DNA of 48,867 nucleotides from Agathobaculum butyriciproducens. GTDB lineage: Bacteria > Bacillota > Clostridia > Oscillospirales > Butyricicoccaceae. The stretch lies in assembly GCA_003096535.1 (NCBI GenBank), contig QEKJ01000020.1:1-48867 (forward strand), in the 5' to 3' direction. This document shows positions 1 through 48,867 of this stretch, one piece after another; position 1 is the stretch's first letter; each line of letters begins with the position of its first letter. Position numbers and translations under genes: made by a program. The notes under the pieces were generated by a model. The model was not told the DNA's origin and ran no database searches. It saw only the letters and a list, made by a program, of their open reading frames with translations.

Positions 1-205
<205 letters not shown>

Positions 206-398
206 GTATTAAAAGAACCGAAGTTCATTTAATCGACTTTAGAGTCTGACGTGTCACTTTGTTTTAACTGGAGTTGTGACTTCCAGCGATTTACCAAGAG
301 TAAAAAACTCTCGAAATTTCAGGTTCGCACTACAACCTTGTTCATATCGAACAAAAGTTTAAGCACATCGTTGTTTAATTTACAAGGTACAATCTGCT

Positions 399-411
399 GT
401 TTTTAAAGAGT
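399..411 (-). promoter_or_regulatory. boxA-like antitermination element in rRNA leader
   Basis: On the minus strand the 16S leader contains ACTCTTTAAAAA, close to the boxA consensus TGCTCTTTAAA bound by NusB/NusE in rRNA antitermination. It lies about 195 nt upstream of 16S and downstream of all three promoters, the expected position. The rest of the leader (206-457) holds no gene I can recognise. Confidence 0.5.
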
Positions 412-457
412 TTTCACAACTTTTCGTTGTTCTTAACTGCTCATCAACAGCTTATTT

Positions 458-486
458 AGTATATCAAAACCAGAAGCGTTTGTCAA
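458..486 (-). promoter_or_regulatory. rRNA operon promoter P1 (16S-proximal)
   Basis: On the minus strand TTGACA (486-481) is followed after exactly 17 bases by TATACT (463-458), a near-consensus housekeeping sigma promoter reading into the 16S gene. It is the closest of three similar tandem promoters. Confidence 0.85.
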
Positions 487-567
487 GAACTTTTTTCGAT
501 TTATTTTTCAATCAATCTTCGTTCATCGACTCGATTCTATTTTGACCGCTGTCGAAACAGCCTATTC

Positions 568-596
568 AGGATACCAAACTTTTCACCATTTGTCAA
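568..596 (-). promoter_or_regulatory. rRNA operon promoter P2
   Basis: Minus strand TTGACA (596-591), a 17-base spacer, then TATCCT (573-568). The following CTGTTTCGACAG short hairpin resembles the sequence after P3, so the promoter plus its start region looks duplicated. Confidence 0.8.
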
Positions 597-653
597 GAAC
601 TTTTTTCAAATTCTTTTTGGTACGCTGAACCGCTGTTTGAAAACAGCTTATTT

Positions 654-683
654 AGGATACCATCGTCCCCCCTGTTTTGTCAA
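654..683 (-). promoter_or_regulatory. rRNA operon promoter P3 (distal)
   Basis: Minus strand TTGACA (683-678), an 18-base spacer, then TATCCT (659-654), followed by the palindromic CTGTTTTCAAACAG. The longer spacer suggests it is weaker than P1 and P2. Confidence 0.7.
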
Positions 684-720
684 TAACTATTTTTCATTTT
701 TCTGCATTTTATGCAAACCC

Positions 721-749
721 TTGAGATACCGCCGTAAATCTGCTATACT
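721..749 (+). promoter_or_regulatory. metA promoter
   Basis: TTGAGA (721-726), a 17-base spacer and TATACT (744-749) lie 46 bases before the metA start. The predicted leader is only about 40 nt, too short for a SAM or T-box riboswitch. Confidence 0.75.
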
Positions 750-795
750 GAATATATTATATAAAGATTTGTGAAGAGAAAAAGGAGGTGTCGGC

Positions 796-1710
796 TTGCC
801 TATCAAGATAGCCGACAGTCTACCGGCACGCGCCGTATTGGAGAGCGAAAACATTTTCGTTATGACCGAACACCGTGCCGCGACACAGGACATTCGTCCT
901 CTTCGCATCGGCTTGCTCAACCTGATGCCATTGAAAATCATTACCGAGACCCAGATTCTGCGCTGTTTATCCAACACGCCGATCCAGATCGAGGTCGATC
1001 TGATCCAGACCGAAACGTACCATTCCAAAAATACGCCGGAGGATCATCTTCTCACCTTTTACAAGACATTCGACGATATCCGCGACCAGAAGTATGACGG
1101 TTTTATCATCACCGGTGCGCCGGTGGAGACCATGCCGTTCGAGGAAGTCGAATACTGGAAGGAACTGACCGAGATTATGGACTGGACTAAAACGCACGTT
1201 CATTCCACGCTGCACATCTGTTGGGGAGCGCAGGCCGGTCTGTATTATCACTACGGTATTCCGAAGTACATGCTCCCCGAGAAAATGTCCGGCATTTTCA
1301 AGCACCATGTTCTGCGGCCGAAGGAGCCGCTGCTGCGCGGCTTTGATGATATCTTCTGCGCACCGCACTCGCGCCACACCGAGGTGCGTGCCGCCGACAT
1401 CCGCAAAGACGAGCGTCTGACCATTCTCGCAGAGTCGCATGAAGCCGGTGTGCACATCGTAGAGGCGATGAACGGCCGTCAGATCTTTGTACTCGGCCAC
1501 GGCGAGTACGACGCCGACACGCTCAAAAAAGAGTATGAGCGTGATCTGGCCAAGGGCATGAACCCGGAGGTGCCGCGTCATTACTTCCGCAACGACGATC
1601 CCAACGAGGACGTGCTGGTGACCTGGAAGGCACATGCCAACCTGTTCTACACCAACTGGGTCAACTACTATGTATACCAGACAACACCGTATTATCTGGA
1701 CAAAATGTAA
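796..1710 (+). CDS. metA: Homoserine O-acyltransferase (likely acetyltransferase) MetA
   Basis: This 304-residue protein is a full-length MetA-family homoserine O-acyltransferase, which activates homoserine for methionine synthesis in the cytoplasm. The catalytic Cys142 sits in [15 protein letters not shown], and His235 and Glu237 sit in FVLGHGEYD. Residue 111, which sets acyl-CoA choice in characterised MetA enzymes, is Glu ([12 protein letters not shown]); Glu is associated with acetyl-CoA and Gly with succinyl-CoA, so O-acetylhomoserine is the likely product. The start is TTG at 796, chosen because AGGAGGTG ends five bases upstream and no ATG fits. The gene stands alone with its own promoter and terminator. 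Confidence 0.95.
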
Positions 1711-1713
1711 CAC

Positions 1714-1746
1714 AAAAGCCGCTCATCCATTGGATAGCGGCTTTTT
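1714..1746 (+). terminator. Intrinsic terminator of metA
   Basis: AAAAGCCGCT pairs with AGCGGCTTTT, with an inner ATCC/GGAT, followed by a T run. It starts four bases after the metA stop codon. Confidence 0.9.
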
Positions 1747-1750
1747 CGCA

Positions 1751-1785
1751 CAAAAAGGGAGTATCCAAAGATACTCCCTTTCGTT
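1751..1785 (-). terminator. Intrinsic terminator of rex
   Basis: On the minus strand GAAAGGGAGTATC pairs with GATACTCCCTTT and is followed by a T run. It directly follows the rex stop, back to back with the metA terminator. It may work in both directions. Confidence 0.85.
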
Positions 1786-2442
1786 TTACAGGTTCTGTTC
1801 TCTTTTCTCATCCGCTGCGCCGACCAGATGACACAGCGTCATCAGGCTGTCCGACAGGTGCACGTTTTCGACCGGAACGCCCAGTCCCTCCAGATGAAGG
1901 TCCTCGCCGGTGAAATTCCACAGGCCGCGGATACCGCGCTCTACCAGACCGCGTGCAATACGCGGAGCATCTCCTCGCGGAATGGTGAGCACTGCCACAT
2001 CCGGCTTGTTGCACTCGATGAACTCCGCAAGCGTATCCGCGCTGCGCACCTCATGGCCGCCAAAGCGCTGACCGATGAGCTGCGGATTTGCGTCAAACGC
2101 ACACAGCAACTCAAAGCCGCTGGCAGAAAAGTTAAAGTTATTGAGCAATGCACGACCGAGGTTGCCGGCACCCAGCAGAATCGCCGTGCGGCCGGTCCGC
2201 AGACCCATGATCGCACCCAGCTCCTCCTGCAGTTTGTCGATATTATAGCCGTAGCCCTGCTGACCAAAGCCGCCGAAACAGTTAAAGTCCTGACGAATCT
2301 GCGAAGCGGTCAGTCCCATGCGCTCTGCCAGTGCTTTGGAGGAGATACGCTGCTCCCCTTCAGCCTTCAGCTCACAAATATTCCGATAATAGCGAGGCAA
2401 TCGCTGAATTACCGCTTTGGAAACCTCTTGCTTGCGTTCCAC
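1786..2442 (-). CDS. rex: Redox-sensing transcriptional repressor Rex
   Basis: This 218-residue protein is a Rex-family repressor that senses the NADH/NAD+ ratio and releases DNA when NADH is high. Residues ~8-80 form the winged-helix DNA-binding domain (ISSKALAERMGLTASQIRQD, then FGQQGYGYN). A Rossmann fold follows, with the dinucleotide loop GAGNLGRAL near residue 92 and the family-typical GLWNFTGEDL near the C-terminus. The start is a GTG at 2442 preceded by a purine-rich GAGAGGGAGAGA. It lies 38 bases downstream of isocitrate dehydrogenase on the same strand, so the two are probably co-transcribed; a Rex-like operator at the icd promoter suggests feedback. Confidence 0.95.
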   Translation of the reverse strand: MERKQEVSKAVIQRLPRYYRNICELKAEGEQRISSKALAERMGLTASQIRQDFNCFGGFGQQGYGYNIDKLQEELGAIMGLRTGRTAILLGAGNLGRALLNNFNFSASGFELLCAFDANPQLIGQRFGGHEVRSADTLAEFIECNKPDVAVLTIPRGDAPRIARGLVERGIRGLWNFTGEDLHLEGLGVPVENVHLSDSLMTLCHLVGAADEKREQNL

Positions 2443-2480
2443 AGACTCTCTCCCTCTCTCAAATTCTATTCTCGTGTAAA

Positions 2481-3638
2481 TTACAGCTTAGCGATGGTAT
2501 CCAGCACATAGTCGGTAAATTCCTGCGCGGTTGCACCGGTATCACGACCGGTAACAACAACCTTGCGCTCCTCTACCATGCAGATATCAAGTGCGCGGTC
2601 GAGCTTCTTTGCCAGTTCGATTTCACCGATGTGCTCAAGCAGCATAACGGCTGCACGCAGTACGGAGGACGGATCCGCGTACTTTGCGCGGCCTTCCTGT
2701 ACCATACGCGGCGCAGAGCCGTGAATTGCCTCGAACATCGCATAGCGCTTGCCGATATTGGCAGAGCCAGCCGTACCAACACCGCCCTGGATCTCAGCGG
2801 CCTCGTCGGTGATGATGTCGCCGTACAGGTTCGGCAGTACAACGACCTTAAAGTCGCGGCGGCGCTTGTCGTCGAGCAGCTTTGCGGTCATGATGTCGAT
2901 GTACCAGTCATCAAACTGTACTTCCGGATACTCCTTGGCTACCTTCTGGCAGGTATCGAGGAACTTGCCGTCGGTGGTTTTGATGATATTCGCCTTGGTG
3001 ACGCAGGAAACGCGGTTCTTGCCGGTCTTGCGTGCATAGTCGAATGCCAGACGAGCGATACGCTCACAGCCCTGCGAGGTAGCAACGGTGAAGTCGATGA
3101 ACAGATCGTCATCAATCTGTACGCCCTGAGAGCCGACAGCGTAGCCGCCCTCGGTGTTCTCACGGTAGAACGTCCAGTCGATACCCAGCTCCGGCACCTT
3201 TACCGGGCGCACGTTGGCAAACAGGTCGAGACCCTTGCGCATTGCAACGTTTGCGGACTCTACGTTCGGCCACGGATCGCCCTTGCGCGGGGTCGTGGTG
3301 GGGCCCTTCAGGATAACGTGGCACTTCTTCAGCTCTTCCATAACGTCAGGCGGGATAGCGCAGCCGAGTTCAGCACGGCGCTCGATGGTCAGGCCGTCGA
3401 TCACGCGGAACTCCACCTTGCCGGCCTTTACCTTGTCTGCCAGCAGAACCTCCAGCGCGTGCTGTGCCATGCCGGTGATCATCGGGCCGATGCCGTCGCC
3501 GCCGCACACGCCGATAATCAGCTTGTCCAGCTTGGAGTAATCAATAAAATCGTCCTGCGCCTTCATATCCATGATACGCTTGCGCTGGCTCTCTACAACT
3601 GCCTCAAATTTATCCAGAACAGACTGGTCGATAGACAT
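2481..3638 (-). CDS. icd: Isocitrate dehydrogenase
   Basis: This 385-residue protein belongs to the isocitrate/isopropylmalate dehydrogenase family, which converts isocitrate to 2-oxoglutarate with Mg2+ and NAD(P)+. Family signatures include the N-terminal GVCGGDGIGP, the substrate loop YRENTEGGYAVGSQG, the conserved NIIKTTDG, the metal-site region NLYGDIITDEAAEIQGG and the cofactor region AIHGSAPR. The next gene upstream is aconitase, which supports the isocitrate rather than isopropylmalate assignment. The start ATG at 3638 follows AGGAGG by eight bases. I cannot decide NAD versus NADP from sequence alone. Together with aconitase it supplies 2-oxoglutarate for glutamate synthesis in an anaerobe. 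Confidence 0.9.
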   Translation of the reverse strand: MSIDQSVLDKFEAVVESQRKRIMDMKAQDDFIDYSKLDKLIIGVCGGDGIGPMITGMAQHALEVLLADKVKAGKVEFRVIDGLTIERRAELGCAIPPDVMEELKKCHVILKGPTTTPRKGDPWPNVESANVAMRKGLDLFANVRPVKVPELGIDWTFYRENTEGGYAVGSQGVQIDDDLFIDFTVATSQGCERIARLAFDYARKTGKNRVSCVTKANIIKTTDGKFLDTCQKVAKEYPEVQFDDWYIDIMTAKLLDDKRRRDFKVVVLPNLYGDIITDEAAEIQGGVGTAGSANIGKRYAMFEAIHGSAPRMVQEGRAKYADPSSVLRAAVMLLEHIGEIELAKKLDRALDICMVEERKVVVTGRDTGATAQEFTDYVLDTIAKL

Positions 3639-3658
3639 AGTTTTGTCCTCCTACACCA

Positions 3659-3676
3659 TTGATATTATTTTAACAA
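3659..3676 (-). promoter_or_regulatory. Rex-like operator over the icd promoter
   Basis: The minus strand reads TTGTTAAAATAATATCAA. The left half matches the Rex consensus TTGTTAANNNNTTAACAA fully and the right half at five of seven positions. It overlaps the -10 box of the icd-rex promoter, where a repressor would block transcription. Confidence 0.45.
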
Positions 3677-3695
3677 AAGAAAATATGGCTGTCAA
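3667..3695 (-). promoter_or_regulatory. icd-rex promoter
   Basis: Minus strand TTGACA (3695-3690), exactly 17 bases, then TAAAAT (3672-3667). A hairpin (CCGACTGGAGA with TCTCCGGTCGG, 3698-3730) lies between the aconitase stop and this promoter; it lacks a clear T run and may be a weak terminator for aconitase. Confidence 0.75.
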
Positions 3696-3744
3696 GTCCG
3701 ACTGGAGAACCCGCCTGGCTCTCCGGTCGGCATAAGGTCTTGAC

Positions 3745-5667
3745 TTACTTGTTCTGCTGACGTGCATACAGCAGCGTGCCGCCTGCAAGCAGTGCGTGAC
3801 GCTGGCGCTCGGAAACCTCACAGTCGGCCTTGAAGGTCTTGCCGCCGCAAACAACGGTGACCTGCTCGCCGTTCTTTACTTCCTCGAGCACGTTCGGCAG
3901 AGAGATTTCATCCAGCAGATTGATTGCATCGTAGTCCGCCGGATCGGCAAAGGTCAGCGGGATGATACCGGAGTTGACCAGATTTGCCTTGTGAATTCGT
4001 GCGAAGGACTTGCACAGTACAGCCTTTACGCCCAGATACAGCGGAACGAGTGCTGCATGCTCACGGGACGAGCCCTGACCGTAGTTTGCGCCGCCGACAA
4101 TTACGCCGCCGCCCTGCTCCTTGCAGCGGGACGGAAACTCCGGATCGACGTTGATAAAGCAGTAGTTGGAGTAGTACGGCACGTTCGAGCGATACGGCAG
4201 CAGCTTTGCGCCGGCCGGCAGGATGTGGTCGGTGGTGATGTTATCCTCGGTCTTGAGAACGACCTTGCCGGTGTAGGATGCCTCGAGCGCCTTGCCCAGC
4301 GGGAAGGGCTTGATGTTCGGGCCGCGAACGACCTCGACCTCAGCCGGATTCTCGGCCGGCTTTACGATCATGTTGTCGTTGATAGTGAAATGCTCAGGCA
4401 TTTCGATCTCCGGCATCTCGCCGAGGGTGCGCGGATCGGTCAGCACACCGGTCAGTGCAGACGCTGCTGCAACCTCCGGAGATACGAGGAAGATCTGTGC
4501 ATCCTGGGTGCCGGAACGGCCCTCAAAGTTGCGGTTGAAGGTACGCAGCGATACGCCGCCGGACTCCGGCGACTGACCCATGCCGATGCAGGGACCGCAG
4601 GCGCACTCCAGGATACGCGCACCGGCCGAAATGATGTCCGCCAGAGCGCCGTTCTGCGCCAGCATGTTGAATACCTGCTTGGAGCCGGGGCTGATGGTCA
4701 GAGAAACCTCCGGGCTTACGGTCTTGCCCTTGAGGATGGAGGCAACCTTCATCATGTCGTAGTAAGAGGAGTTGGTGCACGAACCGATGCAGCACTGGTT
4801 TACCTTGATCTCGCCGATTTCGGATACCTTCTTGACGTTATCCGGCATGTGCGGCATAGCAGCCAGCGGCTCCAGCGCGGACAGGTCTACGGTGTACTCC
4901 TCGTCGTACTCTGCATCCGGGTCGGAGGACAGCGGTACCCATACGTCGCCGCGGCCCTGTGCCTCGAGGAACTTCTTGGTTGCCTCGTCGGACGGGAAGA
5001 TTGAGGTGGTAGCACCCAGCTCAGCGCCCATATTGGTGATGGTGGCACGCTCCGGTACGGACAGGGTCTTTACGCCCTCGCCTGCGTACTCTACGATCTT
5101 GCCGACACCGCCCTTGACGGTCATCTGGCGCAGTACGTCCAGAATAACGTCCTTCGCAGATACCCACGGCGACAGCTTGCCGACGAGGTTGACGCGAACC
5201 ATCTTCGGCATCGGGATGTAGTACGCGCCGCCGCCCATTGCGACTGCAACGTCCAGACCGCCGGCACCGAACGCCAGCATGCCGATGCCGCCGCCGGTCG
5301 GCGTATGGCTGTCCGAGCCGATCAGGGTCTTGCCCGGTGCGCCGAAGCGCTCCAGATGCACCTGATGGCAGATGCCGTTGCCTGCCTTCGAATAGTAGAT
5401 ACCATGCTTCTTAGCGACAGAACCGATATATTTGTGGTCGTCCGCATTCTCGAAGCCGGACTGCAGGGTATTGTGGTCAATGTAAGCGACCGAGCGCTCG
5501 GTCTTGACCTGATCGACGCCCATCGCCTCAAACTGGAGATAAGCCATCGTACCGGTGGCATCCTGCGTCAGCGTCTGGTCGATCTTCAGACCGATCTCCT
5601 GACCCAGTACCATTTCGCCGTCTACCAAGTGCGCTTTCAAAATCTTCTGCGCGATTGTCATACCCAT
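3745..5667 (-). CDS. acn: Aconitate hydratase (aconitase)
   Basis: This 640-residue [4Fe-4S] dehydratase interconverts citrate and isocitrate. The cluster ligands are visible in CCIGSCTNSS and CACGPCIGMGQS. Active-site stretches GSDSHTPTGGG, NRNFEGRSG and the C-terminal swivel motifs GGANYGQGSSREHA and KSFARIH are intact. The length fits the compact clostridial aconitase type. An in-frame extension opens to 5823, but the ATG at 5667 is preferred because AAGGAA lies seven bases upstream and the family N-terminus aligns there. A second ATG two codons later is possible. It lies upstream of icd and rex on the same strand. Confidence 0.93.
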   Translation of the reverse strand: MGMTIAQKILKAHLVDGEMVLGQEIGLKIDQTLTQDATGTMAYLQFEAMGVDQVKTERSVAYIDHNTLQSGFENADDHKYIGSVAKKHGIYYSKAGNGICHQVHLERFGAPGKTLIGSDSHTPTGGGIGMLAFGAGGLDVAVAMGGGAYYIPMPKMVRVNLVGKLSPWVSAKDVILDVLRQMTVKGGVGKIVEYAGEGVKTLSVPERATITNMGAELGATTSIFPSDEATKKFLEAQGRGDVWVPLSSDPDAEYDEEYTVDLSALEPLAAMPHMPDNVKKVSEIGEIKVNQCCIGSCTNSSYYDMMKVASILKGKTVSPEVSLTISPGSKQVFNMLAQNGALADIISAGARILECACGPCIGMGQSPESGGVSLRTFNRNFEGRSGTQDAQIFLVSPEVAAASALTGVLTDPRTLGEMPEIEMPEHFTINDNMIVKPAENPAEVEVVRGPNIKPFPLGKALEASYTGKVVLKTEDNITTDHILPAGAKLLPYRSNVPYYSNYCFINVDPEFPSRCKEQGGGVIVGGANYGQGSSREHAALVPLYLGVKAVLCKSFARIHKANLVNSGIIPLTFADPADYDAINLLDEISLPNVLEEVKNGEQVTVVCGGKTFKADCEVSERQRHALLAGGTLLYARQQNK

Positions 5668-5698
5668 GTGTGTTTCCTTCGCTCCTTTATGTCCCGAC

Positions 5699-5787
5699 GC
5701 GAAAGGCTTTCGCTTTCGCGCCCCATTCTCGTCAGAATGGGTGGTTGCGGCTTCCACAGCCTTCTCCACGGTGTAACCCACACCGTG
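5699..5787 (-). promoter_or_regulatory. Hairpin-rich leader of aconitase mRNA
   Basis: The leader has three perfect short stems in a row: CACGGTGT/ACACCGTG (5767-5787, five-base loop), CCCATTCT/AGAATGGG (5722-5741, four-base loop) and GCGAAAG/CTTTCGC (5699-5719, with an alternative pairing). None has a T run, so they are not terminators. I do not recognise a known riboswitch or IRE-like element. Confidence 0.45.
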
Positions 5788-5797
5788 CCCAAAAACA

Positions 5798-5840
5798 AAA
5801 ATAGAAGTGGTGTTCGCATACACGAAACCACTTCTATTTT
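5798..5840 (-). promoter_or_regulatory. Palindromic operator candidate at the aconitase promoter
   Basis: A perfect 14-base inverted repeat (5798-5811 with 5827-5840, arm AAAATAGAAGTGGT) surrounds a 15-base centre. One arm contains the TAAAAT -10 box. Because predicted transcription starts inside the repeat, only half would be transcribed, which favours a protein-binding operator over a terminator. Confidence 0.5.
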
Positions 5841-5863
5841 ACAACATTCTATCGGTTTTGCAA
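5836..5863 (-). promoter_or_regulatory. Aconitase promoter
   Basis: Minus strand TTGCAA (5863-5858), 16 bases, TAAAAT (5841-5836). Reading the -35 as TTTGCA gives a 17-base spacer. Between this promoter and coaX (5864-5987) I see no further gene. Confidence 0.5.
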
Positions 5864-5987
5864 AGCACTTTTCACCGCAGTGATTTGAAAAAGTTCAAGC
5901 CTTTTTCTGCGTTTTTTCAGCAGAATTACTGTTTTCGGCAGAAAGTCACTTGTGTTTGCCGAAAAAGCGGTTCCACGGCAGCTTAAC

Positions 5988-6833
5988 TTATTTGTTCTCC
6001 TGCCATGCACCCTCCTCAGTCACCTCGATGACGCTGTTATTCATATCCAGCTTGCGGTTTTCAAACGCCTCGCGGTTGTTCTCGTAGATGAGACGCAGAC
6101 CCTCGAGCGTCAGGTTCGGGTCCACATCGTCGATGAGGTCGCAGTATTCCGCCATCATGCGGCCCATGCCGCCGGTAGCGACGACTCTCGCCTTGCCGCC
6201 CAGCTCCTTCTGGATATCCGTGATAATGCCGGTCAGCGCGCCGACATAGCCGCGCACCGCACCGGACTGCATGGACTGCACGGTAGTCTTGCCGATGGCG
6301 TTCTTCGGGCGCTCAATGTCCACGCGCGGTAGCTTGGAGGCCTTGAGAAACAGCGCTTCCATTGCCACCTTCAGACCCGGGAAAATCGCGCCGCCCTGAT
6401 ACGCGCCGTTCTCGTCGATGGCATCAAAGGTGGTCGCCGTGCCGATATCCACGATGATGAGCGGCTTGCCGTACTTGCGAACCGCAGAAACCGCGTTGAC
6501 CAGTCGGTCCGCGCCGACCTCGCGCGGGTTGGCATAGCAGTTTTCAATGCCGATATCCGCATCGCGGCCTGCAATGACCGGCTGCACAAACAGATACTTG
6601 CGGATGGCGTTGATGAGCGTGTACATCACCGGCGGCACTACGGACGCGATAACGACCGCAGTCGTATCCGCACAGGCGATATCGTGGAAGTGATAATACT
6701 GCGCGATCAGCATACCCAGCTCATCCGAGGTGCGCTCAGAATTGGTGGAAATGCGGAACGAGCCGCGCAGCTTGTCTCCGTCATATAAACCGAACACCAT
6801 GTTGGTGTTGCCTACGTCGATTGCTAAAAGCAT
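5988..6833 (-). CDS. coaX: Type III pantothenate kinase
   Basis: This 281-residue protein is a CoaX-type pantothenate kinase, which performs the first step of coenzyme A synthesis. It has the ASKHA-fold signatures LLAIDVGNTNMVFGLYDG at the N-terminus, GADRLVNAVSA in the middle and VDIGTATTFDAID after it. Type III enzymes typically need a monovalent cation and resist feedback by CoA. AGGAGAAC precedes the ATG at 6833. It follows the phosphoesterase gene by 26 bases on the same strand, so the two are likely one transcript. The C-terminal ~25 residues are acidic and not obviously conserved. Confidence 0.95.
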   Translation of the reverse strand: MLLAIDVGNTNMVFGLYDGDKLRGSFRISTNSERTSDELGMLIAQYYHFHDIACADTTAVVIASVVPPVMYTLINAIRKYLFVQPVIAGRDADIGIENCYANPREVGADRLVNAVSAVRKYGKPLIIVDIGTATTFDAIDENGAYQGGAIFPGLKVAMEALFLKASKLPRVDIERPKNAIGKTTVQSMQSGAVRGYVGALTGIITDIQKELGGKARVVATGGMGRMMAEYCDLIDDVDPNLTLEGLRLIYENNREAFENRKLDMNNSVIEVTEEGAWQENK

Positions 6834-6859
6834 AATGTTCTCCTAATTTTCTATTTCTC

Positions 6860-7366
6860 TTACAGGCTCTCTTTTCGCAGCAGACTGCCGTCCTCATCGA
6901 CCAGCTCGAGCAGCGTAGCCCGTCCGTTCTCGATGGTCAGCCGTGCATAGCTGGCCGGACCGCCGCGCGGCAGACTGATGCTGCCCGGATTGCATACCCA
7001 CACGCCGTTCTCCCGCTCGAGCATCATGCGGTGCGTATGCCCGAAAAAGGCAAGCGCGCAGTGCTCCTCGTAAGCCCGCTGGGACACAATGCCGCTCGAC
7101 AGCATGCCGACACGCTCACGGTGGCCGTGCGTGATATAAATCCGCACGCCGCCCGGTGTCACAACCGCATTCAGCGGCACTTCGGGATCAAAATCGTTGT
7201 TGCCCCGCACACGGCAGATCGGCATAGCCGGGAACACACGCTCGATCTCCCGGGCATCCTCGGCGTGATCGCCTAAGTGAATGACCGCATCCGGTTCTTC
7301 CCTGTCTACCGCAAAGGCCATTGCCATGTTATAGCCGTGGGAATCTGCAAATATCAGCACTTTCAT
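6860..7366 (-). CDS. YfcE/MJ0936-family metallophosphoesterase
   Basis: This 168-residue cytoplasmic phosphodiesterase-like protein has all calcineurin-type metal motifs in order: FADSHG (8-10 region), HLGDHAED, RGNND, YITHGH and FFGHTH, ending with CNPGSISLPRGG typical of the YfcE group. Family members hydrolyse model phosphodiesters; the natural substrate is usually unknown. An in-frame extension reaches 7453, but the family N-terminus (MKVLIFADSHG) begins at 7366, with a GAGGGAA Shine-Dalgarno-like stretch before it. It is first in a likely two-gene unit with coaX. Confidence 0.88.
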   Translation of the reverse strand: MKVLIFADSHGYNMAMAFAVDREEPDAVIHLGDHAEDAREIERVFPAMPICRVRGNNDFDPEVPLNAVVTPGGVRIYITHGHRERVGMLSSGIVSQRAYEEHCALAFFGHTHRMMLERENGVWVCNPGSISLPRGGPASYARLTIENGRATLLELVDEDGSLLRKESL

Positions 7367-7475
7367 GTTGTTCCCTCTCTCTGCGCCGCATATATAGCTG
7401 TATTTTACACCGAGTATCCCGTGATGTAAAGTAATTTTCTTGCGATCAGCCACAATTTATTCCCCTGTGCACACA

Positions 7476-7499
7476 CTTCTCCTCCCGGCGGCATATACT
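7476..7499 (+). promoter_or_regulatory. Possible sporulation-type promoter of the small-gene cluster
   Basis: GGCATATACTG (7490-7500) resembles mother-cell sigma -10 elements (CATA-containing). No good TTGACA-like -35 lies at the right distance; an AC-rich stretch (cacacactt) is at the -35 position. This is suggestive only. Confidence 0.3.
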
Positions 7500-7538
7500 G
7501 TCATGAAACAACTTCTTATGAGAGAGGACGGGACGCGA

Positions 7539-7805
7539 ATGGATCAGAACGAACTGCTCCGCAGACTTGCGGCACAGGCCGGTGGAGATGCAGCACTCGA
7601 ACGGCTTTCCGGTGCGCTCGGCACCGCAGACGGCAGGCGTGCGGTCGAGCAGCTGTCTGCACAGCATGCCGATGAGCTGGAACAGGCCGCAAAAGCCGCG
7701 CAAAGAGGTGACATGCGCAGCGCAGCACAGGCAGCGCAAAAACTCATGCAGACACCCGAGGGTGCGCGGCTTGCCGCTCAGCTGCGGCACATTTTCGGCA
7801 AATAA
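7539..7805 (+). CDS. Small hypothetical protein, first of a three-gene cluster
   Basis: This 88-residue protein is hydrophilic, Ala- and Gln-rich and predicted mostly helical (MDQNELLRRLAAQAGG at the start, GARLAAQLRHIFGK at the end). It has no signal peptide or membrane segment. I do not recognise the family. The start at 7539 is chosen by its moderate GAGAGGACGG upstream and the coding pattern; ATGs at 7503 and 7518 are in frame and possible. It is followed after 12 bases by the next small gene with a strong ribosome binding site, so the three are probably one operon. Confidence 0.6.
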   Translation: MDQNELLRRLAAQAGGDAALERLSGALGTADGRRAVEQLSAQHADELEQAAKAAQRGDMRSAAQAAQKLMQTPEGARLAAQLRHIFGK

Positions 7806-7817
7806 GGAGGCTTTTGC

Positions 7818-8183
7818 ATGGAAAACGATATGCTTTCCTCGCTGCTGAGCGACCCGGAAGCACTGCAGAACGCGATGAAAACCGTGTCCGACCTGCTCGG
7901 CGGTCAGCCGTCCGCACAGACAGAGCCGCAGAACGCCTATGACCCTGCTTCCGAAATGATGCAGAAGGCGCTTCCGGTCATCGGCGCGATCGCGCAGAGC
8001 GGGCAGAATGCCGTAAAACCGGAAAAACGCGCACTGCTCGGTGCGCTCAAGCCGTTCGTTGCCGAGGAGGTCTCCGGCCAGTTCGACCGTGCACTCCGTC
8101 TGGTCAGCATGGCTCGGATGGCGCGCGCGGCACTCGGACAGGTGAACCTCTCTGCAGACGATACCGCGCCGCGAGCCTTATAG
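7818..8183 (+). CDS. Small hypothetical protein, second of a three-gene cluster
   Basis: This 121-residue protein has an acidic N-terminal helix pattern (SLLSDPEALQNAMKTVSDLL) and a second helical half (KRALLGALKPFV, RALRLVSMARMARAALGQ). It has no signal peptide or membrane segment. AAGGAGG lies ten bases before the ATG. Clostridia carry many small proteins of the form LLSDPxAMxxxM next to other small genes, but I know of no assigned function. Operon context with both neighbours suggests a shared role, perhaps structural. Confidence 0.65.
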   Translation: MENDMLSSLLSDPEALQNAMKTVSDLLGGQPSAQTEPQNAYDPASEMMQKALPVIGAIAQSGQNAVKPEKRALLGALKPFVAEEVSGQFDRALRLVSMARMARAALGQVNLSADDTAPRAL

Positions 8184-8196
8184 GAGGTGCTGACCC

Positions 8197-8436
8197 ATGT
8201 ATAACCGCTATCTTGCCGCCGCAGAGCAGACCGCACCGGAAACAAGCGAGCCGCCGCAGAGCAGCACCTTTTCCGGTCTCGGACGCACGCTGAATGCGCG
8301 TCTGCAGGGTGTCCGGCTGGATATGGATACTATGATCGCCCTGCTCATCGTGTGGTTCCTGCTGATGGACGATGACGGCGTGGTGGACTGGGAACAGTTT
8401 CTGCTCACCGCCGCCCTGCTGCTGTTTGGGCTGTGA
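8197..8436 (+). CDS. Small protein with hydrophobic C-terminus, third of the cluster
   Basis: This 79-residue protein has a polar N-terminal half and a C-terminal half made of two hydrophobic runs (MIALLIVWFLLM and FLLTAALLLFGL) split by an acidic DDDGVVDWEQ. Small proteins with such C-terminal LxxALxxLL segments are frequent in Clostridia genomes, without known function. GGAGGTG precedes the ATG. A strong terminator follows, closing the three-gene unit. Membrane association is likely for this member only. Confidence 0.65.
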   Translation: MYNRYLAAAEQTAPETSEPPQSSTFSGLGRTLNARLQGVRLDMDTMIALLIVWFLLMDDDGVVDWEQFLLTAALLLFGL

Positions 8437-8446
8437 GTACATGAAA

Positions 8447-8480
8447 AAAACTGCTGCACCGAAGTTTATGCAGCAGTTTT
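8447..8480 (+). terminator. Terminator of the three-gene small-protein cluster
   Basis: AAAACTGCTGCA pairs with TGCAGCAGTTTT across a ten-base loop and is followed by T-rich sequence. It begins eleven bases after the last stop codon. Confidence 0.9.
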
Positions 8481-8500
8481 TATTTATCATGTTAAATAAT

Positions 8501-8606
8501 GAAAAATAGAGAATCGAGGATGGAGAATGAAGGTATCGTGCATAGCACGATTATTTAATCCGTGCCTTCGGTGCGCGCATTCATTTTCCATTCTCCATTT
8601 TCAATT
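8501..8606. repeat. Miniature inverted-repeat sequence downstream of greA
   Basis: The outer arms are imperfect inverted repeats (AATAGAGAATCGAGGATGGAG on the left, and TTCCATTCTCCATTTTCAATT on the right read as its complement). Inside is the hairpin TCGTGC-ATA-GCACGA (8536-8550). No open frame is present. It looks like a MITE-like or REP-like intergenic sequence; copies elsewhere would confirm it. Confidence 0.45.
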
Positions 8607-9102
8607 ACAAAATAGGTCCCAACCCATCATCCTTCTCCTTGGTGATGGACTTGATCACAACGGTATAGCTGTCGCCCTCCTCGGTGGTGACATCCACCTG
8701 GTCACCGACCTTTTTGCCGAGCACCGCCTTACCGAGCGGTGCCTTGCAGCTGATTCTGCCGTTCAGCGGATCACACCGCACGGTCGTTACTACCTGAATG
8801 GTATCCGTGTCATCATCGTCCTCAAACAGCAGTTCCACCTTATCGAACAGACCGACCTCATCCGCGCCTGCCTTATCCTCAATCACATGCGCGGATTTAA
8901 TCATGCGCTCCAGATAGCGGATGCGGCTGCGGTTACGGTTCTGCGCCTGCTTGGCGGCTTTGTATTCAAAATTTTCACTCAGGTCGCCGAACGCACGTGT
9001 GCGCTTGACCTCCTCGATCAGCTCGGGCATCAGCTCCAGCTTGCGGTGGTCCAGCTCCTTCTGCATCATTTCAATGTCCTGTGCGGTCAGATCGTCATGC
9101 AT
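8605..9102 (-). CDS. greA: Transcription elongation factor GreA
   Basis: This 165-residue protein is a Gre factor, which inserts into the RNA polymerase secondary channel and stimulates cleavage of backtracked RNA. The N-terminal coiled coil (residues ~5-80) carries the family motif RAFGDLSENFEYKAAKQAQ with its acidic tip. The C-terminal FKBP-like domain includes ISCKAPLGKAVLGKKVGD. AAAGGA lies upstream of the ATG. It is monocistronic; no promoter stands out in the 9103-9240 gap. Its 3' end abuts an inverted-repeat sequence. Confidence 0.93.
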   Translation of the reverse strand: MHDDLTAQDIEMMQKELDHRKLELMPELIEEVKRTRAFGDLSENFEYKAAKQAQNRNRSRIRYLERMIKSAHVIEDKAGADEVGLFDKVELLFEDDDDTDTIQVVTTVRCDPLNGRISCKAPLGKAVLGKKVGDQVDVTTEEGDSYTVVIKSITKEKDDGLGPIL

Positions 9103-9272
9103 AGCTTTTCATTTCCTTTCATGCTTCCATGCTCATGCCTTAGATTATATGCTGTTTGATGGAATTTTGCAACGCCTGTCCCCCGTCAAATTTCCGCATG
9201 GTTAAATTCGCGTGATAACCGCGCAGAATGTTCAACAATTTGCACAATTTTCTATTTTTCCGCCATTTTTAT

Positions 9273-9301
9273 TTGCTGTATCGTTTTCCATATGATATAC
9301 T
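9273..9301 (+). promoter_or_regulatory. sulP promoter
   Basis: TTGCTG (9273-9278), exactly 17 bases, TATACT (9296-9301). It places the transcript start about 100 bases before the sulP start codon. Confidence 0.65.
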
Positions 9302-9324
9302 GTTGCTATACACCTGTACACCAC

Positions 9325-9366
9325 AAAGCAGGGTGCTGACGTTTTCCGTTGGCCGCCCTGCTTTTT
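9325..9366 (+). promoter_or_regulatory. Terminator-like hairpin in the sulP leader (attenuator candidate)
   Basis: AAAGCAGGG (9325-9333) pairs with CCCTGCTTT (9356-9364) and runs into TTTTT, with an inner GACG/CGTT stem. It lies between the promoter and the ribosome binding site of sulP. The leader before it is under 20 nt, too short for a large aptamer. Confidence 0.55.
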
Positions 9367-9407
9367 GCTGTGTACGGGAGAATCACGAAAAGGGGAATAA
9401 AAACATC

Positions 9408-11051
9408 ATGGGAACTGCATTTTTGCGGCAGCTTCAGCAGGAATTCAAGGGCTACAACGGGCAAAAGCTGGCCAAGGACCTGATGGCTGGTCTGACCGTT
9501 GCGGCAGTGGCGCTGCCTCTGGCACTGGCGTTCGGCGTATCGGCCGGTGCGACGGCGGCCTGCGGCCTGGTGACGGCGATTGTTGCCGGTCTTATCATCT
9601 CGGCGCTGACCGGCGGCTATTATCAGATTTCCGGTCCGACCGGTGCGATGGCAGCCATTCTCGGCTCGCTGATCGCGACCTACGGCATGCAGGGCATGTT
9701 CGTGGCAACCTTTCTCGCCGGTGCGCTGCTCATCCTTGCGGCTGTGCTGCACCTCGGCAACCTGACCGCCTTCGTACCCGCGCCGGTTATCACCGGTTTT
9801 ACCTCGGGTATTGCGGTCATCATTGCGATGGGTCAGATCGACAACTTCTTCGGCACGCACTCGGAAGGGGCCAGTGCGATTGCGAAGATCATCTCGTATA
9901 AGGATCTCGGCTTTCATCCGGATATTGCTACCACGCTGATCGCGCTTTTTGTCGTTCTGCTGATGGTGTTCTTCCCGAAAAAGTGGAACGCGGTCGTACC
10001 GGCCTCGCTCATCGGCATTATCATCGCAACTGCGGCAACGATGATTCTGAAGCTCGATATCGCAACCGTCGGCGAGATTCCGAAAACGCTCATGCTGCCG
10101 GATCGTCTGTCTCCGGCACAGATTAACTGGAACACAGTTCCTGCTCTGCTGGCACCGGCGTTCTCCATCGCGGTGCTGAACATGCTCGAGAGCCTGCTGT
10201 GCGGTGCGTCTGCCGGCCGCGCGACCGGCGTCAAGCTCAACAACGATCAGGAGCTGTTCGCACAGGGCGTCGGCAACATGGTGCTGCCGATGTTCGGCGG
10301 CATTCCGGCGACTGCTGCTCTGGCGCGTACCTCGGTAGCAGTTCGCTCGGGTGCGCAGACCCGTCTGACCGGTATCTTCCATGCGGTCGGTCTGCTGATC
10401 ATGATGTTTCTGCTCGCGCCGGTCATTCAGAATGTGCCGCTGGCCGGTCTGGCAGGCGTGCTGATGGTTACGGCATGGCGCATGAACGAATGGCACGCCA
10501 TCAAGTACATGTTCAGCCACCGCTTCAAGGGTGCCATGGCGAAGTTTATCGTCACCATGATCTGCACTATCGTATTCGACCTGACGGTTGCGATCGTAGT
10601 CGGTGTCGGTCTCGGTCTGATCCTGATGGTTGCCCGTCTGTCCAAGCTGCAGATCAACTACGAGCGTGTTGACATGTCCCGCATCAAGAACAACGACGAG
10701 GCGCTGAACGAGCGTTACCGCAACGCAATGGTCGCTTACATCACCGGTCCGCTGATCTTCGCCAACATCGACACCATCGAGCAGCTGACCGAGCGTGTCG
10801 GCACCTGTGATACGCTGCTGCTGTCCATGCGCGGCGTGCCGTATATTGATATTTCGGCGGCACAGGCGCTGATGGATATTCTTCGTTCGCTGCACGAAAA
10901 CGGCGTGGATATCGTACTGTGCGGCCTGCCGAGCAGTGCCATGAATATGATGCACCGCTCCGGTATTTATGATATGGTCGGTGAACAGGGCTTCTACTGG
11001 AGCGTGGAGCGTGCTCTGCTGGACCTTCGTCCGTATACCGGCAAAAAGTAA
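9408..11051 (+). CDS. SulP-family anion transporter with STAS domain
   Basis: This 547-residue inner-membrane protein has the SulP/SLC26 layout: about 14 hydrophobic segments (residues ~20-430) followed by a cytoplasmic STAS domain (~440-540). The family motif lies near the N-terminus (ALPLALAFGVSAGATAACGL), and ISGPTGAMAAILGSL follows. In the STAS domain, LLLSMRGVPYIDISAAQALMD matches the conserved anti-anti-sigma-like loop. Substrates in the family include sulfate, bicarbonate and dicarboxylates; I cannot tell which here. An in-frame extension reaches 9228, but AAAGGGGAA before the ATG at 9408 and the homologous start support 9408. Confidence 0.92.
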   Translation: MGTAFLRQLQQEFKGYNGQKLAKDLMAGLTVAAVALPLALAFGVSAGATAACGLVTAIVAGLIISALTGGYYQISGPTGAMAAILGSLIATYGMQGMFVATFLAGALLILAAVLHLGNLTAFVPAPVITGFTSGIAVIIAMGQIDNFFGTHSEGASAIAKIISYKDLGFHPDIATTLIALFVVLLMVFFPKKWNAVVPASLIGIIIATAATMILKLDIATVGEIPKTLMLPDRLSPAQINWNTVPALLAPAFSIAVLNMLESLLCGASAGRATGVKLNNDQELFAQGVGNMVLPMFGGIPATAALARTSVAVRSGAQTRLTGIFHAVGLLIMMFLLAPVIQNVPLAGLAGVLMVTAWRMNEWHAIKYMFSHRFKGAMAKFIVTMICTIVFDLTVAIVVGVGLGLILMVARLSKLQINYERVDMSRIKNNDEALNERYRNAMVAYITGPLIFANIDTIEQLTERVGTCDTLLLSMRGVPYIDISAAQALMDILRSLHENGVDIVLCGLPSSAMNMMHRSGIYDMVGEQGFYWSVERALLDLRPYTGKK

Positions 11052-11059
11052 CAATACAC

Positions 11060-11089
11060 AAGGCGTATGTTTGAGACATACGCCTTTTC
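11060..11089 (+). terminator. Intrinsic terminator of sulP
   Basis: AAGGCGTATGT pairs with ACATACGCCTT across a five-base loop, followed by TTCT. It starts eight bases after the stop codon. Confidence 0.88.
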
Positions 11090-11149
11090 TCTTGTGGATA
11101 TTATACAAATTCTTTTCATGGTTTTAATGCAATATAACGAAATTGCGTA

Positions 11150-11177
11150 TTGCGTTTTTTCTGAAATGCGCTATAAT
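11150..11177 (+). promoter_or_regulatory. Promoter of the orphan 40-codon gene
   Basis: TTGCGT (11150-11155), 16 bases, then a perfect TATAAT (11172-11177). The predicted leader is about 67 nt. Confidence 0.65.
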
Positions 11178-11251
11178 AATATCGTAATCAGAAAGAACAG
11201 AAAAAATGTTAGCAGCACCGTCAGAAGACGGATTAAAGGAGGCTCATTATC

Positions 11252-11374
11252 ATGACTAAGAAGAATTACATCCGCACGCTCGGTATGATCGCTGAATCCA
11301 TGTTTATGCAGAACCCCGGCTACTCCTGGAGAGGCAGCACGGCTTGCCGCGATTTCTCTAAGACCCGCAAGTAA
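11252..11374 (+). CDS. Orphan small protein, 40 residues
   Basis: A 41-codon frame begins ATG-ACT-AAG-AAG with AAAGGAGG ten bases upstream and has its own promoter and terminator, so it is very likely a real gene. The product is basic (MTKKNYIRTLGMIAESMF at the start, DFSKTRK at the end) with a single Cys and a Gly-Tyr-Ser-Trp motif in the centre. There is no signal peptide or membrane segment. I do not recognise the family. Candidate roles include a small regulatory protein or peptide precursor; none is supported by neighbours, which are sulP and a tRNA. Confidence 0.7.
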   Translation: MTKKNYIRTLGMIAESMFMQNPGYSWRGSTACRDFSKTRK

Positions 11375-11387
11375 GATAAACAATAGA

Positions 11388-11420
11388 AAGACCGCTGTAT
11401 GATTGTACAGCGGTCTTTTT
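11388..11420 (+). terminator. Terminator of the orphan small gene
   Basis: AAGACCGCTGTA pairs perfectly with TACAGCGGTCTT across a six-base loop and is followed by a T run. Confidence 0.92.
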
Positions 11421-11466
11421 TGTCAGTTTGGGCGGTGAAAACACCATGGATTCCCCGTCCGGACAC

Positions 11467-11495
11467 TTGACAAAAGTCCGTCAGACCTTTACAAT
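11467..11495 (+). promoter_or_regulatory. tRNA-Gly promoter
   Basis: TTGACA (11467-11472), exactly 17 bases, TACAAT (11490-11495), 13 bases before the tRNA 5' end. Confidence 0.85.
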
Positions 11496-11508
11496 AATAC
11501 TGTTGTCT

Positions 11509-11582
11509 GCAGGGTTAGTTCATCGGTAGAACGGTCGCTTCCCAAGCCACAGAGGCGGGTTCGATTCCCGTACCCTGCTCCA
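11509..11582 (+). tRNA. tRNA-Gly (anticodon CCC)
   Basis: The cloverleaf is complete: acceptor GCAGGGT/ACCCTGC, D arm GTTC-ATCGGTA-GAAC, anticodon arm with loop TTCCCAA (anticodon CCC), T arm GCGGG-TTCGATT-CCCGT, discriminator T and encoded CCA. One C-C mismatch sits in the anticodon stem. The sequence closely follows the E. coli tRNA-Gly(CCC) pattern. Confidence 0.96.
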
Positions 11583-11619
11583 AAAAACACAGCCATCCAA
11601 ATGGATGGCTGTGTTTTTT
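11583..11619 (+). terminator. Terminator of tRNA-Gly
   Basis: AAAACACAGCCATCC pairs with GGATGGCTGTGTTTT around an AAAT loop, followed by more T. It starts right after the encoded CCA, so the tRNA is monocistronic. On the minus strand it can also serve ppa. Confidence 0.93.
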
Positions 11620-11735
11620 CATATAACGGGTGCCGCATCAAACGCACGGTTTCGCCCAAAGAGCAAGAGAAGCTCCCCGGAGAGACCCGTGTCACGCCGC
11701 TCGTTGATGCGGAAGCTGTCCTCGGCTCTATGTAC

Positions 11736-12371
11736 TTAGCCTTTGCGGATATCCTTAATGAGCTTTTCCTTCTCCTTGGCTTCCTTCTTTTCTTCCTTGA
11801 GGCGCTTTTTCTCCGACTCATACTCCTTACTCGGACACTTGCCGCAGTAATGAACCTCATATCGCTCGATACAGTCCTTGAGCACCTTGACCGCTACCGA
11901 GCGCGTCAGCGCGTCCGACGTTGCGGTGTACTTGTGCTCCAGACTCTTGTAAATCTCGAAGAAATGCGCGATCTCGTTGCCGTGATGCGGCGGCAGCTGG
12001 TCGATATCATGATAATAGTTCCAGTTCGGATCCTCGAACGGAATGGCGATGATCTTATCGTCGATCTCATCATCATCAATCATGCGGATCACGCCGATCG
12101 GATAGCAGTCCACCTCGACCATCGGGTCAAGCGTTTCACTGCACAGCACGAGCACATCCAGCGGATCGCCGTCACCCGCATAAGTGCGCGGAATAAAGCC
12201 GTAATTGGCCGGATAATGCGTTGAAGTATACAGGATACGATCCAGCCGCAGCAGACCGGTCTGCTTGTCCAGCTCATACTTTTTCTTGCTGCCTGCCGGA
12301 ATTTCAATGACTGCCGTAAAGCTCTCCGGCGTTACGCGACTCGGATCAATGTCATGCCAGATGTTGATCAT
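11736..12371 (-). CDS. ppa: Inorganic pyrophosphatase, family I
   Basis: This 211-residue enzyme hydrolyses pyrophosphate to phosphate with Mg2+, pulling biosynthetic reactions forward. Family I signatures are present: VIEIPAGSKKKYELDK, YPANYGFIPRTYAGDGDPLDVLVLC (metal-binding acidic residues) and the DDEIDDKIIAIP region. After residue ~175 there is a highly charged Lys/Glu tail (EKKRLKEEKKEAKEKEK) that exceeds the ~175-residue core and contains two nearby Cys (YCGKC). The gene diverges from polyphosphate kinase, a fitting phosphate-metabolism neighbour. Confidence 0.95.
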   Translation of the reverse strand: MINIWHDIDPSRVTPESFTAVIEIPAGSKKKYELDKQTGLLRLDRILYTSTHYPANYGFIPRTYAGDGDPLDVLVLCSETLDPMVEVDCYPIGVIRMIDDDEIDDKIIAIPFEDPNWNYYHDIDQLPPHHGNEIAHFFEIYKSLEHKYTATSDALTRSVAVKVLKDCIERYEVHYCGKCPSKEYESEKKRLKEEKKEAKEKEKLIKDIRKG

Positions 12372-12483
12372 ATCTGATTTTCTCCCTCTTTCTTCTTATT
12401 TTATATCCAGTATAACAGAGCTTTTCATTTCCCGCAAGACCTGCGGACGAAAGAAACTTTTTATACATTTTACATGAAACACA

Positions 12484-12511
12484 TTGTTCCTTTACAAAAG
12501 CGCAGTATAAT
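12484..12511 (+). promoter_or_regulatory. ppk promoter
   Basis: TTGTTC (12484-12489), 16 bases, then a perfect TATAAT (12506-12511), 47 bases before the ppk start. Confidence 0.65.
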
Positions 12512-12558
12512 AATAACTATAAAATGACGGCGTATGCCAGCACGAAGGGGGATATGAT

Positions 12559-14688
12559 ATGACACAGAAGATTTGGGAGCAAGGCTACACCCAGAACCGT
12601 GAGCTTTCGTGGCTGCAGTTCAACGCCCGCGTGCTCGCCGAGGCGGAGGATGAGAACGTACCTCTACTCGAGCGCTTCAAATTTCTCGCAATCTTTACCA
12701 GTAATCTGGATGAGTTCTTCATGATCCGCGTCGGCAGCCTGTGCGACATGGCCGCCGTGGACAAGGAGCATACCGACAGCAAATCCGGTCTGACCGCCAA
12801 GGAGCAGCTGCATCTGATCTACAAGGCGGTTGAGCCGCTCTATGCACGTCGTGACGCAGCGTTCTCCGATGTGGACAGCAAACTGAGTGCGATCGGTCTG
12901 CGCCGACTGACAATGGATTCGCTTGCGCCGGACGAACAGAAATACATCAAGCGGTATTTCAAGGATATCATTGCGCCGGTTCTCTCGCCGCAGATTGTGG
13001 ACTCGCACCATCCGTTCCCGCACCTTGAGGGCAAGGTGCTGCATATTGCCGCGCTGCTCAGCCACAAAAAGACCGAACGGCTCGGTCTGCTGCCCGTGCC
13101 CGCATCGCTGCCGCCGGTTGTGTTCCTGCCGGAGACACCGTCGCGCTATATTCTCACTGAGGATATTCTGCTCGCCTACGCTGACCATGTGTTCGAAATG
13201 TACGATGTACTTGAAAAGACCGTGCTCTGCGTTACCCGCAATGCGGATATTCAGGTGGATGATGAGACCTTCGGCGTAGAAGGCGGAGATTTTCGCAAAA
13301 AGATGGAAAAGCTGCTGCGGCAGCGCCGCCGCATGGCTGTCGTGCGCGTGGAGATCAACCGTCCCATCAGCGACCACTTCAAAGAGCACTTCCGCAGCCG
13401 CTTTGAGGTCAGCGATGCACAGATTTTCCTGTCGCGCACAGCACCGCTCAAGCTCGGGTATGCGTTCTCGCTCGGCGAACACCTGCCGGAAAAAAAGCGT
13501 GCGTTTCTCAGCGACGCGCCCTTCACGCCGCAGCAGCCGGCCATGCTGTCTGCCGGTCAGAGTCTGCTCAAGGCCGCTCTGCAGCGGGATATTCTGCTGT
13601 CCTATCCGTATGAGAGCATGGAGCCGTTCCTGCAGATGATTCGTGAGGCGGCAAACGACCCGGCTGTACTGGCGATCCGCATCACGATTTACCGGCTGGC
13701 AAGCAAGGCAAAGCTGGTCGAATACCTGTGTGCTGCCGCCGAAAACGGCAAGGACGTTACCGCACTCATCGAACTGCGCGCGCGCTTTGACGAGCAGAAC
13801 AACATCGACTGGTCCGAACGCATGGAAGAAGCCGGCTGCAAAATCATTTACGGCTTTGAGGATTACAAGGTGCACTCCAAAATCTGCCTGATCACCCGCA
13901 GAGAACGCGGAGCCGTCCGCCATATTACGCAGGTCGGCACCGGCAACTACAACGAGAAAACCGCCAAGCAGTACACGGACGTGTCGCTCATCACGGCGGA
14001 TGAACGCATCGGTCAGGACGCAGGCGCGTTCTTCAACAACATGGCGCTCGGCAACCTGTCCGGACACTACAGCCGCCTGTTCGTCGCGCCGACCAGCCTG
14101 AAAAACAACATTCTGGCGCTGATGGACGAGCAGATTGCCAAAGGCAAGGACGGCTACATCCTGCTCAAGTTCAATTCGCTGACCGATATCGATGTAATCG
14201 CCAAGCTGCGAGAGGCATCCTGCGCAGGCGTCACAGTCGAGATGATCGTGCGCGGCATCTGCTGCCTGCTGCCCGGTGTGCCGGGCCACACCGAGAACAT
14301 CACAGTGACGAGCATTGTCGGACGTTTTCTTGAGCATTCCCGCATTTATGTGTTCGGCCGCGGTGATGAGGAAAAAATGTATATCTCCTCCGCCGATCTG
14401 ATGACGCGCAACACCGAACGCCGTGTTGAAATTGCCTGTCCGATTGACGATCCTGCCGTCCGTACCCGCCTGCATGATATTCTCTATGCCATGCAGCACG
14501 ATACTGTCAAGGCGCGTGTTCTGCAGCCGGATGGCACCTACTGCAAAAAGCCTGCCGTGCAGGACCCCATCTGCGCACAGAATCTGCTTATGCAGCAGGC
14601 CATTGAGAACGCCCGCAAGCAGGCCGCACAGCCTGCGCCGCATCCGAGTTTCCTCGAGAAGATCCGAAAATGGTTCTCCGGTTCTTAA
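12559..14688 (+). CDS. ppk1: Polyphosphate kinase 1
   Basis: This 709-residue enzyme makes polyphosphate reversibly from ATP. The four-domain Ppk1 layout is recognisable: N-terminal domain with the typical RELSWLQFNARVLAEAED, head domain, and two phospholipase-D-like catalytic domains. The autophosphorylated His lies in DYKVHSKICLITRR, and the second conserved His in FLEHSRIYVFGRG. Metal- and ATP-binding stretches such as AIRITIYRLASKAKLVEYL and VGTGNYNEKTAKQYTDVSLI are intact. Start ATG at 12559 follows an AGGGGGATAT stretch. The TAA stop codon coincides with the first bases of a miniature inverted-repeat element. Confidence 0.96.
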   Translation: MTQKIWEQGYTQNRELSWLQFNARVLAEAEDENVPLLERFKFLAIFTSNLDEFFMIRVGSLCDMAAVDKEHTDSKSGLTAKEQLHLIYKAVEPLYARRDAAFSDVDSKLSAIGLRRLTMDSLAPDEQKYIKRYFKDIIAPVLSPQIVDSHHPFPHLEGKVLHIAALLSHKKTERLGLLPVPASLPPVVFLPETPSRYILTEDILLAYADHVFEMYDVLEKTVLCVTRNADIQVDDETFGVEGGDFRKKMEKLLRQRRRMAVVRVEINRPISDHFKEHFRSRFEVSDAQIFLSRTAPLKLGYAFSLGEHLPEKKRAFLSDAPFTPQQPAMLSAGQSLLKAALQRDILLSYPYESMEPFLQMIREAANDPAVLAIRITIYRLASKAKLVEYLCAAAENGKDVTALIELRARFDEQNNIDWSERMEEAGCKIIYGFEDYKVHSKICLITRRERGAVRHITQVGTGNYNEKTAKQYTDVSLITADERIGQDAGAFFNNMALGNLSGHYSRLFVAPTSLKNNILALMDEQIAKGKDGYILLKFNSLTDIDVIAKLREASCAGVTVEMIVRGICCLLPGVPGHTENITVTSIVGRFLEHSRIYVFGRGDEEKMYISSADLMTRNTERRVEIACPIDDPAVRTRLHDILYAMQHDTVKARVLQPDGTYCKKPAVQDPICAQNLLMQQAIENARKQAAQPAPHPSFLEKIRKWFSGS

Positions 14689-14952
14689 GGCAACACCGCA
14701 CAATTAAAGCGGCGGCTCCTTGTGCAGGCTCCGATCGCACTGCCGCGGCTCCTTGTGCAGGCTCCGGTCGCACTGCCGCGGTGCTTTGCGGAAATTTTGT
14801 GTCCTGACTTTGGCTTCGGTTCCTTGCGCGAGTTCCGTCCGCGCTGCCGAAGTTTCGCGGTAATACATCAAGTATTACCGCAAAACTGCGCCTCGTCAGT
14901 ACGCAAAATTTACTCGCAAATCACTCTTGTTCAATTATGCGGTATTGCCTTA
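14686..14952. mobile_element. MITE-like element abutting the ppk1 stop
   Basis: The 267-base segment has terminal inverted repeats: TAAGGCAACACCGCACAATT at 14686-14705 and its complement with two mismatches at 14933-14952. Inside are a 33-base tandem duplication, a perfect hairpin GCGGTAATAC-ATCAA-GTATTACCGC (14858-14882 region) and a second nested pair around GTCCTGAC/GTCAGTAC. It encodes no protein. The structure fits a non-autonomous foldback element whose end supplies the ppk1 TAA stop codon. Confidence 0.75.
14712..14777. repeat. 33-base tandem duplication inside the MITE-like element
   Basis: Two copies (14712-14744 and 14745-14777), starting GCGGCTCCTTGTGCAGGCTC, differ at a single position (GATCGC versus GGTCGC). 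Confidence 0.9.
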
Positions 14953-14993
14953 AACAAATGGATTGTCGAAAACTTCGTTTTCCTGACAGACTG

Positions 14994-15023
14994 AAAAAGA
15001 GAGGCTACAAAGCCTCTCTTTTT
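14994..15023 (-). terminator. Bidirectional terminator between ppk1/MITE and the carD-like gene
   Basis: AAAAAGAGAGGCT pairs with AGCCTCTCTTTTT around ACAA; A and T runs on both sides allow function on either strand. It directly follows the carD-like stop on the minus strand. Confidence 0.9.
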
Positions 15024-15027
15024 CCAT

Positions 15028-15549
15028 TTATTCTGCAGTTTTCTTTGCCGTCTTTTTCCCCAGCTTGCCAATCCTCTGATTGATATACGCCGGAACTTCC
15101 TTGAGCGGAATACCGAGTGCAACCGAAAGCTCGCTGTTAAGCAGTTCCTCGGCACGTTTGCGGTAGCGCTGATCGACCTGACTGACACGGCGTCCGTGCC
15201 GGCGCGACTTGGCGTAAACCGTCTTGATCAGCTGCACAAGCTCCTCGCAGTCGTGGCTCTGCAGCGCCGCCTGATAATGCTCATTCGCCATGCGGACGCT
15301 GTGACAAACAAAGTGGTCCTCTTCGATGTCAGGAATAGAGTTGATGAGTTCCTCTGCTTTTTCGCGGGAGATCACCGGACGGGTAAACACCGGCGAATCC
15401 GTCGGAATATAGATGGTCTCCGTGCCCGTTACCGGTACCAGAGTATAATACAGCTTATCCTCCTCGGTCTCGAACGGCGGCTTGCCGATTGACTCTACCC
15501 GGCACACACTGTTGGTTCCGTACACAATGAACTCTCCTGCCTGATACAT
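15028..15549 (-). CDS. CarD-like RNA-polymerase-binding regulator
   Basis: This 173-residue protein has an N-terminal CarD_CdnL/TRCF interaction domain (residues ~1-65: YQAGEFIVYGTNSVCRVESI and TIYIPTD) that in relatives binds the RNA polymerase beta subunit. A helical C-terminal domain follows (~70-150) and the end is lysine-rich (KLGKKTAKKTAE). It probably modulates initiation at rRNA or stress promoters. The ATG at 15549 is preferred over the TTG one codon earlier because AGGAGG is seven bases upstream of it. It is monocistronic. Confidence 0.88.
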   Translation of the reverse strand: MYQAGEFIVYGTNSVCRVESIGKPPFETEEDKLYYTLVPVTGTETIYIPTDSPVFTRPVISREKAEELINSIPDIEEDHFVCHSVRMANEHYQAALQSHDCEELVQLIKTVYAKSRRHGRRVSQVDQRYRKRAEELLNSELSVALGIPLKEVPAYINQRIGKLGKKTAKKTAE

Positions 15550-15654
15550 CAAGATGCCTCCTCACACATCGCGTTTCATTCTGTTTCCGTCATCCACTTT
15601 TTCTGATATAATTATAGCACATTTCCCTGCAAATTGTAAGTTTTATTTGCTCTT

Positions 15655-16015
15655 TTCCTCATTTTTCGGCAATTTGACGTATATTTTCGCTGTAAAACCG
15701 CACGTCCGTGCGCAAAATTTCTCCTGCAGATGAAAAAGCACCGTACATAAAGTACGGTGCTGAGACTGTCGAAAAACTTCGTTTTTCCGACAATCTGTGT
15801 TTTGACTTTGCAAAACACGGACGTCCGAAAGTTCCCATGCGGAAACTTTCTCCCTCTGAAAGTATGAAAACCGAGGTACACGCCCCCGGTTTTCATGCAT
15901 TTGCGCCGCAAATGCTATTTCATGCGCGCTGCCGCGCGGCAGCGGCAGCAGCGCTAAAACGGACTTTATTGACAAATGAAGCACCGTACATAAAGTACGG
16001 TGCTTTAAGTTTCAG
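15655..16015. repeat. Hairpin-packed intergenic region
   Basis: About 360 bases without a credible gene hold consecutive palindromes. AAGCACCGTAC-ataaa-GTACGGTGCT occurs twice (near 15735 and 15979). Others are a GAAAAACTTCGTTTTTC stem within TGTC...GACA (15768-15793), an ATGAAAACCG/CGGTTTTCAT stem (15866-15898), CATTTGCGCCGCAAATG and GCGCTGCCGCGCGGCAGCGGC. A near copy of the TGTCGAAAAC hairpin lies at 14963-14988. The region holds the 3' end of the lipoprotein transcript; the hairpin at 15979-16008 may end it. Confidence 0.6.
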
Positions 16016-16018
16016 CTT

Positions 16019-17032
16019 TTAGCCTTCGATTGCCGTGTAATCATCCGGAACGGTGATGCCCAGCTTCTCGCAGTTAGTCTTGTTGTACATCTTCGTGAAG
16101 TTCGGTGCAGGCTGTACTTCCATATCACCCGGGTTTGCGCCCTTGGCGAGAATCTCGTAAGCCATCTCACCGGTCTTCTCGCCCAGCTCGTAGTAATCAA
16201 TGGACAGGGTAGCTACGCCGCAGCCGTTGCAGATGCCCTGCTCGCCTGCGATAACCGGAACATTTGCCGGGATAACAACGTTTGCAATTGCCTCGGTGCA
16301 GGAAGCAGCGGTGTTATCGGTCGGGATATACATAACATCGCTTGCCGCAGCAGCCTTCTGCGTTACGGAAGCAACGTCGTTGGAGTCGGTGAACGCATAC
16401 TCGGTGCAGGTGTAACCCAGCTTCTCAAGCAGCGGCTTGATGGTATCGATCTGGTACTTGGAGTTCGGCTCAGCGGAGCAGTACAGCAGACCTACGTTCT
16501 TGGCATCCGGGAACAGCTCCTTGAGCATGTCGGCCTGACCGTCGAGCGGTGCAAGATCGGTAGTACCGGAGATGTTGGTGCCGGTCTTGCCGGTCCAGTC
16601 GGATACGCCGAGTGCGGTGCCGTAGTCGGTTACCGAGGTGCCGAGGATCGGAATATCAGAGGTGCCGGCCTGTGCTGCCTGCAGTGCTGCGGTAGCATTG
16701 GCCATGATCAGGTCAACACCTTCGGAAACAAAGCCGTTTACAATCGTGGTGCAGTTTGCGGACTCGCCGGAAGCATTCTGCGGATCAAATTCAACCGAAC
16801 CGCCGTCAGCCTCGACCAGCTCCTTCAGCTTATCCTGGAAACCCTGCGTAGCCGCATCCAGCGCCTCATGCTGAACCAGCTGAACAATGCCTACCTTATA
16901 GCTGCCAGCCGAACCGGAATCGCTGCCGGAGGCTGCCTTGCTGTCATCGCTGCCGGAGCTGCTGCCGCCGCAGGCAGTCATCGTGAGTGCCATGGCGCCA
17001 GCCATCAGCGCTGCGAGTAATCTCTTCTTCAT
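16019..17032 (-). CDS. ABC transporter substrate-binding lipoprotein (TrpX/PF04392-like)
   Basis: This 337-residue protein begins with a lipoprotein signal peptide (MKKRLLAALMAGAMALTMTA followed by the lipidated Cys), then a Ser/Gly/Asp-rich linker and a periplasmic-binding fold. Motifs VGIVQLVQHEALDAATQGF, NASGESANCTTI and PILGTSVTDYG are typical of the ABC substrate-binding family linked to tryptophan/tyrosine or uncharacterised amino-acid uptake. No permease or ATPase gene lies beside it, so partners must be elsewhere or lost. The ATG at 17032 is chosen over an upstream TTG because of the signal peptide and AAGGG. Confidence 0.85.
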   Translation of the reverse strand: MKKRLLAALMAGAMALTMTACGGSSSGSDDSKAASGSDSGSAGSYKVGIVQLVQHEALDAATQGFQDKLKELVEADGGSVEFDPQNASGESANCTTIVNGFVSEGVDLIMANATAALQAAQAGTSDIPILGTSVTDYGTALGVSDWTGKTGTNISGTTDLAPLDGQADMLKELFPDAKNVGLLYCSAEPNSKYQIDTIKPLLEKLGYTCTEYAFTDSNDVASVTQKAAAASDVMYIPTDNTAASCTEAIANVVIPANVPVIAGEQGICNGCGVATLSIDYYELGEKTGEMAYEILAKGANPGDMEVQPAPNFTKMYNKTNCEKLGITVPDDYTAIEG

Positions 17033-17095
17033 GGGAAACCCTTCTTTGTTCAAATTTTACTTTTCACAGAACTTTTGCACTTCTGTTACTTCATC

Positions 17096-17124
17096 ATTTT
17101 AGCAGTTAAAAGAGTTCAAGTCAA
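17096..17124 (-). promoter_or_regulatory. Promoter of the substrate-binding lipoprotein gene
   Basis: Minus strand TTGACT (17124-17119), exactly 17 bases, TAAAAT (17101-17096). Confidence 0.7.
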
Positions 17125-17227
17125 GTATACCGTTTAAATTTCTTACGATAAGAATTATCTATCCGTCATTTTTTACAATATCAACTTTGCAATTTGTTAA
17201 CAATCTGTAAGGAATGTCAAATTTCAG

Positions 17228-17256
17228 TTGACCGCCGCTCCTGTCTATCGTACAAT
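17228..17256 (+). promoter_or_regulatory. Promoter of the CBS-domain gene
   Basis: TTGACC (17228-17233), 17 bases, TACAAT (17251-17256). A stable stem-loop (GCAGCACC/GGTGCTGC, 17270-17301, with inner GTGAA/TTCAC) lies at the very start of the transcript and lacks a T run. Confidence 0.7.
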
Positions 17257-17341
17257 AGAGGTAACAAAAGCAGCACCGGTGAATCAGCTTCACGGTGCTG
17301 CTCTGCTACGATTTATATTACAATTTTTAAGGAGCGATACT

Positions 17342-17737
17342 ATGAATATTTCGTTCTTCCTGAAACCCAAGGTAGAGGTTTCCTACTTAACCGAAAGCTG
17401 CCCGGTGCAGAAGGCCATTGACGACATGCTCCACAGCGGCTTCACAGCGATTCCTGTGGTAGATGCCAAGGGAAAATACGCCGGAACGATCACCGAAGGT
17501 GATTTTCTGCGGCTGGTGCTGCATTACCCGAAGGAAACCCTCGAACAGCTGACCGTCGGTCAGGTTGAGCTGCGGGTACACCACCGCTCGGTAAGCATTG
17601 ATGCACGCATGGAGGATATGGTCGATCTGGTCACAGCGCAGAATTTTGTACCTGTAGTGGACGGACGCGGTATCTTCTGCGGTATTGTCACCCGTCGGGA
17701 TGTGATCACCTACCTCTGCAAGCAAGTGCAGAGCTGA
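17342..17737 (+). CDS. CBS-domain pair protein
   Basis: This 131-residue protein consists almost only of two CBS motifs (a Bateman module). The first includes GFTAIPVVDAKGKYAGTITEGDF and the second NFVPVVDGRGIFCGIVTRRD. Such modules bind adenine nucleotides or other ligands and act as regulatory switches; the partner is not visible here. AAGGAGC sits six bases before the ATG at 17342; a longer in-frame extension upstream has no such site. Its stop lies one base from the end of the convergent M16 peptidase gene. Confidence 0.88.
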   Translation: MNISFFLKPKVEVSYLTESCPVQKAIDDMLHSGFTAIPVVDAKGKYAGTITEGDFLRLVLHYPKETLEQLTVGQVELRVHHRSVSIDARMEDMVDLVTAQNFVPVVDGRGIFCGIVTRRDVITYLCKQVQS

Positions 17738-17738
17738 T

Positions 17739-18986
17739 TCAACGCAGCAGTTCGCGGTATGTATCCTCGCTGTCCGGCTGTCCGACAACGGCCAGAGAAG
17801 CCTTCGAGCGGTCGAACACACGGCGGGCAAGGTTCAGGATATCATCTGCGGTCACGCGGTCGTAGGAATCGAGCACTTCCTCGATCTTGGATACCTCGCC
17901 GCGCAGCAGTTCACTGCGGCCGATGGTCATCATGCGGTTGCCTGTATTCTCCAGCCCCATCAGCAGCGTGGTCTTGGCCTGCTCGCGGCAGCGCGACAGT
18001 TCATCCGGCTCCGGTCCGTTCTGGCAGAATTCATCGAGTTCACGCAGGATAAGATCGAGCGCCTTGCGCTCGGTTTCCTGTCCCAGACCGGTGTAGATGG
18101 ACAGCAGACCGGTATCCAGATGCGGTGTGGTAAACGTGTACACCGAGTAGCACAGACCGTTCTGCTCGCGCACGCTCTGGAACAGGCGGGACGACATGCC
18201 GCCGCCGAGAATGGAGCTGAGCAGGTTCATTGCAAAGCGGTCCTCGCTGACAAGCGATACGCCCGGGAAGGACAGGCACAGGTGGTTCTGCTCGATCTCC
18301 TTATCCCTCAGGAACAGGCTCGGCTGGTAGGCTGCCGGTGTGATAACGTTTTTGCCCTCGCCCTGCATCTCGGAGAACAGCTCCTCGATAAAGTCGAGAT
18401 CCTCATCGGTAAAATGGCCGGAAACCGCAACAACTGTATCCTGCGGACGGTAATATTCGCGCATATACTTGTGCAGTGTTTCCGAGGTCATCGGCTCGAG
18501 CGTTTCCGCCGTACCGAGGATCGGGCGGCCGAGTGCCGAGCCGCTGTAGCAGCTCTCGAACAGCTTGTCGATGGCAACATCCTCCGGAGAGTCCTCGTAC
18601 ATGTCGATCTCCTCGAGAACGACACCGCGCTCCAGCTCCAGATCCTCCTGTGCAAAGCGGGAATGCAGGAACATATCCGCCAGCAGAGCCACCGCGTTTT
18701 TCAGCCGGCTGTCCAGAACCTTCATATAGTAGCATGTGCATTCCTTATCTGTGAATGCATTCGCCTGCCCGCCTAATGCATCGATTGCGATTGCAATATG
18801 GCGGGCAGAGCGTTTTTCCGTGCCCTTGAAGATCATGTGCTCGATGAAATGCGATACGCCGCCGAGCTCTGCGGGTTCGTATCGGCTGCCGTTGCCGACC
18901 CAGATGCCGACCGACACCGTGCGCATGTTGTCGATCCGTTCGGTAATCAGACGCACACCGTTCGGGAGAATTCGTTTTACATACAT
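17739..18986 (-). CDS. M16-family zinc metallopeptidase
   Basis: This 415-residue protein has the inverted zinc motif HFIEH at residues 46-50 and the downstream glutamate region (GVVLEEIDMYEDSPED), so the catalytic half is intact. A second, non-catalytic domain follows (GGGMSSRLFQSVREQNGLCY is the conserved C-domain motif). This single-chain, two-domain layout matches the YmxG/PqqL/mitochondrial-processing-peptidase-like group. No signal peptide is seen, so it is probably cytoplasmic and degrades or processes peptides. The upstream ribosome binding site is weak (AAAGTAGG). Confidence 0.92.
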   Translation of the reverse strand: MYVKRILPNGVRLITERIDNMRTVSVGIWVGNGSRYEPAELGGVSHFIEHMIFKGTEKRSARHIAIAIDALGGQANAFTDKECTCYYMKVLDSRLKNAVALLADMFLHSRFAQEDLELERGVVLEEIDMYEDSPEDVAIDKLFESCYSGSALGRPILGTAETLEPMTSETLHKYMREYYRPQDTVVAVSGHFTDEDLDFIEELFSEMQGEGKNVITPAAYQPSLFLRDKEIEQNHLCLSFPGVSLVSEDRFAMNLLSSILGGGMSSRLFQSVREQNGLCYSVYTFTTPHLDTGLLSIYTGLGQETERKALDLILRELDEFCQNGPEPDELSRCREQAKTTLLMGLENTGNRMMTIGRSELLRGEVSKIEEVLDSYDRVTADDILNLARRVFDRSKASLAVVGQPDSEDTYRELLR

Positions 18987-19050
18987 CGGTTTTTACCTAC
19001 TTTCTGTTTGTACTCTTTCTCTCTATTTCTTATAGCACTTATTTCCATAT

Positions 19051-19086
19051 AAAAACAGGGGACATGATCGTCGTCATGTCCCCTGC
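19051..19086 (-). terminator. Terminator of the pyk-LCP operon
   Basis: On the minus strand CAGGGGACATGA pairs with TCATGTCCCCTG around CGACGA and is followed by TTTTTAT. It lies 24 bases past the LCP stop codon. Confidence 0.92.
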
Positions 19087-19109
19087 TTCGTTCTCTAACG
19101 ATCACAAGT

Positions 19110-20300
19110 TTAATAATACACCTTATTCCCGTTTTCGTCCAGACTGTATCGGTCACCATCGCAATCATAATAGTCACCGGTGTCGGAATCGTACCAGCCG
19201 CCTTCCTCCACAAGGGATTCCGGGTCCACCGCAGTGGTATTCGACTTGGTATCCGTGCTCTTGGACGAATCGGTCGTATCCGTCCCGGTATCCGTATCGG
19301 ACTTGCTGTCCGTGCCGGTATCATCATCGGTCGTGCCGCTGCCGATATCCGCGTCATCATAGATGTATGCGTGGATATGGTCGGCTGCAACATCCAGATC
19401 ATAGGTAATAAACTCGCTGGAATTACCGGAATAGCTCCACTCGCCATCCACCGGAATACGGGTGTGTTCAAGTGTCGGAATGCCGTTCTTGACCGCGCCG
19501 ACGATCAGCGACGCCATATCAGTCGGCGAAAGTGAGGTCGTAACATACGGAACCAGCTTGCGCATGCTGCCGATCAGCTCGGTGGCGCTTGCGCTCTGCA
19601 GCTTGGTGAAGATGGCGTTCAGCACAACGCTCTGACGCTCCACGCGTGCCCAGTCATCGCCAGTGTCGCCCTTGCGGATACGGCCGTAGCACAGCGCCTG
19701 CACGCCGTCCAGCGTCTGCAGTCCGGTCTTCTCCACGCCGGAGAACTCCTTGCCCCGCTCTGCACCGTAGTCCTTGATGACACGGTTGAGCTCCTTCAGC
19801 TCGTTATCGTTCTGCACGTCGATGTCCACGCCGCCGATCGCGTCTACGATCTGCACCAGCTGCTCGAAGTCTACGGCAACGTAATCCTTGATATCCGTGC
19901 CGAAATTCTCGTTGATGGTGCGGATAGCCAGACTGGGACCGCCGCGGAAATACGCCGCATTCAGCTTGTCCTCACCGTAGCCGTCGATATCTACCAGAGA
20001 ATCGCGCATCAGGCTGATGAGCTTGATCTTGCCGCGCGTGTTGTCCACGGTGACGATCATCATGCAGTCCGAATGGCTCTGCTTGTCGCCCTCGCGGGTA
20101 TCCAGACCGAACAATGCAATATTCGTAATATTTTCGTCCGCTGTGACGCTCGCCGCCAGATCTTCATCGGACAGCGAGGAATCATAGGTATAGCCGAACA
20201 TCGTGCGGTAGCCGTACAATCCGATGCAGAACAGGATTGCTAGCGCCACAACAGCGGCCATCGTGCGGAACAATGCACGCTGCAAGCGTTTGAAAGACAT
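19110..20300 (-). CDS. LytR-CpsA-Psr (LCP) family wall-polymer ligase
   Basis: This 396-residue protein has one N-terminal membrane segment (~residues 12-32, VVALAILFCIGLYGY) and an extracellular LCP domain (~58-300). The domain shows FGLDTREGDKQSHSDCMMIV, the Arg-containing LISLMRDSLVDI, KLNAAYFRGGP and RIRKGDTGDDWARVERQ, all typical of ligases that attach glycopolymers to peptidoglycan. A Asp/Ser/Thr-rich tail (~315-355) precedes a short Tyr/Asp-rich end. Its start is only four bases after the pyk stop, with the Shine-Dalgarno-like CGAGGAC inside the pyk 3' end, so the two are coupled. Confidence 0.92.
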   Translation of the reverse strand: MSFKRLQRALFRTMAAVVALAILFCIGLYGYRTMFGYTYDSSLSDEDLAASVTADENITNIALFGLDTREGDKQSHSDCMMIVTVDNTRGKIKLISLMRDSLVDIDGYGEDKLNAAYFRGGPSLAIRTINENFGTDIKDYVAVDFEQLVQIVDAIGGVDIDVQNDNELKELNRVIKDYGAERGKEFSGVEKTGLQTLDGVQALCYGRIRKGDTGDDWARVERQSVVLNAIFTKLQSASATELIGSMRKLVPYVTTSLSPTDMASLIVGAVKNGIPTLEHTRIPVDGEWSYSGNSSEFITYDLDVAADHIHAYIYDDADIGSGTTDDDTGTDSKSDTDTGTDTTDSSKSTDTKSNTTAVDPESLVEEGGWYDSDTGDYYDCDGDRYSLDENGNKVYY

Positions 20301-20304
20301 AGTG

Positions 20305-21756
20305 TTAGTCCTCGAAAGACTTCTCGGTCAGTTCGTGTACACGCAGGGTATTGGTGTAGTAAACCTCGCCTACCGGCATACCTGCGGTGATGGTGATAAC
20401 GTCGCCAACGCGCAGATCGAGCGCAGTTACCGCTGCCTTCTCGGACAGATGGTACAGCTCAGTGCCGGACTGCGGGCGCTTTTCAACCAGAATCGGCTTT
20501 ACGCCCCAGGACATGGTCAGGCGGTTAAAGGTCTTTTCGCTCGGGGTAGCGGCGATGATCGGCGCGCCCGGACGGTAGGTGGATACAGCGCGAGCGGTAG
20601 AACCGGACTCGGTGAATGCTACAATGCCCTTAACGCCCAGATCAGCAGAGGTAGAGCAGGTCGCGTGCGAGATTGCCAGCGTCTTCATGTCGCCGTCTAC
20701 ATTCATGTTCTGGAACTCAAGACGGGTTACACGGCGGCGGTCGTAGTGGATGGTCTTCTCTGCGTTCTCTGCGATGCGGCTCATGGTACGAACGGTCTCT
20801 ACCGGATACTTGCCGACAGAGGTCTCACCGGACAGCATGATAGCGGAGGTGCCGTCGTAAACAGCGTTTGCAACGTCGGAAACCTCTGCACGGGTCGGGC
20901 GCGGGTTCTTAGCCATGGACTCGAGCATCTGGGTAGCGGTTACAACGCGCTTGCCGCGGGAAATGCAGGTCTTGATGATGGACTTCTGGATCTCCGGCAG
21001 CTCCTCAAACGGAACCTCAACGCCAAGGTCGCCGCGGGCTACCATGATGCCGTTTGCCTCGTCGAGAATCTCCTGTACGTTGTTTACGCCTTCCATGTTC
21101 TCGATCTTGCAGATAATCTCAACATCTTCCTTGCCGTGTGCCTTGAGGATCTCCTTGATGTCGCGGACGTCCTGTGCGGAACGGGTGAAGGAAGCAGCGA
21201 TAAAGTCGATGTCCTGAGACAGACCGAACTCAATATCCTCACGGTCCTTATCGGAAACGAACTTCATGTTCAGCTTGATGCCCGGTACGTTGATGGACTT
21301 GCGGTTGGAGAGCGGGCCGCCGTTGAGCGCCTTGCACACAATGTCGGTGCCGTTCTTGATCTCCTCAACCTCGAATGCAACCAGACCGTCGTCGATCAGG
21401 ATGCGGGTGCCCGGCTGAACGTCGTTCGGCAGGCCTTCGTAGGTGATGGAAACGATGGTGTTGTCACCCTCGATATCGCGGGTGGTCAGCGTAAACTCCT
21501 GACCCTCAACAATCTCGATCTTGCCGTCCTTATAGGTCTTGGTACGGATCTCCGGACCCTTGGTATCCAGCATAATGCCGACCGGCATGCCAAGCTCCTT
21601 GCGGGCTGCCTTAACGGCGTCCATGCGAGCCTTGTGCTCCTCATGAGAGCCGTGGCTGAAGTTCATACGGGCAACATTCATGCCTGCCTTGATCATCTCG
21701 GGCAGTACAGCATCAGTTGCGGGACCAAGCGTGCAGATAATCTTCGTTTTGCGCAT
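20305..21756 (-). CDS. pyk: Pyruvate kinase
   Basis: This 483-residue enzyme makes pyruvate and ATP from phosphoenolpyruvate. Conserved stretches include KIICTLGPATD at the start, GMNVARMNFSHGSHEEH, IMLDTKGPEIRT, the catalytic KIENMEGVNN region and the signature MVARGDLGVEVP, followed by ATQMLESM. The C-terminal domain is present (IIAATPSEKTFNRLTMSWGV), with no extra PEP-utiliser domain, so it is the short form. AGAGGAA precedes the ATG. It is first in a two-gene unit with an LCP wall ligase, an unusual pairing. Confidence 0.96.
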   Translation of the reverse strand: MRKTKIICTLGPATDAVLPEMIKAGMNVARMNFSHGSHEEHKARMDAVKAARKELGMPVGIMLDTKGPEIRTKTYKDGKIEIVEGQEFTLTTRDIEGDNTIVSITYEGLPNDVQPGTRILIDDGLVAFEVEEIKNGTDIVCKALNGGPLSNRKSINVPGIKLNMKFVSDKDREDIEFGLSQDIDFIAASFTRSAQDVRDIKEILKAHGKEDVEIICKIENMEGVNNVQEILDEANGIMVARGDLGVEVPFEELPEIQKSIIKTCISRGKRVVTATQMLESMAKNPRPTRAEVSDVANAVYDGTSAIMLSGETSVGKYPVETVRTMSRIAENAEKTIHYDRRRVTRLEFQNMNVDGDMKTLAISHATCSTSADLGVKGIVAFTESGSTARAVSTYRPGAPIIAATPSEKTFNRLTMSWGVKPILVEKRPQSGTELYHLSEKAAVTALDLRVGDVITITAGMPVGEVYYTNTLRVHELTEKSFED

Positions 21757-21822
21757 CGAAACATATTCCTCTCTATAACAATATGGTTTTAATAATAAAA
21801 TTCTCTATACGTATACGTTTTT

Positions 21823-21851
21823 ATTTTAGCAGTTTTCCCGACACTTTGCAA
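21823..21851 (-). promoter_or_regulatory. pyk promoter
   Basis: Minus strand TTGCAA (21851-21846), exactly 17 bases, TAAAAT (21828-21823). The early leader contains the palindromic ACGTATACGT, a possible operator. Confidence 0.65.
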
Positions 21852-21919
21852 TCATCACCCGAACCCCATTGGGATTTTCATGCTTTTCGACAAAAAAGCA
21901 GACCCGCACCGCAAACATC

Positions 21920-21948
21920 TTGTGTTTTATGATACGCTCTTGTATAAT
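21920..21948 (+). promoter_or_regulatory. Promoter of the nucleotidyltransferase gene
   Basis: TTGTGT (21920-21925), exactly 17 bases, TATAAT (21943-21948). About 85 nt of leader follow. Confidence 0.7.
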
Positions 21949-22038
21949 AAAGGAGTATTCCCGTTTGAGAGTATGAAAAACATGAATGAAATGCTTTATT
22001 TGTATAAATAGATAAGGTTCTTTAGGAGGATATAGACT

Positions 22039-22959
22039 ATGGCAAATCCGGTTTTGGTGATTATGGCGGCAGGTATGGGCTCGCGCTACGGCGGACTCAA
22101 GCAGATCGACCCGATCGGTCCGAACGGACAGATTCTGCTCGATTATTCCATCTACGATGCACACCGTGCAGGCTTTGACCGCGTGGTATTCATCATCCGT
22201 CCCGAGCTGCACGAGGCATTCGAGGACGCCATCGGCAAAAAGGCGCGCCGCTTCATGCAGGTGGACTATGCTTATCAAACGCTCGACAATCTGCCGGACG
22301 GCCTGACCGCGCCGGAGGGCCGTGAGAAGCCGCTCGGCACCGCGCATGCCGTGTGGTGTGCAAAGGAGCTGACTGCCGGCTGCCCGATCGCCGTTATCAA
22401 CGCGGATGACTTCTACGGCGCAGATGCATTCCGCAAAATGTATGATTACCTCGCTTCCGCGCAGGATGACGACAAATTCCGCTACTGCATGGTCGGCTAT
22501 CAGGTCGAGAACACGCTCACCGAAAACGGCACGGTCTCCCGCGGCGTATGCACCGCAGACGAAAACGGTCTGCTCGCACATATCATTGAACGCACCGCCA
22601 TTCACCGCGATGCGGACGGCGTCATCCGCTACGATGCGGACGGCGATGCACCCGCCGGTGAGATTGCGCCCGGCACACCGGTGTCGCTCAATCTCTGGGG
22701 ATTCACCCCTTCCTTCCTGCCCTCGCTTGATGACGGCCTTCGTGAGTTTTTCGCAGGCAAGCTGCCGGACAATCCGATGAAGGCGGAGTATTATCTGCCG
22801 TTCGCGGTGGACGCGCTCATCAAGGACGGAAAGGCGACCGCAAAGGTACTCACCACGGATTCCCGCTGGTACGGCGTCACCTACCGCGAGGACAAGCCGA
22901 CTATCTGCGCTGCCGTTGCAGCTATGACGGAAAACGGCGATTATCCCGCCGATCTGTAA
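22039..22959 (+). CDS. NTP_transferase-family sugar nucleotidyltransferase
   Basis: This 306-residue protein has the N-terminal nucleotide-binding signature VIMAAGMGSRYGGLKQIDPI of sugar-phosphate nucleotidyltransferases, then LGTAHAVWCAKE and the metal-site INADDFYG. This places it in the GT-A-like NTP_transferase family, which joins a sugar phosphate to an NTP; relatives often sit in cell-wall or choline-phosphate pathways. The exact sugar and nucleotide cannot be read from sequence. TAGGAGGATATAGACT precedes the ATG. It lies 16 bases before a gene of unknown function, suggesting a two-gene operon. Confidence 0.87.
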   Translation: MANPVLVIMAAGMGSRYGGLKQIDPIGPNGQILLDYSIYDAHRAGFDRVVFIIRPELHEAFEDAIGKKARRFMQVDYAYQTLDNLPDGLTAPEGREKPLGTAHAVWCAKELTAGCPIAVINADDFYGADAFRKMYDYLASAQDDDKFRYCMVGYQVENTLTENGTVSRGVCTADENGLLAHIIERTAIHRDADGVIRYDADGDAPAGEIAPGTPVSLNLWGFTPSFLPSLDDGLREFFAGKLPDNPMKAEYYLPFAVDALIKDGKATAKVLTTDSRWYGVTYREDKPTICAAVAAMTENGDYPADL

Positions 22960-22975
22960 AAAAGCGAGGCTGTTT

Positions 22976-23485
22976 ATGGACTTTTCTACTGAATTTGTTG
23001 CCTTGCGCGACAAGCTGCTGAACGGGCAGGATCCGCATTTCCGCTCCCAGCAGAACGTGCAGGTTTCCGGCCGAATGGCGGCGCTGCTGAGCGTTTTCAA
23101 CTCCCGCACGCCCCGCAAAATCCTCGGTCTGATGCCGACCGGCGGCACGAGCCACGCACACGAATACCGTCTGCTGTTCGCCGTGCCCTCGCTCGATGAG
23201 CAAACGCTTGATGACTGGTGGAAGTACGCGCAGCAGGTCAGCGCCGAGCTGGTAAAGCCGGACGAAAACCACGATTTTTCGCTGCTTTCGGTCATTCTTG
23301 CCGCCGGCGAGACTGACAAATCCGTGCTCAAAAAGCTGAAAAAGCTGTCCGACGAGCGCAAATACCAGAGCGGCAAGCACGGCTGGTCGTCCATCCGTCT
23401 GGCGGTCGTGGATCTTGATACGCACAAGGTGCACACCAACCGCATGGGCGATTCGCTGAAAAACATTCTCCAGCCGCTTGTCTGA
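22976..23485 (+). CDS. Hypothetical protein in operon with the nucleotidyltransferase
   Basis: This 169-residue cytoplasmic protein has no signal peptide or membrane segment. Visible stretches include MPTGGTSHAHEYRLLFAVPS, then an acidic/Trp-rich LDDWWKYAQQVSAEL and a basic KKLKKLSDERKYQSGKHGWS. I do not recognise a family. The ribosome binding site is weak (GCGAGGC), which suggests translation coupled to the upstream nucleotidyltransferase. No terminator is obvious after it; the next promoter begins 34 bases on. Confidence 0.72.
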   Translation: MDFSTEFVALRDKLLNGQDPHFRSQQNVQVSGRMAALLSVFNSRTPRKILGLMPTGGTSHAHEYRLLFAVPSLDEQTLDDWWKYAQQVSAELVKPDENHDFSLLSVILAAGETDKSVLKKLKKLSDERKYQSGKHGWSSIRLAVVDLDTHKVHTNRMGDSLKNILQPLV

Positions 23486-23518
23486 GACAAATTCCCGGAT
23501 GAAAATACGGAAAACCTC

Positions 23519-23547
23519 TTGAAAAAGTACATTTAATATGATATAGT
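23519..23547 (+). promoter_or_regulatory. secG promoter
   Basis: TTGAAA (23519-23524), exactly 17 bases, TATAGT (23542-23547). Confidence 0.7.
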
Positions 23548-23622
23548 ATCATGTACGCATATTGCGCGCATAGTCTCGTTATGCGCGATAAGAAAAATGA
23601 AAAGCAGTGGAGGAAATTACCT

Positions 23623-23859
23623 ATGACTACCGCACAAATCGCTCTCTCGGTCATCATGATCGTTGCAAGCCTGTTCCTGATCGTTGTTGTTCTGCTCCAG
23701 CATGGTGCACAGCAGGGTCTGGGCGCTGTATCCGGCTCCGCAGACACCTTCTACGGCTCCGGCAAGGCAAGCGCATCCGACCGTATCTTTGCTCGTCTGA
23801 CCTCGATTGTCGGCGTTGTTTTCGTCATCATTGCAATCGTCCTGAACCTCATCCACTAA
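23623..23859 (+). CDS. secG: Preprotein translocase subunit SecG
   Basis: This 78-residue inner-membrane protein has two hydrophobic segments (~5-26 and ~53-75) joined by a small-residue loop with the family motif LLQHGAQQGLGAVSGSADTF. SecG is an accessory subunit of the SecYEG channel. The start at 23623 is set by GGAGG nine bases upstream; an in-frame extension to 23551 has no support. It is followed after one base by a second small membrane gene. Confidence 0.93.
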   Translation: MTTAQIALSVIMIVASLFLIVVVLLQHGAQQGLGAVSGSADTFYGSGKASASDRIFARLTSIVGVVFVIIAIVLNLIH

Positions 23860-23860
23860 G

Positions 23861-24082
23861 ATGCAGACGGTTCAGCGACTGCTCCTGTTGCTGTTTGCCG
23901 CGTTTGCCGCGCTGACAGTCCTGCAGCAGATCCGCTACGGCATGATCTGCGGACGCAGTGAGCAGGAGGACAAGCAGGATGATCCCAAGGCAAAGGCGTG
24001 CCGTCAGCAAAGCACGATCTACGCGATCGCAGCCGCGATCAGTCTGATCGTCAATATCATCATCGGCGCACTCAGCAAGTAA
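23861..24082 (+). CDS. Small two-segment membrane protein after secG
   Basis: This 73-residue protein starts one base after the secG stop with no clear Shine-Dalgarno, so translation is probably coupled. It has two hydrophobic stretches (LLLLLFAAFAALTVL and YAIAAAISLIVNIIIGAL) separated by a charged loop (RSEQEDKQDDPKAKACR). I do not recognise the family. Position suggests a function at the membrane, but nothing ties it to secretion beyond co-transcription. Confidence 0.75.
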   Translation: MQTVQRLLLLLFAAFAALTVLQQIRYGMICGRSEQEDKQDDPKAKACRQQSTIYAIAAAISLIVNIIIGALSK

Positions 24083-24087
24083 AGCAG

Positions 24088-24112
24088 AAGCTGTCCTTTC
24101 GGACAGCTTTTT
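24088..24112 (+). terminator. Terminator of the secG operon
   Basis: AAGCTGTCC pairs with GGACAGCTT around TTTC and is followed by TTTTG. Confidence 0.92.
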
Positions 24113-24136
24113 GTTTTGAAAAATGTCAAGTAAATG

Positions 24137-24184
24137 TAAAAATCCGCTGCTTTACAGCGGATTTCGGGTTCTATATTGATGAAT
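24137..24184 (-). ncRNA. Candidate short RNA from a consensus promoter
   Basis: On the minus strand a fully consensus promoter (see next entry) would start a transcript near 24184. After ~20 nt it meets an intrinsic terminator: AATCCGCTG pairs with CAGCGGATT around TAAAG, followed by five T (U tract at 24142-24138). The predicted RNA is about 48 nt, contains no open frame and overlaps no gene. It is unrecognised, and processed leader or spurious transcription are alternatives. Confidence 0.45.
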
Positions 24185-24190
24185 GTCGAT

Positions 24191-24219
24191 ATTATAGGGC
24201 AGCCGCCTCCCATTGTCAA
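24191..24219 (-). promoter_or_regulatory. Perfect-consensus promoter inside a hairpin
   Basis: Minus strand TTGACA (24219-24214), exactly 17 bases, TATAAT (24196-24191). Its -35 box lies in the loop and its spacer in one arm of a 12-base inverted repeat (AGCCGCCTCCCA, 24200-24232), which on the plus strand is followed by TTCTTTT. Confidence 0.65.
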
Positions 24220-24239
24220 GTGGGAGGCGGCTGTTCTTT

Positions 24240-25079
24240 TCAGTCAAAAAGTGCTTCGATACGCGGTTTCGCGCCCTGCCACTCCTCAGTGTGCAGACAG
24301 CAAAGGGATTCGTTCGGCATCTCCATCGTGCGTCCGTCCGGTGTCAGACCGGTGAGTGATGCGCCCTGCTCCTGTGCGGCGGCAAAGTCCGCCAGCGGCA
24401 CGAACAGCATCTCCGCGACCTCCGGGCCGGGCCGGAACGGCGGAATGCCGTCGATACGCGCCAGAAATGTATACGCCAGCTCATCATCAAAGCCGACTTC
24501 GCCGCGCGAGTAGCGCTGACGATAACTGCCGCCGTCGATCAAGTCGGCTGCTGTCAGCTGCAGTCCGCTCTCCTCCCGTGCTTCGCGCAGCACGCCTGTC
24601 AGCGGCGTTTCACCCGGGTCAATATGTCCGGTCGAGGTCAGATCAAAGCCGCCCGGAAATAAAGGCCGGTCAAACTGCCGCTGCTGCAGCCACAGACCGC
24701 ACACGCCATTCCGCTCGCCGACCACCCACAGGTGGCACACATGGTGGGACAGCCCCTGCGCATGCACGACGGCCCGCGGGCGTTCTCCGCTGGCGCGTCC
24801 GTCTGCATCGTAAACAGTGAGCAGTTCTCCGCCGTTCTGACTGTCAATCAGCGCCTGCTTCTGCGGCCGCGTGAGCTTTTTAATTGCCGCTTCGCGCTGC
24901 ATGGCCTCGCTCTGCGTGTCGAACATTTCGCTGTACACCAGCGTCACCGGGCCGCGTCCGCGCGTGTATTTCGCACCTTTTCCGCTGTTGTGCGCTGCCA
25001 GCCGAGCCGTCAGATCGTTCGTCCAGCCGCAGTACAGCGTATCATCCGCACAGCGGAGCACATAGGTATATCCTTTCAT
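24240..25079 (-). CDS. GIY-YIG / Nudix fusion protein
   Basis: This 279-residue protein joins two enzyme-like domains in one frame. Residues ~2-80 form a GIY-YIG domain of the UPF0213 type ([43 protein letters not shown]). Residues ~88-275 form a Nudix domain resembling the YfcD/isopentenyl-diphosphate-isomerase-like group. The Nudix box at 151-173 is a perfect match: G-x5-E-x7-REAREESGL. A longer frame extends upstream to 25184, but AAAGGA six bases before 25079 marks the start. It is last in a four-gene operon with dCMP deaminase, pth and a flavodoxin. Substrates are unknown. Confidence 0.88.
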
Positions 25080-25095
25080 CGCATATCCTTTCCGC

Positions 25096-25512
25096 TCATC
25101 GGCTGGCCCGGATGTCACGCTGCGCCGTGAGCGTACAGCCGCGTTTTTTGATCTGCAGGCGCACCTTCGCCCTGCTCTTTTCACTGTTTCCGCTGCCGGA
25201 AACCAGTATTACTTCGACCTCCGTACCGGGCGGCAGCAGTTCCACCGCGCTGTTGAACGGCGGCGCGGGATAGCCCGCCCAGACCGGCGCCATCAGCACC
25301 ACTCTGTCATAGCCGACAAACAGCGGCATGCCGTCCAGCGCGACCGCCTTCTGCTTGACAGCCTCCAAACAGCCGCGCACAAACGCGGTGAATCGGTTGT
25401 ACGGCGTTTTCGGCGTAAGCTCGATCAAATCAGCGTTCCGCGCCTTGGCTTCCGCGCGGGCGTACGACCGCGTTGTGCCGCCGAGCGAGTAATATGCTAC
25501 TGCGGTTTTCAT
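25096..25512 (-). CDS. Flavodoxin-like protein
   Basis: This 138-residue protein starts [18 protein letters not shown], the phosphate-binding loop of flavodoxin-fold proteins, and has the later loops [17 protein letters not shown] (FMN isoalloxazine region) and [11 protein letters not shown]. It is likely an FMN-binding electron carrier or a quinone/nitro-reductase-like protein. AAGGAG precedes the ATG at 25512 and lies in the space after the pth stop; an in-frame extension to 25566 overlaps pth and is rejected. It is third in its operon. Confidence 0.85.
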
Positions 25513-25525
25513 CAAAACCAACTCC

Positions 25526-26164
25526 TTAGATGCGTTTTCCGTTGAATTTCTGCGCGGCAGCGGCACAGTCCTCCGCGATGATGCAGGCAGCCGCGTTCAC
25601 CGCGTCCTCGCACGCCTTGTCGATAGCCTTCTGATCCTCCGCCGGGAACTTGCCGAGCACCCACGCTGCAAGGTCGTAATCCGGACGCGGCTTTTTGCCG
25701 ACGCCGATCTTCACGCGCGGGAAGTCCTCGCTGTTCAGATGATAGATAATGTTTTTCAGGCCGTTCTGTCCGCCTGCCGAGCCTTTTGCGCGCACGCGCA
25801 GCGTGCCAACATCGAGCGATACATCGTCCGACAGCACAATAACGTGCTCCGGCGGGATTTTGTAGAACGAGGCCGCATCACGAACTGCCTCGCCGGACAG
25901 ATTCATAAAGGTCTGCGGCTTGAGAAACAGCACGCGCTTGCCGCCGAGCATACCCTCACCCGCCAGTGCCTTGAACTTCATGCGGTCGATCTTCTGGCCG
26001 CTGCGGGCGCAGTAACCCTCAAGCGCACGGAAACCCGCATTGTGACGAGTGTTGTCGTACTTCGCGCCCGGATTGCCCAGTCCGACCACAATCCACTCGA
26101 TCGGCTGGGATGCCTTTGCGGCTTTTTCTTCATCCAACTTCTTAAAAATATCGAATATTGACAT
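25526..26164 (-). CDS. pth: Peptidyl-tRNA hydrolase
   Basis: This 212-residue enzyme recycles peptidyl-tRNA released from stalled ribosomes. The core signature WIVVGLGNPGAKYDNTRHNAG holds the catalytic His (residue 41); LFLKPQTFMNLSGEAV and VLSDDVSLDVGTLRVR follow, as does GSAGGQNGLKNII. It carries a ~20-residue N-terminal extension (MSIFDIFKKLDEEKAAK) that most family members lack; it may be helical. It lies 23 bases after the dCMP deaminase gene. Confidence 0.95.
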   Translation of the reverse strand: MSIFDIFKKLDEEKAAKASQPIEWIVVGLGNPGAKYDNTRHNAGFRALEGYCARSGQKIDRMKFKALAGEGMLGGKRVLFLKPQTFMNLSGEAVRDAASFYKIPPEHVIVLSDDVSLDVGTLRVRAKGSAGGQNGLKNIIYHLNSEDFPRVKIGVGKKPRPDYDLAAWVLGKFPAEDQKAIDKACEDAVNAAACIIAEDCAAAAQKFNGKRI

Positions 26165-26187
26165 ATTTTTCTCTCTCCGATGTCTGT

Positions 26188-26676
26188 TTAGTATGCCATG
26201 CTGCTGCCGAGCGTGTCGTCATTCTCCACCCAGTCGTGCACGTTCACAGTGTCGTATGTATCCACATCACGGCGGATAACCACCTTCTCAATGCCCGCGT
26301 TGATGATGAGGCGCTTGCACATCGTGCAGGAGTTTGCGTCCGACATGATCTTTCCGGTGGACATATCGCGGCCGACCAGGTACAGCGTCGCGCCGATCAT
26401 CTGGTCACGCGGAGCGGCAATAATGGCGTTCATCTCCGCATGCACCGAGCGGCAGAACTCGTATCTTTCGCCGCGCGGAATGCCCATCTTCTGACGAATG
26501 CAGGTGCCGATGTCGATGCAGTTGGCACGACCTCTCGGCGCACCGTTGTAGCCGGTGGATACGATGACGTCGTTCTTGACGATGACCGCGCCAAAGTTGC
26601 GGCGCAGACAGGTGCCGCGCTCGAGTGCAACCTGCGCCATGTCGAGGTAGTAGTTTGTTTTGTCCCGACGGTCCAT
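26188..26676 (-). CDS. dCMP deaminase (ComEB-like)
   Basis: This 162-residue enzyme belongs to the zinc-dependent cytidine/deoxycytidylate deaminase family. The catalytic HAEMNAI supplies zinc ligand and general base, and SCTMCKR supplies two Cys ligands. The GYNGAPRG motif and the CRSVHAE context point to dCMP deaminase, which makes dUMP for thymidylate synthesis. It is probably first in an operon with pth, flavodoxin and the GIY-YIG/Nudix gene. AAGGAGG lies seven bases before the ATG. Confidence 0.93.
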   Translation of the reverse strand: MDRRDKTNYYLDMAQVALERGTCLRRNFGAVIVKNDVIVSTGYNGAPRGRANCIDIGTCIRQKMGIPRGERYEFCRSVHAEMNAIIAAPRDQMIGATLYLVGRDMSTGKIMSDANSCTMCKRLIINAGIEKVVIRRDVDTYDTVNVHDWVENDDTLGSSMAY

Positions 26677-26699
26677 TTTTGTTTCCTCCTTCTATATAG

Positions 26700-27094
26700 G
26701 AAAACCTGTTAGGTTTGATTGTGTTATTTTCACACACCGGCTTTGCGGGGTACACGATCCGCGCAAGCGGTACGGTCTTTCCGGGCGAAGAGTTTGCCGT
26801 CTGCGGACGGCAGGCGATTCGCCGTACCCACGGCGGTGAGGCAAGAGGGTAGACACCTACGGTTTTTACCCTCTTAACTCCCGTTTCCCTTTGGGATAGC
26901 ACGGCGAAATTTGCAGAACTGAGACTATAAGGGAACGGCAGGAGTTCAAAGAGGAAGGGAAACCGCGGGCGCGGCAATCTCCCGCGCTCCGCAGCGCGCA
27001 ACTCTCTGCTTAATTCAAGAGAAGAACTCTCCGCCCAGACAGAGTGAACCGCCTGTGCGGTTCAAGTGCCCCGATTATCCGGTGCCGGATAATC
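26700..27094. repeat. Hairpin-packed intergenic region
   Basis: Nearly 400 bases hold no credible gene but many palindromes: GCCGTC-TGCG-GACGGC, AAGAGGGTA/TACCCTCTT (26843-26875), GAACCGC-CTGT-GCGGTTC (27046-27063) and a perfect GATTATCCGG-TG-CCGGATAATC (27073-27094) just after the ABC ATPase stop codon. None has a proper T run. The region resembles 15655-16015 in style but not in sequence. Confidence 0.55.
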
Positions 27095-27751
27095 TCACCC
27101 GAAAAGGCATCCGTTTTCAAGATGCATCCGCCTTGCGGCGCACTGCGCTGCCCGCTCATCGTGTGTGATGAGCACCAGCGTATGCCCCGACCGATGCAAT
27201 CGGTCAAACAGCTCCAGCACGCTGTCTGCTGCGGCAGGATCCAGTCCTGCGGTCGGCTCATCCGCCAGAATCACGCACGGTTCTGTCACGACCGCCCGTG
27301 CGATTGCCACCCGCTGCTGCTGTCCGCCGGAAAGCTGGTGCGGCCGGTGATTCGCCCGATCAGACAGGCCAACGCGCTCCAGAACCGCCAGTGCGCGTTC
27401 GCTCCGCTCATGCCGCGGAACGCCCTGCAGCGCCAGCGGCAGCGCGACATTTTCCAGTGCTGTCATGCCCGTCAGCAGCCGGAACTGCTGAAACACAAAG
27501 CCGATCTTCTCACTGCGCAGACGCGCCCGCTGTTTTGCCGGCAAATGCGCGACCGCTGCTCCGTCGAGCAGGTATTCGCCGTCGGTCAGGCTGTCCAGCA
27601 GACCCAGAATGTGCATGAGTGTGCTTTTGCCCGAGCCGGATGCGCCGGTCACCGAAATGTAGTCACCGTCCTGCACGGTCAGATCGACCGCATTGAGCGC
27701 ACAAATGCCGTTCTTAGCATATATTTTACTCGCATGAATCAGTTTTAGCAA
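27095..27751 (-). CDS. ABC transporter ATP-binding protein (MacB/LolD-like)
   Basis: This 218-residue ATPase has Walker A GASGSGKST, the Q-loop region FVFQQFRLL, signature LSGGQQQRVAIARA, Walker B VILADEPTAGLD and the His-switch LITHDE. This set, with its short length, places it with the MacB/LolD/FtsE group that pairs with FtsX-like permeases. No permease is adjacent. The start is assigned to a TTG at 27751 because AAGGAG lies ten bases upstream; the longer frame to 27850 runs through the promoter. Its product ends in GCLFG, so it is not truncated. Confidence 0.85.
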   Translation of the reverse strand: MLKLIHASKIYAKNGICALNAVDLTVQDGDYISVTGASGSGKSTLMHILGLLDSLTDGEYLLDGAAVAHLPAKQRARLRSEKIGFVFQQFRLLTGMTALENVALPLALQGVPRHERSERALAVLERVGLSDRANHRPHQLSGGQQQRVAIARAVVTEPCVILADEPTAGLDPAAADSVLELFDRLHRSGHTLVLITHDERAAQCAARRMHLENGCLFG

Positions 27752-27797
27752 TGCCGATTCACTCCTTCCCACCCTATCTTTGGCGGGAAGCATACTT

Positions 27798-27826
27798 ATC
27801 ATACCATGAATATGCGCTTTCCGCAA
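27798..27826 (-). promoter_or_regulatory. Promoter of the ABC ATPase gene
   Basis: Minus strand TTGCGG (27826-27821), exactly 17 bases, TATGAT (27803-27798). Confidence 0.6.
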
Positions 27827-27839
27827 ATTTGTATTGACA

Positions 27840-27868
27840 TTGATCGGCATTGACCTTACTATTATATA
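27840..27868 (+). promoter_or_regulatory. Promoter of the C39-like gene
   Basis: TTGATC (27840-27845), 17 bases, TATATA (27863-27868). The -10 lies in the palindromic TTACTATTATATAGTAA, which may be an operator. The start region carries three near-repeats of (C/A)ATTGAYC. Confidence 0.5.
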
Positions 27869-27909
27869 GTAATCCGGTAGGAATACGCCACACGAAAGAA
27901 GGTTCCCCT

Positions 27910-28533
27910 ATGAAAAATCCGCTGCGCTACCAGCTTTCCGAATATGACTGCGGTCCAACCTCCATGCTCAACGCGCTCGCATTCCTGTTTGAGCGCGAGG
28001 ATATCCCGCCGGAGGCTGTCCGCAACATCATGCTGTACTGTCTGGACTGCTACGGCTCGGACGGCGTAAGCGGCAAAAGCGGCACCTCCTGTGCAGCGAT
28101 GATGTTCCTCAGCAACTGGCTGAACGGCTTCGGCAAGATCGGCCGCCTTCACATCTCCACGCAGTATCTGTCCGGTCCGGCGGTGAATTTCGGGCAGAAC
28201 AGCCGTCTGCGCGATGCACTCCGCTGCGGCGGCGCTGCCGTGGTGCGCCTGCACTTCGACGGAGAGCACTATGTGACGCTCACCGGCATTGATGAGAACG
28301 ACATAGTGCGCGTGTTCGACCCGTATTACCTTGATCAGCCGCTCGATACGGACGGCGTGCAGATGGTGTACGACCACCCATGCGAATACAACCGGCTCGT
28401 GCCGCGCCCCTGCTTCGAGCGTGAGACCCACGAGGTTTACGCGCTTGGCGAGATTGACACCCGCGAAGCCATTCTCCTGTTTAATGACCGGACGCGCCTA
28501 ACGGCAGAGAATACCATCGAATACATGATTTAA
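27910..28533 (+). CDS. C39-like cysteine peptidase-domain protein
   Basis: This 207-residue protein has a papain-fold C39-like domain. The nucleophile region YQLSEYDCGPTSMLNALAFL is intact (Cys14), the catalytic His lies in HFDGEHYVTLTGID and the Asp in VFDPYYLDQ. There is no signal peptide, membrane segment or ABC domain, so it is a free-standing cytoplasmic protein rather than a bacteriocin exporter. Its substrate is unknown. GAAGG before the ATG at 27910 supports this start over the longer frame from 27850. Confidence 0.85.
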   Translation: MKNPLRYQLSEYDCGPTSMLNALAFLFEREDIPPEAVRNIMLYCLDCYGSDGVSGKSGTSCAAMMFLSNWLNGFGKIGRLHISTQYLSGPAVNFGQNSRLRDALRCGGAAVVRLHFDGEHYVTLTGIDENDIVRVFDPYYLDQPLDTDGVQMVYDHPCEYNRLVPRPCFERETHEVYALGEIDTREAILLFNDRTRLTAENTIEYMI

Positions 28534-28537
28534 CGCC

Positions 28538-28571
28538 AAACGGCGGAACGATTTGTATCGTTCCGCCGTTT
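28538..28571 (+). terminator. Terminator of the C39-like gene
   Basis: AAACGGCGGAACGAT pairs perfectly with ATCGTTCCGCCGTTT around TTGT. The T run is short but the stem is very strong; it may also serve the leftward small gene. Confidence 0.85.
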
Positions 28572-28572
28572 G

Positions 28573-28752
28573 TTATTTGTGCTGCTCCTCGCAGTATTTC
28601 TCCGTGTAGGCCGTTGCTTTGGGATCGCCTTTCGGCTCGCGTGTCTGCTCCCACGGCGGCAGCTCGGCCACTGCTGCCGAGTCAATATGCGCCGCATCGT
28701 CGTACTGCGGGAAGGCCTTTGGCTCACGCTCTTTGTGATCGTGCCTGTGCAT
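28573..28752 (-). CDS. Small hydrophilic hypothetical protein
   Basis: This 59-residue protein is strongly charged and His-rich at its start (MHRHDHKEREPKAFPQYDD), with a Pro-containing centre (AELPPWEQT) and one Cys. It has no signal peptide or membrane segment. AAAGGAG sits ten bases before the ATG, in the gap after the recombinase-SpoVT stop codon, so it is probably co-transcribed with spoVT. I do not recognise the family. It marks the chromosomal side of the element boundary. Confidence 0.65.
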   Translation of the reverse strand: MHRHDHKEREPKAFPQYDDAAHIDSAAVAELPPWEQTREPKGDPKATAYTEKYCEEQHK

Positions 28753-28768
28753 ATAGAGAACGCTCCTT

Positions 28769-30925
28769 TCACACTGCAATGCGTTTGGATAAAAACTGCG
28801 CCGCCGACTGACACAGCTTGAGCAGCACCTCATCCGCCTTTTCGTCCTCTTTTTCGCTGACAAACGCGACACAGCCGCTGACATCGCCGTCTGTAATGAT
28901 CGGCGCCTCCGCAACCACCGCGCAGCCGTCCTGCGAGGAGATAAGCACCTCCAGCTGCTCGTCCGCACCGCGCTCGTAACATTCGCGGCGTTCCATCAGC
29001 TGTTCCAGCTCGGATGAGATACTCCGCTCCAGAATATCCTTTTTCACACCGCCTGCTGCCGCAATCACCGCATCCCTGTCGCAGATAGCACAGCTCATGC
29101 CCGCTGTACGCGCCAAAGCCTCCGCCAGTTCGGCGGATACCGCGCCCATCTCTCCCATCGGGGAGTATTTCTTGAAAATCACTTCGCCGTCGCGATCGGT
29201 GTAGATTTCCAAGGGGTCACCGCCGCTGATAACATTGACATCGAAAACCTTGTCCTTCTGGTTGCGCGAACGCTGGACAATACGGCATTTTTCGCTGTTT
29301 TCGATGCCTGAATTAAAATTTACGACGTTCTCCTCTCTCGTGCTCTGCAGCAGCGCGTCAATGTCACTTTGCAGATGTACTTCCAGATGATCCTCGTAAA
29401 CCGTGATCTTGTCTATCATGAGTTCCAGATCATTGCGCTCCATCTTGGGCTTGTGCAGCAGATCATCGAATACTTCAAGCGCGGTCTTGGCCGTGCGGTT
29501 GACCTCGATGATCGTGTTGCGCTTGTTGGACAGCAGTTCGATCTGGTGATTCAGGCCGTTGATCTTGCTTTGCAGCTCGGCTTCCATTTCATCATAAAGA
29601 TCGCCCAGTGTTTCCTCGTTCTCCGGGTGCTTCATAATGTCGCGGATACGCTGGCGCTTGGTAGCCTTGAGTTCTGCTGTCAGGTCATCCAGCACCTCGG
29701 CCAGATTGTCCGCCGACTGCTCGGTTTCCACGATCTGATTATCCTCGCAGGCCAGTTCCGCGTTCAGCCTGTCGAGCATCTCCGCAGAGCCGTCCATCAC
29801 ACGGCGGATGTACAGACGCATAAGCTCGTCCAGCTTGTCCACGCGGATATGATGGCTAGTGCAGCCCGCTCGTCCGCGGCGATGGTAGGTGCCGCAGGTA
29901 TACGCCGGAGCGATGTCCGAACGGCTCATCGAGAACATCGGTGCGCCGCAGTCGCCGCACTCAAGGAAGCCCGAGTAGACGTTATCGTACTTCTTGATAC
30001 CACGGTAGTTCGAGCGCGTGCGCTTCTCCCGCAGAGCACGGGTGGTTGCAAACGTGCGGTAGTCGATGATCGGCTGATGGTGGTTCTCGATGACGATCTG
30101 CTCGTCCTCGTCTCGCCGCACATCCTTGCCGTTGATCTTTGCCCGTGTAAACTTGCCCTGGCGCAGTGTGCCGATGTAGAAATCGTTATCGAGGATACCC
30201 TGCACGGTCACAAGCGCCCATGCAGCCTTAACTTCCCGCTTGGTTGTCTTGCCCTCAGCCTGCCTGCGCATCTGCTCGGACATGCGCGGTGTGGGCACAC
30301 CCTGCTCGGTCAGGTAGTTGGCAATCTTCTTGTAGCCCCAGCCATCATTGTTGTAGTGATCGTAAATCCGGCGCACAATGTCCGCCTCGGTCGGTACAAT
30401 CTCAAACTGCTGCTGATTGTTGATGATGTAGCCGTACGGTGCGGCGCACAGCCATTTGCCGTCCGCCTGCCGCCGTTTGATGACGTTTCGCACCTTGCGC
30501 GAGGTATCCGTGACCGGCATTTCGTTGACGAGGAACTGAAACTGGATTTTCAGCCAGTCATCGTCGTTTGGAAAGTCAATGCCGTCGCCGATGGAGATGA
30601 TGCGGACCCCTGCATCGCGCAAGTCTTCGAGTTCCACTAATCCGCGGCTGTTGCGGCGAGAAAATCGAGAAAAGTCCTTGATGATAAGGATGTCGTACTT
30701 GTGGCTCATCAAGCCTTCTCTCATTTTCTGATATCCCTCGCGCTGCTCAAACGTGTAGCCTGAGCGGTCGCGGTCCTCGAAAAAGGTCAGGCTGCTGCCC
30801 GGGAACTGCGTTTTTACGAAGTCCTCGATGATGGCTTTCTGGTTCTCGATAGATACGTTGTCACGGTCGAGCTCGTCATCGACGGAAATGCGGGTGTAGC
30901 CCGCTATGTTAAAGGTTTCGGTCAT
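28769..30925 (-). CDS. Large serine recombinase fused in frame to SpoVT lacking its N-terminus
   Basis: The 718-codon frame has two parts. Residues 1-~567 are a large serine recombinase: catalytic domain with GYTRISVDD (Ser14) and the conserved IIKDFSRFSRRNSRG, recombinase domain, zinc ribbon (CGDC, later CGTYHRRGRAGC) and coiled coil (~395-500). From residue 568 (GGDPLEIYTDRDGEVIFKKY, DNA 29224) to the end it is SpoVT from about its residue 30: the last part of the AbrB-like domain, then the GAF-like domain (CAICDRD, EAPIITDGDVSG). The join is seamless, as expected at an attachment site inside spoVT. The spoVT promoter and first ~30 codons are not found in this window. AAAGGAG precedes the ATG. 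Confidence 0.9.
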   Translation of the reverse strand: MTETFNIAGYTRISVDDELDRDNVSIENQKAIIEDFVKTQFPGSSLTFFEDRDRSGYTFEQREGYQKMREGLMSHKYDILIIKDFSRFSRRNSRGLVELEDLRDAGVRIISIGDGIDFPNDDDWLKIQFQFLVNEMPVTDTSRKVRNVIKRRQADGKWLCAAPYGYIINNQQQFEIVPTEADIVRRIYDHYNNDGWGYKKIANYLTEQGVPTPRMSEQMRRQAEGKTTKREVKAAWALVTVQGILDNDFYIGTLRQGKFTRAKINGKDVRRDEDEQIVIENHHQPIIDYRTFATTRALREKRTRSNYRGIKKYDNVYSGFLECGDCGAPMFSMSRSDIAPAYTCGTYHRRGRAGCTSHHIRVDKLDELMRLYIRRVMDGSAEMLDRLNAELACEDNQIVETEQSADNLAEVLDDLTAELKATKRQRIRDIMKHPENEETLGDLYDEMEAELQSKINGLNHQIELLSNKRNTIIEVNRTAKTALEVFDDLLHKPKMERNDLELMIDKITVYEDHLEVHLQSDIDALLQSTREENVVNFNSGIENSEKCRIVQRSRNQKDKVFDVNVISGGDPLEIYTDRDGEVIFKKYSPMGEMGAVSAELAEALARTAGMSCAICDRDAVIAAAGGVKKDILERSISSELEQLMERRECYERGADEQLEVLISSQDGCAVVAEAPIITDGDVSGCVAFVSEKEDEKADEVLLKLCQSAAQFLSKRIAV
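29205..29245 (-). other. Predicted attachment-site junction in spoVT
   Basis: Here the recombinase tail (DKVFDVNVIS) changes to SpoVT (GDPLEI). The crossover core of a large serine recombinase should lie around GGCGGTGACCCC. Exact core bases cannot be fixed without the empty site. Confidence 0.55.
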
Positions 30926-30953
30926 GGTGTGGCTCCTTTGCCGGTGAGGCTGA

Positions 30954-31493
30954 TTATATGGATAGCGTCCATACGATTTTTTTGCTTTTAGGGTCTCGGA
31001 TCGTCAATGTGGCATTCTGCAGACCATTCGGAATATTTGTGCAGGTGGAAAGGTCAATGTGATAATCAAAATCGTTCCAGTTTCGGAACAGAGGAAGCAT
31101 CTGTGCATCGTTCTTTTCAAGCACAAAGCCTTTCTGGATGTACTCCTTGAGCGTTTTAGTCGCCCACTGGCGGAATCGAGTCGCTTTCTTGGAATTGACC
31201 CGGTAGCCGACTGCGATAATGGCATTAAGGTTATAATGCTGTGTCTGATAGTTTTTACCGTCTGCGGCAGTTACCGAGAATTTCTCGGTAACTGAATCCT
31301 TGTCCAGTTCACCATCCGTAAATATGTTTTTGAGGTGCCGTGAGATATTATCTGTCGTACAATCAAACAGTTCAGACATGGCTTTCTGCGTCAGCCAGAA
31401 TGTCTCATCTTTGAATATAACATTGACAAATTCTCTGCCATTTTCATCGCTGTACAGCAGAATCTCGCCGCGATTGGCGATATCGTGACTCAT
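30954..31493 (-). CDS. RhuM-family-like protein, C-terminally truncated or fused
   Basis: The first ~120 of 179 residues match RhuM-type virulence/antirepressor-like proteins: FKDETFWLTQKAMSELFDCT (HTH-like), LKNIFTDGELDKDSVTEKFS, VTAADGKNYQTQHYNLNAII and VGYRVNSKKATRFRQWATKTL. Family members are normally above 300 residues. Here the frame changes to an unrelated tail (MLPLFRNWNDFDYHIDL) and ends, which points to truncation or fusion. AAGGAG precedes the ATG. It sits 28 bases before the recombinase on the same strand; mobile elements often carry such genes. Confidence 0.7.
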   Translation of the reverse strand: MSHDIANRGEILLYSDENGREFVNVIFKDETFWLTQKAMSELFDCTTDNISRHLKNIFTDGELDKDSVTEKFSVTAADGKNYQTQHYNLNAIIAVGYRVNSKKATRFRQWATKTLKEYIQKGFVLEKNDAQMLPLFRNWNDFDYHIDLSTCTNIPNGLQNATLTIRDPKSKKIVWTLSI

Positions 31494-31611
31494 TCTTATC
31501 TTTCTCCTTATTCCGTTCCGGCAAAGCTACCGCATCGACTACAATGTCCGTTACCTGCTGTCGAAAAACATTGGCGTTCTGCGATGTAACCACAGGACGG
31601 CCTGTTTCAGC

Positions 31612-31691
31612 TTCTCCTGCTGTTCGTCCCATGCTACTCGAATTTTTTAATCTTCAAAAAGCTGAATCGCGTCATTTTCGATATCTTTCAT
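31612..31691 (-). pseudogene. BRO/KilA-N-type antirepressor N-terminal fragment
   Basis: The minus strand reads MKDIENDAIQLFED, a TAA stop (31649-31647), then in the same frame KIRVAWDEQQEK. This is the typical start of BRO-N phage antirepressors, whose usual sequence is ...IQIFEDKKVRTAWDEEQE. The homology ends soon after, so only a broken stub is left. Confidence 0.6.
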
Positions 31692-31816
31692 TTATTTTCT
31701 TCCCATAACCATACCGGTCATGCCATTTCCATCGCCATATATATCTGCATCCAAATATATCTTTGTAGATAATATTGTATATCAGTTCATTCATCATTGC
31801 AAGCGGCAAAAAATTT

Positions 31817-31846
31817 GGCAGAGGAGGAAGCGGAACCTCCTCTGCC
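31817..31846 (-). terminator. Terminator of the 82-codon element gene
   Basis: On the minus strand GGCAGAGGAGG pairs with CCTCCTCTGCC around an eight-base loop and is followed by AAATTTTTT. It lies nine bases past the stop. Confidence 0.88.
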
Positions 31847-31855
31847 TGACCGTGC

Positions 31856-32104
31856 TCACTGACCTGCCGCCTTGCGTGCCTGCACTGCCCGCTCGGCAGC
31901 ACGGCGGCGATTGAACAGCAGCAGGTCGCGCGTATCCTCATACAGATCCCGCTTGCCGGACAGGAATACCGCAACGGTGTATTTGGTGCCCTTGTACTGT
32001 GCGTACAGCTCCTTGAGCTGCTTCTTGACCGCCTCGTCTGCCTGCTCGGCGTGGGTGAGCATGACTTCAACGATTTGGGTCGGTTCGTGGATTTTGGTTT
32101 GCAT
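31856..32104 (-). CDS. Small mobile-element protein of unknown function
   Basis: This 82-residue charged protein contains VEVMLTHAEQADEAVKKQL, KGTKYTVAVFLSGKRDLYED and RDLLLFNRRRAAERAV. I associate this pattern with small genes in Firmicute integrative elements but cannot name a family. GGAGGGG lies five bases before the ATG and a strong terminator follows, so it is probably intact. It lies between the BroN stub and a helicase fragment. Confidence 0.7.
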   Translation of the reverse strand: MQTKIHEPTQIVEVMLTHAEQADEAVKKQLKELYAQYKGTKYTVAVFLSGKRDLYEDTRDLLLFNRRRAAERAVQARKAAGQ

Positions 32105-32181
32105 AATTACCCCTCCTACAGGTGCATTGTTCCAAATTCAATACAGGTTTATACTGCTTCATTGCTATAATATATAGCCGC

Positions 32182-33045
32182 TCATTCAACGTTTTCAGAA
32201 CGCTTGATTTTGCAGTTTTTGCCCGAACCATCGGTTTCGATATGCTTGAACGCTTCCTTGACAGCCGCGTTCTTCCGAGCTTCTTTCCATTGCCCCGGCT
32301 TCATACCGAGCTGTCCCTGAACCTCTGCAATCAAGATTGGGGAACCGTCCCAATCCGCGAGCCATTTGAGCAGCTTTGAGGCATGGGTCGGTTTTCCTTG
32401 AAAGGTTCGGCCGACTGCCAGTTCGGACAAGCATTCGAACGGTAATTCGGCAATCTCGTCATGCTGGCAGTCTCCGAACGATTCACGAACACGCATGACA
32501 ACCTCTTCGGGCGGCTGAATCAGCCACAGAGAAACTGGTTCTTTACCGCCATGATTGCGCAGCGTACTGCGGAATACAAGCTGAACCAGATCGCGCGCCA
32601 TCGTTAGATTTCTCATTTTCTGTACGCACGCCAGATCGTCTGTATTCCGGAAACTCGGATCGAGACACGCCTGCTCGAATTCGCCCCACGCACTGCCGTC
32701 GAAATCGAATGCCAGCGCCCGATTGAAATATTCTTCCGAGTCGAAACGGCCCAAACCGGCACAAATCACGCAATCCGCTTCATTGTATCGATTCGATCCG
32801 TTCATGCCTCCGAAATACGGCAGACTCTCTTTGGGTCCACTGTTGTCATCCGCTTGAAGCGGAATCAGACGATCGTGGAACTCGCTCAGGGCATCCCAAA
32901 GCTCTTTCGCGTAGCCTTTGTATGTAACCACAAGGACCTTGTGCCCTGCCATACCGGACAGCTTGTTCTTCAGCCAGACCGTCAGTACGTTCCGAGTCGT
33001 TTTATTCGCCATCGCGGTCTTGCTGACGCTGAACCGGGTGTCGGA
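32182..33045 (-). pseudogene. C-terminal fragment of a mobile-element (helicase-like) protein
   Basis: The frame ends at 32182 and reads coherent protein up to about residue SVSKTAMANKTTRNVL near 33010-33045, then becomes low-complexity Arg/Ser before its nominal start. Stretches such as GHKVLVVTYKGYAKELWDAL, YFGGMNGSNRYNEADCVI and LFRSTLRNHGGKEPVSLWLI look like the C-terminal part of element-borne DEAD/DEAH-type helicases, though this is recognition by pattern only. The N-terminal bulk, with the ATPase motifs, is missing. The break falls where a rightward SLH-gene fragment begins. Confidence 0.5.
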
Positions 33046-33068
33046 ACGCTGCACATGAATAGTGAGCC

Positions 33069-33832
33069 GCTGATACGACGACCGAAACCTATGATGCACT
33101 GAACTACTAGACGACCTACAACGGTACCTCGCGTAAGGCAAAAGATACGGTAGACGGACGTTTCACCACGCACGAATATGACAACAATCAGAATATTCCC
33201 CTGTTCCGCTATACTGTAATTGAAGATTCGCCGCATTCCTACATGCCTGAAGTATCCGAAATGGTCTGGAATGATTTCTTCTCGCATTTCAGTCTGAATG
33301 CAGATGGCAGCCGCAGCTACGACGGCGTTCAGGTAAAGCGAAACGCAGTATTTGCGGATGCCAAAGGCCATTGGGCACAGAATGCGATTGAAAATACTGT
33401 TGCAGAGGGTCTGTTCTCCGGTGTAACGGATACCTCTTTTGCACCGAACACATCCGCCACTCGTGGTATGCTGATGACGGTTCTGGCTCGCTATGCTGGC
33501 AAAGATACAACTGGCAGCACGCCCTGGTACGAGAAGGGTATGGAGTGGGCAAAGACCAACGGCGTGTCCGACGGCACGAACCCGAACGCCAACATCACCC
33601 GTGAGCAGCTCGTCACCATGCTGTACCGCTACGCCGGTTCTCCAACCGCAAACGGTAAGCTGGATAACTTCTCTGACTCTGCAAGCGTCAGCAGCTACGC
33701 TGAAAATGCAATGCAGTGGGCAGTAGCTAACGGCATTGTCAATGGCTCTAATGGCAAGCTGAACCCGCAGAATAACGCAACCCGCGCAGAAGTTGCTGCA
33801 ATCCTCATGCGCTTCTGCGAGATGAGCAAGTA
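33069..33832 (+). pseudogene. Esterase-like protein with three SLH domains, 5'-truncated and with a nonsense codon
   Basis: From 33069 the plus strand reads TETYDALNY, TAG (33108-33110), then TTYNGTSRKAKD, VDGRFTTHEYD, IPLFRYTVIEDSPHSYMPE. That looks like the end of a polyhydroxybutyrate-depolymerase/CE1-type esterase, with the TAG probably from CAG. Three SLH repeats follow (from ~33348: FADAKGHWAQNAIEN; EGLFSGVTDTSFAPNTSATR; GKLNPQNNATRAEVAAILM). The gene has lost its 5' end at the junction near 33060. The SLH part is intact but has no signal peptide. It closely resembles the SLH part of the phosphatase at 44.7 kb. Confidence 0.75.
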
Positions 33833-33855
33833 AAAAATAAATTTTTCGGCATAAA

Positions 33856-33893
33856 GACAGCCGGGCCTCTCAATTATGAGAGCCCCGGCTGTT
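33856..33893 (+). terminator. Terminator after the SLH fragment
   Basis: GACAGCCGGG pairs with CCCGGCTGT with an inner CTCTC/GAGAG, followed by TGTGTT. It probably served the original gene and may also end the leftward resolvase fragment. Confidence 0.8.
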
Positions 33894-33930
33894 GTGTTAT
33901 GTGGATTTTGCGCACAGAGAAGTCCGTGAG

Positions 33931-34469
33931 CACCGACGATAGAAAGTATTTGGCTTGAGACCGGTTTGCCGCATGGCCTCGACTGCGGTAATCTCTCCTT
34001 CCCGTCAGCGGGCAACCACCCGCTCGAAGTTGTCCAGCAAGGGCCGCGGCTTGCGGCCGGTGTACTTGCCCTGTTCCTTAGCAATAGCGATTCCCTCGCG
34101 TTGGCGCTGCAAGATGTACTCCCGCTCAAGTTCCGCGACTGCGGCGAACACGGTGAGCATAAACTTGCCGGTGGGCGTGGTCGTGTCGATGGCCTCTTTG
34201 CGGCTGACGAATTCTACTTGTTTCTCGGTCAGTCGTTCCACGAGATCAAGCAGGTCGCGCGCGTTTCTCGCAAATCGGCTGATGGACTCGACAATAACCG
34301 TGTCGCCGCGCCGGACATAGTTCATCATACGTGTCAGTTCCGGGCGGTCGGCATTCTTACCGCTTGCCTTATCGATGAATAACTCGTCAACATCGAGTTC
34401 GCGCAGCAGGACTTCCTGCCGAGCTGTGTTCTGTTCCTCGGTGCAGACACGGATATAGCCAATCTTCAT
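33931..34469 (-). pseudogene. Small serine resolvase with Cys at the nucleophile position and a nonsense codon
   Basis: The open frame (34469 to 34005) codes for 154 residues of a Tn3/Hin-type resolvase: MKIGYIRVCTEEQNTARQ, DTVIVESISRFARNARDLLD and GKYTGRKPRPLLDNFERVVAR. The family nucleophile Ser is replaced by Cys9 (RVCT instead of RVST). After the TGA stop the same frame continues REGEITAVEAMRQTGLKPNT and FYRR, the missing helix-turn-helix. A Trp codon (TGG) most likely became TGA. Both changes argue for an inactive gene. AAAGGAG precedes the ATG. Confidence 0.85.
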
Positions 34470-34525
34470 GGTGTATCTCTCCTTTAATATATGGTATAAT
34501 GGAAATAATAAGGGCGGTGACGCTG

Positions 34526-34852
34526 ATGGATAAGACAATCGAACAGGTAAAACAGTTAGCGCACCGTTGTGGAGTGCCGAAACTGATATTATTCGGTTCG
34601 CGTGCCCGCGGCGATTATCGCGCCCGTAGCGACTACGATTTTGCGGTCTGGGACTGCACAGCGCAGCAGCGTGCGCAATTCAGCGATGCTGTCGAAAATG
34701 ATCTGGACTCGCTGTATTCGGTTGATCTGGTGTTTGTCAGCGAACACACCGATGCCGCATTGCTTACTATGCCGAATATACAACAGACTAAGATTACCGA
34801 AATTCTTAATAACATTGCCATGTCCTGCCGCATGGAAGGACTGGAGAAATAA
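34526..34852 (+). CDS. MNT-type minimal nucleotidyltransferase (orphan antitoxin-like)
   Basis: This 108-residue protein shows the polymerase-beta-fold motif GSRARGDYRARSDYDFAV with the two catalytic Asp. MNT proteins usually pair with a HEPN toxin and act as antitoxins that AMPylate it. No HEPN-like gene follows; the next 390 bases hold no credible gene. So this may be a solitary remnant. The ATG at 34526 follows AAGGGCGGTGA. Confidence 0.8.
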   Translation: MDKTIEQVKQLAHRCGVPKLILFGSRARGDYRARSDYDFAVWDCTAQQRAQFSDAVENDLDSLYSVDLVFVSEHTDAALLTMPNIQQTKITEILNNIAMSCRMEGLEK

Positions 34853-35165
34853 AGACCATTGGATTGATACAAAGATACGATACGCATAGGCAACAGAATA
34901 TGCTTAAAACCGCTTGATAGAAGGCTTTTTGAAATGCTGGATTTCAGAAGCTTTCTTTTTTTGCCTTTTTTGCGATGTTTGACGAGCAGCAAATAGCAGG
35001 TGGAAGAACGAGTGGGTGCAAACAATGAACGATAGCAGAAAAGAGTAATCGTTCAAGGTGAGCTATCGTGTAAAGGGTGTTATGTATCGTTCGGTGTGCG
35101 CAATTAACAAGTATCAACAAATATAATGAAATAATAAATAAAATTATAAAATATCAGAAAACTAC
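34853..35165. other. AT-rich intergenic region
   Basis: No gene is seen. An imperfect stem (GAAGGCTTTTTGAAAT with ATTTCAGAAGCTTTC, ~34919-34957) followed by a T run may terminate the MNT transcript. Base composition changes from mixed to strongly AT-rich towards 35100, marking the left edge of a foreign segment. Confidence 0.5.
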
Positions 35166-35194
35166 TTGAAAATTGATTCAGAAAGAAATATAAT
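35166..35194 (+). promoter_or_regulatory. Promoter of the HTH gene
   Basis: TTGAAA (35166-35171), exactly 17 bases, TATAAT (35189-35194). Confidence 0.75.
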
Positions 35195-35241
35195 ATAATA
35201 TGTATACTTGCGTTTATTTCACAAACCGCAGAGGTGATTAT

Positions 35242-35439
35242 ATGATTGATAATAATTTAATGGATGACAATTACATAAGTATTGATGATGCTGCGGCGTA
35301 TTTAGGAATAAAGACAGTCACTTTGCGCAACTGGATAAAGAAAAAACCAGACATTCCAGCACATCGTGTAGGGAAACTCTGGAAGTTTAAGCGTTCTGAA
35401 CTTGATGAATGGATAGCCAGTGGAAAAAGCGCAGAGTAA
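35242..35439 (+). CDS. Excisionase/MerR-type small DNA-binding protein
   Basis: This 65-residue protein is one helix-turn-helix domain of the HTH_17 group: YISIDDAAAYLGIKTVTLRN, then WIKKKPDIPAHRVGKLWKF and RSELDEWIASGK. Proteins of this type act as excisionases or as small regulators of nearby genes. The ATG at 35242 has AGAGGTG upstream. It lies just before a two-component system and may control it. Confidence 0.82.
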   Translation: MIDNNLMDDNYISIDDAAAYLGIKTVTLRNWIKKKPDIPAHRVGKLWKFKRSELDEWIASGKSAE

Positions 35440-35456
35440 TCATCAATACATTCTCA

Positions 35457-35484
35457 CCACCTATAGAGGTGGGAGTCATCTCCC
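35457..35484 (+). promoter_or_regulatory. Two overlapping short palindromes before the response-regulator gene
   Basis: CCACCTATAGAGGTGG (35457-35472) is followed with overlap by GGGAG-TCAT-CTCCC (35471-35484). They lie in the 84 bases between the HTH gene and the response regulator and could be operators or a mild terminator; no T run is present. Confidence 0.4.
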
Positions 35485-35523
35485 AGCTGATATATATAGT
35501 TAATAAAGAGAGGTGCATATGCT

Positions 35524-36213
35524 GTGCCAGGTATACTCGTGGTTGAAGATGATGAAAATTTAAATCGTGGAATTACATTTTCACTGAAAAAATCCGGATA
35601 TGAGGTTTTTTCAGCAGAATCAGTGAAAAAAGCGAAAAGAATTGCAAGTAATAATAATGTGGATGTTGCCATTTGTGATGTGAATCTTCCGGATGGAAAC
35701 GGATTAGAGCTTGTCAGATGGATGCGGAATTGTCAAAATGTATATATTATCTGTCTTACCGCGTTGGATCAGGAGACAGATCAGGTCATGGGATATGAAG
35801 CCGGTGCGGACGATTATATGACGAAACCGTTCAGCCTTTCCGTACTTCTTCTGAAAATCGAGGCTCATTTCCGCCGCAGAAAGAATGAACCCGGAACTCC
35901 AAAAATTCATTCAAAGGATATCGTATTTATCCCCGGAGAGATGAGGGCGTTCGTAAAGGAAAGAGAAATAAGCCTTACGAAGAATGAACTGAAAATGCTG
36001 TCCTTTTTTCTTCAAAACCCGAAACAGATTCTTTCAAAAACACAGCTGTTAGAAAACGTGTTTGATCTGGATGGTGATTTTATGGATGAAAATACGGTAG
36101 CTGTGAACATCAGAAGGCTTCGGGAGAAAATCGAAGAGGATCCGGCGGCTCCGGTTTATATTAAAAACATCCGCGGGCTTGGGTATATATGGAATCAGGA
36201 GGTAAGTCAGTGA
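35524..36213 (+). CDS. OmpR-family response regulator
   Basis: This 229-residue regulator has a receiver domain (~1-115: VVEDDENLNRGITFSL, phospho-acceptor Asp in VAICDVNLPDGNG, switch Thr in CLTALD, Lys in YMTKPF) and a winged-helix DNA-binding domain (~130-225: LTKNELKMLSFFLQNP, VNIRRLREKIEEDP, IRGLGYIW). The start is GTG at 35524 with AGAGAGGTG nine bases upstream. It overlaps the histidine kinase by four bases. Together with the following ABC exporter it resembles BceRS/VanRS-type antimicrobial-peptide response modules. Confidence 0.93.
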   Translation: MPGILVVEDDENLNRGITFSLKKSGYEVFSAESVKKAKRIASNNNVDVAICDVNLPDGNGLELVRWMRNCQNVYIICLTALDQETDQVMGYEAGADDYMTKPFSLSVLLLKIEAHFRRRKNEPGTPKIHSKDIVFIPGEMRAFVKEREISLTKNELKMLSFFLQNPKQILSKTQLLENVFDLDGDFMDENTVAVNIRRLREKIEEDPAAPVYIKNIRGLGYIWNQEVSQ

Positions 36214-37460
36214 CGAAACGACATCGTAAAAAGTGGGTTGATGCCTTGTCACTGGTGCTGCCGGTTCTACTCTTTTTTGCGGTATTGAACTGCTTTACCA
36301 CCTATTTATATTATCAGGATTATCAATGTAAAATGGATATCCTGACAGAAGTTGCGGCGGGCGCAGAGACCACCGGCATGGATGTTGCCGCAGGATGGCT
36401 GAAAGGCAACGACCATCAAGCCAATGAACAAGGTAAGCAATTATTAGAGCAATACGGGTACTGGGAAAACAAAGGGACTTCGTTTTATGTACGCTTCCGG
36501 CAGAATATCATGATAACCGGCTGTACAAGTGCAGTGCTATGTCTGTCTTTGCTAACGTTCCTGTTTTACCGGAAGAAAGCTGAGGCGAAAGAAAGTCGGA
36601 AACGATTGGAGCAGCTAGAGCAAATCCTGATTGCATTTCGGGAAAATCACTTTGAGGTAGTGCCGGACACAGAAGATCCTGTCGGGCAGGAAAGACTGAA
36701 ATTTCAGCTTGAAGCAATCGGACATCATATCCAGCTGCTGCAAGAGGAAGCCAGAGCGGAGAAGGAAAGCACAAAGGAAATGGTATCCGACATTTCCCAT
36801 CAGCTGAAAACCCCGGTTGCAGCCTTGGATACCTGCTTTAGCATATTGCTGCGGAACAATCTGAGTGAGACGGAGCAACAGGAATTTCGCATCCGCTGCC
36901 GGAGTGCATTGGACGGATTGGAAACATTGTTGCAGTCTCTGCTGGAAATATCCAAACTGGAGACAGGTTTGATTCAGCTTGATCAGAAAACACTTCCCAT
37001 TATGAATACGATCATCTCCGCAGTAAATCGAACGTATCCAAAGGCAGCGGAGAAAGGGATAGAACTTATTTTCGACTGCAACGAATCACTGGAGCATTGT
37101 GCACTCATGCAGGATAAACGTTGGCTTGGAGAAGCAATCATTAACGTTTTGGACAATGCCATCAAATACAGCCCAGAACATTCAAAAATCACGATCCGTC
37201 TACAAAAAAGAACCGGCTTTGTGAGAATTGAGATCGAGGATCAGGGAATCGGAATCCCGCAGAGTGAATACCATAAAATATTCCAGCGGTTTTATAGAGG
37301 GACTGCGCCGGAAGTCCGCGAAAAGAGCGGAACTGGTATCGGTCTGTATCTGTCCAGACAGATTATTGAACAGCATGGTGGGACAATCACGGTAGCCTCC
37401 GGCAAAGTCAGAAAAGGAAGTACCTTTTTGATTCAGCTGCCGGAGAATGGACTTTCGTAG
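36210..37460 (+). CDS. Membrane sensor histidine kinase
   Basis: This 416-residue kinase has two membrane segments (~10-32 VLPVLLFFAVLNCFTTYLYY and ~104-120) around a short ~70-residue extracellular loop. The dimerisation/phospho-acceptor motif is DISHQLKTPVAALD and the ATPase boxes are LDNAIKYSP (N), IEDQGIGIP (G1), FQRFYRG (F) and GTGIGLYLS (G2). GTG at 36210 overlaps the regulator's stop as GTGA and has AGGAGG just upstream, so translation is coupled. A strong terminator follows. Confidence 0.93.
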   Translation: MTKRHRKKWVDALSLVLPVLLFFAVLNCFTTYLYYQDYQCKMDILTEVAAGAETTGMDVAAGWLKGNDHQANEQGKQLLEQYGYWENKGTSFYVRFRQNIMITGCTSAVLCLSLLTFLFYRKKAEAKESRKRLEQLEQILIAFRENHFEVVPDTEDPVGQERLKFQLEAIGHHIQLLQEEARAEKESTKEMVSDISHQLKTPVAALDTCFSILLRNNLSETEQQEFRIRCRSALDGLETLLQSLLEISKLETGLIQLDQKTLPIMNTIISAVNRTYPKAAEKGIELIFDCNESLEHCALMQDKRWLGEAIINVLDNAIKYSPEHSKITIRLQKRTGFVRIEIEDQGIGIPQSEYHKIFQRFYRGTAPEVREKSGTGIGLYLSRQIIEQHGGTITVASGKVRKGSTFLIQLPENGLS

Positions 37461-37468
37461 AGATGATG

Positions 37469-37508
37469 AGCAGAAGTCTTTCAAATCTGTAAGACTTCTG
37501 CTCTCTTT
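37469..37508 (+). terminator. Terminator after the two-component system
   Basis: AGCAGAAGTCTT pairs perfectly with AAGACTTCTGCT across ten bases, followed by CTCTTTTT. Confidence 0.92.
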
Positions 37509-37510
37509 TT

Positions 37511-37542
37511 GAAAGTGAAATGAAAGGTTCCTTTGATACAAT
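37511..37542 (+). promoter_or_regulatory. Likely regulator-dependent promoter of the ABC exporter
   Basis: A TACAAT -10 (37537-37542) has no consensus -35 at 17 bases. In its place is GAAAGTGAAATGAAAG, a direct-repeat-like stretch, and the palindrome AAAGGTTCCTTT (37523-37534). This fits activation by the adjacent response regulator. Confidence 0.5.
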
Positions 37543-37572
37543 GCTGGTAAATAAGAAAAGGAGGCCATTGGA

Positions 37573-38247
37573 GTGGGCGTGATATTAGAAACGAATCAGC
37601 TTTGCAAATTTTATGGGACGGGGGAAAATCAGGTCAAAGCCGTCAATCATGTGAATATCCAGATTGAGCAGGGAGAATTTGTCGCCATTGTCGGAAAATC
37701 CGGCTCCGGAAAAAGTACCCTGCTGCATATGCTGGGCGGGCTGGATACACCAACCAGCGGCAGCGTGATCTTGTCTGACAAGGACCTGTATTCCATGAAG
37801 GAGGATCAGCTTGCCGTTTTCCGGAGAAGAAAGATCGGATTTGTATTTCAGGCATTCAATCTGGTATCCTCCATCAATGTGTGGGAAAATATCGTTCTTC
37901 CGTTGGGGCTTGACGGAAAAAAAGTGGATAAAGCTTATGTCAATGATATTATCACCACACTGGGTCTTGAACACCGGATTCATAATCTTCCGAATACCCT
38001 CTCCGGAGGACAGCAGCAGCGCGTTGCGATTGCAAGAGCCTTGGTAAACAGACCGGAGATTTTGCTTGCGGACGAGCCAACCGGAAATCTTGATTCCAAG
38101 ACAAGTGACGAGGTGATCGCGCTGCTGAAAATGAGCGCAAAAAAATATGGACAGACGATTGTAATGATTACCCATGATGATGAGATTGCGCAGGTTGCTG
38201 ACCGTATTTTAGTCATCGAGGATGGACAGGTGGTGGATTTTAATTGA
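37573..38247 (+). CDS. ABC exporter ATP-binding protein (MacB/BceA-like)
   Basis: This 224-residue ATPase has Walker A GKSGSGKST, the Q-loop IGFVFQAFNLV, signature LSGGQQQRVAIARA, Walker B ILLADEPTGNLD and His-switch MITHDD. It forms a transporter with the FtsX-like permease downstream, with which it overlaps by four bases (TTGA). Start GTG at 37573 follows an AAGGAGG. Such pairs commonly export or dislodge peptide antibiotics. Confidence 0.93.
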   Translation: MGVILETNQLCKFYGTGENQVKAVNHVNIQIEQGEFVAIVGKSGSGKSTLLHMLGGLDTPTSGSVILSDKDLYSMKEDQLAVFRRRKIGFVFQAFNLVSSINVWENIVLPLGLDGKKVDKAYVNDIITTLGLEHRIHNLPNTLSGGQQQRVAIARALVNRPEILLADEPTGNLDSKTSDEVIALLKMSAKKYGQTIVMITHDDEIAQVADRILVIEDGQVVDFN

Positions 38248-40673
38248 GGACGATCAGCAAAATCGCATTCAGCAACGACAAAAGAAATCGCACAAGAAGT
38301 GTCCTCATTATGACGGCGATTTGCCTGACTACCATGCTTCTGGTCGTTATCAGTACAATTGGAAATGGCCTGATCCTCTTACAGAAGGATCAGGCTGCAA
38401 GCTCATACGGAAGCAACTACGGCCTGTTTATCGCCGCAGATGATACGCAATTAAAAGAAGTGGAACGCAGAGCTGAGATATCTGATATCGGCACCATGTG
38501 TACGGAGGGCATCCTGAAAGGAAATGAAAATGGCGGCTTTGTCAGTGCGGATGAAACGGTCAGGAAAATGCTTCCCTATAATCAGGAATATGTGTTGAAG
38601 GAAGGTACCTATCCGGAAAAGGCGCAGGAAATTGCCGCAGGACGCGCTTTCTTTGATGCAGTGGGATACCATGATGTAAAGGTCGGAGACACCGTAACAT
38701 TGGAGTACCGTTCCGGTATGCAGTCGGAATACGCACCGGTGGAATTTACTGTCAGCGGGATTTTATATGACCGGGATGAATATACCATCGAGGCTTCCTA
38801 TGTTGTATTCGGTTCGCAGGATTTTTATAATGAGCGTGTTGCGGAGGGTGACAGGCAATATAATATCTATTTTACCTTGAGCGATTCTGCAAATGTATCT
38901 ATGAATAATGTTGCGCCTGTTATAAAAGAAATCGCGGATTCCTGCGGCATTGACCAGAAAAACGTGACCATCAATGACCTCTACCTGCAGTGGGTATTGC
39001 AGCCGAGCTATGAAATGATTGTGGTTTGTGGAACCCTGATCCTCGGAATCGTGCTGTTTTCCGTTGTAGTCATTTATAATATCTTCCAGGTCGGGATCGC
39101 CCAGAAGGTTCAGGAGTACGGAAAAATCAAGGCGCTGGGTGCAACCAGAAAGCAGATGAAGCAGCTGATCTTTCGTGAGGGTCTTCTTCTGGCGGTTCCT
39201 TCGATACCGCTGGGGCTGCTGTTTGGTTTCCTGATTGCAAAAGTCAGCTTCAACTGGCTGGTGGAGCAGGGAAATCTGGTATCGTCCGGAATCAAGAACC
39301 ATCAGGTGCCTCTGTTTTCACTGACAATTATGCTCATCTGCATTTTTGTATCGTTTCTTACGGTCGTTTTGGCTCTGCGCAAACCCATGAAAATTGTTTC
39401 CCGGATTTCACCCATCGAAGCGACACGGTATCTTGGCGGCTCCAAAACGCAAAAACGGGGCAGACGAAAAGGCAGAAAAGATGTCACCGTTTTCTCCATG
39501 GCAATGGCAAATGTGACAGGCAATCCGAAAAGAACCATCGCTACGATTCTTACCATGGGGCTTTCCTGTGTATTGTTTGTAATTATCGCTAATTATGTTG
39601 GGAATATTGACACGGAGCATGAAGCACGTCTTTCCGTTAATCATGGACAATTTGAACTGCAGCTGGATTATTCCCAGAATTATGATGAAGCCTATTCGGA
39701 GAATAATCTGGACACAATCCTACAGAACGACCCACTGAATGATTCTTTGATTAAAGAAATCAAATCCATCCCCGGTGTAACGGATGTACTGACGAGAGAA
39801 ATCGTCTCTGCAGATTTGAACGGAACAAAATTTCCGGTTGCAATCGTAAATCAAGAGGATTTTGAAATGATGCGCGGGGATGGCGATATCGGTTCCATGG
39901 ACTATGCACAGGCTGTCAAAAACGGGGATGTTTTCTTTGGCTGGTCCATGTGGATGGAAGCTGACGGGTATTCTGTGGGTGCACCGATTACATTCAACTT
40001 TGATAACGGAAGCGGAACCTATACCTATCATGGAAAAATCGCAGGCTCCTTTGTAAGCGCGGACAATTATCTTGTCATTCCGGAAGGTGTATACCGTTCC
40101 ATGAATCCGAGGGGAACAGCCTATGGCTATCTGTGGGTGGACTGTGATAAAAAAGATGTTGCATCTGTGGAACAGAGTCTGAATACTTTGATTTCTAATA
40201 CTTCGCATATAAAAATGGATACCTATCATGCACAGTTACAATCTGCAGAATACGCAAGCCGTATGATGAAGCTTGGCTGCTATCTGTTCATGGCAATTGT
40301 CGGTCTCATTGGGTTTATGAATCTGGCAAACACCATGATCATCAATATCACCACGAAGAAGCAGGAATACGGTGTGCTGCAAGCGGTAGGCATGACCAAT
40401 AAGCAGTTGAATCTGAGCTTACAAATACAGGGCTTGATTTTTACGGTTGGCACCATCTGCGTCGCACTTGCTGCCGGTCTGCCCCTTGGCTATGCACTGT
40501 TTTCCTATGCGAAGCATAATGGGATTTTTGGAATGAACGTTTATCACGTTCCTCTTATCCCGATTCTTGTTATGATTCTTCTGGTTGGTATTCTACAAAT
40601 TGTGCTTTCCTGTGTTTTAAGCAGTAATCTGAAAAAGGAAACGTTGGTAGAAAGAATCAGGTATCAGGGATAG
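38244..40673 (+). CDS. FtsX-like ABC permease (antimicrobial peptide exporter type)
   Basis: This 809-residue membrane protein has the SalY/YtrF-type layout. There is an N-terminal membrane segment (~20-42), a ~200-residue extracellular domain, three segments (~260-400), a second FtsX unit with segment ~435-455, another large extracellular domain (~465-670) and three final segments (~680-790). Family motifs around EYGKIKALGATRKQM and EYGVLQAVGMTNKQ are the duplicated coupling helices. The start is TTG at 38244, overlapping the ATPase stop. Base composition and codons are more AT-rich than regions 1 and 5. Confidence 0.92.
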   Translation: MRTISKIAFSNDKRNRTRSVLIMTAICLTTMLLVVISTIGNGLILLQKDQAASSYGSNYGLFIAADDTQLKEVERRAEISDIGTMCTEGILKGNENGGFVSADETVRKMLPYNQEYVLKEGTYPEKAQEIAAGRAFFDAVGYHDVKVGDTVTLEYRSGMQSEYAPVEFTVSGILYDRDEYTIEASYVVFGSQDFYNERVAEGDRQYNIYFTLSDSANVSMNNVAPVIKEIADSCGIDQKNVTINDLYLQWVLQPSYEMIVVCGTLILGIVLFSVVVIYNIFQVGIAQKVQEYGKIKALGATRKQMKQLIFREGLLLAVPSIPLGLLFGFLIAKVSFNWLVEQGNLVSSGIKNHQVPLFSLTIMLICIFVSFLTVVLALRKPMKIVSRISPIEATRYLGGSKTQKRGRRKGRKDVTVFSMAMANVTGNPKRTIATILTMGLSCVLFVIIANYVGNIDTEHEARLSVNHGQFELQLDYSQNYDEAYSENNLDTILQNDPLNDSLIKEIKSIPGVTDVLTREIVSADLNGTKFPVAIVNQEDFEMMRGDGDIGSMDYAQAVKNGDVFFGWSMWMEADGYSVGAPITFNFDNGSGTYTYHGKIAGSFVSADNYLVIPEGVYRSMNPRGTAYGYLWVDCDKKDVASVEQSLNTLISNTSHIKMDTYHAQLQSAEYASRMMKLGCYLFMAIVGLIGFMNLANTMIINITTKKQEYGVLQAVGMTNKQLNLSLQIQGLIFTVGTICVALAAGLPLGYALFSYAKHNGIFGMNVYHVPLIPILVMILLVGILQIVLSCVLSSNLKKETLVERIRYQG

Positions 40674-40791
40674 CAGGTATTGCTGGGATATCCTCAGTAT
40701 CATAACAGGAATTAAAAGCACTTGGCTTCAAAAAGTTTTGTACTTTTGACAAAATGCAACCGATTTTTCATCAATTATAATAAATTTGATT

Positions 40792-40830
40792 AAGCAGCCT
40801 GTGTGTAATGAAGCATACAGGCTGCTTGCA
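40792..40830 (+). terminator. Terminator of the ABC exporter operon
   Basis: AAGCAGCCTGT pairs with ACAGGCTGCTT across a 14-base loop, followed by GCATTTT. It is about 120 bases past the permease stop. The intervening and following AT-rich sequence (40674-41088) holds no gene I can support; a TATACT at ~40855 could belong to the next gene. Confidence 0.75.
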
Positions 40831-41088
40831 TTTTATAACTTTTTTATTTTATGTTATACTGTTTTATATAATTTTTTTGCCCTTGTATTTGCCTTTATCA
40901 GAGTTCATAAACACTGATGGGACGATATAACACAAGGGAAAAAATAAGGGAAAGCTCACCTGCGACAAATCCAGTGTTTTCAAGGGTTTGCGGAGAATTG
41001 AATAACAAAATATAACAGTTATTAAATCTCTTAAAACAGGTGAAATCTCAATCGGAATTTGCATCAGCGTAAGAAGGAGAGCAATGTC

Positions 41089-41565
41089 ATGTTCAGAACA
41101 ATTCGTAAAAAGAAAAATGAAATCAGCATCGACACGGCAAAGACTCTTTTGCAGTTCAGCCGACGTGGCGTTCTTGCCGTAAATGGAGATGACGGATATC
41201 CCTATGCAATTCCTATCAACTATGTCTACGATGACGATGCGCAGAAAATTTATTTTCATGGAGCACGTGCAGGCCATAAAGTAGATGCACTGCGTGCCTG
41301 TGACAAAGTATGTTTCACGGTATATGGAAATGAAACCATCAAAGAAGAAGATTGGGCACCGTTTGTGCAGAGCGTTGTGGTATTCGGCAGATGTCACCTC
41401 GTAGAATCCGGCGCAAGAGCAACAACTCTGTTAAAACGATTTGCAATGAAATACTATCCCAGCGAGCAGTTAGTTGATGAGGAAATTGCCCACGCAGGAA
41501 AGGCTGTGCAAATTTTTGAAATAGAAGTGGAGTACCTCAGCGGTAAGGAAATACAGGAACGATAA
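41089..41565 (+). CDS. Pyridoxamine 5'-phosphate oxidase-fold flavin-binding protein
   Basis: This 158-residue protein has the split-barrel PNPOx-like fold common in Clostridia: LLQFSRRGVLAVNGDDGYPY, AIPINYVYDDDAQKIYFHGA and GHKVDALRACDKVCFTVYG. Relatives include NimA-type nitroimidazole reductases and other flavoproteins. AAGGAG precedes the ATG at 41089. Whether it is functionally tied to the exporter is not clear. Confidence 0.85.
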   Translation: MFRTIRKKKNEISIDTAKTLLQFSRRGVLAVNGDDGYPYAIPINYVYDDDAQKIYFHGARAGHKVDALRACDKVCFTVYGNETIKEEDWAPFVQSVVVFGRCHLVESGARATTLLKRFAMKYYPSEQLVDEEIAHAGKAVQIFEIEVEYLSGKEIQER

Positions 41566-41748
41566 ATTCCAGTTTACAATATCTAAATCCTAGGAAAGGA
41601 GACCTGCCGATATGCGCACAAAAGCTATCATTCGATTATGCACACACCTTGCACACTGTGCGTATCGTTCATAATGCACATAGTGTTCATCGTTCACGAG
41701 TACAAAAGGGGAAATCGTGTGATTGTATCAATTTTGTAAGGGCAACCG

Positions 41749-41844
41749 ATGACCGATGAAATACGGGCAATGTGCCTTGCTATCTATAACGGCAGCACAA
41801 CTTTACAGGATTGCCTGCATAAGATCAATGCAAAATACCTTTGA
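41749..41844 (+). CDS. Possible small ORF, 31 residues
   Basis: The frame MTDEIRAMCLAIYNGSTTLQ... is 31 codons long with AAGGG eight bases upstream. No promoter or family is recognisable. It may be a real small gene or a fragment of an element gene. The surrounding 41566-41960 otherwise shows no coding signal. Confidence 0.25.
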   Translation: MTDEIRAMCLAIYNGSTTLQDCLHKINAKYL

Positions 41845-41853
41845 AACTCATTT

Positions 41854-41917
41854 ATGTCAATAGGATCGCCGCACATTCTGACATATTGCAAAAGTCCGAA
41901 AGCGACCCTATTGACAT
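41854..41917. repeat. Near-perfect 16-base inverted repeat
   Basis: ATGTCAATAGGATCGC (41854-41869) and GCGACCCTATTGACAT (41902-41917) match at 15 of 16 positions around a 32-base centre. It could be the remains of a small transposon or a protein-binding palindrome. Confidence 0.6.
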
Positions 41918-41960
41918 AGTTTTTCGTTGTTTCAGATGGGTATACCCTAACGACACGCTC

Positions 41961-41996
41961 AAAAAATACCGGCTCTTGATGAGTCGGTATTTTTGT
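41961..41996 (-). terminator. Terminator of the amidoligase operon
   Basis: On the minus strand AAAATACCGACTC pairs with GAGCCGGTATTTT around ATCAA, with a six-base T run after it. It starts five bases past the last peptide gene. The plus strand also has a T run, so it may act in both directions. Confidence 0.9.
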
Positions 41997-41998
41997 GT

Positions 41999-42073
41999 TT
42001 AGTCATCGTCAATGATATCGGCCAGCAGACCGATAATAGTCAGCGCACCGAGAATGACTTTTCCTGCGTTCAC
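41999..42073 (-). CDS. Tiny peptide gene B, 24 residues
   Basis: A GTG-initiated 24-residue peptide (NAGKVILGALTIIGLL, then an acidic ADIIDDD end) has a full AGGAGGTG seven bases upstream. It is hydrophobic with a single Lys and four Asp near the C-terminus. It starts twelve bases after peptide A and is the last gene before the operon terminator. I do not recognise the family. It is too short to be supported by coding statistics; the support is ribosome binding site, position and similar character to peptide A. Confidence 0.6.
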   Translation of the reverse strand: MNAGKVILGALTIIGLLADIIDDD

Positions 42074-42085
42074 TTTTTCACCTCC

Positions 42086-42172
42086 TCAACTGTCCGAGAA
42101 ATTTTCAACGGCCTCGATAATCAAGTCGACCACCGCGCCTACAGCCTGGAAAATTGGGCCTAATGGAATCAT
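42086..42172 (-). CDS. Tiny peptide gene A, 28 residues
   Basis: An ATG-initiated 28-residue peptide (MIPLGPIFQAVGAVVDLIIE, then AVENFSDS) has AAAGGAG nine bases upstream. It lies 18 bases after the amidotransferase stop. It is a hydrophobic, amphipathic-helix-like peptide with acidic residues (Asp16, Glu20, Glu23, Asp27) and no basic residue. Length and pattern recall small helical peptides such as phenol-soluble modulins, though with opposite charge. No leader or signal is visible. It is the best candidate substrate for the upstream amidoligase pair, an inference. Confidence 0.65.
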   Translation of the reverse strand: MIPLGPIFQAVGAVVDLIIEAVENFSDS

Positions 42173-42190
42173 AAGCAACATCTCCTTTCC

Positions 42191-43129
42191 TTAATATGCG
42201 TACAGCAGTTCGCCGGTCATCTCGTGGAGCAAGGTCGGGTCGTACAGCATTTCCTCGATTTCCTCTTCAGAACAGCCATAGTCCAGAAGTGCCTGCACCT
42301 CATCCGTGGTAACGCCGAACGCCTTCGCCACGCTGAACAGGTCGTCATAACTGGTCGGCGTGTCCTCATAATAGCTGCGGTAGAACGGGGACTTTCGCCA
42401 CCAGTGCTCGAATGTCGTGTGGGGTGTGAAGGTCCCGGTAGTGATACGGCCGTTGCGGTCAATTTTCATAATCTTGCCCTCCTTTGGCTCCAGAATGTCA
42501 GAGGGTGCGGTCAGCTTTAACTTCTTGATGGTCTTGCACAGGATTTCCTGTGTGGAAGCGTAGAGCAGGTAGCCGTCGTAAAACATGATGCACAGCGGGT
42601 TATCGCCAACCACAAACCAGATAGCATCGTTCTTATCCAGAACCGTAAAGACAAAGGAACCCTCGACTGCTTCAGCCATAGATTTCAGGCTGCCGAAGTC
42701 GAGGGCTTTGTTTTTCTCTAAGAGTTGAACGGCAACATAGCTGTCCGTTTCTACGCTCGTCTGGGGAATATTTTCCGTCATACGGAGCTCTTTGTCGTTC
42801 CAGAGAACGCCATTATGTGCAAGGGCAAAAGTACCGCTGTCAACATGACCAAGGAACGGATGGTTATTCTGGTTAAACTGTGCATTGCCCTGAGTCGTCA
42901 TGCGAGTGTGACCCATCACGATATTTACGCCGTGCGGAATGTGAATCTTCATTTTCCGAGCGGGAAGGGGGCGCTTATAAATGCGCAGACGGCCGTTGAA
43001 GCTGTAGGCAATACCTGTCGCGTCCGTACCGCGCACCTGGCATTCTCTTGCCAGAGTATTCAAAATTTTGTTCTTCGTATGGGTGCTGAGGCACTCTTTG
43101 AAATCAATTAAACCGAATAAACTGCACAT
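42191..43129 (-). CDS. Class-II glutamine amidotransferase (N-terminal Cys)
   Basis: This 312-residue protein begins MCSLFGLIDF, giving the N-terminal nucleophile Cys2 of class-II (Ntn-type) amidotransferases. Further family motifs are VMGHTRMTTQGN, LAHNGVLWND and ETDSYVAVQLL. There is no synthase domain such as those in GlmS, PurF or AsnB; the C-terminal ~60 residues are acidic. It would release ammonia from glutamine and supply a partner enzyme, most likely the amidoligase coded three bases upstream. The start ATG has GGAGGAGG eight bases before it, inside the amidoligase stop region. Confidence 0.9.
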   Translation of the reverse strand: MCSLFGLIDFKECLSTHTKNKILNTLARECQVRGTDATGIAYSFNGRLRIYKRPLPARKMKIHIPHGVNIVMGHTRMTTQGNAQFNQNNHPFLGHVDSGTFALAHNGVLWNDKELRMTENIPQTSVETDSYVAVQLLEKNKALDFGSLKSMAEAVEGSFVFTVLDKNDAIWFVVGDNPLCIMFYDGYLLYASTQEILCKTIKKLKLTAPSDILEPKEGKIMKIDRNGRITTGTFTPHTTFEHWWRKSPFYRSYYEDTPTSYDDLFSVAKAFGVTTDEVQALLDYGCSEEEIEEMLYDPTLLHEMTGELLYAY

Positions 43130-43132
43130 ATT

Positions 43133-44227
43133 TTAAGCCTCCTCCGTATTGGCATTAACAGGTTCGTTAACGTAAAGACGACGTTCTTTGAGATACTGAA
43201 TGAGTTCGGGTTCGGTGATGTTGTCCAGAAAATCAAACCAGCTCATGTCCTGCACCGTAGTGTCGGACATAGAAACAGCCACCTCGACGAGATGGTTGAC
43301 CATCTGCAAGGTGGCTTTCAAAGTATTGAGTTTCAAAGTGCCGCGGAACATACGGATTTCAACCGTATCCGCGTTCGTAAGGTTGACCGCCGTGTAACGT
43401 CCGGCACAGGAATTCTTCGCGTGGTTCATCTGTTCGGACGGGGTGAGGCGGATGCCGTACCGCGCTGCCCAGCGGTTCATCTGGGACTGCGTACGGCGGC
43501 TGAACCGCAGCAATTCTGCCCAGAATTTTTCGACGAAATACAGTAAACGGGCAATCGCGGCTTCCTGCTGTTCGTAGGTGCAGCCAAAGGCCAAGCGAGA
43601 AATATGTACGTGCAGTCCGCAGGTGCCAGCGGCATGACTGAGGTAATTCATGCTCCGGGCCTTGCGGAGAACTTCTGCCCACGGCATTTCAGTCAAATGG
43701 TACTCAAGCGTCATCGGATGAGTGACAAGTTCCAAGCCTTCATCCAGACTGCCGTCCGTCTTGATGTAGAGATTTTCAGCATTCTTGTTCGCAATATCAA
43801 GCAACTTCTGCGCATTGCTGTTTACCGTGCCGCCGTCATCGATTTCAAGCTCAACGCCGAAATGGCGAAGGCCTTTGCCGTGAAATACAAGATCCGGTGT
43901 GTAATTGTACTCGTGAATAATGTTACAATGCTCATCCCAGCAGGATGCGCAGTAGGCGTTGTCGTCATTATCCCAATACGCGCGGTCACGATGAATAATG
44001 CGGTTGCAGTCTTCGCAGCGGACGTAGTATTCATCAAAGCAGCGGTCGCAGAGTGTGTGGGTATCGTCCTCGACGGCGTTTTCCTCGTAGACCCGCTCGG
44101 CGCAGTGGTCGCAGATTACGGTCAGGCGGTCGGTGCAATCCTCGCAGAGCCAGTCATTTTCCGCTTGGAACATTTCGTCGATTGGGTATTCTGCACCGCA
44201 GTTTGCACAAATTCTTGTTTCGCTCAT
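43133..44227 (-). CDS. Amidoligase with N-terminal zinc-ribbon array
   Basis: This 364-residue protein has two parts. Residues ~1-105 hold successive CxxC pairs (CANCG, CEDC, CDHC, CDRC, CEDC, CASC), a zinc-ribbon array for protein or nucleic-acid contact. Residues ~115-330 form an amidoligase domain of the glutamine-synthetase fold: FGVELEIDD, YIKTDGSLDEGLELVTHP, GTCGLHVHIS and DTVEIRMFRGTL. Such enzymes activate a carboxylate with ATP and couple it to an amine. The start at 44227 follows GGAGG by eight bases; an ATG five codons upstream overlaps that site. It is followed by the amidotransferase gene. Confidence 0.9.
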   Translation of the reverse strand: MSETRICANCGAEYPIDEMFQAENDWLCEDCTDRLTVICDHCAERVYEENAVEDDTHTLCDRCFDEYYVRCEDCNRIIHRDRAYWDNDDNAYCASCWDEHCNIIHEYNYTPDLVFHGKGLRHFGVELEIDDGGTVNSNAQKLLDIANKNAENLYIKTDGSLDEGLELVTHPMTLEYHLTEMPWAEVLRKARSMNYLSHAAGTCGLHVHISRLAFGCTYEQQEAAIARLLYFVEKFWAELLRFSRRTQSQMNRWAARYGIRLTPSEQMNHAKNSCAGRYTAVNLTNADTVEIRMFRGTLKLNTLKATLQMVNHLVEVAVSMSDTTVQDMSWFDFLDNITEPELIQYLKERRLYVNEPVNANTEEA

Positions 44228-44257
44228 TGTCTGTTCCTCCATTTCGTATAGTAAATC

Positions 44258-44545
44258 TTAATATTCTTCAGCGAGTAGCATAGTAGAATGCGTCAAATCG
44301 TCGATGACGAACACCTTCGCGTTTACTGCATCATCACACGGTACATCGAGCTCGTAACGGTACGGCGGCTGCTCCTGCTCGTGGACGATGTGTTGGCCAG
44401 TCGGTGTTTTCGTCAGCGTGAATACCTGCAAGTAATCCTTCTCGGATACTTCCATCATCAGGACCATGTGCCACATAAGATGAACAAGCCATGCGGGAAT
44501 CTCGCTTTCTATCCCGCGCGTCAGAAATTTTTGATTGTTGAGCAT
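44258..44545 (-). CDS. DUF960-family protein
   Basis: This 95-residue protein matches the DUF960 pattern: KFLTRGIESEIPAWLVHLMW, DYLQVFTL, QHIVHEQEQPPYRYEL and the ending VFVIDDLTHSTMLLAEEY. The function is unknown; members are frequent in Firmicute plasmids, phages and conjugative elements, where they can lie close to amidoligase genes. AAAGGAG precedes the ATG at 44545. It is the first gene of the operon, 30 bases before the amidoligase. Confidence 0.85.
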   Translation of the reverse strand: MLNNQKFLTRGIESEIPAWLVHLMWHMVLMMEVSEKDYLQVFTLTKTPTGQHIVHEQEQPPYRYELDVPCDDAVNAKVFVIDDLTHSTMLLAEEY

Positions 44546-44564
44546 TTTGCTTCTCCTTTCGGAC

Positions 44565-44598
44565 AAAAAGCAAGCTCCTGAGAATATCCCAGGAGCTT
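44565..44598 (-). promoter_or_regulatory. Leader terminator of the amidoligase operon
   Basis: On the minus strand AAGCTCCTG pairs with CAGGAGCTT around a nine-base loop and runs into GCTTTTTG, just before the DUF960 ribosome binding site. An upstream TTATAA/TATACAT (~44604-44616) is a likely -10, so most transcripts could stop here before the first gene. Confidence 0.65.
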
Positions 44599-44638
44599 CT
44601 ACCTTTATAATGTATAGCTTAAAATGGAGAAAAAACAG

Positions 44639-44666
44639 AAAAAGCACAGCCGAAGCTGTGCTTTTT
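44639..44666 (-). terminator. Terminator of the SLH phosphatase gene
   Basis: AAAAAGCACAGC pairs with GCTGTGCTTTTT around CGAA. On the minus strand it lies 13 bases past the SLH gene stop codon and is followed by a T run; A and T runs make it bidirectional. Confidence 0.9.
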
Positions 44667-44679
44667 GTCTGTATGAGGT

Positions 44680-47600
44680 TTACTTGCTCATCTCGCAGAA
44701 ACGCATGAGGATTGCGGCAACCTGTGCGCGGGTTGCGTTATTCTGCGGATTCAGCTTGCCGTTCAAGCCGTTGACAATGCCGTTCGCGACCGCCCACTGC
44801 ATTGCGTTTGCAGCGTAGCTGTTTACGCTTGCAGCGTCGGAGAAGCTGTCGAGCTTGCCGTCTGCCTTCGGAGAGCCTGCGTAGCGATACAGCATGGTGA
44901 CAAGCTGCTCGCGGGTGATCTTCACAGTCGGGTTGGTGCCGTCGGAAACGCCCTTGGCCTTCGCCCAGTTCATGCCCTTCTCGTACCAAGTAGCGCCGCC
45001 GGCGGTGTCCTCGCCTGCATAGCGAGCGAGAACGGTCATCAACATGCCGCGGGTGGTGGACGCATTCGGGGAGAACGTATTGCTGCCGGTGCCGTTCATC
45101 AGGCCCTTGTCGATCACATAGTTGATGGCATCCTTGGCCCAGTGGTTGGCAACGTCGGTGAAACCGGCCTTGGAGCTGTCCTCTACGTCACCGATGGTGC
45201 CGTAGTTGTCAAAATCCTTGGCATAGTTGCGATAAACGTGACCGGGCTGATGGCCTGCCGCGCCCTCAAACGTGCCCTTTTCCCAGTCGGTCAGGGTATT
45301 CCAGATCTTGGTCTTACCAGCGGTCAGCGCGTACTCATTGAGTACCGGAACGCTGGATTCTGTGCTGTTCAGATCAGAAACAAACGCGGTCTTAACGCGG
45401 ACATACTTGGCATCTGCCATGCCGGTCAGATCGATCTTGCCGGTGCCGGAGGTCAGCGCTGCGGACTTCTCCTCCTTAACAGTCTTGCCGTCGTCCGAGG
45501 TCTGTACGGTCGCGGTGATGGAAGCCTTGCCCGCGAAGGCAGCATTATAGCTCAGTGCAGTCGGTGCGGCGGTCGCTTCTACCCACTCGGTGGTGTGCGA
45601 ACCGCTGGTCTCGATATTGCTGTCCTCGAAGTCCAGCCAGATCTTCAGGCTGTTCTTGGAAGCGCCTGCGGAAGTCGGATTATTGCGGACTGCGGTCACT
45701 TCGTTCTCGCTCAGTTTGGAGGTGTAGAAGCGTACCTGCGATACTGCGCCCGGCAGCATGGTGTGATACATGCCGCGGTTGCGCTTGGTCTGGAGCGTAT
45801 TTTTGAAGCCCAGACCGATGTACATCGGCTCGCCTTCCCAAGTCTTGATGGGGGCATTCTCAAAAGCGGGCTTGTCTACATGTGCGCTGTGCAGCTCGTT
45901 CTCGTAGGAGTCGCCACCGGTCGTAAAATCAAATGCGCTGGTGTACTGAACCCACTGGTCCTTCTTGATGCCGAAGCTGTCATCACTGCCGTCGTTCCAG
46001 CTGAACTCGCCGTTGTCGTCGAGCAGGCAGACACCGTAAGTCACCTTGCCGGTCTCACGGACTGCCATGCGGAACATATACGGGGTGCCCCAGCCGAGGC
46101 CGATGCCCTTGACCATCAGTGGGTTGTGATCCGGGATAGCGCCCTTGCCGTCCAGATCAACATACTGCTCGGTCAGCTCGGAAACGCCGCCCTTGGTGGT
46201 GCCTGCGCTCGGCAGGTTTGCCCAGATCATACCGGTCATGGCATCCTTGGGGGTGTAGCCGCCGTTGTCGGGGATCTCGATATAGTCGCGCTTGCCATCG
46301 AGTACGAGAGTCTGCTTGCCTTTGTCATCGGTGCCGAATTCCGGCTGACCGTGAATATATGCATTGTTGCCATTGCCGGACTTGTCCTTGACGATCGGCA
46401 TGCCCTGGATAGAGCCTTCGATGTAAACGGTCTCCGGCTTTGCGTTGCCGATGGTGACTTCGTATTTACCGGCCTTGTCAAAGGTGTAGGCAAATTCCGC
46501 AGTCTGGGATTCGCCGGACTTGAGGGTGTACTGGCGGGTGCCGACGGTCACGCCGTTTACCTTGAACTCAGCGGTGCCGGTGCCTGCATCGTTGCCGATG
46601 TTGACGACATCAGCCTTGATGTGCAGGATGTTGCTGTTCATGTCACTGGTCTTGCCGTTACCCTGCTGGGTGCGGATGTTGGTGTAGTCAAAGGTTGCGG
46701 GGCGGTACTTTACGTTGACGGAGACAGTCTTGTCCGCCAGCTTGAGGGTGTGCGTGCCCAGCGTCTCCATGCGGAGCGTGCCGGTCAGCGTTGCGGACTT
46801 GCCGGGATCGAGCGTTACGATGCCGTCCTCGAACTTGTAGAGGTAACGGGTGGTGCCGTTGTCCACGACCGGGATAACAGCCGCCGCCAGACCCTTGCCG
46901 TTGTTCGTTACCTTGGCGGTAACGGTGACTTCGCCGTTGTACAGCACTTCGCTCGGGGTGATGGAGATATCCGACCACGAAAGCTGCTGCTTGTCCTTGG
47001 CTACCAGCGTCTCGTTGGCTACCTTGGAGTCCTGACCGGCTGCTGTTGCGCCGTAGTTCTTGACATCGAGAACGCCGGAACCGGGAGTGCTGGTGATGTA
47101 GAAGAAGTCGCCCTTCTTGTTGTAGGTACGCGCGTCCTGATGGGTCAGGTAAATGGTGCCAGCGCCGACAGACGGATCGCTGGATACCGCGCGCGCATAG
47201 CTGTGTGTATGGCCGGACAGCAGCAGGTCTACCTTGCCCGGCTCAATGACTGCCGGAATGTAACGCTTGGTGTACGCATCCGATACCGGATGGTGCATGA
47301 AGATCATGCGGAACTCGGCGTTCTTTGCAGCGTCGGTCGCCAGATCCTTCTTCAGCCAGTTCATCGCGTTGTCGATGGTCTTGATGGTGGCTGCGTCAGC
47401 CTGCTGGCCGGTCGCCTCGGAGTTCATCTGGAACAGGCCCCACGGGTTGCTGTTCATAGTAACGATGTGCAGACCGGCGTAATTGAAGGAGCTGTCGCCC
47501 TCGACCTCTGCGCCGTATTCTTTATCCTGAATGGAGTATACATAGGTGTTGAAGTATACACCGCCCTGATCGTGGTTGCCGGAGGAATAGACAACCGGAT

Positions 47601-48183
47601 AGGAGTGGATGTAGTCGTTCTCCACCTTGCCCTGGAACCAGAAGCTGAACTGCTCTGCCTGTGCGCCGGTGCCTTCTACAAGGTCGCCGCAGTGCAGCAG
47701 CAGGTCGGGGTCAAATTCCTTGATGGCCTGATCGAGTTCTGCGCGGGTCGCAAAAATGTGCGAGTCCGACAGGGTGATCAGACGGATCTGATCCGGTTTT
47801 TCGCTCAGGGTCTTGAAGCTGGCCTTGCAGGTCGCGCCGCCCTCGAGCTTTACCTCGTAGTAGTAGCGGGTACCGGGGGTCAGGTTGTCCAGCTTGTAGT
47901 GGAACAGGTTCATCTTGCTGCCCTTGAAGTCGGGTGCGTCTGCGTCGATCTCCACCTTGATCGGGTCACAGAGCTTGCTCTCGTCGGTGCCGTATGCGAT
48001 GGTCGCGGAGACCTTCTCCGTGCTTTCCCATACGACGACCATGCTGTTGGTCTTTGGTGCCAGAAGGTAGGGGCCGTTCTGGAACTGTGCGCCGCCGTCA
48101 GCCGCAAATGCAGCCGGCGCCATGGTCATGACCATAACAGCTGCGACCATAGCAGAGCATAAACGCTTAAGTAGTTTTTTCAT
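44680..48183 (-). CDS. Secreted purple-acid-phosphatase-like protein with LamG and SLH domains
   Basis: This 1167-residue protein has a signal peptide (residues 1-28, cleaved after AFA), a purple-acid-phosphatase N-terminal Fn3-like domain (~33-125) and a calcineurin-type metallophosphatase domain (~130-360). Metal ligands are in TLSDSH (140 region), HCGDLVEG, SSGNHDQG, FMHHP and LSGHTHSYAR. CARDB/Ig-like domains (~400-600), a LamG-like domain (~605-860) and three SLH repeats (~1005-1167: FTDVANHWAKDAINY, GSNTFSPNASTTRG, NGKLNPQNNATRAQ) follow. SLH repeats anchor proteins to cell-wall polymers. It is likely a surface phosphoesterase. AGAGGAG precedes the ATG at 48183. Confidence 0.93.
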   Translation of the reverse strand: MKKLLKRLCSAMVAAVMVMTMAPAAFAADGGAQFQNGPYLLAPKTNSMVVVWESTEKVSATIAYGTDESKLCDPIKVEIDADAPDFKGSKMNLFHYKLDNLTPGTRYYYEVKLEGGATCKASFKTLSEKPDQIRLITLSDSHIFATRAELDQAIKEFDPDLLLHCGDLVEGTGAQAEQFSFWFQGKVENDYIHSYPVVYSSGNHDQGGVYFNTYVYSIQDKEYGAEVEGDSSFNYAGLHIVTMNSNPWGLFQMNSEATGQQADAATIKTIDNAMNWLKKDLATDAAKNAEFRMIFMHHPVSDAYTKRYIPAVIEPGKVDLLLSGHTHSYARAVSSDPSVGAGTIYLTHQDARTYNKKGDFFYITSTPGSGVLDVKNYGATAAGQDSKVANETLVAKDKQQLSWSDISITPSEVLYNGEVTVTAKVTNNGKGLAAAVIPVVDNGTTRYLYKFEDGIVTLDPGKSATLTGTLRMETLGTHTLKLADKTVSVNVKYRPATFDYTNIRTQQGNGKTSDMNSNILHIKADVVNIGNDAGTGTAEFKVNGVTVGTRQYTLKSGESQTAEFAYTFDKAGKYEVTIGNAKPETVYIEGSIQGMPIVKDKSGNGNNAYIHGQPEFGTDDKGKQTLVLDGKRDYIEIPDNGGYTPKDAMTGMIWANLPSAGTTKGGVSELTEQYVDLDGKGAIPDHNPLMVKGIGLGWGTPYMFRMAVRETGKVTYGVCLLDDNGEFSWNDGSDDSFGIKKDQWVQYTSAFDFTTGGDSYENELHSAHVDKPAFENAPIKTWEGEPMYIGLGFKNTLQTKRNRGMYHTMLPGAVSQVRFYTSKLSENEVTAVRNNPTSAGASKNSLKIWLDFEDSNIETSGSHTTEWVEATAAPTALSYNAAFAGKASITATVQTSDDGKTVKEEKSAALTSGTGKIDLTGMADAKYVRVKTAFVSDLNSTESSVPVLNEYALTAGKTKIWNTLTDWEKGTFEGAAGHQPGHVYRNYAKDFDNYGTIGDVEDSSKAGFTDVANHWAKDAINYVIDKGLMNGTGSNTFSPNASTTRGMLMTVLARYAGEDTAGGATWYEKGMNWAKAKGVSDGTNPTVKITREQLVTMLYRYAGSPKADGKLDSFSDAASVNSYAANAMQWAVANGIVNGLNGKLNPQNNATRAQVAAILMRFCEMSK

Positions 48184-48282
48184 TTTTTCATTTCTCCTCT
48201 CTTTTTTCTTTCTTATTCTTTACTCCTTGATATTCCTCCTTCGTCAATCAGTTTATCTGCGAACCGGTGGGCCGGTGTGCAT

Positions 48283-48867
48283 TCAATATTGGTTTATAAT
48301 ATTCTCTGTAAAATAACGAACCAGACGGCTGCGATTTCCTCCTGCCCATTCTGCATCATAGGAAATGAGATTGAGCTCATCCAACGACGGCAGTCCATCT
48401 GCTGCACGGGCGGTGCTGTTTGCCGGAAGGCGACAGCTTTTGGCTTCGATGTAGCACTCCTGTCCGCGTGCCGAAGTCATCCAATCAAGAAAAGTACATG
48501 CATTTTCGCGTTCTCCTGCAGGTGCATTGCGCACAAGCGCGCACGCGCCGATCTCATAGCCGGTGCCGTCTGCCGGACTGCGCACCTCAATGGGATAGCC
48601 ATCCAATACCGCACGGCGGCCATCGTGATAAAACACGATCGCAACAGCATAATCGCCGGTGCTAACCTGTTTAACCAGTTCTGTACTCGATGCAGTATAA
48701 TATGCTCCGACATTCTGATCTAACTTTTTGAGATACTCCCATGCCTTGTCCTCGCCGCGCATCTGCACAAGCGTTGCCAGCGTAGTATACGAGGTACCCG
48801 AGCTTTTCGGAGTTGCCATCACAATCTGCCCTGCCAGTGCAGGCGACAGCAGATCGTCCCAGCAGGT
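48283..48867 (-). CDS. ABC iron-type substrate-binding protein, C-terminal part (partial)
   Basis: The minus-strand frame is open to the right edge of the window, so the gene begins outside it. The 194 visible residues contain TCWDDLLSPALAGQIVMATP, a SSGTSYTTLATLVQ motif, EYLKKLDQNVGAYYTASSTE and a FLDWMTSARGQE region. These match the AfuA/FbpA-type (type 2) extracellular binding proteins for iron or related substrates. Signal peptide and N-lobe are not visible. There is a 99-base gap to the SLH phosphatase gene, without a clear terminator. Confidence 0.85.
   Translation of the reverse strand, partial: TCWDDLLSPALAGQIVMATPKSSGTSYTTLATLVQMRGEDKAWEYLKKLDQNVGAYYTASSTELVKQVSTGDYAVAIVFYHDGRRAVLDGYPIEVRSPADGTGYEIGACALVRNAPAGERENACTFLDWMTSARGQECYIEAKSCRLPANSTARAADGLPSLDELNLISYDAEWAGGNRSRLVRYFTENIINQY

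Follow-up and report, generated by a model that had tools for sequence, protein, structure and literature searches.

Two tiny peptide genes lie behind an amidoligase gene and a free-standing class II glutaminase gene in a 48,867-nucleotide stretch of Agathobaculum butyriciproducens DNA (contig QEKJ01000020.1; the whole stretch is called the window below), and the question raised by this locus is what such an enzyme pair amidates and whether the peptides take part in the reaction. We examined the organization of the operon, the conservation of its genes, its copies and surroundings in other genomes, and its likeness to described systems.

Organization of the Operon

The operon occupies positions 44616-41962 of the minus strand and contains, in order, a -10-like box, a leader hairpin, the genes for a DUF960 protein, an amidoligase and a class II glutaminase, the peptide genes P1 and P2, and a terminator-like hairpin. 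The DUF960 protein (44258..44545) has 95 aa, the amidoligase (43133..44227) 364 aa, and the free-standing class II (Ntn) glutaminase (42191..43129) 312 aa, and Pfam names all three of these larger proteins. P1 (42086..42172) encodes 28 aa from an ATG start, with an additional in-frame ATG 9 nt upstream of the annotated start, and is predicted to form one hydrophobic helix with an acidic tail; P2 (41999..42073) encodes 24 aa from a GTG start. Both peptide genes were delineated by their open reading frames, by comparison with the paralogous operon copy on contig C22 of the same genome, and by a peptide-family HMM. The preliminary description had claimed five genes in one leftward unit between two terminators; all five genes were present in that order and on that strand, and the terminators it named correspond to the leader hairpin (44598-44572) and the closing hairpin (41994-41962). 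The stem of the closing hairpin was listed on the plus strand, and T's also follow it on the minus strand as read from the sequence.

The leader hairpin, found in a terminator and promoter listing, has 12 pairs and a T-rich tail and is terminator-like, and no Rfam family matched it at the gathering score. The -10-like box TATACATTATAA (44605..44616, minus strand), where no sigma-70-type promoter was predicted, was read from the sequence just upstream of this hairpin, and a transcript would therefore begin at the hairpin. A strong hairpin ahead of the first gene was observed in 33 of 57 loci, with stem sequences that vary widely yet stay complementary, while the other 24 loci showed none by the same rule. 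A TATANTATAR-like box was seen by eye directly upstream of the hairpin in 25 of the 33 loci, and a permissive string matched the -10-like box in 35 of the 57. A few of the 33 hairpins sit further away and may be unrelated. Judged from these sequence patterns, the leader hairpin is taken as a putative 5' stabilizer or attenuator.

The Enzyme Pair and the DUF960 Protein

The amidoligase matched PF12224 over residues 156-310 with an E-value of 3.7e-5 and 24.2 bits, above the cut-off of 22, and matched phrog_16683 with an E-value of 2.4e-89. In an alignment of 38 rows, residues E126, E128, H170, H206, H208, E290, and R292 were invariant, as were twelve cysteines arranged in six CxxC pairs ahead of the ligase domain. 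The motifs ExE, HxH, and ExR, which we take to be the conserved ligase motifs of Amidoligase_2 (PF12224) with residues presumably belonging to the active site, are represented in all 38 rows by E126 and E128, H206 and H208, and E290 and R292. The cysteine-rich N-terminal part bears a weak likeness to LIM domains in a profile comparison (best E 0.0042), and these LIM-like zinc modules suggest a protein or peptide as docking partner in preference to a small metabolite.

The glutaminase matched PF13522 (E 2.4e-13), and C2, R76, N106, G107, and D129 were invariant in an alignment of 31 rows. These residues supply, in every row, the N-terminal Cys nucleophile and the Arg, Asn-Gly, and Asp of the glutamine site that presumably make up the class II glutamine amidotransferase signature. 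Both enzymes look catalytically complete, judged by the presumed roles of these residues in their families. The two enzymes had been described as a pair, and they are a conserved one: a glutaminase match was present in 63 of the 65 loci with an amidoligase match, and the expected active-site residues are invariant. Of the two exceptions, one (L129) is truncated at a contig end, and the other (L130), with a partial amidoligase, had no glutaminase match.

The DUF960 protein matched PF06124 with an E-value of 8e-24 and 84.4 bits (Pfam cut-off 25) and had no family in PHROG or NCBIfam. Its fold gave a clear match to a single structure, the uncharacterized Enterococcus faecalis protein 2r41, at 21% identity, and 2r41 itself has no assigned function. 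The presence of a peptide tracks that of DUF960 (17/24 versus 2/17 loci, with four loci, G017, G023c, G026a, and G646, corrected by hand), and this association is confounded by ancestry.

Conservation of the Tiny Peptide Genes

Neither P1 nor P2 matched any family in Pfam, PHROG, or NCBIfam at E-values up to 1, and within the host genome P1 was matched in two operon copies only. Between P1 and its C22 paralogue, all 11 substitutions are synonymous (stop codon excluded); between P2 and its paralogue, 7 of 9 substitutions fall at third codon positions, with one Ile/Leu change and a GTG/ATG difference at the start. Within six groups of peptide genes, substitutions at codon positions 1, 2, and 3 numbered 60, 14, and 219 (219/293 at the third position), counted over row pairs that are not independent, with the G044/G047/G049 group absent and the group lacking an ATG represented by six of its seven loci. 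These counts point to purifying selection on the peptides.

To score peptides at other loci, we applied a strict rule that called for an ATG or GTG with a Shine-Dalgarno-like stretch, 18-45 codons, a hydrophobic 13-residue window, and a start between -45 and +110 from the glutaminase stop. A small hydrophobic ORF was found directly behind 22 of 55 glutaminase genes, compared with 7 of 502 other genes in the same neighborhoods; the 55 genes come from 54 loci, and two further genes with too little downstream DNA were excluded. A peptide-family HMM gave 33 matches at E<1e-3, spread over 30 of 65 loci; nothing further appeared at E<1. The model was trained on 22 of these peptides and recovered most of them, which makes its matches partly circular. 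Beyond the strict rule, the HMM added L067, whose peptide starts with TTG; L076 and L077, in which an additional ORF separates the peptide from the glutaminase; seven loci lacking an in-frame ATG; and four from distant families (L118, L121, L123, and L128). Other small hydrophobic ORFs occupy the same place in five loci (L007, L063, L095, L114, and L127).

In a tree of the glutaminases (55 rows, 54 loci), on which peptide labels were assigned by hand from the ORF listing, the strict scan, and the HMM, one well supported clade of 28 rows consists entirely of members of the host's family. A small hydrophobic ORF lies near the 3' end in all 28; one peptide family accounts for 27 of these, and the peptide of the host's third operon copy, on contig C16, differs. 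Outside this clade the peptide family appears in four rows, placed as two distant pairs, and no small hydrophobic ORF lies behind the glutaminase in 19 of the 55 rows, all among the 27 outside the host clade. Of these 19, one (L059) belongs to the host's family and the other 18 lie outside it; another (L157) has only 101 nt of downstream sequence. In some peptide-less loci (L119/L165, L115/L116, and L160-L162), small hydrophobic ORFs that may or may not belong to the system were seen upstream of the amidoligase.

The clade-wide occurrence, the enrichment behind glutaminase genes, the synonymous-only change in P1, and the HMM matches bear out the two peptide genes proposed earlier: by comparison of their sequences, the tiny ORFs are conserved genes. 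Homologous loci lacking tiny ORFs behind the glutaminase, the finding named beforehand as speaking against the peptides as substrates, do exist in part (19 of 55 rows); some of them have such an ORF upstream, and none lies within the host clade. Acidity holds for P1 (net charge -4) and P2 (-3) and is not a conserved property, as charges range from -8 to +1 within the peptide family and up to +4 among other peptides at the same position. Acidic peptides as substrates are thus no general trait of such pairs, given 19 of 27 rows without a peptide outside the host clade (one with little downstream DNA) and the overall span of -8 to +4.

In another reading, the pair makes a small amidated metabolite and the tiny ORFs are passengers at the 3' end that have nothing to do with it; loci without peptides and peptide sequences that differ among lineages speak for this. 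Against it, every one of the 28 rows of the host clade has retained a small hydrophobic ORF near the 3' end although the flanks of the compared copies are unrelated, and the peptides appear to be under purifying selection. We consider the passenger reading very improbable, and a dedicated peptide partner in the host's clade likely.

Copies, Distribution, and Mobile Context of the Operon

The host genome (2.8 Mb, 57 contigs) contains three operon copies, on C20 (the window), C22, and C16, and a decayed piece of the operon on C10. The amidoligases of C22 and C16 are 95% and 88% identical to that of the window, and in C16 an unrelated basic peptide replaces P1 and P2. With the host genome counted, 20 of 391 genomes of the class and 22 of 295 of the order gave an amidoligase match. 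The phylum scan gave a match in 20 of 398 genomes, strong and full-length in three only (the host, G047, and G823), and the family scan gave glutaminase matches at E<1e-30 in 18 of 87 genomes by hand count. Weaker matches of the family scan look like other class II glutaminases. The 15 named loci come from Agathobaculum and Butyricicoccus records, plus one "Clostridiaceae bacterium".

Copies within single genomes were also compared. Five copies in one genome (G026) are about 87% identical over about 2.52 kb, outside which they share nothing; six of the ten copy pairs were compared, and two copies (L085 and L086) start at a contig end, so that the left border was seen in the other copies only. 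The common segment begins near the -10 box and stops in the acidic tail of the peptide, whose final residues change with the flanking DNA, so that the extreme C-terminus is not conserved. In a second genome (G003), two copies are 95% identical over 2.54 kb, and a further match lies apart from this stretch. The flanks of the compared copies are unrelated, and no terminal repeats were evident by eye at the ends of the cassette.

Neighboring genes include one for a serine resolvase and, named as read from the sequence, those for an integrase, a relaxase, VirD4-like and YqaJ-like proteins, a group II intron-like reverse transcriptase, and an ABC transporter. In 26 of the 57 loci the resolvase is encoded downstream of the operon and on its strand, at a distance of 26 to 3652 nt from the glutaminase; in several loci a palindromic GGTATACC-type motif was seen by eye between resolvase and operon. 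In the window, a small serine resolvase (34005..34472, minus strand; PF00239, E 3.5e-43) is the probable original neighbor of the operon, and in the C22 copy a resolvase homologue lies about 1.1 kb from it. In the alignment of the two copies, C22 5198-5286 corresponds to window 34759-34847 and C22 5285 onwards to window 41748 onwards, so that, relative to C22, an insertion of about 6.9 kb (34848..41747) separates the resolvase module from the operon in the window. A putative res-like site (41853..41953, minus strand) consists of a palindromic GGGTATACCC core at 41932-41953 and inverted arms at 41853-41869 and 41902-41918. Motifs related to it were seen by eye downstream of the operon in other loci. 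On this comparative evidence, the operon is a cassette that occurs repeatedly, in many cases next to genes for a serine resolvase and of mobile elements.

A cassette retained in several copies might also serve addiction or toxin control, in which the one-helix peptide would damage the membrane and be neutralized by the enzyme pair or by DUF960, so that the multi-copy cassette is kept in the genome; we regard this as quite improbable. PADLOC gave no match for the operon proteins scanned, a result that says nothing on toxicity.

The surroundings also bear on superinfection exclusion. As an envelope-modifying moron, the pair would amidate a wall or surface carboxylate and block adsorption of competing phages or elements, and the peptides, as membrane proteins in their own right, would serve that purpose too. 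For phiEco32, this proposal reportedly goes back to Iyer et al. 2009. In its favor are the integrase, relaxase, VirD4-like, YqaJ-like, and resolvase neighbors and the frequency of relatives in viral contigs: among the matches listed, 494 of 600 pattern-matching stretches encode an amidoligase relative, and an adjacent glutaminase was found at E<1e-5 in 13 of the 79 viral loci kept, with a weaker match in several more. DUF960 occurs in 3 of the 79 kept among the matches listed, and one viral locus (L179) carries the entire operon including the peptide. The phiEco32 pair has been suggested to modify the cell wall against superinfection (PMC10580990), and the proposal was drawn on for amidoligases carried by Clostridium clostridioforme prophages (PMC11318856), as given in the excerpts of these papers. 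Against it, the operon contains no envelope gene, the zinc modules suggest a protein or nucleic-acid partner, and the phiEco32 proposal is itself worded as a suggestion in the excerpt. We consider superinfection exclusion rather unlikely.

Proposed Mechanism

Taken together, these data suggest that the operon probably encodes a module for glutamine-dependent amidation whose partner is a one-helix peptide. The best explanation as a whole, to which we give slightly less than even probability, is a mobile, moron-like amidation cassette with a dedicated one-helix peptide partner that reaches the membrane. The glutaminase, with Cys2 as nucleophile, would free ammonia from glutamine; the ammonia would pass to the amidoligase, which would use ATP to activate a carboxylate and convert it to an amide. 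The three LIM-like zinc modules may let the amidoligase dock on a macromolecular substrate, a protein or peptide and not a small metabolite, and the one-helix peptide encoded at the 3' end would be the dedicated partner, presumably located at the membrane. As a first choice, the peptide would be the acceptor, with Asp or Glu of its hydrophobic stretch or tail amidated, where the choice of carboxylate is a guess; the amidated helix would be less charged and would insert differently. As a second choice, the peptide would tether or regulate the enzyme pair at the membrane.

A peptide that is itself amidated, a claim based on gene order, is plausible but less likely than not. A more specific version, in which the pair amidates Asp or Glu inside a co-encoded membrane helix of 22-35 residues and switches it between soluble and membrane-inserted states with DUF960 as an escort, is clearly unlikely. 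Many lineages have the pair with no peptide behind it, which speaks for another or an additional substrate, and the pair probably works without a peptide outside the host clade, because 19 of 27 rows there show none (one with 101 nt only). Counted against the best explanation, on sequence grounds, are the unconserved charge, the unrelated basic peptide of C16, and the variable C-terminus in G026, together with the lack of a protease, exporter, or leader peptide in the operon.

Hundreds of viral contigs encode relatives of the amidoligase, and the peptide gene gives a concrete candidate partner through one whole clade. The repetition of the cassette shows that gut Clostridia host a module that spreads as one piece. 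Should the peptide be the substrate, its amidation would be a new way of switching a membrane helix.

Comparison with Known Systems

In the amidation of peptide C-termini of RiPPs by asparagine synthetase-like enzymes (e.g., thiostrepton), a class II glutaminase drives the amidation of a carboxylate on a ribosomal peptide, as is proposed here. Unlike the window pair, those enzymes are single fused proteins with another ATP-using domain, and they act on a leader-bearing precursor with an exporter and a protease encoded nearby. None of the five operon genes encodes an exporter or protease, and no leader peptide was found; with only 24 and 28 aa, the peptides have no room for the usual RiPP leader. 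A second parallel is MurT-GatD, of which GatD is a class I glutaminase. This system of peptidoglycan glutamate amidation is, like the one proposed here, a two-protein, glutamine-dependent means of carboxylate amidation, and its folds differ from those of the window pair, being Mur ligase-like in the excerpts that describe them.

The closest likeness is to phages. Amidoligase and GATase genes have been reported in several phage genomes (PMC10580990, PMC3890496, PMC3517423), and the excerpts place the same two enzyme families, Amidoligase_2 (PF12224) and class II GATase, in one genome in phiEco32, LUZ24/tf/UFV-P2, Marvin, and OM43 phages. The Marvin pair has been suggested to act in secondary-metabolite synthesis (PMC10580990), and a planctomycete phage carries an amidoligase (PMC10945688), according to the excerpts of these reports. 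Neighboring amidoligase and class II GATase genes, as in phiEco32/LUZ24-type modules, were found in the window and in 63 of 65 loci, and in UFV-P2 the two genes likewise lie near each other in the excerpt. UFV-P2 also lists ATP-grasp / COOH-NH2 ligase genes there, and none is among the five genes of the window operon. Unlike the phage modules, the operon has DUF960 and one or two tiny peptide genes, includes a leader hairpin, and encodes an amidoligase with six CxxC pairs before its ligase domain. No title among the open-literature papers listed described a DUF960-amidoligase-GATase-peptide set. The earlier statement that no system with this gene set had been described accordingly stands for the whole set within that literature, but not for amidoligase and GATase genes occurring together, which the excerpts report in phages. 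The DUF960- and peptide-bearing operon is a variation on the known phage amidoligase-glutaminase pairs, which are themselves of proposed function.

Small reading frames at the amidoligase loci

In the no-ATG loci (L068, L069, L070, L071, L072, L073, and L074), the frame encoding a P1-like peptide, a member of the small hydrophobic family, is kept just 3' of the glutaminase gene. Pairwise comparison of this frame, for which six of the seven loci were used, placed 114 of 158 changes at third codon positions. The reachable ATG or GTG codons of the seven loci are out of the P1-like frame, and ATC or ATT codons lie in frame, 3' of a Shine-Dalgarno stretch. From the sequence, translation of the frame may involve either a non-AUG start or a start-proximal frameshift. 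A different small ORF, encoding a hydrophobic, Lys-rich product of 36 aa, was found approximately 135 nt upstream of the amidoligase gene in L119 and L165, both of which are without a downstream peptide; this ORF is conserved between these two genomes of different families.

Neighboring genes and an apparently split spoVT

In copy C16 of the operon, a 70-aa zinc-ribbon protein, to which the amidoligase N-terminus is similar, is encoded immediately 5' of DUF960 (L007 5146-5358). A nucleotidyltransferase remnant occupies positions 34499-34852 of the window, and copy C22 holds its longer form, which includes a substrate-binding partner domain (L006 4471-5190); related genes were found near seven loci in total. 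On either side of the operon region of the window lies the end of an S-layer-homology gene (33444-33834 and 44679-45069); the two genes are convergent, and the ends are inverted copies with 83% complementarity. An S-layer-homology gene end also occurs near copy C22.

On the minus strand of the window, a large serine recombinase is fused in frame to the C-terminal part of SpoVT (28769-30925), and this ORF gave the only SpoVT_C match across the host genome. An AbrB-type first part of spoVT is located at L008 1190-1310 on contig C10, which also carries a decayed operon piece, and a Gly-Asp-Pro-Leu stretch is the break point common to both parts. As judged from these sequences, spoVT looks split in two. 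The arrangement resembles a skin-like element inside spoVT. If this element extends as far as the operon, a reach that the contig ends do not show, the operon would be on the element's side of the split.
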